From positions 1-31,947 of the IMG/VR virus record IMGVR_UViG_3300035670_000875: a stretch of DNA of 31,947 nt; one strand, given 5' to 3'. Positions 1-31,947 of this stretch are shown piece by piece. The notes beneath the pieces are model-generated. The model saw only the letters and a program-made list of their open reading frames with translations, was not told the DNA's origin and searched no databases. The first letter of the stretch is position 1. Every line of letters begins with the position of its first letter. This stretch comes from a virus. The translations under genes and the position numbers were made by a program.

Positions 1-1
1 C

Positions 2-97
2 GTGCAGCAGGCGCTCGACAAGGCGAAGGAGGGAGAGCAGATGAGCGACGTCCAGGCGCTAGAGATGATCTGCGCCGACTTCCTCGCGGGGGAATGA
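2..97 (+). CDS. 3' end of an unidentified gene (5' truncated)
   Basis: An open frame runs from the window edge to a TGA at 95-97, giving 31 visible residues that end in ADFLAGE. An internal ATG at 41 follows a GGGAGAG ribosome-binding-like stretch, so the gene could also be a very short ORF starting there. The visible part is charged and helical in character (LDKAKEGEQ). No family is recognisable. It lies just upstream of the terminase genes, on the same strand. Confidence 0.45.
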   Translation: MQQALDKAKEGEQMSDVQALEMICADFLAGE

Positions 98-129
98 AGA
101 TGCTCGGATCATCGCACCGACCAAAGAAA

Positions 130-194
130 CCGGGACGGTGCCTGTTCCACCGGCAGACCATATATATCTGCCTAGAAACGGTCGGGCTCCCCGA
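130..194 (+). promoter_or_regulatory. structured leader upstream of terminase small subunit
   Basis: The 112-bp gap 98-209 holds three local inverted repeats. CGGTG (136-140) pairs with CACCG (148-152). GGCAGA (152-157) pairs with TCTGCC (167-172) across a 9-nt AT-rich centre containing TATATA. TCGGG (182-186) pairs with CCCGA (190-194). The first two share base 152, so they could be alternative structures. The second also looks like a dyad operator or recognition site. No convincing -35 element accompanies the TATATA. A GAGG at 197-200 is the likely ribosome binding site for the next gene. Its role (operator, attenuator or packaging recognition) is unproven. Confidence 0.35.
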
Positions 195-209
195 GCGAGG
201 ACATGATAG

Positions 210-728
210 ATGAGTAGACCCCGCCTGTGGGACCCAAAGAAGGTCGAACTGGAGTTCGTCACCTCAGACCTGTCCATCCGTGAGCTGGCACGACGCAATG
301 GGGTGTCGTATAGCTCGATGGCGAAACATGCCCGTGACAACGACTGGAACGGGCGACGACACGCCTACAAGGCCTCGTTGTCGAGGCAGACCTATGAGCG
401 GATGGCTGCGGAGATCGCGGATCAGGAAGGTATCATCCGTGAAGAATCCTTGATCGTGCTCCGGGCCTCTCTCCGGCGATATGCAGAGCAGCTCGCCTCT
501 GGAGAGGTCTCGATCTCGACCAAGGATGCTGTCGAGGTGGTCAAGGCCATCCGCGACATGATGCGCGAACCGGAAGATGGGAAACGTGACGCAGACAACG
601 CCAGGACCGTTTCAAAGCCAGATGCCGAGCACCTCCGCAGAATTGCAGAAGCTGCTCGAACAAGATCTCGACCAGTCATTCTGGAAGGAACTGCTCGACC
701 GAGCGAACCGGGAACTCGCGTCAACTGA
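210..728 (+). CDS. terS: putative terminase small subunit
   Basis: The product (172 aa) would bind phage DNA and hand it to the large terminase subunit for packaging. The N-terminus looks like a helix-turn-helix (about residues 20-45: SIRELARRNGVSYSSMAKHA, then a W), typical of small terminases with an N-terminal HTH. A helical, charged middle follows (about 60-125), as in the oligomerisation region of the family. The start is supported by GAGG 9 bp upstream. It immediately precedes the large terminase gene, the canonical position. The last 35-50 codons overlap that gene in another frame, and the C-terminus is arginine-rich and low in complexity, as expected for overprinting. Assignment rests on HTH plus position, not on a diagnostic motif. 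Confidence 0.75.
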   Translation: MSRPRLWDPKKVELEFVTSDLSIRELARRNGVSYSSMAKHARDNDWNGRRHAYKASLSRQTYERMAAEIADQEGIIREESLIVLRASLRRYAEQLASGEVSISTKDAVEVVKAIRDMMREPEDGKRDADNARTVSKPDAEHLRRIAEAARTRSRPVILEGTARPSEPGTRVN

Positions 729-2109
729 TCCCTTCGCCTATGGCGAATATGTCTTCGGCATGGAGGCCGCCCCACACCACCGGGAGATGATCCAGTTCCT
801 CCTGGAGCTCATCACCGAGAAGCGCAACGGCGTCATCCTGGAGCCACGAGGTCACGCCAAGACCACCTGGGCCAACACCATCTTCCTGTCCTGGTGGGTG
901 GCCCTGCACAAGAACATCCGTGTCGGGCTCATCAGCAACACGGCCAAACAGTCCAACGCCTTCTCCCGAGCCATCCGTTGGACATTGCAGAGCAACGAAC
1001 GCTTCCATGACATCTTCGGTGACCTCACCGGTGCCAAGTGGACCGACGTCGAGTGGATCCAGAAGGATTCCGAGCTCTATGGCACCAAGGACGTCACCAT
1101 GTACTCGGCGGGTGCTGGTGGTGCCATCATCAGCAAGCGCTTCGATCTCATCATCTGTGACGACATCCTCGACGAAGAGAACACATCCAACCCGGAACAG
1201 CAGGAAAAGATCGAGACCTGGTTCTGGAAAACGCTGAAACCGGCCCTCGTGCCTGGCGGTTCACTCATCGTCATCGGTACCCGCTGGGCCGAAGGCGACA
1301 TGTATCAGAAGCTCATCGAGAACAACAAGTGGCCTCTCTTGCACAAGGGCGCCATCTTCTTCCCCTGCGAGATCTGTGGGAAAGAGTTCTTCGATGAAGA
1401 GAAGCTGCGGGACCATTACAAGACCGTCGCGTGTGCCGAGGGCGTCAAGGTCGAGCGACAAGCCCTCTGGCCGGAGATCTGGCCGCTCGACAAGCTCGAA
1501 CAGGAGCGACGTGACATGGGTAGCGCCATGTTCGCCTGTTCCTACCTCAATGACATCTCTGGCCTCATGGAAGGCAACGTTTTCAAGCGTGAGTGGTTCC
1601 AGTACTTCAACACCCTCCCGCAAGGCCATACCTATCGCTACAAGATGGGCGTGGACCTGGCTTCCTCGGAGCGGGAGACGGCGGACTACACCGCCAGGGC
1701 GGTCATCGCTGAAGATGAGGAGATGAACGTCTACATCCTCTCGGTGTATCGGGATCGGCGAGAGACGGGCCATCGAGCCTTCGTCTTGGATGGATACAAC
1801 GCCTACCCGCTCATCGAGCGCATCCTGGTGGAGAACAACCAGTTCCAGTCCACGCTGGTGAAGGATCTGCTCAACACCACCAGGTTGCCCATCGTGGGCA
1901 AGCGTGCCGACGTGGACAAGGTCACCAGGGCGCGTTCGGTGGCCGCAAGGTATGAGGCCCACAAGGTCTTTCATCACGTCTCACTGAAGGGCTCGGATTT
2001 CGAGATCGAAGAGCTCCAGTTCCCCAAGGGCCATGACGACATGATCGACGCCCTGGGTCATGCCATGGAGACGGGTGGTGGGGCATTTTGGTATGGGAAG
2101 GCCGGATGA
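577..2109 (+). CDS. terL: terminase large subunit with inserted zinc finger
   Basis: This is the packaging motor ATPase and nuclease, 510 aa. Walker A is PRGHAKTTW (residues 90-98), Walker B is LIICDD (191-196), and the coupling motif region is IGTRW (233-237). Candidate RNase H-like nuclease acids are D360 in GVDLA, E419 in ILVEN, and D487/D488 in GHDDMIDA. Between the ATPase and nuclease domains sits C264-x2-C267-x12-H280-x5-C286, a zinc-finger-like insertion that is not part of the core family. The start is uncertain: ATG 577 gives a 152-bp overlap with the small subunit gene, ATG 622 (residue 16) gives 107 bp, and neither has a strong ribosome binding site. The conserved-looking stretch DPFAYGEYVFG begins at residue 51, so the overlap itself is likely real. 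Confidence 0.96.
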   Translation: MGNVTQTTPGPFQSQMPSTSAELQKLLEQDLDQSFWKELLDRANRELASTDPFAYGEYVFGMEAAPHHREMIQFLLELITEKRNGVILEPRGHAKTTWANTIFLSWWVALHKNIRVGLISNTAKQSNAFSRAIRWTLQSNERFHDIFGDLTGAKWTDVEWIQKDSELYGTKDVTMYSAGAGGAIISKRFDLIICDDILDEENTSNPEQQEKIETWFWKTLKPALVPGGSLIVIGTRWAEGDMYQKLIENNKWPLLHKGAIFFPCEICGKEFFDEEKLRDHYKTVACAEGVKVERQALWPEIWPLDKLEQERRDMGSAMFACSYLNDISGLMEGNVFKREWFQYFNTLPQGHTYRYKMGVDLASSERETADYTARAVIAEDEEMNVYILSVYRDRRETGHRAFVLDGYNAYPLIERILVENNQFQSTLVKDLLNTTRLPIVGKRADVDKVTRARSVAARYEAHKVFHHVSLKGSDFEIEELQFPKGHDDMIDALGHAMETGGGAFWYGKAG

Positions 2110-2291
2110 AGACGATCGAATTCCGTGATGGGGAAAAGGATGTCCCTGACCATGTCGCTCTCCTGATGAAGGGGATGCGCACCTGGGAGATGACGTACGA
2201 GCAGGCGCGTGAGCATGCCCACGTCAATCAGCTCAGACAAGCCCTGGAGGTCGCGCAACGCGACATCATCCGACAGCACTTCAAGGACTGA
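2106..2291 (+). CDS. small protein between terminase and portal, unknown
   Basis: The product is 61 aa, starting MKTIEF. The ATG overlaps the terminase stop in an ATGA arrangement, indicating translational coupling. An in-frame upstream start at 2088 lies inside the terminase gene and is less likely. The sequence is charged and probably all-helical (a long C-terminal helix with AREHAHVNQLRQALEVAQRD). It has no cysteines, membrane segment or recognisable motif. The portal gene begins 2 bp after its stop, so it belongs to the packaging/head operon. Function unknown. Confidence 0.7.
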   Translation: MKTIEFRDGEKDVPDHVALLMKGMRTWEMTYEQAREHAHVNQLRQALEVAQRDIIRQHFKD

Positions 2292-2293
2292 CG

Positions 2294-3652
2294 ATGGCAC
2301 TGGTGAAGAGCGCTCCTCCGCTCCTCCAGGCGCTTACCACCCCATCGGGGCGTGAGGCGCTCCGGGGGATGATCTATAAGAGCCCAAAGGCGTCGCCGAA
2401 GCGGATCCCAGACACAGCTGTGGCGATGACCAGGCAGTGGGATGGGAAGGTAGGCAAGAGTGACGTTGCGCTCTTCCGGCACTGGGCAGAGCACAGTGAA
2501 TGGGTAGCCGGGGCCATCAACATCAGGCGCAGCCAGATCAGCTCCGCCGAGTGGTCCATCGAGCCGTACGACAACACCAGGCCATATTCGAAGCGCTTGG
2601 CGAAGCGGATCAACGATCTCATCCAGCGACCGAACCCTGCTGTCGATGGGTTCCGTGGTTTCATCGAGCCGGTTGTGGAAGACATCCTCACACTCGATGC
2701 TGGCTGTATCGAACTCGTGCGCACCCTGCGGGGCGATCTCGCCGAGCTTTGGGCCGTCGATGGCGGGGAAGTGCGCGTCAACGGCATGTGGGACGGGAAT
2801 CCAAACGAGCCTAGGTACTACTGGTACCCGACCGGGGTGAACCAAGAGATGGCGTCATGGGTCAATGACGATTTCATCTACATGATCAGTCGCCCCCGAA
2901 CATATTCGCCCGTAGGCCTGTCGAACCTAGAGACGCTGAAGTTGACCATCGAGGCTGAGCTCTACGGGCACGAATACAACCGTCGCCAAGTACAGGGCGC
3001 CGCACCTGACGGCGTGATGAACCTGGGCGAAGGGATCACCCGAGATCAGGTACGGGAGTTCCAGGCGTTCTTCGAGTCCGAAGTGGCTGGGAAGGGCGCG
3101 ATCGGCTTCATCGGTGGGACGAAGGGGGCCGAGTGGATCCACTTTCGTAACACCAACCGTGAGATGCAGTTCCTGGAGTGGCAGACGTACCTCGTTCGGA
3201 AGATCGCGGTCGTCTTCGGGCTTTCACCCCAGGACCTGGGCATCACGTTCGATGTCAACCGGTCCACCGCAGAGGTGCAGCTGCAGACCTCGGAAGACCG
3301 TGGTCTGCGCCCCCTCATGCAGATGATCCAGGACTACATCACCCAGGAGGTGGTGTGGGACGAGACATTCGGTGGGCCGGATAACAACCTCGCTTTCAAG
3401 TTCACAGCGTTGAACCTGAAGGAGACGACTGCCAAGGCCAAGATCAATCAGCTGGCCCTGGCTGGTGTCCCATGGAAGACCGTCAACGAGGCTCGCCTCG
3501 AAGATGGCCGAGAGCCGCTGAAGGAAGACCAGTACAACCAGTTGATGATGGTCGTCCCGACCGGAGCGGTCTCACTGGACGATATCCCGTCCGCTCGTGA
3601 GGTCCATGAGGCATCGAAGCCGGTGCCAGCCCCCGCTGGCCCCAGAGACTGA
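2294..3652 (+). CDS. portal protein
   Basis: The product (452 aa) would form the dodecameric ring at the capsid vertex through which DNA is packaged. The evidence is family-like sequence and position after the large terminase. The N-terminal part has the HWAEHSEWVAGAINIRRSQI pattern and a following stretch about subtilised fold elements typical of siphoviral portals. A central segment reads LAELWAVDGGEVRVNG. A later helix-rich part contains FGLSPQDLGITFDVNRSTAE, a motif common in HK97/SPP1-type portals just before the C-terminal wing. Length fits the family (about 400-500 aa). The C-terminus is proline-rich (PVPAPAGP), probably disordered. The next gene follows after 9 bp. Confidence in the role is high; the exact portal subfamily was not resolved. 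Confidence 0.93.
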   Translation: MALVKSAPPLLQALTTPSGREALRGMIYKSPKASPKRIPDTAVAMTRQWDGKVGKSDVALFRHWAEHSEWVAGAINIRRSQISSAEWSIEPYDNTRPYSKRLAKRINDLIQRPNPAVDGFRGFIEPVVEDILTLDAGCIELVRTLRGDLAELWAVDGGEVRVNGMWDGNPNEPRYYWYPTGVNQEMASWVNDDFIYMISRPRTYSPVGLSNLETLKLTIEAELYGHEYNRRQVQGAAPDGVMNLGEGITRDQVREFQAFFESEVAGKGAIGFIGGTKGAEWIHFRNTNREMQFLEWQTYLVRKIAVVFGLSPQDLGITFDVNRSTAEVQLQTSEDRGLRPLMQMIQDYITQEVVWDETFGGPDNNLAFKFTALNLKETTAKAKINQLALAGVPWKTVNEARLEDGREPLKEDQYNQLMMVVPTGAVSLDDIPSAREVHEASKPVPAPAGPRD

Positions 3653-3661
3653 AAGGAGCTT

Positions 3662-4147
3662 ATGGCCGCATCGCTAAGCCTCCGGGTGTACACCGGGGCA
3701 GGCATGACCCAATCGGGTGCCGTGACCGGCATCGACATGATCAGTGCCGACAATGCCACCAACAGCCTGGCCAACCGCCAGGCCAACCCCATCACGGTGG
3801 GGACATCCAGCTATGAGAAGTGGGTGAAGTTGTACATCGACTCCACCCCTGCCAATGCGGTGGACAACTTCCAGATCTGGTGTGACGGGTCGGTGATGGC
3901 CAGCACCACGCTGTACTTCACCACCAACTATGTGACCTACGCGACTCCGACCAGCTCGGCGTCCACCAAGGCGCAGACCAACATGACCAGCTACACCAGC
4001 GGCAACAAGGCCACCTGGGACGCTGGCCCGTACACCAATACCGGTGACACCACCCGGTTCACGGTGTTCCAGCTGGCAGTGGCCTCGGACGCTGGTCCTG
4101 GCAACTGGACCCAGGAGACGATCTCCTATAGCTACGACGAGACCTAG
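3662..4147 (+). CDS. putative virion structural protein, beta-rich
   Basis: The product is 161 aa. A strong AAAGGAG precedes the ATG. The sequence is rich in Thr, Ser, Ala, Tyr and Asn with alternating hydrophobics (SLSLRVYTGAG; FQIWCDGSVMASTTLYF), the style of an all-beta capsid-surface or tail-accessory protein. It ends in TISYSYDET. There is no signal peptide, membrane helix or enzymatic motif. Its position directly after the portal and the strong ribosome binding site suggest an abundant virion component such as a decoration or head-fibre protein. This is inference; no family is recognised. Confidence 0.7.
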   Translation: MAASLSLRVYTGAGMTQSGAVTGIDMISADNATNSLANRQANPITVGTSSYEKWVKLYIDSTPANAVDNFQIWCDGSVMASTTLYFTTNYVTYATPTSSASTKAQTNMTSYTSGNKATWDAGPYTNTGDTTRFTVFQLAVASDAGPGNWTQETISYSYDET

Positions 4148-4149
4148 TC

Positions 4150-4335
4150 GTGGCCAAGAAGAAGATCACCATCGAAGCGAAGACGGTGGCGGCTCCGACG
4201 ACCCCTCGTCCAGCTCCACCGCCTGAGCCCAAGACTGACCATACCCACCAGTACGTGTTGGTCGGTGCGCTTCGGGAAGGTGAGTTCATGAAGCAGTGTC
4301 CGATCTGCGCCGATATGCGGCGCGTCGAGCCGTAA
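4150..4335 (+). CDS. small His/CxxC protein (putative zinc ribbon)
   Basis: The product is 61 aa with a GTG start 2 bp after the previous stop. It has a basic start (AKKKITIEAK), then a proline-rich linker (TTPRPAPPPEP), then a short C-terminal module with HTHQYVLVG and CPIC about 20 residues later. The His pair plus CxxC could bind a zinc ion; the spacing is compatible with a minimal knuckle but not diagnostic. A similar layout (THQH...CIVC) occurs in the protein encoded at 10893-11072, so the two may be related. It is the last gene before a terminator. Function unknown. Confidence 0.65.
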   Translation: MAKKKITIEAKTVAAPTTPRPAPPPEPKTDHTHQYVLVGALREGEFMKQCPICADMRRVEP

Positions 4336-4339
4336 GACG

Positions 4340-4368
4340 AAGCCCCCTGGAGTACCGGGGGGCTTTTC
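4340..4368 (+). terminator. rho-independent terminator after the first head operon
   Basis: AAGCCCCC (4340-4347) pairs with GGGGGCTT in 4358-4366, and a T-rich run (TTTTCTT) follows at 4364-4370. The hairpin sits 5 bp after the stop of the small CxxC gene and separates the packaging/portal genes from the sugar-enzyme cassette. The next 55 bp up to 4423 contain only a purine-rich stretch before the GTG of the epimerase gene. Confidence 0.8.
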
Positions 4369-4423
4369 TTCATTGGGAAAGAGAAGCATGTTTGAGCGTG
4401 GATCGGAGCGTTAGAGAAGCACT

Positions 4424-5359
4424 GTGAAGCACATTCTTGTCACCGGTGGCAACGGATTCATCGGCCGATATGTCGTAGAGGAGCTCCAGCAGCGTGGGCA
4501 CAAGGTCTCCGTCCTCGATCGTCACAAGTTCCATCTCTACCCCGGTATCCCCTTCCCGCATGAGGGAGAGCAGTACTTCGGCGACATCAAGGACGCCACC
4601 CTCGTCACCGACGCCGTTTCCCACGTCGATGGCGTCATCCACCTCGCTGGAGTCCTTGGTACACAGGAGACGATCTCGAACCCACTTCCGGCTGCTGAGA
4701 CGAATGTGCTAGGTGGCTTGAACGTCATCAATGCCTGTGCCCAGTACGACGTGCCCCTCATCAACATCGCGGTGGGTAATTGGTGGATGAACAACACCTA
4801 CTCCATCACCAAGAACACCGTCGAGCGGTTCATCGCGATGAAGGCGAAGTACGAGAAGCGAGCGATGGGCTCGGTCCGTGCGCTCAACGCCTACGGTCCA
4901 CGACAGGTGCCAGCAGCACCGTATGGTCCCTCACGGGTGCGCAAGATCATGCCCTCGTTCGTCTGTCGCGCCCTGACCGGCGAGCCGATCGAGATCTACG
5001 GTGATGGCATGCAGATCATGGATATGATCTATGTCGAAGATGTCGCATGGATCCTGGCGAGTGCATGGGAGCAGCTCGATGCTGCTGGGGTCATCCCTGT
5101 CATCGAGGCTGGGACCGGGCGAGAGACCACCGTCAACGACATCGCTACCCAGGTCGCCAAGGACGTCTTGTCGATGACCGACATCGAGGCCACCATCACG
5201 CATTTGCCGATGCGCCCAGGTGAGGATGCCAATAGCGTGGTGAAGGCGAATGCCGACACGCTCGCCGTCCTCGGTGTCCAGCCCGATGAGCTCGTCACCC
5301 TGGAGAAGGGTGTCCACAGGACCGTGGCGTACTACTGGGACTACCTGAAGGCACAGTGA
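4424..5359 (+). CDS. NAD-dependent epimerase/dehydratase (extended SDR)
   Basis: The product (311 aa) is predicted to be a nucleotide-sugar epimerase, dehydratase or reductase. The Rossmann dinucleotide-binding motif TGGNGFIG is at residues 7-14. A DxxD-like segment GDIKDA follows. The catalytic pair is Y126-x3-K130 (YSITK), with ALNAYGPRQ just after, the typical substrate-binding region. The residue normally Ser/Thr before the YxxxK lies in an unusual NIAVGNWWMNN segment. The length matches extended SDRs. GTG is the start, with weak GAGA upstream. The gene overlaps a second SDR gene by 4 bp (GTGA), so the two probably act in sequence on one NDP-sugar. The exact sugar cannot be read from sequence. 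Confidence 0.92.
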   Translation: MKHILVTGGNGFIGRYVVEELQQRGHKVSVLDRHKFHLYPGIPFPHEGEQYFGDIKDATLVTDAVSHVDGVIHLAGVLGTQETISNPLPAAETNVLGGLNVINACAQYDVPLINIAVGNWWMNNTYSITKNTVERFIAMKAKYEKRAMGSVRALNAYGPRQVPAAPYGPSRVRKIMPSFVCRALTGEPIEIYGDGMQIMDMIYVEDVAWILASAWEQLDAAGVIPVIEAGTGRETTVNDIATQVAKDVLSMTDIEATITHLPMRPGEDANSVVKANADTLAVLGVQPDELVTLEKGVHRTVAYYWDYLKAQ

Positions 5360-6168
5360 AAGTCCTCGTCACCGGGCATGAAGGATTCGTCGGTCGGCAT
5401 ACGGCTGATGCGTTGAACCATGCTGGCTACTCGGTCCTTGGGATGGATATCCGAGATCAGCACATGCATGAGCACGGCACTGGGCCGGATCTGTCGAAGG
5501 ACAGCATCGCCATCGCCTCGATCGTCAACCTTGCCCCGGATGTCGTCATCCATCTTGCTTCTCGGGTCTCGACGGCTGGTTCCTTGCGGGATCCCCTCGA
5601 CACGTTCCGCCATACCGCCAGGGTCGGTGTGAACGTCATCGAAGCCTGCAAGATGACCAAGACGCCCATCATCATCACGTCCTCGGTCAAGGCTCGTGAG
5701 CCGGTCAGCACGCCCTACGGCATCAGCAAGCGTCTGGTCGAGATGTGGGCACGCGATGCCCAAGGCCTGCGATACATCATCAATCGGCCAGGCACCATCT
5801 ATGGCCCAGGGCAAGAGGGCAGCCCAGAGAGCGGCTGGATCGCGTGGTTCCTTCGGGCTCGCGATGAGCAGCTGAAAGTGACCATCAATCGGCCAGGCAC
5901 CCAGATCAGGGATCTGTTGCATGTGAAGGATTACGTGCGCCTGATGCTCATCCAGCTGCGGAACTTCGAAGAGTTCGAGGGGCAGATCTGGGATGTCGGG
6001 GGCGGCTGGGAGAATGCCGTGACCGTCCTGGAGATGGCTGAATACCTCAAGCTCGATTGGGCATTCGGTCCTGCACGCTACGGAGACGATCCTGAATATG
6101 TCGGCTATAACGCCACCCCCGGATGGAGGCCGAAGATCAGGTGGCAGGACGCAGAGGTCTTCGGATGA
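5356..6168 (+). CDS. second NAD-dependent epimerase/dehydratase (extended SDR)
   Basis: The product is 270 aa, from a GTG overlapping the preceding stop. The Rossmann motif TGHEGFVG is at residues 6-13 with acidic D31 (GMDIRD) after strand 2, suggesting NAD rather than NADP preference. SS at 109-110, Y121 and K125 (YGISK) form the SDR catalytic set, followed by RPGTIYGPG. The protein is somewhat shorter than typical UDP-glucose 4-epimerases (about 330 aa). A 19-bp stretch encoding INRPGT occurs twice, 105 bp apart and in frame (about 5778 and 5883). It probably continues nucleotide-sugar conversion started by the upstream SDR. The sulfotransferase-like gene overlaps its end. Confidence 0.9.
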   Translation: MKVLVTGHEGFVGRHTADALNHAGYSVLGMDIRDQHMHEHGTGPDLSKDSIAIASIVNLAPDVVIHLASRVSTAGSLRDPLDTFRHTARVGVNVIEACKMTKTPIIITSSVKAREPVSTPYGISKRLVEMWARDAQGLRYIINRPGTIYGPGQEGSPESGWIAWFLRARDEQLKVTINRPGTQIRDLLHVKDYVRLMLIQLRNFEEFEGQIWDVGGGWENAVTVLEMAEYLKLDWAFGPARYGDDPEYVGYNATPGWRPKIRWQDAEVFG

Positions 6169-6605
6169 TCGTCACCTGTGGATTCGTCAGCTCAGGCACC
6201 AGACTCTTGCACCAGATCGTGGATCACTACATGGGTGTCCCAGCGGTGCATCGCTCGTTCCCTCACTGGGATCGCTTCTGGTGGCCTGATGATGAGTGGT
6301 TCGATGGAGCGACCTGGATCGTCATCCACCGCATCCCTGAATATGCGTTCAGGAGTGCCCTTGACGTCCACCACCCCGGCTTGCCTGACGGTACCGTTCT
6401 ATCTGCGCCCATAGAAGAGATTCGCTCGTGGTATCCCCGATGGCAGGCGGCAGTGGCCCGGATGAGAAACCCATACCACGTCCAGTACGAGGAACTGGTC
6501 CGGTCACCGAGGAAGACGATCGATGACTTGGCGTCGTACCTGCGGGTAGATACACCGCTCCGTTCTTACCCCGAGGTCCGAGATGAGAACGTGAAATATG
6601 AGTAG
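6165..6605 (+). CDS. compact sulfotransferase-like protein
   Basis: The product is 146 aa. The start is taken at the ATGA overlap with the SDR gene; a longer in-frame start at 6123 lies inside that gene. The N-terminal GFVSSGTRLL (6-15) resembles the 5'-phosphosulfate-binding loop of PAPS-dependent sulfotransferases. HRIPEYAFRSAL (55-66) resembles the 3'-phosphate-binding R...S segment. YEELVRSPRKTIDDLASYL (108-126) matches the conserved late YExL...P...l..fL element. At 146 aa it is much shorter than usual sulfotransferases (about 250 or more), so the substrate-binding part is reduced. The predicted role is sulfation of a sugar made or transferred by neighbours, or a related P-loop transfer reaction. 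Confidence 0.72.
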   Translation: MIVTCGFVSSGTRLLHQIVDHYMGVPAVHRSFPHWDRFWWPDDEWFDGATWIVIHRIPEYAFRSALDVHHPGLPDGTVLSAPIEEIRSWYPRWQAAVARMRNPYHVQYEELVRSPRKTIDDLASYLRVDTPLRSYPEVRDENVKYE

Positions 6606-7269
6606 CACCGCGATCCTGATCCCATCCCTGGGCCGCTCGTCCTATCTTCGAGTTGTAATCGAGAACATTCACGAAGCTACCCCAGAGGATCACCGCATCT
6701 ATTTCTGTATCGGGGACCTCGAAAGCCGGAAGGTTGTTGAGGAGGCCGGTGAACGTTTCCTGTGGGACGGGGAAGACCCGGATAAACGCTACGTCACTCG
6801 CATGAACAAGCTCATCCACGAGGTTGTAGAAGACCAGGTCTTCTTCGGCTCCGATGACGTGGTACACCACGAGGGTTGGCTGAGCAACGCACTCGCGGTC
6901 ATGCGGAAAGGTTATCCATGCGTCGTCGTGAACGACCTGTCTAACCCGAATGGGACGCAGGCGCTCATGAGTACAGACTTCCTGGGGGAGGCCTGTTTCG
7001 ATGATCCCGAAGCGGCCTTTCACCATGGTTACTTTCATAACTTCGCCGACACCGAGCAGTTCAACACCGCACGCATCAAAGGCAAGCTAGCGCGTGCCAT
7101 GGACTCGGTCGTCGCTCACCTCCATCCTCACGGTCATAAGACCTTCTTCGACAACCCACACGAACTGCGCCCAAGTGATGCTACCTACTCTGATGCGCAG
7201 AAGCACTGGCATGAGGACGCTCGCACCTTCGAGCGTCGGATGCGGGAGTTGAACATCTTGTATGGCTGA
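6598..7269 (+). CDS. glycosyltransferase-like protein (GT-A type)
   Basis: The product is 223 aa and overlaps the sulfotransferase-like gene by 8 bp. The N-terminus TAILIPSLGRSSYLRVVIEN (residues 4-23) is the first beta-strand/nucleotide-binding pattern of GT2-like enzymes. VFFGSDDVVHHEGW supplies the acidic D-D motif expected to bind metal and NDP-sugar. A His-rich region (HHGYFHNF; HLHPHGHKTFF) follows. The C-terminal helix DARTFERRMRELNILYG is typical of phage members. It is the first of a run of transferases. Acceptor and donor are unknown. Confidence 0.8.
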   Translation: MSSTAILIPSLGRSSYLRVVIENIHEATPEDHRIYFCIGDLESRKVVEEAGERFLWDGEDPDKRYVTRMNKLIHEVVEDQVFFGSDDVVHHEGWLSNALAVMRKGYPCVVVNDLSNPNGTQALMSTDFLGEACFDDPEAAFHHGYFHNFADTEQFNTARIKGKLARAMDSVVAHLHPHGHKTFFDNPHELRPSDATYSDAQKHWHEDARTFERRMRELNILYG

Positions 7270-7891
7270 GCCCCTTGTCAGTGTGGTGATATCCACCTAC
7301 AACCGGACACAGACGCTCATGGAGCGTTCGTTGCCATCGGTCCTCGCTCAGACCCACCAGAACCTCGATATCCATGTCGTCGGGGACGGAACGGAGCGAG
7401 AGACTGGGATCGCCATCAGGAAGCTGGGTGATCCTCGCGTCCGCTTCACGAACATCCCCCGCCAGGTGTACCCGCTCGATCCAGGGGCCAAGTGGTGTGT
7501 CATCGGCCTGGATGCGAGGAACCACGGTCACGACACCGCCAAGGGCAAGTTCATCGCCAACCTCGATGACGATGACGAGTGGCTGCCGACCACGGTCGAG
7601 ACCCTGCTACGACTCCTGCTCGCCGACGATGCCGACGTGGCGTATGGGCGTAGCAAGGCATTCCTCCACAACGGCGGCATCCAGTGGTACGGCAACTGGC
7701 CCCCCATGCATTTCGCCTTCTGCGATGGCGCCTGGCTCAGTAAACACGATCTTGGGTTTCGCTATGACAAGGACTGCCTGCAACGTGGCCTTCCAGAAGA
7801 TGGTGACCGCATCGACCGGATGGTGGCAGCAGGACTGAGATTCACGATGACCCAGGAGATCGTCCATTACTACTACCCCAATCCGAGATGA
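7262..7891 (+). CDS. family 2 glycosyltransferase
   Basis: The product is 209 aa and overlaps the upstream transferase by 8 bp. A textbook GT2 start, VSVVISTYNRTQTL, is at residues 6-19, followed by SLPSVLAQTHQNLDIHVVGD. ARNHGHDTAKGKFIANLDDDDEW places the DxD metal/NDP-sugar motif at about residue 100, with the usual N-x-G-x3-A-x-G-x-(F/Y)-I lead-in. An ED acid pair (LPEDGDRIDRM) probably supplies the catalytic base region. The protein is shorter than many GT2s, so probably a single catalytic domain. It lies in the operon with SDRs and the sulfotransferase-like gene, so it probably uses their sugar product. Confidence 0.93.
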   Translation: MAEPLVSVVISTYNRTQTLMERSLPSVLAQTHQNLDIHVVGDGTERETGIAIRKLGDPRVRFTNIPRQVYPLDPGAKWCVIGLDARNHGHDTAKGKFIANLDDDDEWLPTTVETLLRLLLADDADVAYGRSKAFLHNGGIQWYGNWPPMHFAFCDGAWLSKHDLGFRYDKDCLQRGLPEDGDRIDRMVAAGLRFTMTQEIVHYYYPNPR

Positions 7892-8049
7892 GAAAGGATC
7901 GCAGGGACCACTCACCACAACCGAACCATAGGCCACAGCCGGTGTTCTGCCTCGTCTGTGAAGAAGAGATCAAACACGTCTACGACGGTCGCGCACGCAA
8001 GCGATACTGGCGACATCTGCGCAGGTATGGGAAGGAACGACATGAGTAG
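7888..8049 (+). CDS. small basic CxxC protein (putative zinc finger)
   Basis: The product is 53 aa, starting MRKDRRDHS. The ATG overlaps the stop of the GT2 gene (ATGA) and its own end overlaps the next start by 8 bp, which makes a real coupled gene likely despite its size. It is strongly basic and has C21-x2-C24 (FCLVC) followed by H30, H43 and H52, so a CxxC plus His pair could bind zinc. The region after the cysteines is Arg/Tyr/Trp-rich (RARKRYWRHLRRY), suggesting nucleic-acid binding. No known family is recognised. Confidence 0.6.
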   Translation: MRKDRRDHSPQPNHRPQPVFCLVCEEEIKHVYDGRARKRYWRHLRRYGKERHE

Positions 8050-8641
8050 GAAGGTCTTCGTCAACATCATCGCTGCTGCCACCATCACCGTCTTGACGGT
8101 CGGCATCGTGACCACGGCTTTCACCCCTGCTGAGAAGGAGACCATCTCCAATCTACGTCAACGCATCACGGCACTCGAAGCTGCCATCGTGGGCATCGAG
8201 AACGACCTTGGCACCATCAACGACAACCAGGTCATCCTGGGCAATGACATCGACATCCTCGATGCTGGGCTGGCTGGCCTTGTGGCCGACGATGGTCCCA
8301 TCGCCCAGATCGATCGCAACCTGCTGATGACGCAGGAGATCGTCTTCGCCAACCACCCGCCCATCGCTCTTACGGACATCAATCCGATCGTCGTGTGTGA
8401 CGTGTCCACATGTACGGTGGATATCGAGTGGACATCCACCCCTCCGGCCACAGGCCAGGTGGAGTGGGGCGTCGATGAGACCTACGGCAACCTCACCGGC
8501 AAGGAGAGCAGCCTGTTGGGCTATCACAAGCAACGTGTCGGCACCTTCCCCGCTGATGGCACCACGTACCACTTCCGGGTCCTCGCCGAGCTCCCCGAGG
8601 GTGGATCGACAGCGACCGAGGGAACGGTCACGGTCGGATGA
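8042..8641 (+). CDS. membrane-anchored coiled-coil/FnIII-like protein
   Basis: The product is 199 aa. ATG 8042 is chosen because GGGAAGG lies just upstream and the N-terminus then begins with a basic residue cluster and a hydrophobic segment (FVNIIAAATITVLTVGIVTT, about 6-25). A longer frame from 7958 would bury that segment. Residues about 30-75 form a coiled coil (ISNLRQRITALEAAIVGIEN). The C-terminal ~95 residues have a fibronectin-III-like or purple-phosphatase-N-like signature: VDIEWTSTPPATGQVEWG then TTYHFRVLAELPEGG. Two cysteines (VVCDVSTC) could form a disulfide outside the cytoplasm. The likely topology is a single anchor with an exported beta domain. Possible roles are a host-surface protein made during infection or a virion fibre; not resolved. 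Confidence 0.75.
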   Translation: MSRKVFVNIIAAATITVLTVGIVTTAFTPAEKETISNLRQRITALEAAIVGIENDLGTINDNQVILGNDIDILDAGLAGLVADDGPIAQIDRNLLMTQEIVFANHPPIALTDINPIVVCDVSTCTVDIEWTSTPPATGQVEWGVDETYGNLTGKESSLLGYHKQRVGTFPADGTTYHFRVLAELPEGGSTATEGTVTVG

Positions 8642-8802
8642 ACGAACGCGATCCATTGGGGCTGGACCGCTTGTTCGACAAGATCGAGGTCGAGCTCGGG
8701 CATGAGGATGGCAGGCGTCACCACTGGTCGATCCCGATATGGGTGATCGCATTGCCGATCACGTTCGTCCTGACGTATGTCCTGACGCGAGTCATGGCCT
8801 GA
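8638..8802 (+). CDS. 54-aa single-pass membrane protein
   Basis: This short gene starts at an ATGA overlap with the FnIII-like gene and ends at a TGATG overlap with the next glycosyltransferase gene. The N-terminal half is charged and helical (ERDPLGLDRLFDKIEVELG), then a His/Arg stretch, then one hydrophobic helix (SIPIWVIALPITFVLTYVL, about 31-49) ending in TRVMA. It could be a small membrane partner of its neighbour or anchor a glycosyltransferase at the membrane. A holin-like role cannot be excluded, but one helix and no lysis neighbours give no support. Confidence 0.65.
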   Translation: MNERDPLGLDRLFDKIEVELGHEDGRRHHWSIPIWVIALPITFVLTYVLTRVMA

Positions 8803-9485
8803 TGATCCCGGTCGCAGGCTTCTTGCACTATAAGAACCCAGACATCACGAAGAAATGTCTGGACTCCTTCCCCCGCCAGCTCGCTGAATCGGTCGTCATC
8901 ATCGACAACAGTGAGCATGGGACATGCCCCGACTACGACGCTCGCATCATCCGGTTCTACGGCAACCTGGGTGTCGCCCATGGATGGAACACCATCATCA
9001 AAGCGACGCCCTGGGCGCAGTGGTGGGCGATGTTCAACAGCGACTTGACCTTTTCTGAGCAAGACATCATGCGGCTCATCGCAGCGATGCGTGATGGTGA
9101 CCTCGTGATGATGGGCGGGTACCACGCCTTCGGCGTCCATCGACGCTGTATCAAGCAGGCTGGGTGGTTCGATGAGAATTATCACCCTGCATATTGCGAG
9201 GATAACGATTTCACCTGGCGGGTCATCAAGGCTGGGCTGACCACACGCCAGATCCCGACCGTCACTGACCATGTCGGTTCAGCGACCATCAAGCTCGATC
9301 ATGCATTGCGTGAAAGAAATAACCTTACTTACCCCAAAAACGTCGAGTATCATCTAGCCAAATGGGGTGGCTCGATGGGCCACGAACAATATGAGAAGCC
9401 TTTCAATAAGGCGCCAGGTCCAGCCCACGCGATCCTGGACATCGACAGGCTGAGAGACCAGCATTGGGAATCGGCCAGGGAGTAA
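8802..9485 (+). CDS. family 2 glycosyltransferase (rhamnosyltransferase-like)
   Basis: The product is 227 aa. ATG 8802 is chosen for the TGATG coupling to the small membrane gene; a longer frame from 8739 starts inside it. The order of motifs is: MIPVAGFLHYKN at the start, VVIIDNSEHG, the NLGVAHGWN pattern of dTDP-rhamnosyl/GT2 enzymes at about 60-68, MFNSDLTF as the DxD-equivalent, and FDENYHPAYCEDNDFTWR (about 123-140), the conserved ED-D-W/R catalytic segment. This order is diagnostic for GT2. Donor and acceptor unknown. The DNA near 9310-9350 is noticeably more AT-rich than its neighbours. Confidence 0.92.
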   Translation: MIPVAGFLHYKNPDITKKCLDSFPRQLAESVVIIDNSEHGTCPDYDARIIRFYGNLGVAHGWNTIIKATPWAQWWAMFNSDLTFSEQDIMRLIAAMRDGDLVMMGGYHAFGVHRRCIKQAGWFDENYHPAYCEDNDFTWRVIKAGLTTRQIPTVTDHVGSATIKLDHALRERNNLTYPKNVEYHLAKWGGSMGHEQYEKPFNKAPGPAHAILDIDRLRDQHWESARE

Positions 9486-9489
9486 ACAG

Positions 9490-9777
9490 ATGTCAGTCAA
9501 CATCTCTCGACGGCCCACCACAGACGTCACCGCCGTTGAGACATTCCTTCATCTCACCGCGAACGAGGTCCCGCTCAACGACACCAGCACTGGTGCCGAG
9601 GTTCGTCACTACATGACGATCGAAGCTTCTGGCGAAGAGACTCTTCGCTCGCAGAACTTCGCCGGTGACTGGACCTGGGACGGCGTCGTCCTTCCAGCCG
9701 CTGGCTCGTGGACCGCCCACTTGCGTCAGGTCAGCGACGACAGCTCGATCGCCAACCTCGCCATCACCGCTTCTTAG
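9490..9777 (+). CDS. small beta-rich protein, putative virion component
   Basis: The product is 95 aa, with GGGAG upstream of the ATG and only 4 bp separating it from the GT gene. Sequence character is Thr/Ser/Ala-rich with alternating strands and aromatic positions (NFAGDWTWDGVVLPAAGSWT), resembling a small Ig-like or decoration domain. It ends in IANLAITAS. No motif or membrane segment is present. It sits between glycosyltransferases, so it is a candidate acceptor or exported surface protein, but this is only positional inference. Confidence 0.65.
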   Translation: MSVNISRRPTTDVTAVETFLHLTANEVPLNDTSTGAEVRHYMTIEASGEETLRSQNFAGDWTWDGVVLPAAGSWTAHLRQVSDDSSIANLAITAS

Positions 9778-9857
9778 GACACCCCCCCTGCGGTTTCGCC
9801 TGTGGGGTACCATCGGAGTGTGGACCAGCTTCCTAGGGTGTGTTGAGTCTGCGCTCG

Positions 9858-9914
9858 CCCCTCCCCTCCATCATCGAGCTCGGCTTTGCGAAATGACTGG
9901 GGAGGGGTCTTTTC
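9858..9914 (+). terminator. terminator with G/C-rich 9-bp stem
   Basis: CCCCTCCCC (9858-9866) pairs perfectly with GGGGAGGGG (9899-9907), followed by TCTTTTC (9908-9914). The 32-nt loop can fold further (TCAT 9871-9874 with ATGA 9893-9896). It closes the transcript that began upstream with the SDR and GT genes. The rest of 9778-9857 holds only a weak imperfect hairpin (9781-9808) without a T-run. Confidence 0.75.
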
Positions 9915-9918
9915 ATGC

Positions 9919-9946
9919 TTGACACCCAAAGCTCTCATGCTATGAT
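9919..9946 (+). promoter_or_regulatory. sigma70-type promoter
   Basis: TTGACA (9919-9924), a 16-bp spacer and TATGAT (9941-9946) form a near-consensus housekeeping promoter, 5 bp after the T-run of the terminator. The predicted start is near 9953, exactly where the first hairpin of the downstream structured RNA begins. It is the best promoter in the window and would drive the RNA and probably the second half of the cassette. Confidence 0.75.
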
Positions 9947-9952
9947 CACCGT

Positions 9953-10054
9953 CCTGACAACAGATAGCATCTGGCGTCAGTAGTGATCCGATCGCAACGG
10001 ATCACACACAAGAGCCCCGTCACTTCGTCGCAAGATGGAGAGGCGGGGTTTCTG
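9953..10054 (+). ncRNA. three-hairpin structured RNA or leader
   Basis: Downstream of the promoter, three stems follow in about 100 nt. H1: CTGAC (9954-9958) with GTCAG (9976-9980), a 2x2 internal loop, then CAGAT (9961-9965) with ATCTG (9969-9973) and a 3-nt loop. H2: GTGATCCG (9983-9990) with CGGATCAC (9998-10005), perfect 8 bp, 7-nt loop. H3: CCCCG (10015-10019) with CGGGG (10044-10048), followed by TTTCTGTTT, terminator-like. It could be an independent small RNA, or a 5' leader/attenuator of the glycosyltransferase gene starting at 10069. No known RNA family is recognised. Confidence 0.5.
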
Positions 10055-10068
10055 TTTGAGGCCGTACC

Positions 10069-10920
10069 ATGACGGTCATGCACGAGCCCTCTTCATCCGT
10101 CCAGGTCCTTGCTACGAAGACCGGTACACCGGCAGGCACCGTCTGTATCTGTACGAGGGACCACATCTCCGCTGGCACCTTCATGTCAGCACTCCACAAT
10201 GACTGGCGCTTCCTGAAAGAACGAGGCGGTGGTATCTCCTGGCTCGTCATCCAGGGGAGCATCCTCACGCTCCAGCGGAACGAAGCATTGCGACAGATGG
10301 ATGGTGACTGGCTTCTCTTCATCGATGACGACATGACCTGGGCGCCCGACGCGATCGGCCGCTTGGTCGAGTCGTGGGAGGAGGTCCAGGGGCAGTTCGA
10401 TGAGCCTGTCATCATGGGTGCTCTGTGCTCCCGCAGGCAAGAACCTCACGACCCTACGATGTACATGCGTGACAGCCGGTATGAAGGTAAGTACCGCATG
10501 ATCGAGAAGTGGGAGACCGACATCGTCGAGGTCGATGCGACTGGGCTGGCGTTCCTGCTCATCCCCAAGCAGGCCATCAAGAACGTCACCGGTGACACGT
10601 TCCCAGATGACAAGGAGACGCGCATGTTGTACCAAGCGCCTCCGGTCTTCAAGTGGACCCACCTCATGGGAGAAGACCTGCGGTTCTGCCAGGAGGCGCT
10701 CGCTGCAGGCTGCCGCATCTTCGTCGATACCCGTATCCAGATCGGTCATATCGCCGAACGCGTCGTCACGTATACCAACTTCCTGGAAGGCATCGCTGGA
10801 CGCGACCAGGAGACCGAAGACATGGTTCGTGCCATCAATGACAAGCATGGGCTTCCGACCATGACCGCCGATGAAGCAAAGGAGCGACTCGGATGGACGA
10901 CTACAAGACCGGCACCCTAG
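10069..10920 (+). CDS. glycosyltransferase-like protein (GT-A type)
   Basis: The product is 283 aa. ATG 10069 has GAGG 7 bp upstream; a second ATG at 10078 is possible. Motifs: TVCICTRDHISAGTF near residues 24-38, ILTLQRNEALRQMDGDWLLFIDDDMTW (about 64-90) with FIDDDM as the metal-binding DxD, then the acceptor region GLAFLLIPKQ and GEDLRFCQEALAAGCRIFVD, the ED-FC motif that supplies the catalytic base in GT2-like enzymes. The C-terminal ~50 residues are charged and helical. It is the first protein gene after the internal promoter and structured RNA, so it is likely regulated by them. Confidence 0.88.
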   Translation: MTVMHEPSSSVQVLATKTGTPAGTVCICTRDHISAGTFMSALHNDWRFLKERGGGISWLVIQGSILTLQRNEALRQMDGDWLLFIDDDMTWAPDAIGRLVESWEEVQGQFDEPVIMGALCSRRQEPHDPTMYMRDSRYEGKYRMIEKWETDIVEVDATGLAFLLIPKQAIKNVTGDTFPDDKETRMLYQAPPVFKWTHLMGEDLRFCQEALAAGCRIFVDTRIQIGHIAERVVTYTNFLEGIAGRDQETEDMVRAINDKHGLPTMTADEAKERLGWTTTRPAP

Positions 10921-11072
10921 GCAAGACCGAAGAGCAGGTGCGGCACAAGTTCACTCACCAGCACCGCTATTCGTTCCACGACGTCAAGGGTGGGTCGCAT
11001 AGCGGAAAGTGCATCGTCTGTGGCAAGGAGAAGGTATGGAAGAATGGATCGGAGCGACCCCCTACTACTTGA
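10893..11072 (+). CDS. small His-rich CxxC protein (putative zinc ribbon)
   Basis: The product is 59 aa. A perfect AAGGAG sits 8 bp before the ATG, which lies 28 bp inside the upstream GT gene. The protein has HKFTHQHRYSFH (18-29), H36 and CIVCGKEK with C40-x2-C43, a likely zinc ribbon or treble-clef-like knuckle. The THQ...CxxC layout resembles the protein at 4150-4335. Its 3' end overlaps the next gene by 37 bp. Function unknown; small zinc proteins in phages often bind nucleic acids or host factors. Confidence 0.65.
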   Translation: MDDYKTGTLGKTEEQVRHKFTHQHRYSFHDVKGGSHSGKCIVCGKEKVWKNGSERPPTT

Positions 11073-11497
11073 TGATCCGGTACCGGAACCCGAGTGACGG
11101 GAACCCGGCTGCGGAGATCATCGACGTGGATGAAGGCGGTTGGGTAGAGAAGCACGCCTCGGTCATCGGCATCGTCGGCCGCTGGTATCTCGTCCACAAG
11201 GAGACCAGGGCGATCCCACTCGCCATCACCGTCGAGGACGGGGACAAGCCGATCTATCGAGCCAGGCATATCGCCATCGGCAATCTTCGAGGAGACCTTC
11301 CAGAGGGCATCCAACGAGAGGTCATCTGTTACGGCCTGGGGAAGGAACGTGACGATGGCACGAAGAAGATGATCTGGCACTTCCCCCAGGGTCTTTCGGT
11401 CATGGATGACGATGCCAACCCGTTGGGGATGGAAGTGTTGAACATGATCAATGGGCTCGTCGTCGCCCAAACACAAGGACCCGCAACGCCTCCTTGA
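11036..11497 (+). CDS. hypothetical protein
   Basis: The product is 153 aa. ATG 11036 is chosen because AAGGAG lies 5 bp upstream; an in-frame GTG at 11009 would add 9 residues without a better ribosome binding site. The sequence is a mix of strands and charged loops (YYLMIRYRNPSDG; GRWYLVHKETRAIPLAITVEDG) and ends in a low-complexity VVAQTQGPATPP tail. There is no membrane helix, cysteine cluster or catalytic motif that I recognise. The 76 bp after it, up to 11573, contain no gene. Confidence 0.65.
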   Translation: MEEWIGATPYYLMIRYRNPSDGNPAAEIIDVDEGGWVEKHASVIGIVGRWYLVHKETRAIPLAITVEDGDKPIYRARHIAIGNLRGDLPEGIQREVICYGLGKERDDGTKKMIWHFPQGLSVMDDDANPLGMEVLNMINGLVVAQTQGPATPP

Positions 11498-11573
11498 TGG
11501 CCCGTTGTGGGGCGAGTACACTTCATTGAGCCCACATCACCGCATATAGCGGTAGCACTGCGGAGATTTGGGT

Positions 11574-13247
11574 ATGGCTATCGGAGACGACTTCTCAGTC
11601 GCTGTCAATGGGGACATTCGTCACGTCTCCGGCACGACCAACTACACGGTGCTCGAACTGCACCGCTGGCTCCAGGACCTGGCAGATGATGCGGCAGCTT
11701 CTGGCAACGACCTCATCGACATCACCTCGGGCACGCCGTCCGAGCGCTCGACTGACCAGATCATCACGCTGAACAGCCCGTTCAACATCGACGACACGGC
11801 TGCTCAGTTCCTCTATGGCGGCTCGATCACCCAGCTGTCTGGCGCGACCCAGTACAGCGGCCTGTCCGTGGTGGGTGCGGTGTTCGATGAGACCACCCTG
11901 CAGGTCGTCCAGGACAACACCCTATACGACACCGATACGCCCTTCTGGGGTACGACCGACGAGACCTACGCTGGATACAACGGAGACGCTGGCTCCAACA
12001 CCCTGATGCGCGTCATGCTCAAGACGCGTGATGCGAGTGCCGATATCGATGGCAAGCGCGTGCGTGTCACGGCCCGTGAGTGGGGCCAGACGTGGGCTGA
12101 GTTCTCCGTCACCCTGGGCCTTGGTGAGGCGGTCGCCGCTATCTTCACCAACCAGGACCTCAACAACGCCACTGCCTCGGCCACCGTCGCTGGCTGGACC
12201 GAGATCACTAACGTTGAGGGCTACCAGTCCATCAACCTCAACAACGGCAACGGTGCTCAGCCGTACTACAGCCAGTGGAACCGCCACACGTACAGCATCA
12301 ACCAGTTGTACGAGCGGGCCAAGTACATCGCTCGCCGAGGGACAGCCGAGACCATCCACTCGATGGACGGTGAGCTCTTCCGGGGCATCACCCATCAGTG
12401 GGCATACACCAACGAGGCTTCCGGTCCCTTCGCTGAGGATGAGGAACTGTCTTGGGGCACCGGGGCCACAGCTGGTACCGCTGCCTTGCTCGCCCTCGAT
12501 GACGACGGCACCACCGGCACGATGTGGGTCCAGCTACTGACCGGCGTCCCACCCACCAACGCGATGCAGATCAGTGGTGCTACCGCCACCGCCGATGTCA
12601 ACGGTTCGGTGACCACCAGGACGGTCAGCCCCGTCTTCTTGGGCTCGTCTACCGGTTCAGCCATCATCGGTGCCTTCGGTATCGGTATCGAGTCTGCTGA
12701 CCTCACCGCTGCCGATAAGCTGACCGACCTGCTCAACATCCTCCAGACGCCTCCGAACAACGTCACCTTCACGGTGTTCGGCCTCATCTCCGGTGAGGAT
12801 CGCGTGTTGGTGACAGATGCGGATGGTCTGGCCATCAATACCGACCAGATGCTGCTCAGCACCACGCTTTCCGGTGTGACTACCAGCGTCGTGGTCAACG
12901 CCATCCCGGTGGATACGCCACAGTCAGGCAACCTGCGCATCGTGCTCGATGATGGTCGCCATCGCCTGGTGCCATTCACTTCGTGGACGGGCAGCACGTT
13001 CACGATCGGTAGCACTGACTTCACCGATCCGAACGATGCCACCAGCGGCGCCCATGTCTATCTCGGCTACATCGACCTACTGGCAGATGACACGTCGGAA
13101 TCCTTCTCCCTTGTCTATAACGCCAGTCGAACCTTGTTCGTTCGAGTCCGAGATGGTGGAGGTAGCCCCATCAAGACGTTCGAGACCAATGCCACGCTTG
13201 GTTCGGGTGGAGGTTCGACCACAGCGATCCGCACCACGGACGCCTAG
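11574..13247 (+). CDS. large virion structural protein, beta-rich
   Basis: The product is 557 aa. ATG 11574 has GGAG 8 bp upstream. It starts MAIGDDFSVAVNGDIRHVSG, then a helix (LELHRWLQDLADDAAASGND). The body is dominated by Thr/Ser/Gly/Asp strands with recurring SGATQYSG, GTTDETYAGY and TGTMWVQLLTG patterns. The C-terminus is GSGGGSTTAIRTTDA, a flexible tail. No signal peptide, membrane helix or enzyme motif. Size, composition and location fit a head-fibre, decoration or baseplate/tail-fibre subunit. It is one of the likeliest glycan acceptors in the cassette, by inference. No family recognised with certainty. Confidence 0.78.
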   Translation: MAIGDDFSVAVNGDIRHVSGTTNYTVLELHRWLQDLADDAAASGNDLIDITSGTPSERSTDQIITLNSPFNIDDTAAQFLYGGSITQLSGATQYSGLSVVGAVFDETTLQVVQDNTLYDTDTPFWGTTDETYAGYNGDAGSNTLMRVMLKTRDASADIDGKRVRVTAREWGQTWAEFSVTLGLGEAVAAIFTNQDLNNATASATVAGWTEITNVEGYQSINLNNGNGAQPYYSQWNRHTYSINQLYERAKYIARRGTAETIHSMDGELFRGITHQWAYTNEASGPFAEDEELSWGTGATAGTAALLALDDDGTTGTMWVQLLTGVPPTNAMQISGATATADVNGSVTTRTVSPVFLGSSTGSAIIGAFGIGIESADLTAADKLTDLLNILQTPPNNVTFTVFGLISGEDRVLVTDADGLAINTDQMLLSTTLSGVTTSVVVNAIPVDTPQSGNLRIVLDDGRHRLVPFTSWTGSTFTIGSTDFTDPNDATSGAHVYLGYIDLLADDTSESFSLVYNASRTLFVRVRDGGGSPIKTFETNATLGSGGGSTTAIRTTDA

Positions 13248-13298
13248 CAGCAGGGGGGGCGCAAGCTCCCTCTCGCTTCATCTGGCAGGAGGTGCTAA

Positions 13299-14861
13299 GT
13301 GGCAACCCCGACCGTCACGCTACTGAACCACACGCCGTTGACTACGGCGGATTCGAGCACGGGCTGGTTCGACACCGTCACGCTTGACACCGACGTCAAG
13401 GTCGAAGGCTCGGGCTCGATGTCAGGCGTGTTGCGTGCCGACGCCGAGGTGTCGTACTACGACTCGACCACGGCCCCCGTCACGGCGGCTGGCAAGACCG
13501 TGCGAGGCTGGTTCAACACGACGAACGTGCCGTATCTTGAGATCTTCGCTAACAACGGTCTTGAGCTATACGTCTACGACGGCACGACCATCGAGACCAA
13601 GGCCATCGCAGGCATCGACACGTATTCCGGTGGCTGGCTCAACTACATCTATGGCATGGATGCGTTCACCACACTCACGCTGGCGAACGTCCGCCGCTGG
13701 GGTGTGCGCCAGCAGTTGACTGCCTCTGCCAAGAACGTCGTCAACGCCTGGCACGATGTCATCCGTTACCTTGACGGCTTCTCCATGGTGGGTGGGACGA
13801 GCGGCGACAAGGTGCGCCTGTCAGACATCGCCACCTACGACAAGGCTGCAGCATACGGCGTGCTGACTGAGGTCAATGGCGTCTACTTCTGCACCGGCAC
13901 GCTGCAGTTCGGGACCGGTGCGACCGCTCATTACTTCGAGATGGACGGCAACATCCTCATCTTCAGGGTGACCTCGGTCGCGCCCGGTCTATACCTGATC
14001 TCCGGCGTCGGGTCTGGCACCGACATCGTCATCAAGAACAGTGTCATCCAGGCCGCGAGTTCTTCCGCAGCCACCCGCTTCATCCTGGACTTCGATGACG
14101 CCAACCTAGCCTCGCTGGTCTTCACCGACAACCTTATCGTCAGGTCTAGTACGGTCGCGTTCAAGAGTGGGCAGACGGTGACCGGCAACACGTTTGACAA
14201 CTGCGGCCAGATCACGCACGGCGGTGCCGACATGGACCGCACCGTCATCAAGAACTTTGCGGGCATCAACTCTGCTGTAGGCACTGCCGCCCTGCTCTAC
14301 AACGTCAATGTTGATCCTGACGGTGAGCTCGACGACCTTGAGGCGACGAAGGGGTCGCTCGCGACGCATGTCATCGAGCTTGGCCCGAACACACCTTCCT
14401 CGATCACCCTGCGTGACTGGACGGTCTCGGGCTACAACACTAGCAACGGACAGAATGATTCGGTCATCTACAACAATTCCAACAAGGCCATCACGGTCAA
14501 CGTGCCTGGGGCCAGCGGCACCATCAGCTATCGCAATGGCACTGGGGCATCTACGTCCATCGCCCAGAGCGTGACGGTGACGATCACCGCCGTGACGACC
14601 AGCGGTACTCCGGTCCAGGGTGCTCGTGTCTTCCTGGAGACGACACCAGGCGGGACCGACGTCTTCGATGGCAGCGATAGCACTAGCTTGACGGATGTGA
14701 ACGGCGAGGTGACAGCAGCCTATGCGGGGGCGACTCCGGTCGATGTCATCGGGCGGGTGCGCAAGTCATCGGGTAGCCCGTACTACCGCACTGGTGAGAT
14801 CGTCGGTTCCATCTCTGGCACCGGCCTGGACCAGACAGTGGTGATGATCGTCGATGAGTGA
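13299..14861 (+). CDS. virion structural protein with C-terminal Ig-like domain
   Basis: The product is 520 aa. The GTG start is supported by GGAGGTG immediately upstream. The N-terminal ~200 residues look like a jelly-roll/LamG-like beta domain (VTLDTDVKVEGSGSMSG...). The middle (about 200-380) has recurring short strands such as IVIKNSVIQA and LVFTDNLIV, suggestive of a right-handed beta-helix. Residues about 422-520 (VTVTITAVTTSGTPVQGARV ... LTDVNGEVTAAYAG) match the carboxypeptidase-regulatory-like/Ig-like domain common on phage surface proteins. The likely role is an exposed fibre or appendage. It follows the other large structural gene after 51 bp that hold only a weak GC hairpin (13254-13277). 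Confidence 0.78.
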   Translation: MATPTVTLLNHTPLTTADSSTGWFDTVTLDTDVKVEGSGSMSGVLRADAEVSYYDSTTAPVTAAGKTVRGWFNTTNVPYLEIFANNGLELYVYDGTTIETKAIAGIDTYSGGWLNYIYGMDAFTTLTLANVRRWGVRQQLTASAKNVVNAWHDVIRYLDGFSMVGGTSGDKVRLSDIATYDKAAAYGVLTEVNGVYFCTGTLQFGTGATAHYFEMDGNILIFRVTSVAPGLYLISGVGSGTDIVIKNSVIQAASSSAATRFILDFDDANLASLVFTDNLIVRSSTVAFKSGQTVTGNTFDNCGQITHGGADMDRTVIKNFAGINSAVGTAALLYNVNVDPDGELDDLEATKGSLATHVIELGPNTPSSITLRDWTVSGYNTSNGQNDSVIYNNSNKAITVNVPGASGTISYRNGTGASTSIAQSVTVTITAVTTSGTPVQGARVFLETTPGGTDVFDGSDSTSLTDVNGEVTAAYAGATPVDVIGRVRKSSGSPYYRTGEIVGSISGTGLDQTVVMIVDE

Positions 14862-15111
14862 GATCGTGACGCTACGGAAGCGACTCGATAGCCAGTCTGC
14901 TGGCATGGAGCGGTTGCTGCGAGAGAATGCTGAGCTACAGACCAAGGTGACCCTGCTGGAGTTGGAGAAGCGCCAATGGCAGGCGGAGAAGGCGACCCAG
15001 AGCGCCATCATCGCCCAGCGGCTCATGGCCATGAATGCCGAGAGATCGGACATGGCCCAGGAGATCGAAGTGCTCAAAGCGACGATCAAAGCGTTGGTCG
15101 GTGAGACATGA
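14854..15111 (+). CDS. coiled-coil protein
   Basis: The product is 85 aa and overlaps the upstream gene by 8 bp and the downstream one by 4 bp. It is an almost uninterrupted coiled coil: heptad-like LRKRLDSQSAGMERLLRENA, LQTKVTLLELEKRQW, IEVLKATIKALVG. No cysteine, membrane or enzyme motif. A small helical assembly protein or fibre chaperone/trimeriser is plausible, given the flanking structural genes; the specific role is unknown. Confidence 0.75.
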   Translation: MSEIVTLRKRLDSQSAGMERLLRENAELQTKVTLLELEKRQWQAEKATQSAIIAQRLMAMNAERSDMAQEIEVLKATIKALVGET

Positions 15112-15683
15112 CCATCGACTGGCTTACCAAGGTCATCACCGTCGATCGCACCGTCGATCCATTCTTCACCGATGTCGGAAATGGTTACTACGAGATGGAT
15201 ACGAACGCCTTCCGGCTAGCGCTCAAGAACGTCGAAGATAGTGAAGACGGCATGGTGCATGACGATACCCACCGTCACAACACGGCGGTCTCCCTGGGCG
15301 GTGTGACCTTCGCTCGAACCTTCGAGATCATCAATGGGTACACCGTCACATTCCTGCCGAATAGTCACTGGACCGCTCGCTTGACCGAGACGAACAACAA
15401 CCTTGCGGACGTAAAGAACGTCAACGAGGTCAGTCTCATCGTGCAGAACAGTGCTGGTCTAGCCGTGGCCGCTGCGGGTGAACAGATGTGGCAGCAGCCA
15501 CTAGAGGGCACGTACACCGCTGAGCAGATGATGCGGCTCATGGTCGCCGCCCTGGCGGGCAAGCTCACCGGTGCCGACACCGGCAACATCGCCATCCGAG
15601 ACATCGCTGACACCAAGGACCGGATCACCGCTACCACGACCGTAGAAGGCAACCGCCTCACCGTCACACTCGACCCGGAGTAA
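15108..15683 (+). CDS. phage structural protein, conserved-type hypothetical
   Basis: The product is 191 aa and starts at the ATGA overlap. It begins IDWLTKVITVDRTVDPFFTD with strand-rich central segments (TFEIINGYTVTFLPNSHWTA). The C-terminus contains YTAEQMMRLMVAALAGKLTG followed by IAIRDIADTKDRITATTTVEG, a pattern I associate with small structural proteins in many tailed phages, usually unnamed. It sits between the coiled-coil gene and the repeat protein, so it probably belongs to the same virion appendage. No enzymatic motif. Confidence 0.78.
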   Translation: MTIDWLTKVITVDRTVDPFFTDVGNGYYEMDTNAFRLALKNVEDSEDGMVHDDTHRHNTAVSLGGVTFARTFEIINGYTVTFLPNSHWTARLTETNNNLADVKNVNEVSLIVQNSAGLAVAAAGEQMWQQPLEGTYTAEQMMRLMVAALAGKLTGADTGNIAIRDIADTKDRITATTTVEGNRLTVTLDPE

Positions 15684-15686
15684 TCC

Positions 15687-16364
15687 GTGTTCCCGGCACG
15701 GTATTACTCGCCTCGCATCTATCCAGCGAGGTATTTCCCGCCTGATATTCGGCCGGTCTTTTCTGTACGTGCTGATGCGATATTGCGTGCCCTGCAGTCA
15801 GGTGCATTCGATGCATCGGCGGTGGTACGGAAGCCCACTTCATCCAGCACCACCGCCTCAGCGATACTACAGTCAATAGCCGTTGCGTCGTTAGATGCGA
15901 ACGCTATACTCCTTACAAAGCAAACGGCACAGATCGCGGTCAACGCGATCCTACTAGAGGCGAGTACGCCTTTCTACGTAGATGCGGTTTTGCTGTCCCC
16001 GATATTCGGAGATTTCAGTGTCGGTGCCTGGCTCGATCATCGAGCGTATGGGATCGATGCGCTTACCGAGATATTGCAGCTGGATTTCACATCCTCCCTG
16101 CAGTACATCGACCACCAGCCGACGTGGGCGGAGATCGGCACCACCAGCACGGTAGAGACGATCGGTTTCGATGGGGGCCTGTCCTTTACCCAGGTGGCTA
16201 GCACCATCTCATCCATCGCTGCGATGGTGCTCGCCCCAGACCTGCAGTTCACCCAGACGACGAGAGTCATCGATTTCTCGTCAGCTCCACGGGATATCAC
16301 GGTCACCAGCACCACGAGGGCCATCGACTTCGAGGGTGGTGTCGAGGAGGTAGAAGATGGCTGA
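15687..16364 (+). CDS. virion protein with 14-residue A-I-L repeats
   Basis: The product is 225 aa from a GTG start, with GGAG upstream. The N-terminus has the aromatic/proline motif FPARYYSPRIYPARYF, seen in assorted phage structural proteins. Residues about 29-116 form a periodic array of A-[I/V]-L units (alanines at 31, 45, 59, 73, 87, 100, 114; period 14). The rest is beta-like with DF-containing strands (VIDFSS; AIDFEGG). No membrane helix despite the hydrophobics. Its base composition is less GC-rich than the flanks. Likely a fibre or appendage component. Confidence 0.75.
   Translation: MFPARYYSPRIYPARYFPPDIRPVFSVRADAILRALQSGAFDASAVVRKPTSSSTTASAILQSIAVASLDANAILLTKQTAQIAVNAILLEASTPFYVDAVLLSPIFGDFSVGAWLDHRAYGIDALTEILQLDFTSSLQYIDHQPTWAEIGTTSTVETIGFDGGLSFTQVASTISSIAAMVLAPDLQFTQTTRVIDFSSAPRDITVTSTTRAIDFEGGVEEVEDG
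15771..16034 (+). repeat. array of 14-codon repeats in the virion protein
   Basis: Seven degenerate units encode A-[I/V/W]-[L/V] cores at regular spacing: codons 31, 45, 59, 73, 87, 100 and 114, so steps of 14,14,14,14,13,14. The DNA copies are strongly diverged, so the periodicity is visible at protein level. This argues for an old, selected repeat solenoid or fibre shaft rather than recent slippage. Confidence 0.7.
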
Positions 16365-16674
16365 CGTCCTTGTCGCCGGTGACACTGGTCCAGCCATCAC
16401 CGGCACCATCCACAAGCGTGGCGATGTCGAAGATGTCGAGGACCTGACCAACGCGACCGTGAAATTCCAGATGCGTCGTGCTCGCGACCGCAAGCTCATG
16501 GTCGATGCAGATGCTGATATCGTCACAGCTGCGTCTGGGACCGTCAGCTATCTACTCGAAGCGAATGACACTGCTATCCCTGGTGATTACATATATCAGT
16601 GGCAGGTCACGTACCCTGATGGAAAGAAACAGACGACATACGACCCGAAAGAATTGACCATCAGGCGGAGGTAG
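16357..16674 (+). CDS. BppU-N-like domain protein (baseplate upper protein-like)
   Basis: The product is 105 aa. GGAGG precedes the ATG, which overlaps the repeat-protein gene by 8 bp. The sequence follows the BppU N-terminal domain pattern: GDTGPAITGTI at the start, DLTNATVKFQMR, then a turn with AASGTVSYLLEANDTAIPGDYIYQW and VTYPDGKKQTTYDPKEL. In lactococcal phage baseplates this Ig-like domain docks receptor-binding proteins. The protein consists of this domain alone, so it is probably an adaptor for the neighbouring appendage proteins. Its location away from the tail-tip genes is unusual. Confidence 0.8.
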   Translation: MADVLVAGDTGPAITGTIHKRGDVEDVEDLTNATVKFQMRRARDRKLMVDADADIVTAASGTVSYLLEANDTAIPGDYIYQWQVTYPDGKKQTTYDPKELTIRRR

Positions 16675-16675
16675 C

Positions 16676-17953
16676 GTGGCGAAGATCCTGTGGCATAGCG
16701 ATGCCGGATCCCACACAGGCTTTGGAACCGTTACGCACAACATCGGCGAACGACTGGTACGTGACTATGGCCACGACATCCACGTCCTCGCAGTCAATTA
16801 CAACGGCGACCATGTAGACACGAATCTCAAGCTGTACCTTCCCACCAAGCTTGAGCGGCTCGATGTCTACGGACAGAGTCGGATCGTGGAGATGCTCGCG
16901 GAGATCGAACCCGACGTCATCGTCATGCTCAACGACCCGCATGTCATCCGCAAGATCCAGTGGCGGAACAACTGGGACACCGAGAAGGTGCTCCTACGTT
17001 ATCGACCATGGGTGAAGGATTTGCTTCTCAAGCCTGGGGCCGGTGGCGATCTCCTGGGGCCGATCACAAAGAACCATCCCGTCGTCATCGCGTACATGCC
17101 GGTGGATGGGACCAACCTGCCCAAGCTGTGGGATGACCTGGCCATCACGACCCAGCCGGTGCTGATGGCTGACTGGGGCAAGACATGGTTGCCGGATGCG
17201 CCAGTCATCTACCACGGCGTGGATACGGAACAGTTCAGGCCTGCGCATGAACGCCCATACATCTCCTCTGGGGGGATGAGGGTGGCGAGCAAGCGTGATG
17301 CCAAGGAAGCACTTGGGTATGACCCGGACGGGTTCCTCGTCGTTCGTGTGGACCGGAATAGTGAACGCAAGAACTTCGCAGGTACCTGGAAGGCCCTCCT
17401 TCCTGTCATGCGGAAGCACGAAGACATCCAGGTCCACTTCCACTGCAAGGCGCAAGGCGACATGGGTGTCGAACTCCCGCCGCTCTTCAGCCGAGCACCA
17501 GATGTTGCCGATCGGTTCTTCACCGCTGGGTATCGCAAGAACGATGCGACCAAGGGGTGGAGCGTCGATGACCTGGCCATCCTCTATAACGCTGCCGACC
17601 TCGTGGTCAGCACGGCCTGGGCCGAGGGCTTCGGCCTCACGCTGGCAGAGGCCATCGCGTGTGAGGTTCCTGTCATCGCACAGGATTGTTCATCCATCAC
17701 ACAGGTGACAGGACCTGGTGCCGTGCGCATCCAACCCGCTGGCCTGATCACCGCACCACAAGGGCAGGACCAATGGCTGCCCGATATCCCAGCGTTCTCC
17801 GAAGCGATCGAGGAGCTCTACCTCGACGCTGACCGGAGGAAGGAGCTAGGACAAGCGGGGCGCACACACATCAAGGAGTCTTTCTCCTGGGATGTAGCCG
17901 CCAAGCAGTTCGATCAGCTCATCAACACGCTGATCGGATCTGGAGGTTCTTGA
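16676..17953 (+). CDS. family 4-type glycosyltransferase (GT-B fold)
   Basis: The product is 425 aa from a GTG start with GGAGG upstream. The N-terminal domain begins KILWHSDAGSHTGFGTVTHN, a GT-B first Rossmann strand with a glycine-rich loop. VIYHGVDTEQF marks the inter-domain hinge. The C-terminal domain has VVRVDRNSERKNF and the donor-binding EGFGLTLAEAIACEVPVI segment with the E-x7-E motif at about residues 318-326. Length is normal for GT4 (about 350-430 aa). It is the last gene of the cassette and abuts the prohead protease gene, with its stop overlapping the protease ATG. It probably extends or initiates the glycan built by the other transferases. Confidence 0.94.
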   Translation: MAKILWHSDAGSHTGFGTVTHNIGERLVRDYGHDIHVLAVNYNGDHVDTNLKLYLPTKLERLDVYGQSRIVEMLAEIEPDVIVMLNDPHVIRKIQWRNNWDTEKVLLRYRPWVKDLLLKPGAGGDLLGPITKNHPVVIAYMPVDGTNLPKLWDDLAITTQPVLMADWGKTWLPDAPVIYHGVDTEQFRPAHERPYISSGGMRVASKRDAKEALGYDPDGFLVVRVDRNSERKNFAGTWKALLPVMRKHEDIQVHFHCKAQGDMGVELPPLFSRAPDVADRFFTAGYRKNDATKGWSVDDLAILYNAADLVVSTAWAEGFGLTLAEAIACEVPVIAQDCSSITQVTGPGAVRIQPAGLITAPQGQDQWLPDIPAFSEAIEELYLDADRRKELGQAGRTHIKESFSWDVAAKQFDQLINTLIGSGGS

Positions 17954-19143
17954 TGTCGAATATCGATTTCAGCATCCCAGCCTATCTGACCCTGACCACC
18001 AAGGAGGTCAATGGGGTCAAAAAGCGGTTCTTCCATACGACCGCTTCCTCGACGGCGGTGGATGCCCACGGTGACACGTTCACCGATGTCGCGGTCCAGA
18101 AGATGGCCTCCCAGGCGAATAGCTCTGGCATGTCCATCTTCCTGAACCACGAGTACCGGATCCCCGAGGACCTGTTTGGGACCACCACCGAGGCCGTGGC
18201 TATCAAGCGAGCTTCTGACGATGGCTCAGAACTGGTCACCGACATGGACCTGATCGGGTTCATCAACGAGGCCAACCCACGGGCCAGAGAGACGGCGGAC
18301 GCACTCGAAGGCGGGGCCAAGCTTGGTGTCTCCATCGGCGCCCGCATCAAGGACTACCGCCCTCGTGACAGCAAGGACCCGCTGGGTGGTTGGATCATCA
18401 ACGACGTGGAGCTGAAGGAAGCTTCTATCGTCGGGATGCCTGCGAATCCTCGCACCTGGGTCCATTACGCCACCAAGGCCATCCAAGGCTTTGAGCGCGA
18501 GCGGGTCAAGGAGGCCGCAGACATGACCAAGAAGGCGACCGAGATCGCCCAAGCTCCGGTCGATGAATCCATCACCGAAGACGACGAACTCACTATGAAG
18601 CTCATGGAATCGGCGGTCACCGACCCCGATACCGTGAAGGTCCTATCGACCGAGACCATGCCTGGCGGAGCCGCCACGATGGTCGATGGCGAAGAGGATG
18701 GCCAGCCGACGTTCGATGTTGACGGCGAAGCCACCCTCGATGAAGATGTTCCCGATGCAGCGGATGACGCTGACGCAGAGGAGACAACCCAGAAGGCTGA
18801 CGAGCCCGAGGGATCTCCCGAGGCAACGGCCGATCCCGAGACACCCGAAGAGGCTCTGAGTAAGGAGCTCTCCAGCAACGCTGAGGAGCTTTCGATCTCT
18901 GCCGTGAAGGCAGCGAAGGAAGCGATCCTGAAGCGCGATGAGGAGATCCTCCAGCTCAAGGCAGAGCTCGAAGCGGCTCTCGCAACGCTGGCAACGGCCA
19001 CTGCGATCGTTGAGAAGATCGCGACCACTCCGGTGGGCCGGAAGGCTGTGGTTCGGAAGCAGGTCGATGACTATCGCACCCGCATCTCCGGCACCTACGA
19101 CCCGGAGTTCATGAAGTTCCTGAAAGGAAACCATCCCCAATGA
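17953..19143 (+). CDS. prohead protease with C-terminal scaffold-like region
   Basis: The product is 396 aa. ATG 17953 follows GGAGG at 17942-17946; a TTG 3 bp upstream is less likely. Residues 1-~165 match the HK97-type (S78) prohead protease: FLNHEYRIPED with the likely catalytic H66, LGVSIGAR with the likely catalytic S117, then ELKEASIVGMPANP, the hallmark of the family. The C-terminal half is very acidic and Ala/Glu-rich (about 195-300) and ends in a coiled coil (about 305-360), as in capsid scaffolds. So protease and scaffold are probably one polypeptide that is processed during maturation. The following capsid gene starts at an ATGA overlap. Confidence 0.93.
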   Translation: MSNIDFSIPAYLTLTTKEVNGVKKRFFHTTASSTAVDAHGDTFTDVAVQKMASQANSSGMSIFLNHEYRIPEDLFGTTTEAVAIKRASDDGSELVTDMDLIGFINEANPRARETADALEGGAKLGVSIGARIKDYRPRDSKDPLGGWIINDVELKEASIVGMPANPRTWVHYATKAIQGFERERVKEAADMTKKATEIAQAPVDESITEDDELTMKLMESAVTDPDTVKVLSTETMPGGAATMVDGEEDGQPTFDVDGEATLDEDVPDAADDADAEETTQKADEPEGSPEATADPETPEEALSKELSSNAEELSISAVKAAKEAILKRDEEILQLKAELEAALATLATATAIVEKIATTPVGRKAVVRKQVDDYRTRISGTYDPEFMKFLKGNHPQ

Positions 19144-20408
19144 GCCTTGATCAGCTGAAGCAGATCCAGGGCGAACTGGAGGAACTCCGTAAGGCACTTG
19201 AGTCGCGCAACGACGAGCCCAACACTGCGGACGTAAACGTCACGGGGCCTGCTGAGCAGCAGAGCCGCCTCATGACCGCTGCGGACCAGATGGCGCTTCG
19301 CTCCGAGCTGCGAACCAAGTCCACGGAGGAGCTCCACACCATGTTCTCGCTGCAGGCGAGGCAGTCGAATACGGGTATCCCGTTCGAGGTGTGGTCTCGG
19401 GGTGGCACGGCGGCTGAGGCCGTCCAGCGTGACCCCATGCTGCGTAAGGCGCTCGACACCACTGGTGCGACCGCTCTTATCCGGCAGGACCTGGAGCCCA
19501 TCCTCTACGAGCTCTACATCCGCGAGTTCCCCTACTGGAACCGCATCCGCAAGGAACCGGCCAACGGCCTGGTCCACGCGTTCGATCGCGTGACCAGCTT
19601 CGGTGACGCTCAGTTCATGCCTGAGCTGGGTACTGTCACCGATGACACCTCCGTGTACGAACGCGCTACGACTCCGGTCAGCGTGATCGCTACCCGGCGT
19701 GGTGTCTCGCTGAAGGCACAGTTCGCCGTCCCGGCTGGTGGCATGCCGTGGAGCCCTGAGCAGCTTGAGCTCACCGGTGGCCTTCGCGCCATCGCGCACA
19801 AGATGCAGAAGACCATCTTCCAGGGCAACGCGACGACCACTGGTGGCACCGCAGCCGACGAGCTCGGCCTCTACGATGCCAACAGCTTCGATGGCCTTCG
19901 CAAGCAGCTCAACACCGTCCGCAAGGTCGATATCGACCCGACGCTGAGCACGCCCGAAGACTTCCGCGAGAAGATCAACGACGCCTGCGTCACCGTGATG
20001 CAGAACGCCGGTCGTGTGGGCATCGCCTACATGGATCCGATCGTGAAGGCCGCCATCGACGTCCAGCAGGACAAGAACATCCGGTACGTCAACACCTTCA
20101 TGGATGTCGGCGTGGGTGTCACCACGAACGCGATCAACACCATCTTCGGCCCGCTCCCGCTGGCCGTGGTCCCTGGTGACTCGATCGGGACGTACTACGA
20201 GCTGTCCACCCAGTACAGGGACATCTACCTTCTGGACGAGAGCACGATCTCACTGCCGTACCTCGGCAGCGATGGTCCGACCGTGCTCGACATCCCGATC
20301 GGTATCAGCGGTCAGCTGACCCACCTGTACATCGTGTTCGGAATGTGGGGCATGGCCGTGAAGGTGCCTCAGTTCTCGAACAAGGTACGCGTGGTCCAGC
20401 CCGCATAA
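19140..20408 (+). CDS. major capsid protein (HK97 fold)
   Basis: The product is 422 aa, the shell subunit. A helical coiled-coil N-terminus (DQLKQIQGELEELRKALE, about 4-21) resembles the delta/scaffold-like domain that is usually cleaved in HK97-type capsids. The main domain has the expected pattern: IRQDLEPILYELYIREFPYW, RVTSFGDAQFMPELG, RRGVSLKAQFAVPAGG (E-loop region), then helix and P-domain segments and a C-terminal strand-rich VPQFSNKVRVVQPA. Position between protease and connectors confirms it. A perfect 16-bp hairpin follows the stop. Confidence 0.93.
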   Translation: MSLDQLKQIQGELEELRKALESRNDEPNTADVNVTGPAEQQSRLMTAADQMALRSELRTKSTEELHTMFSLQARQSNTGIPFEVWSRGGTAAEAVQRDPMLRKALDTTGATALIRQDLEPILYELYIREFPYWNRIRKEPANGLVHAFDRVTSFGDAQFMPELGTVTDDTSVYERATTPVSVIATRRGVSLKAQFAVPAGGMPWSPEQLELTGGLRAIAHKMQKTIFQGNATTTGGTAADELGLYDANSFDGLRKQLNTVRKVDIDPTLSTPEDFREKINDACVTVMQNAGRVGIAYMDPIVKAAIDVQQDKNIRYVNTFMDVGVGVTTNAINTIFGPLPLAVVPGDSIGTYYELSTQYRDIYLLDESTISLPYLGSDGPTVLDIPIGISGQLTHLYIVFGMWGMAVKVPQFSNKVRVVQPA

Positions 20409-20410
20409 CG

Positions 20411-20452
20411 TTGTAGAGGGGAGCCGCAGGATGACACGGCTCCCCTCTACAA
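20411..20452 (+). terminator. perfect 16-bp hairpin after the major capsid gene
   Basis: The arms 20411-20426 (TTGTAGAGGGGAGCCG) and 20437-20452 are exact reverse complements with a 10-nt loop. It starts 2 bp after the capsid stop. There is no T-run after it on the + strand, so it is a strong RNA stem (possibly a terminator or a 3'-end stabiliser/processing site) rather than a classic intrinsic terminator. Confidence 0.7.
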
Positions 20453-20460
20453 TCCGATGA

Positions 20461-20542
20461 CCAGGGTTCCTGAGACCGTAAGGATCGGGCCGGTGCGGTT
20501 TGGCTGGACACCTCCCCGCACATAGCCGGAAGTCAACCCTGG
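20461..20542 (+). promoter_or_regulatory. nested inverted repeats in the leader of the connector gene
   Basis: In the 156-bp gap after the capsid gene, CCAGGGTT (20461-20468) pairs with AACCCTGG (20535-20542). Inside it CCGG-type arms (20490-20493 with 20526-20529) and GTGCGG (20493-20498) with CCGCAC (20516-20521) can pair. The nested arrangement would make an elongated stem in the mRNA upstream of GGAGG (20556-20560) and the ATG at 20565. Likely a leader structure controlling capsid versus connector expression; no promoter is clear. Confidence 0.4.
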
Positions 20543-20564
20543 TATCTCTCTGCCTGGAGGCCAG

Positions 20565-21470
20565 ATGCCACCCCTATACCTGACACCCCTTCGATATCGC
20601 TCGATGGGCCAGGGCGTGGACCTGACCAACATCGAGGATCAGGACTTGGCGTCCCATATCCAGGTCGCATCGGCATTGGTAAACACCCATTGCAACGTGA
20701 CGCATGACCACGATTTCCGTGGCGGGACTGTCACCGGTGAAGACCACGACTGGGACATGGGCAACTACATGTGGCCTGGTCCGGGCGTCATCACCGTGGA
20801 CCGACGTCCGCTCAAGCAGCTGACGCAATTTCGCATCTATGTCACGAATACCCAGTACCTGGAGATCGACCCAGAGCGTGTCCACTATCACGAGAAGGAC
20901 AACCAGCTAGAGCCGTTGTTCGCTGAGGCATCGATCGGTATCTGGGCAGCCGCTGAGATCCCCATCGCTGGGTTCAAGACACCACAGGCCAAGATCAACT
21001 ACACGTATGGGTACACGTTCTCCACGGTCGATGAACAGATGTATCCAGACGGTGGCACCAGATGGCGGGCCCAGAACCAGTGGTGGGATAGCACCATCAC
21101 GCCCGAGATCAAGGTGAACGGCACCGAGATCGACGTCGCTGACCTCAGCATCGATTACAACGAAGGCACCGCAGATATCGATGACGACGCCCTCCTGGCG
21201 CTCGACATCGATGCGACCGAGGTCGATACCGTCACTGCGAGCTATACCTACAAGCTGCCCGTGAACATCATGCAAGCCACGGCCATGATCACCACCTCGC
21301 TCCTGGGTCGTAGGGCGATCGCAGAGAAGGGCTTGATGGGACTTTCTGGCATCAAGGTCGAAGAGGTCGAGCTACGCCAGAGCCGTGACTCCCAGATGGC
21401 GTTGGACGATATCCCTGGCAACGCCAAGATGCTCTTGAGCCCATACCGGAGACTGCTATGGGGAGCCTAG
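20565..21470 (+). CDS. head-tail connector/adaptor protein
   Basis: The product is 301 aa, with GGAGG 4 bp before the ATG. It lies immediately after the major capsid gene and before the head-closure protein, the position of the gp15/HK97 gp6-type adaptor. It begins helical (IEDQDLASHIQVASALVNTH), as adaptors do, with strands in the middle (VITVDRRPLKQLTQFRIYV). The C-terminal helices contain IMQATAMITTSLLGRRAIAEKG, typical of adaptors. It is longer than classic adaptors (about 100-200 aa): a beta region at about 110-225 looks like an inserted domain. Role assigned mainly from gene order. Confidence 0.75.
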   Translation: MPPLYLTPLRYRSMGQGVDLTNIEDQDLASHIQVASALVNTHCNVTHDHDFRGGTVTGEDHDWDMGNYMWPGPGVITVDRRPLKQLTQFRIYVTNTQYLEIDPERVHYHEKDNQLEPLFAEASIGIWAAAEIPIAGFKTPQAKINYTYGYTFSTVDEQMYPDGGTRWRAQNQWWDSTITPEIKVNGTEIDVADLSIDYNEGTADIDDDALLALDIDATEVDTVTASYTYKLPVNIMQATAMITTSLLGRRAIAEKGLMGLSGIKVEEVELRQSRDSQMALDDIPGNAKMLLSPYRRLLWGA

Positions 21471-21835
21471 TCACAGCAGACATGCTGGCTGCCGTGAGAG
21501 AGGTCGGTGCCACTGGTCTCCAGACTGACATCAGCATCCTCACCCGCTCCATCATCGAGGGGACCAACGGCAACGAGGATTACGAAGCTTGGGTCGAGAC
21601 CTCTACCGTCAGAGGCTGGGTCAAGCAGAACGACAGGGGCCCGGTCCTTCACCTCGATGAACATAACGGCGTCATCGGCTCTGTCGGGCGCTATCGCATC
21701 CATCTCCCAGTCGATACCGTCATCGATGAAGGAGACATGCTCGGTCTCGATGGTGAGATCTTCCTTGCCAACGAGGTGAACAACGAGAACACCTATCGAG
21801 TGTTCACGACCGTCATCGCCAGGAAGCGAGACTGA
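21458..21835 (+). CDS. head closure protein
   Basis: The product is 125 aa, overlapping the adaptor gene by 13 bp. It is compact and beta-rich (VRGWVKQNDRGPVLHLDEHN; YRIHLPVDTVIDEGD; FLANEVNNENTYRVF). The pattern of ring-forming strands and a central loop fits SPP1 gp16/lambda gpFII-like head-closure (stopper) proteins. The position between the adaptor and the HK97 gp10-like gene supports this. Direct sequence motifs are weak in this family, so the call depends partly on synteny. Confidence 0.7.
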   Translation: MGSLVTADMLAAVREVGATGLQTDISILTRSIIEGTNGNEDYEAWVETSTVRGWVKQNDRGPVLHLDEHNGVIGSVGRYRIHLPVDTVIDEGDMLGLDGEIFLANEVNNENTYRVFTTVIARKRD

Positions 21836-22230
21836 TGGGCCGGGTCACATTCAAGGGTGATCTCAAGAACAACTTCCGAAGGTTCGTGCGTGAAGCGGTC
21901 GAACCAGACTTGTCGGCAAGAGCCGACCGTGTCGTGGCTGCGGCTCAAGCGAAAGTACCAGTCAAAAGCGGCGATCTCCAAAGGTCTATCAGGAAGGTCG
22001 CCTTCCCTGGTGGCGTTGGGCGTGGGTATCGCATCATCGCTGACGCCAGGGCACCAGGCGCAGACAAGAGCTACGCACTCGCGGTCGAGCTTGGACACAT
22101 CACACGCACGGCCAGCAAGGCTGGTCTAGATCCCAAGAAGCTCAGGCGTCGTGGGACACCCCAGCATCTGTTCGTTGCAGCGGATCCTTACATGCTGCCT
22201 GCGTTGGAAGCGGCAAAGGATAAGCCCTGA
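21835..22230 (+). CDS. HK97 gp10-like neck/tail-completion protein
   Basis: The product is 131 aa, TGATG-coupled on both sides. The hallmark of the HK97 gp10-like family, VPVKSGDLQRSIR, is at about residues 41-53, preceded by a helix with repeated Ala (RADRVVAAAQAK). The C-terminal PQHLFVAADPYMLPALEAA also matches the typical 'F/P...A' end. It bridges connector and tail in the assembled phage. Good match to family length (about 120-150 aa). Confidence 0.88.
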   Translation: MGRVTFKGDLKNNFRRFVREAVEPDLSARADRVVAAAQAKVPVKSGDLQRSIRKVAFPGGVGRGYRIIADARAPGADKSYALAVELGHITRTASKAGLDPKKLRRRGTPQHLFVAADPYMLPALEAAKDKP

Positions 22231-22643
22231 TGCCGCCAACCAACTTGCAGCCCATCTTCCAGGCTCTAGTCAGGACTCTGAGAGCCAACGCAGCCCTGAA
22301 AGCTGCCGTTGCAGGGTTCTGGGAGGGCGCAGCACCAGCCGGGACCGATTACCCGTTCGTCACTTACCACCATGCGGGGGGTGGGGACGACTGGTATATG
22401 GGTTCGGTGACCAAGAAGCCCAAGGTCGCCATCCAGGTCTGGGGCGATGACCAGGTCGAGGCCCGTAACCTCGATCAGCTGATCATCAACACGCTCTGGG
22501 ATGCAGAGCTTTCGATAGATCAGCAATCCACGCTCCTGTGCCGCCGCACCGCTGACATAAGTCAGTCGAATGCGGAAGGGTCAGGGCAGAAGATCTACCA
22601 GGTAGGTGGCATCTACACCATCTGGTCAGATCAAAACCTGTAG
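22230..22643 (+). CDS. tail terminator/completion protein
   Basis: The product is 137 aa, TGATG-coupled to the gp10-like gene. N-terminal helix PIFQALVRTLRANAALKAAV, then YPFVTYHHAGGG and VAIQVWGDDQVEARNL, then strands to the end (IYQVGGIYTIWS). This helix, two-strand, helix layout fits the lambda gpU/SPP1 gp17-type tail-terminator fold, placed as usual between gp10-like and tail-tube genes. It would cap the tail tube and allow joining to the head. No catalytic motif. Confidence 0.8.
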   Translation: MPPTNLQPIFQALVRTLRANAALKAAVAGFWEGAAPAGTDYPFVTYHHAGGGDDWYMGSVTKKPKVAIQVWGDDQVEARNLDQLIINTLWDAELSIDQQSTLLCRRTADISQSNAEGSGQKIYQVGGIYTIWSDQNL

Positions 22644-22661
22644 CCCACAGAAAGGCTAGAG

Positions 22662-23075
22662 ATGGCCAACACGAACCAGAAGCTGCATGGTAAGAATGCG
22701 GCGATCTATCTCGGCGGGGCCAAGGGTAGCGGTGGCGTCAAGATCGCCTCCAAGACCGACTGGACCCTGCGTCGAAATCGCGATTACGTGGATGCGACCA
22801 CGTTCGGCGATACCAACCGGACCTATCTGGCGGGCCTGCCAAACGTCGAGGGGACGTTCGCTGGTCTGTTGGACGTCTCTGGTGACCTGCTGCTCAACGC
22901 AGCCACCTCGGATGCCACCCAGATCTACCTGTACGCCGATGACGGCGCCTCGGCGATCCTCATCGCCAATGGCCCCGGCTTCATCGACGGCAACGTCAAC
23001 GCTTCTGTGACCGATGCGGTCCGTTACACCGGCGACTTCCGTGCGTCCGGTGCCTGGACCATCTTCGAGGGCTAA
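22662..23075 (+). CDS. major tail (tube) protein
   Basis: The product is 137 aa, with a GAAAGG ribosome binding site. It has a typical small siphoviral tail-tube composition: ANTNQKLHGKNAAIYLGGAK, WTLRRNRDYVDATTFGD, TYLAGLPNVEGTFAGLLD and a final strand ASGAWTIFEG. The T-F-GD-N...GL-N/EG-F motif is widely found in tail-tube proteins of siphophages. Length is at the short end of the family. A perfect 15-bp hairpin follows the stop, consistent with an abundantly expressed gene. Confidence 0.87.
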   Translation: MANTNQKLHGKNAAIYLGGAKGSGGVKIASKTDWTLRRNRDYVDATTFGDTNRTYLAGLPNVEGTFAGLLDVSGDLLLNAATSDATQIYLYADDGASAILIANGPGFIDGNVNASVTDAVRYTGDFRASGAWTIFEG

Positions 23076-23087
23076 TACCCCCTTTCT

Positions 23088-23127
23088 GTATATGTGGCCC
23101 CCAGCCTCCTCCGGGGGCCACATATAC
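23088..23127 (+). terminator. perfect 15-bp hairpin after the tail tube gene
   Basis: GTATATGTGGCCCCC (23088-23102) and GGGGGCCACATATAC (23113-23127) pair perfectly with a 10-nt loop. It begins 12 bp after the tail-tube stop and ends 7 bp before the next ATG. Only TTC follows, no T-run. Like the hairpin behind the capsid gene it may attenuate read-through, or stabilise the upstream mRNA, of a highly expressed structural gene. Confidence 0.75.
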
Positions 23128-23134
23128 TTCATCC

Positions 23135-23455
23135 ATGACTTTATCGGGGGTCGTCTTTCGTTCCTTGAAGGGGAGTCAAGGACAGATCACCGTGCCTGGA
23201 TTGGGTGCGGTCGTTGCTGAATTCCAATCGTGGACATTGAAGCGGCATGAAGAGAGCCGATCGGCTGGACCGGTCTGGACTCTTCATGCCGTTTTTCGTT
23301 ATCAGAACGATGTGTTGCTACATAACGACGCCATGAAGAAACGCATCAGACTGCAGCTCAATGACAAAACGAAGATCGATATCTGTAATTGGAGATCGAT
23401 GCGCGTCGAAGGAAGTCAACTCATCGTAGAAGGAGCCGTTCAGTGTCCGATGTAG
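23135..23455 (+). CDS. small tail protein, unknown
   Basis: The product is 106 aa. It begins TLSGVVFRSLKGSQGQITVP and contains alternating strands (WTLHAVFRYQNDVLLHN; KKRIRLQLNDKTKIDI; LIVEGAVQCPM), the pattern of a tail-tube-like or tail-accessory beta protein. It lies between tube protein and chaperone genes. Its codon use is more AT-tolerant than its neighbours. An exceptional hairpin with a T5 run lies inside it (23243-23296). The next gene overlaps its end by 13 bp if the GTG start is used. Function not assigned. Confidence 0.7.
   Translation: MTLSGVVFRSLKGSQGQITVPGLGAVVAEFQSWTLKRHEESRSAGPVWTLHAVFRYQNDVLLHNDAMKKRIRLQLNDKTKIDICNWRSMRVEGSQLIVEGAVQCPM
23243..23296 (+). terminator. terminator-like hairpin inside a coding region
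   Basis: CGGCATGAAGAG (23243-23254) pairs perfectly with CTCTTCATGCCG (23280-23291) and is directly followed by TTTTT (23292-23296). The 25-nt loop contains two further palindromes, AGCCGATCGGCT (23255-23266) and GACCGGTC (23268-23275). This fits an intrinsic terminator better than the intergenic hairpins do, yet it lies within the 106-codon gene. It may act only on untranslated RNA. Confidence 0.55.
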
Positions 23456-23751
23456 GAGTCATGAAGTTCGAAGAGAAGACAGTGACCATCAAGGGTCAGA
23501 AGTTCCGCTTCCGTGAGCTGTCTGTCGCTGAGAACGACGAGTGCGCCGATGCTGCTCGGAACCCTGATGGCACCGTCAATGGACGGACGATGATGCGCAT
23601 GATGATCATCAAAGCATCGCTCGACCCCAAGCTCGACACTGACATGATCGGGAATCTGCCGCAGCGGGCATATATCAAGATCTACGACGCTGTCTCCGAC
23701 CTCAACACCATCGATCTCAGCGACGAGGACGAAGACGGGGGAAACGCCTAG
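23443..23751 (+). CDS. tail assembly chaperone (lambda gpG-like)
   Basis: The product is 102 aa. The start is taken at GTG 23443, with AAGGAG 8 bp upstream; an ATG at 23461 follows AGGAG too closely and would give 96 aa. Residues 10-60 read FEEKTVTIKGQKFRFRELSV..., then DLNTIDLSDEDEDGGNA at the end: a beta start, helices and an acidic tail, typical of gpG-like chaperones that coat the tape measure protein. It ends at TAG 23749-23751 with a slippery heptamer G GGA AAC just before the stop. A -1 shift there would add the downstream open frame. Confidence 0.85.
   Translation: MSDVGVMKFEEKTVTIKGQKFRFRELSVAENDECADAARNPDGTVNGRTMMRMMIIKASLDPKLDTDMIGNLPQRAYIKIYDAVSDLNTIDLSDEDEDGGNA
23739..23745 (+). 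other. -1 programmed frameshift site G GGA AAC
   Basis: The heptamer lies in the chaperone frame as G|GGA|AAC, the canonical X XXY YYZ slip motif and nearly identical to G GGA AAG used by phage lambda for gpG-T. Slipping one base back reads CGC CTA GCG... and bypasses the TAG at 23749. A CGCCG/CGGCG pair (23752-23756, 23792-23796) could form a weak downstream stem. Confidence 0.85.
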
Positions 23752-23942
23752 CGCCGTTCGACTATGTGCGATGCGAGATCGCCAAGTTGTTCGGCGTATT
23801 GCCCATCCAGCTCAAGCAACTCCCACTCTCTGAATTTCAGATCATGTATCGCTTCTGGATGAGAGAAGTCAAGTCCATCCAAAAAGCGAATGATCGCTTC
23901 ACGTCCGAAGGCGACCCAAAGGACGGAGACATCCTGGAGTAG
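23745..23942 (+). CDS. T-frame extension of the tail chaperone (gpGT-like), made by -1 frameshift
   Basis: This open frame of 65 codons has no plausible independent start near its beginning and continues from the slip site to TAG 23940-23942, 6 bp before the tape measure ATG. The encoded part starts RLAPFDYVRCEIAKLFGVLP and continues with a helical QLKQLPLSEFQIMYRFWMRE, then a charged tail. In lambda the gpT part of gpGT recruits the tail tube protein while gpG coats the tape measure; the same role is inferred. The full fusion would be about 166 aa from 23443. Confidence 0.82.
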   Translation, partial: RLAPFDYVRCEIAKLFGVLPIQLKQLPLSEFQIMYRFWMREVKSIQKANDRFTSEGDPKDGDILE

Positions 23943-23948
23943 GTCCTC

Positions 23949-26900
23949 ATGACCGATCCGCTAGGCGTTGCCGAAGTACAGGTAACCGCTGATGTCGCAG
24001 CTGCGCTAGACGCCATCGCCAAGGTCCAATCGGCCTTGGAGGCTCTGGCTGAAGCTGCGAACATCCATGTGAATATCAACGGTGGCGGGGATATCCCCAA
24101 GGGCGAGCAGAATCGCCAGTATTCCGCCGCTGATATAGCTCGCTATGCCCAGGGCATGGTCCCTCGCGGCTCGGATGTCGGATCTATCAAGGGCACCGCA
24201 GAGATCGACATCGATGCCGATTCCATCGCTGCACAGGTGAAGGAGGCCATCGAAGGCCAGACCTACTCCATCAAGATCGAGCTCGATACCCAGCAGATCC
24301 AGACCCAGCTAAGAAATCTCGTCATCCCTGTCCAGTTCCAACAGCAGGGCGGAAACGGAGCGCCGGTCGCATCATCGCCAGCGGTTCCCATGGCCAAACC
24401 GCCTGCCGCTGCCATAAAATTCGTCAACGACAAGGGTGGCGACGCCGGGATCGACCGAGAGTTCTTGCAGCAAGCGGCAGACCTCGCCTCTGCGATGTCT
24501 GGACAACGACACAGTGTCCCACCAGGCGACCTGCATAGCTCTGACGTCGTCAGGCTCTTGACGCAGTACGGCATGGCGATGGGGGCGGCACCAGGCTCTG
24601 GGTTCAAGTCGTACACGACCACTGGGAATAGGTTCCTCTCAGAGAAGGGGCAGGTCTATTCCGGGCCGCTCGACCGTATGGTGAAGGTCGCCACTGCTGG
24701 TGGTTACAACAAGGATGACGCCCAGACAGAGCTCCAAGAGGTCGCCCCGACGATCCACAAGCTGATGCAGAAGGTCACTCCTACCTATGTTGGGAGTGCT
24801 CAGCCAGCAGCTCCAGCACCTGTGCAACAAGTCGTTCAGCAGCAACAGCAGCAGTATGTACAGCAGCAGCCTGTACAAACCACCCAGGCACCTCCTGGCC
24901 AACCGCAACCTGCATACACGCCGATCCTTCCACCCCGTGGCCCTCTTCAGGGGCTTACCCAAGAGATGGCAGCCAAGGTCGAAGCGTATGTCCTAGAAGC
25001 TGAAGCAGCTAGGGTCGCTGCTGGTCAGGCCATGGAAGAGACGCCAGTCCCCAGTGTCGATACCGACTGGCTCCTCCAGCAGATCGGTGACCGTCGCCGC
25101 GAGGGGAGTCGTGCTTCTCGGTCGGGTGGCACCATCGCACGCCACGGTGAGATTACCGACTACGACGCCATGGGCAGACCGGTGTCTGCAAGCAAGCGTC
25201 GGTCTGGTGGTGCGCGTCCCTTGGTCGGGCCGATGTCCATGCTCGGTCGCAACGCCGAGGGTAAGGAACTAGAGATCGATGTCACCGACATCGGAGAGAT
25301 GGCCGCCGCTGGTGTCTTCCATGGCTGGAACGTCTCGAAGGAAACCGGTGAGCTCATCCCTCGACCGATCGGAGAAGACGGCAACTATGTAAACGTCCAG
25401 TCCCAGGTCGTCGGCACATACGACGCTGAAGGCAACCTCATCGGTCAACGCCGACATGCGGTCGATAAGATGTCGCCTGGGCAGTTGCTCCAAAGGGCAT
25501 TGTCGGCACGTCTCCGACGAGAGATCGGGACCGACGAGTTCCAAGCCATCACTCGGCGGTCGGCTGAAGGCAAGACTGCTGATGAAGCGGGTGCAACGAC
25601 TGGGTATTTCGCGTCACCGATGGCGTATGGCGCGAACGTTCGCAAGGCTCTCGGGCCGCTCAGTGCTGGCCATCAGGGCTTCATGCGCCCATCGATGCAC
25701 CCAGAAGAAGACGCAGCCAGGGATTGGCTTGAAATGACCGGTGGTTCTGGTGTGCCACTCGGTTCTGCGACCCTGCGCCCCGAAGAGTTCATGACGCCGG
25801 AGCAGTCGGCGGATTACGCGAAGTATGACAAGAACCTGGGCATCAGGCAGCGGGCGCGTCAGCTACGAGAGCAGCTTCGCTCTGGTCGCCCCGATGCACT
25901 GACAATCGACGAGCTGCTCAAGAATCGTGGCCAGCAGGCTGGATTCGATAGCACCGGTTCGGCTGGTCCAGAGTTCATGGCTGAGCTGTCTGGACTCTTC
26001 GAGGCGATCCTCGACCCGAACCTGCTACCAACAACGGCGTCTGAAGACTTTGGCAAGTTCAATGCAGGGGAGTCGTTCGGAGACCCTGGCAAGGGTGGTC
26101 GTGGGACCGGTGCGGTCTGGAACTCGCTTGAATACCAGATGGGCCGGATCCTGGCCGCCACCGGTCTGCTCCCAGCTCTAGGCTTTGATAAGACCCAACC
26201 AGTCACCTTCAAGATGATGCGGGATGCCATCCGCAACCAGCAGGGTGGATTCATCCCTGCTGCGATGTTGGATGCCATCGCCAAGGAGCGTTTCGAGAAG
26301 GTCGGCTTGGCATTTGACAAGGCTGACCAGATGGGCAGCACCGAGAATGCTGCTGTCACCCGTGAGACCAAAGCAGCCAAGCTTGAAGGTGCGCCGACAC
26401 TTGGTTACAAGGATCGCAGGGACAAGGCTGAGCGAGAGCTCGCTGAGGCGAAGAAGGAACAAAAGCTTATCCAGTCTCGTGCGATGGGTCGTCTTGCGCC
26501 CAGGACGGCGACGGCGATGGCCAATGCACAACGAGACGATCGAGCTGGGCTATCAGCCCTACCGGAAGCTTCTGAATTCGAAACTGGGAAGACAGAAGAG
26601 GAGGTCAAGGCGGCGGTCGCTGAAGCCATCAAGGGCGACATCGACAAGGCGAAGGCCGCTGAAGAAGATGCTGCCAATCGGGTGACCCAAGAACGCCAGG
26701 TCGAGCGTGTCACCGGAAGCATCGTAGACAAGCTCCGTGAAGCTGGTGATGAGGGGATCTATGACATCCCCTCGCTGTTGCAGAAGGTCACAGCACCGCT
26801 TGAAGAGGGTGGGCTGTTCGGACGTAACTTCAACACGCTTGCTGATCCGGCCGGTGAGCAGCTCATGCCAGGCGTCTTGGATAAGGCGATCGGTGACATC

Positions 26901-29900
26901 GTCCAAGGCCAGTACACCCAGCGTGGTAAGTCGGCCATCCATGTTCGACCAGCCAGTCGCACGATGGGTGAGGCATACACCGTTCCGATCCAGCGAAAGG
27001 GTCTCAACCGTGGTGCCACAGAGCTTCATGACGTTGGCGGTGTAGTCAACTACATCGACCCGCAAACCGGTGACGTCGTCCCACGCGAGGAGATCAAGCG
27101 TCGTCAGGCCACTCGGTATGACACATCGAAGTCCACCAAGTCGGCACTCACTGACCCGACCGAATTCCAGGCAAAGGCTGCTGCGGCTGGTGGGTTCATT
27201 CCCCCGATCGGAGAAACGCTTCGGGCCGAGAAGCAGGCCAAGGACCTGTCTAGGGCACAGGAGATGGCTGAGACCATCACCCCTGGTGCCCAAGCTATGG
27301 TCGTCACCATCGGTGGGCCACTGCCACTTCCTGTCACCATCGCTGGCGGCAGCATGGGGCCTGGTGGTCCCGGTGGCCCTGGGAAGCGGGGCATCGGCGG
27401 GCATGATGACGATAGCCGCCGTGAGAATGCACGAGAGGCTGCTGCGGCAGCCAAGGTGAAGGAACCGCCGCCGTATACACCGGATCCTAGGAAGGACGTC
27501 ATCTTCGTCAGTCCTGGCGGACGGCTTGGCCGTACCCCGAGCCCGACCGAGGTCTATGACCAGAACATCGGGCGCTCGATGCCGTACCGACCAGGGACCG
27601 GCAAGGAGGACCAGGTATTCCGGCGTGCGACAGGCGAGATCAACATGCCTGGCGTACGGCTCCCTGCGCTTCAGCATGCGACACCTCCTCCGCTTCCTGG
27701 CATCCAGTACGACAACCCGCTGCTCTTGCCAGCACAGGCGGCTGATGCGCGTTCCCGTGGGGCACGACCACTCGACACGCTTGGCAATGCCCAGCGACCC
27801 GTAGCGGCGTTCGGGCAAGAGTCTGGCGTCGTACTCGAACAGCGTGATCGAGACCTGCGTATGAAGCAGGAAGCCAAGGATCGTACTGAAGCAGAACGTC
27901 AGGACGAGCGAGAGGCACGGGAAAAGGAGGCCAAGGCCAAGGCTGAAGCTGCGAAAGCAGGGAAGCCTGGAGAGCAGAAGACCAAGTCTGATGCAGAGCG
28001 ACTGGCGCTCAAGGCCAGGGCTCCATCGGAGTCTCGTCTTGACCAGTTGCTTCGTTCTGCAGGATCAGCCCTACCAGTACCTGAATTCGATACGGCTGTC
28101 TATGAAGAACAGGAATTCCAGCGGGCACAGCAAGGTGCTCGTGCGTCTCTTCGACAGGCACGAGGCAAGCTCCCTCAGCGTGCTCTCAGCACGTCGATCG
28201 TCCAGATCGCAGAGAACCTGTTCGGTGGCATCGAGAAGCCACTGGCGAAGATCGCTCAGGCTGAACAGGAGTTCACCCAGCTTGGTCAGATCGGGCGTCA
28301 GCGTGGTCGTGTCGATGCTGACCTCCAGCTCCAGCGTATCCGCCGAGATGTCATCGGTGAAACGATCCAGCGAGAGAAGGCTGCACCAGAGGCCGATCGC
28401 ACACTCAGTCTCAAGCAGATCGAAGAGCTTGAGATCGGGTTCGAATCACTCACCGATGAGATCGACCTCAACGAACGAAGCCTGAAGAAGCTCACCGAGC
28501 TCGAAGACGAGCAATCCAAGAAGGTCACCGACCTCGCAGAAAGTGCTGTCGGTGCTTCTGACGTCCTTCGGAACCTTGGTGCTGGATTCGTCGGTGGTGT
28601 CGGTGGTGCTCTTGTCACCCAGCTCGTCAGCCAGGTGGCTGGGGCGGTCATGCAGGGCTTCCAGCTAGCGATGCCGACCCTTGATCGGGCGCTTGGTGGG
28701 GCTAATGTCGCTGGCCGGGTCCAGACCGGTCTGGCCCAGGCGTATACCCAAGGCGGGTATAGCCAGACCGCGATCCGAGAGACCCTCGCTCAGGCCGGTT
28801 TGACATCCGAGACGATGGCTCGGTTCGAAGGCACGGTCAACGCGAATGCTGAGGCTGTCGCCCTCGCCAACCAGATGGATGATGCCAGGAACCTCATCTT
28901 CACCGAGCAAGCGGTCACCGGGCAGATGGGCTCCTCTGGGCTTCTCCCGGCTTACTACCAACAAGTCGGTGGCGTCAGCTTGCCCAACCCATTGGGTGGT
29001 CGATTCGAATGGGGCGGGTCAGATTCTCCTGCGAAGGTCTTCGCCGGGATGATCAATGATGCTGCCCAGAAGGTCGATAAAGAGCTTGGTTTTTCACAGA
29101 GTGATGTCGGCATCGCTCAGAACGCCTATGACACCGTTCGGACAGAACAACTAGGGATGCCGAAAGAGTCAAGGCTGACCGAAGATCAGATGTGGGAACG
29201 AGCTCAAAAGATGGTTGGGCTCCCCGAAGGGGCATGGCTAGCAGCCAGGGGCGAAGGAGACACCACCACTGATCGGATCGAAGAGGCCATCAATTCTCAG
29301 CTTGGTGACAAGTTCTCGGTCGAAGGTGGCCTCAACCAAGATCAGTACGCCAGCTTCCGTGCGCTTGGAGGGCAGGCAGGCGACCTCGCCGCAGCACTAG
29401 AGAAGAACAATCTCATCCTGACCGAGAACGGCAAGCCCGTGACTGTCGATCGGTTGGGCGAAGCACTGAATGCTGCGACTGGTGGTGGTCAGGGGAATAT
29501 CGATGTCGAAAGCATGGCTCGCGCCATGGGCAGTGACATCGGGTTCAAGAACGAGCTCTGGGCGATGGCCCAGGGACAGGCCCGAGCGGTCCAGATGCGA
29601 GAGATGGACTTTGCCATGCAGGGCATGGGGCATCCGGTCCTGACTGCTGGGCAGGCTCGGGCACCGATGTCAGTCGGTGGAGACGTTAGGGGCTTGAGTG
29701 GAGGCGGTTCCTTCGCGGGCCAATACCAGTCACTGGCGAGCGATGTGCGTGCCTTCGAGCGCCAGGGCGAAGAGATGCTCACCTCCTTGATGCCCGACAA
29801 GGTGAACGAGGAGTACCGCAACCTCGGTCGAGCCCTGCAAGACCTTCAGGCTGAGTCACAGGCGATCTCTCGTACCCAGGCGTGGCGTCAGTATGAGATG

Positions 29901-30683
29901 GCCATCAAGCAGGCCCGCTATCAGGTCGAAGACCTGCAGGCCCTGACCGGCCAGGGGGCTGGCTCGGAGATCGGCGCTCTCGAACGCCAGAACATGCTCT
30001 TGCAGCGGCGACTCCAGCTACTGCAGTTCGAGCAGCAGCAGCGGTCCATCAACTTCCAGGTCGCCGTAGCTGGGTTCCAGTCCGCTGGCCTCACCGGAGA
30101 AGAGCGATCCGCTCGTCTGGATATCGCTCGACGTGAAGCCGAGATCCAGCAAAAGATGCTGAACATCAACAAGCAGATGTTCAACAACCAGGTGACCATC
30201 GTTGACCAGTCGAACCTGCGTCAGCTTGAGCTCGCCACGATGAATCTGCGCAACGTCGCTGCGTCCTTCAGGGAGAACAGTCGGCTCAGTGAGATCGGCA
30301 CGCTGTCGGAGCTCATCGGTCGTCGTCAGAAGCAGGTCGAAGCGCAATACAACGAGCAGAAGCAGTTCTGGGCACAGGCCGATGAGGCACTGACGCAGTT
30401 CACCAAGGACCTTGGCAACCGGACCAAGACCCTGGCGAACCAGGTCGATGTCCAGGTGGAGGGCACGGTCACCTTCCAGCAAGCCCTTGGCCAGATGATG
30501 GAACAGAACGACCGCCTTCAGCAGCTCATCGAGAAGGGCACGTCACCTGGCCTCATCGTGCGAGACATCCACATCTCGCCACAAGCTCAGACCATCGTCG
30601 GGTACCACCAGCTCGTGACCATGATCGCCGATCGCATCGGTGAGATCTTCGACCTAGTCGGTGGAAACAACTCCAACTCATGA
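23949..30683 (+). CDS. tape measure protein
   Basis: The product is 2244 aa, the largest in the window, located directly after the frameshifted chaperone gene, as expected. The N-terminal ~120 residues are helical. A Pro/Gln-rich, probably disordered linker with a Q-run spans about residues 280-330. Long charged helices dominate (e.g. about 830-900 and 1310-1350, rich in K, E, A). A hydrophobic Gly/Val/Ala segment at about 1540-1575 (GAGFVGGVGGALVTQLVSQV) is the likely membrane-inserting or pore part. The C-terminal third is coiled-coil-like with repeated Q (LLQRRLQLLQFEQQQRS). No lysozyme or peptidase motif was recognised. At 0.15 nm per residue this predicts a tail of roughly 330 nm, unusually long. 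Confidence 0.96.
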   Translation: MTDPLGVAEVQVTADVAAALDAIAKVQSALEALAEAANIHVNINGGGDIPKGEQNRQYSAADIARYAQGMVPRGSDVGSIKGTAEIDIDADSIAAQVKEAIEGQTYSIKIELDTQQIQTQLRNLVIPVQFQQQGGNGAPVASSPAVPMAKPPAAAIKFVNDKGGDAGIDREFLQQAADLASAMSGQRHSVPPGDLHSSDVVRLLTQYGMAMGAAPGSGFKSYTTTGNRFLSEKGQVYSGPLDRMVKVATAGGYNKDDAQTELQEVAPTIHKLMQKVTPTYVGSAQPAAPAPVQQVVQQQQQQYVQQQPVQTTQAPPGQPQPAYTPILPPRGPLQGLTQEMAAKVEAYVLEAEAARVAAGQAMEETPVPSVDTDWLLQQIGDRRREGSRASRSGGTIARHGEITDYDAMGRPVSASKRRSGGARPLVGPMSMLGRNAEGKELEIDVTDIGEMAAAGVFHGWNVSKETGELIPRPIGEDGNYVNVQSQVVGTYDAEGNLIGQRRHAVDKMSPGQLLQRALSARLRREIGTDEFQAITRRSAEGKTADEAGATTGYFASPMAYGANVRKALGPLSAGHQGFMRPSMHPEEDAARDWLEMTGGSGVPLGSATLRPEEFMTPEQSADYAKYDKNLGIRQRARQLREQLRSGRPDALTIDELLKNRGQQAGFDSTGSAGPEFMAELSGLFEAILDPNLLPTTASEDFGKFNAGESFGDPGKGGRGTGAVWNSLEYQMGRILAATGLLPALGFDKTQPVTFKMMRDAIRNQQGGFIPAAMLDAIAKERFEKVGLAFDKADQMGSTENAAVTRETKAAKLEGAPTLGYKDRRDKAERELAEAKKEQKLIQSRAMGRLAPRTATAMANAQRDDRAGLSALPEASEFETGKTEEEVKAAVAEAIKGDIDKAKAAEEDAANRVTQERQVERVTGSIVDKLREAGDEGIYDIPSLLQKVTAPLEEGGLFGRNFNTLADPAGEQLMPGVLDKAIGDIVQGQYTQRGKSAIHVRPASRTMGEAYTVPIQRKGLNRGATELHDVGGVVNYIDPQTGDVVPREEIKRRQATRYDTSKSTKSALTDPTEFQAKAAAAGGFIPPIGETLRAEKQAKDLSRAQEMAETITPGAQAMVVTIGGPLPLPVTIAGGSMGPGGPGGPGKRGIGGHDDDSRRENAREAAAAAKVKEPPPYTPDPRKDVIFVSPGGRLGRTPSPTEVYDQNIGRSMPYRPGTGKEDQVFRRATGEINMPGVRLPALQHATPPPLPGIQYDNPLLLPAQAADARSRGARPLDTLGNAQRPVAAFGQESGVVLEQRDRDLRMKQEAKDRTEAERQDEREAREKEAKAKAEAAKAGKPGEQKTKSDAERLALKARAPSESRLDQLLRSAGSALPVPEFDTAVYEEQEFQRAQQGARASLRQARGKLPQRALSTSIVQIAENLFGGIEKPLAKIAQAEQEFTQLGQIGRQRGRVDADLQLQRIRRDVIGETIQREKAAPEADRTLSLKQIEELEIGFESLTDEIDLNERSLKKLTELEDEQSKKVTDLAESAVGASDVLRNLGAGFVGGVGGALVTQLVSQVAGAVMQGFQLAMPTLDRALGGANVAGRVQTGLAQAYTQGGYSQTAIRETLAQAGLTSETMARFEGTVNANAEAVALANQMDDARNLIFTEQAVTGQMGSSGLLPAYYQQVGGVSLPNPLGGRFEWGGSDSPAKVFAGMINDAAQKVDKELGFSQSDVGIAQNAYDTVRTEQLGMPKESRLTEDQMWERAQKMVGLPEGAWLAARGEGDTTTDRIEEAINSQLGDKFSVEGGLNQDQYASFRALGGQAGDLAAALEKNNLILTENGKPVTVDRLGEALNAATGGGQGNIDVESMARAMGSDIGFKNELWAMAQGQARAVQMREMDFAMQGMGHPVLTAGQARAPMSVGGDVRGLSGGGSFAGQYQSLASDVRAFERQGEEMLTSLMPDKVNEEYRNLGRALQDLQAESQAISRTQAWRQYEMAIKQARYQVEDLQALTGQGAGSEIGALERQNMLLQRRLQLLQFEQQQRSINFQVAVAGFQSAGLTGEERSARLDIARREAEIQQKMLNINKQMFNNQVTIVDQSNLRQLELATMNLRNVAASFRENSRLSEIGTLSELIGRRQKQVEAQYNEQKQFWAQADEALTQFTKDLGNRTKTLANQVDVQVEGTVTFQQALGQMMEQNDRLQQLIEKGTSPGLIVRDIHISPQAQTIVGYHQLVTMIADRIGEIFDLVGGNNSNS

Positions 30684-31947
30684 GCACCATCGTCATCAAG
30701 TACAACGGCACGGATATCACCGAGGACGTCGTACTGAGGGACGCAGAATTCAGGTCACGGACCGATGCCAGCATCGGCGATGCGATCTTTCGTGTGCTCG
30801 ACCGCAAGGGTGGCTTCTATACCAAGGACTACTTCAAGGCTGGGAACGAGGTCACGCTCGACGTCGATGGTGTCCGTGTCTGGGGCGGCTACGTCTACAC
30901 GGTGTCATATGACTACCCAGGGGTCGCCTGGAAGATAGAACCGGCCACACCACGGTTCTTCAGTATCAAGTGCGTGGACTACAACATCCTGTTCCATCGC
31001 AGGGTGTTGTGGAACAAAGCTAGGCCCGAATACCAGATGAAGCAATACACCGCATCTGGTGGCCCCGATTCCGACAAAGCGATCATCCGGGACATGGTCA
31101 ACCTGTACCTGGATCTCTCCGGTGACGGATTCCAGTCAGGTGGCAGCGACGCCATCGATCTGTCCAACGTCATCGAGCTGGGTGACATCTTCTGGCTGGC
31201 GAACTGTTCGACCACATGGCAGGCAGCATCGCCAGGCATGAAGTGGGGCGACGGGATGCGTCACATCGCCTCGTGGTCTGGGGCGGTGTTCTACATCGGG
31301 CCAGCGAATCCGTCACAGACGCACAAGGGCCCGACGCTCTACTACCACGACGTCAACACCAAGACCGGCCCGTATGAGCTGAACGATCGACCAGCATCCG
31401 ACCCTGGCTCCGCTGGCGTGCAGTCCTTCGAATACATCGAAGACATCACCCAGATGGCGACCGAGGCCCTTGTATGGGGTGCTGGGATGGGCTCGGATGA
31501 GATGGTCTTCTGGCGTGAGACCGCAGATGCAGCGGTGGCCGAATATGGCACTTGGCAGTGGGGCGATTTCGTCACCACGATGTGGCTACTGGAGTGCATC
31601 CAGCATCGGGCCAAGACCTATGTCCATGGGTCACGGCAGAACAAGCGTGGCCACAAGCAGCCGAAGAAGTCATGGAAAGCCACGATCTTCACGCCTGACT
31701 TCCAGGTCGGTGATGTCGTGGACATGCACTCCTACGTCTTCGACATCCAGGACAACGTCCCCATCCGAGAGATCACCATCACGTTCATCGGACCGACTAC
31801 GCCACGGTTCGATCTACTTCTGTCACACGAGATGGATACCGCATACGGCACAGCGATGTGGTGGGACCCCGATGATCCTGCTCGGCCGGATCGTGAAGGA
31901 CCTGGTGATGGTGGTGGTGGGTTCGGCAACACTTGGTATACCCAGAC
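30680..31947 (+). CDS. tail-tip/hub-like minor tail protein (3' truncated)
   Basis: The frame is open from an ATGA overlap with the tape measure stop to the end of the window: 422 codons, no stop. It starts STIVIKYNGTDITEDVVLRD, a beta-hairpin start typical of tail-tip proteins. A strand-rich N-terminal region (GNEVTLDVDGVRVWGGYVYT, about 55-74) resembles the first domains of hub/Tal-type proteins, and FQVGDVVDMHSYVFDIQD (about 345-362) resembles the later hub domain that sets the baseplate ring. The last residues are Gly/Asp/Pro-rich (GPGDGGGGFG), perhaps a linker to a further domain beyond the window. Position after the tape measure fits distal-tail or hub proteins. No enzymatic motif is visible. 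Confidence 0.78.
   Translation, partial: MSTIVIKYNGTDITEDVVLRDAEFRSRTDASIGDAIFRVLDRKGGFYTKDYFKAGNEVTLDVDGVRVWGGYVYTVSYDYPGVAWKIEPATPRFFSIKCVDYNILFHRRVLWNKARPEYQMKQYTASGGPDSDKAIIRDMVNLYLDLSGDGFQSGGSDAIDLSNVIELGDIFWLANCSTTWQAASPGMKWGDGMRHIASWSGAVFYIGPANPSQTHKGPTLYYHDVNTKTGPYELNDRPASDPGSAGVQSFEYIEDITQMATEALVWGAGMGSDEMVFWRETADAAVAEYGTWQWGDFVTTMWLLECIQHRAKTYVHGSRQNKRGHKQPKKSWKATIFTPDFQVGDVVDMHSYVFDIQDNVPIREITITFIGPTTPRFDLLLSHEMDTAYGTAMWWDPDDPARPDREGPGDGGGGFGNTWYTQ

Follow-up and report, generated by a model that had tools for sequence, protein, structure and literature searches.

The window analysed here is the whole 31,947-base stretch of IMG/VR virus record IMGVR_UViG_3300035670_000875, from an uncultivated tailed phage with 59.3% G+C. 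It encodes a terminase (577–2109), a portal protein (2294–3652), a prohead protease (17950–19143) and a major capsid protein (MCP; 19140–20408), along with a 2244-codon gene listed after the MCP. Glycan genes (epimerases and glycosyltransferases) lie at 4424–17953, within the structural region, between the portal and the protease/capsid genes. The unit under study is located among them, downstream of a gene for a 95-aa protein of unassigned function (9490–9777) and directly 5' of a GT2-type glycosyltransferase (GT) gene (10069–10920); these two genes, and the terminator and parts of the unit located between them, are on the plus strand. Near relatives of the window were not found among the named phages searched, the MCP gave no match to phages, and a scan of bacterial and archaeal genomes turned up no relative of the terminase. 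Elsewhere in the window, a 12-bp terminator with a T-run is present at 4339–4366, between the gene at 3662–4147 and a sugar epimerase gene, and a perfect inverted repeat of ~17 bp (GTTGTAGAGGGGAGCCG) with no T-run is found 3' of the capsid gene (20409–20564), with another long hairpin following it.

The intergenic region starts with non-coding DNA (9778–9857) that is ~82% conserved with one relative, the IMG/VR phage L002, and two more hairpins are predicted upstream of an intrinsic terminator, T1 (9858–9913). T1 has a stem of 9–10 bp, perfect over 9 bp between CCCCTCCCC (9858–9866) and GGGGAGGGG (9899–9907), followed by the tail TCTTTT. Five bases past T1 is a sigma-70-type promoter (9919–9946) that matches the consensus at 11 of 12 positions, with the -35 hexamer TTGACA (9919–9924), a 16-base spacer and the -10 hexamer TATGAT (9941–9946) preceded by an extended -10 TG. 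This is the sole promoter-like site within positions 1–16000, for which shuffled sequences gave 5.2 at the 9-of-12 level, and the remainder of the window holds one 9-of-12 site. Across 0.80 Mb of DNA from related phages, one other site had at most one mismatch, from which count a chance match in the 291-base gap is estimated at ~4 in 10,000. That other site, on the minus strand of L042 (9180–9530), reads TTGACA-N18-TATAGT, with a strong terminator ~300 bases on, and is directed away from the terminase gene. The two hexamers in the window sit in two tandem imperfect copies (9913–9949; TCATGCT-TGA-CACC and TCATGCTATGATCACC) that agree at 14 of 16 positions, a similarity matched in none of 2000 shuffles of the stretch in a post hoc test. 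The TCATGC of the first copy belongs to the ancestral flank, and the arrangement hints that a local duplication at the edge of an insertion may have given rise to the promoter.

From the start predicted at this promoter, an RNA of ~104 nt (9953–10056) would be made, T2, its terminator, being reached after ~100 nt. Three hairpins follow one another in this RNA. H1 (9954–9980) has two stems of 5 bp separated by an internal loop (CTGAC-aa-CAGAT-agc-ATCTG-gc-GTCAG), H2 (9983–10005) is a perfect 8-bp stem (GTGATCCG/CGGATCAC) with a 7-nt loop, and T2 (10012–10057) comprises a hairpin at 10012–10051 of 17 bp with a single A/A mismatch and a GCAA loop, together with the tail TTTCTGTTT (10049–10057), which is an imperfect T-run. 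The region 9953–10056 folds with an energy of -53.1 kcal/mol, giving z-scores of -8.5 and -7.1 in two shuffle runs in which no shuffle was as stable, and only 2 of 6370 windows of 104 nt on both strands folded better. Compared with shuffles, H1 plus H2 alone and T2 alone each had a z-score of -5.3. There is no ORF within the predicted transcript, and 28 nt are likely to be unpaired, the longest unpaired run being 7 nt. The first-pass annotation had described a 9-bp terminator stem with a T-run, a TTGACA-N16-TATGAT promoter 5 bases further on, three hairpins from the predicted start with a perfect 8-bp stem as the second, and a GT start codon (10069) preceded by its own GAGG (10058–10061), all of which were located here.

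Two IMG/VR phages, L002 and L003, carry the same gene order, with the 95-aa gene adjoining GT, and are the sole relatives recovered via that upstream gene; their GT proteins share 87% and ~60% identity, respectively, with that of the window. In both, the terminator runs straight into GT, and the promoter and hairpins are missing. The L002 DNA aligns with 9778–9919, T1 included, at 82% and the match ends there. In-silico deletion of exactly 9919–10069, a 151-bp segment absent from L002 and L003, left the GT frame uninterrupted to its stop and colinear with L002, giving GGGGAGGGGTCTTTTC-ATG-CTG-ACG-GTC-ATG-CAC-GAG at the empty site compared with GGGGAGGGGTTTTTGT ATG-CTG-TCG-GAC-ATG-TAT-GAG in L002. 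The absence from both relatives and the exact empty site thus identify the unit as an insertion. By parsimony on the two relatives, it appears to be a precise insertion gained in this lineage, probably recently. On the same comparison the unit is accessory, since the GT operons of the relatives do without it. No such unit was present before GT in more distant relatives, no promoter comparable to that of the window was found before GT in the relatives, and none of the 165 loci checked had a comparable promoter and terminator pair. The insert is short and has a G+C content of 53.6%, as against 59.3% for the phage. It lacks terminal inverted repeats and an evident target duplication, short microhomology only being seen; TCATGC (6 bp) was entertained as a target duplication and then discarded, as the L002 alignment places the right boundary at 10069. 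Several short inverted repeats connect the insert with its flanks.

The insertion also changed the start of GT, which now begins at the new ATG (10069), the GAGG and spacer (10058–10068) being supplied by the insert. The ancestral start codon (9915–9917) is out of frame with GT and opens only a 22-codon ORF ending at 9983, which starts upstream of the predicted transcript and therefore could not be translated from the RNA unit's own transcript. Judging from its position, the 3' arm of T1, GGGGAGGGG, would have been the ribosome-binding site of GT before the insertion. At ~4970–4990 in L002, and at 9899–9917 once the insert is removed from the present locus, this one sequence is both a terminator arm and probably the ribosome-binding site for the gene that follows, and termination and translation start would thus share a sequence. 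T1 is kept in both relatives, with a stem in L003 that differs in sequence and is fully paired, and by this comparison it is part of the ancestral locus, outside the RNA unit.

In agreement with the first-pass annotation, which recognized no known RNA family, Rfam covariance models gave no match at gathering or permissive thresholds, the best score being 19.7 bits against a threshold of 71. A blastn search of the unit against phages and plasmids, up to an E value of 10, returned no real match. Exact-pattern scans found H2 17 times in IMG/VR, in no case within a promoter and three-hairpin context, H1 in neither IMG/VR nor GTDB genomes, and T2 nowhere in IMG/VR; H1 and H2 do not recur elsewhere in the window. 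The covariance approach proposed in the first-pass annotation, extended to related phages with a single-sequence model run against ~1.26 Mb of their DNA, recovered no homologue and gave weak matches only. Two of these were examined and rejected, one in L021 (E = 0.002) being a generic palindromic terminator with no recognizable promoter and one in L042 (E = 0.1) falling in an ORF region, on the other strand from the terminase. Diverged copies would be missed by exact-pattern scans, and the orphan status of the unit holds at that sensitivity; the collections searched may omit records very near the window, and sister copies may therefore exist.

With a promoter and a terminator of its own and, between them, a structured RNA that lacks an ORF, the unit is built like an autonomous transcription unit. 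The reading that we favor, with a probability of roughly 0.5, is that of an autonomous small non-coding RNA produced from a 151-bp inserted cassette and insulated by T1 and T2. The cassette would have entered between the old terminator T1 and the start of GT in this phage lineage, after which host sigma-70 RNA polymerase would initiate at ~9953 at the near-consensus promoter and the ~104-nt RNA would fold into two tight hairpins and a terminator hairpin, transcription halting at T2. Expression would then be independent of the late structural program, with T1 insulating the unit upstream and T2 downstream, and the cassette may be regarded as a moron-like unit without a protein. We infer that the unit is transcribed, where its transcript starts and ends, that the RNA is itself the product and not a leader, and how it acts. 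The small number of unpaired nucleotides and the short unpaired runs speak against a seed-pairing antisense RNA, and it is more likely that the RNA acts by protein binding, as a decoy or in a structural role. The self-contained RNA of ~100 nt put forward in the first-pass annotation is the best-supported reading, on the strength of promoter, terminator, fold and insertion, except that T1, which that annotation had listed together with it, is ancestral and lies outside it. Counting against this reading, the imperfect T2 tail makes read-through into GT possible, the insert bears the new ribosome-binding site of GT and so is physically also a GT leader, and the polarity of the event (one insertion vs two losses) is based on two relatives.

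In the main alternative, possible but doubtful in our estimation, the insert provides a promoter at which transcription restarts and a structured 5' leader for GT and downstream genes, T2 being leaky or overcome. The main product would be the GT-operon mRNA, and the hairpins would stabilize it or modify RNA polymerase in cis. T1 would otherwise lower expression of the downstream genes, the ribosome-binding site of GT comes from the insert, and with the imperfect T2 tail some GT mRNA may start at the insert promoter. H1 and H2 are also 2 nt apart and follow the predicted start immediately, which recalls putL of phage HK022, a ~70-nt element with two stem-loops just downstream of PL (PMC9378689). 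The likeness to the put RNA is in form only, restricted to two adjacent stem-loops at a promoter (9954–10005), whereas the present unit has a terminator hairpin and then at once a gene, and is not at a known early-operon promoter; put RNA is further characterized by its sequence, contact with the RNA polymerase beta' zinc-binding domain and antitermination. Against a leader, a strong terminator hairpin stands directly before GT, and relatives without a comparable local promoter still manage. The order of promoter, structured leader, terminator and gene would equally fit an attenuator or riboswitch in which alternative leader folds choose between T2 and GT expression, but no competing antiterminator fold was found. 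When the T2 base stem was left out, the most stable fold reached -39.8 kcal/mol compared with -63.7 kcal/mol, a structure 24 kcal/mol weaker in which H1 and H2 were unchanged. With no Rfam match, and with the sole leader ORF beginning upstream of the predicted transcript, regulation of this kind is very improbable, and the attenuated leader that the first-pass annotation had offered as its alternative is weakened accordingly.

It is also conceivable, at low probability, that the dyads work as DNA, either as operators for a repressor, placed 3' of the promoter, or as a small mobile palindromic element, because the dyad symmetry of H1 and of H2 is almost perfect and both stand just past the start site. 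Their sequences are unlike each other and occur nowhere else in the window, T2 has the form of a terminator, and the ends of the insert, with neither inverted repeats nor a clear target duplication, are not those expected of a mobile element. A chance or non-functional insertion, or an artefact of metagenome assembly, could be suspected from a single contig with an orphan sequence and, locally, a number of short repeats, both direct and inverted. We consider this hardly credible, as the combination of promoter, fold and terminator far exceeds what chance would give, the insertion junction is clean, the GT frame is kept open and has a new ribosome-binding site, and searches gave no match to a vector, phage or plasmid. 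Returning to the autonomous RNA, we also considered an RNA-only moron, very recently gained and acting on a host protein, for example as a decoy for RNA polymerase or for a nuclease of host defence. Its de novo assembly from local sequence is a possibility, given that the two promoter hexamers occupy tandem copies of one 14–16-base sequence, and the proposal as a whole is unlikely, if less so than a role of the dyads as DNA.

Phage morons are accessory transcription units of temperate phages, with a gene expressed from the prophage and a base composition unlike that of the phage. The unit resembles them, at the sequence level, in lying between two genes that are adjacent in L002 and L003 and in having its own promoter and terminator, and differs in having no protein-coding frame. 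RNA-based anti-CRISPRs (Racrs) are short phage RNAs with their own promoter and terminator, as is predicted for the present unit, and with a repeat unit that matches a CRISPR repeat of the host; the present unit has no recognizable CRISPR repeat. A dedicated RNA gene in such a position had been thought new in the first-pass annotation, which overstated its novelty, since intergenic non-coding RNAs of phages are documented (PMC5712189, PMC10986025, PMC7067206). They occur in mycobacteriophages D29, L5 and StarStuff and in Rhodococcus phage WC1 (PMC5712189, PMC10986025), the mycobacteriophage RNA being ~500 bp and expressed from Pleft at the genome end (PMC5712189), and in the Salmonella prophage BTP1 (PMC7067206). 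The RNAs of D29, L5, StarStuff and WC1 are likewise non-coding transcription units in intergenic regions, but they were found by RNA-seq, whereas the unit described here is ~100 nt, lies in a structural/glycan region and is predicted only.

Phage non-coding RNAs are thus known as a kind, and what is new here is the orphan sequence and a close relative with the exact empty site. If the unit is transcribed, this phage would have acquired a whole non-coding RNA gene in a single clean insertion of 151 bp, and with the empty site preserved in that relative both this acquisition and its consequences for the ribosome-binding site of the neighboring gene would be directly testable.
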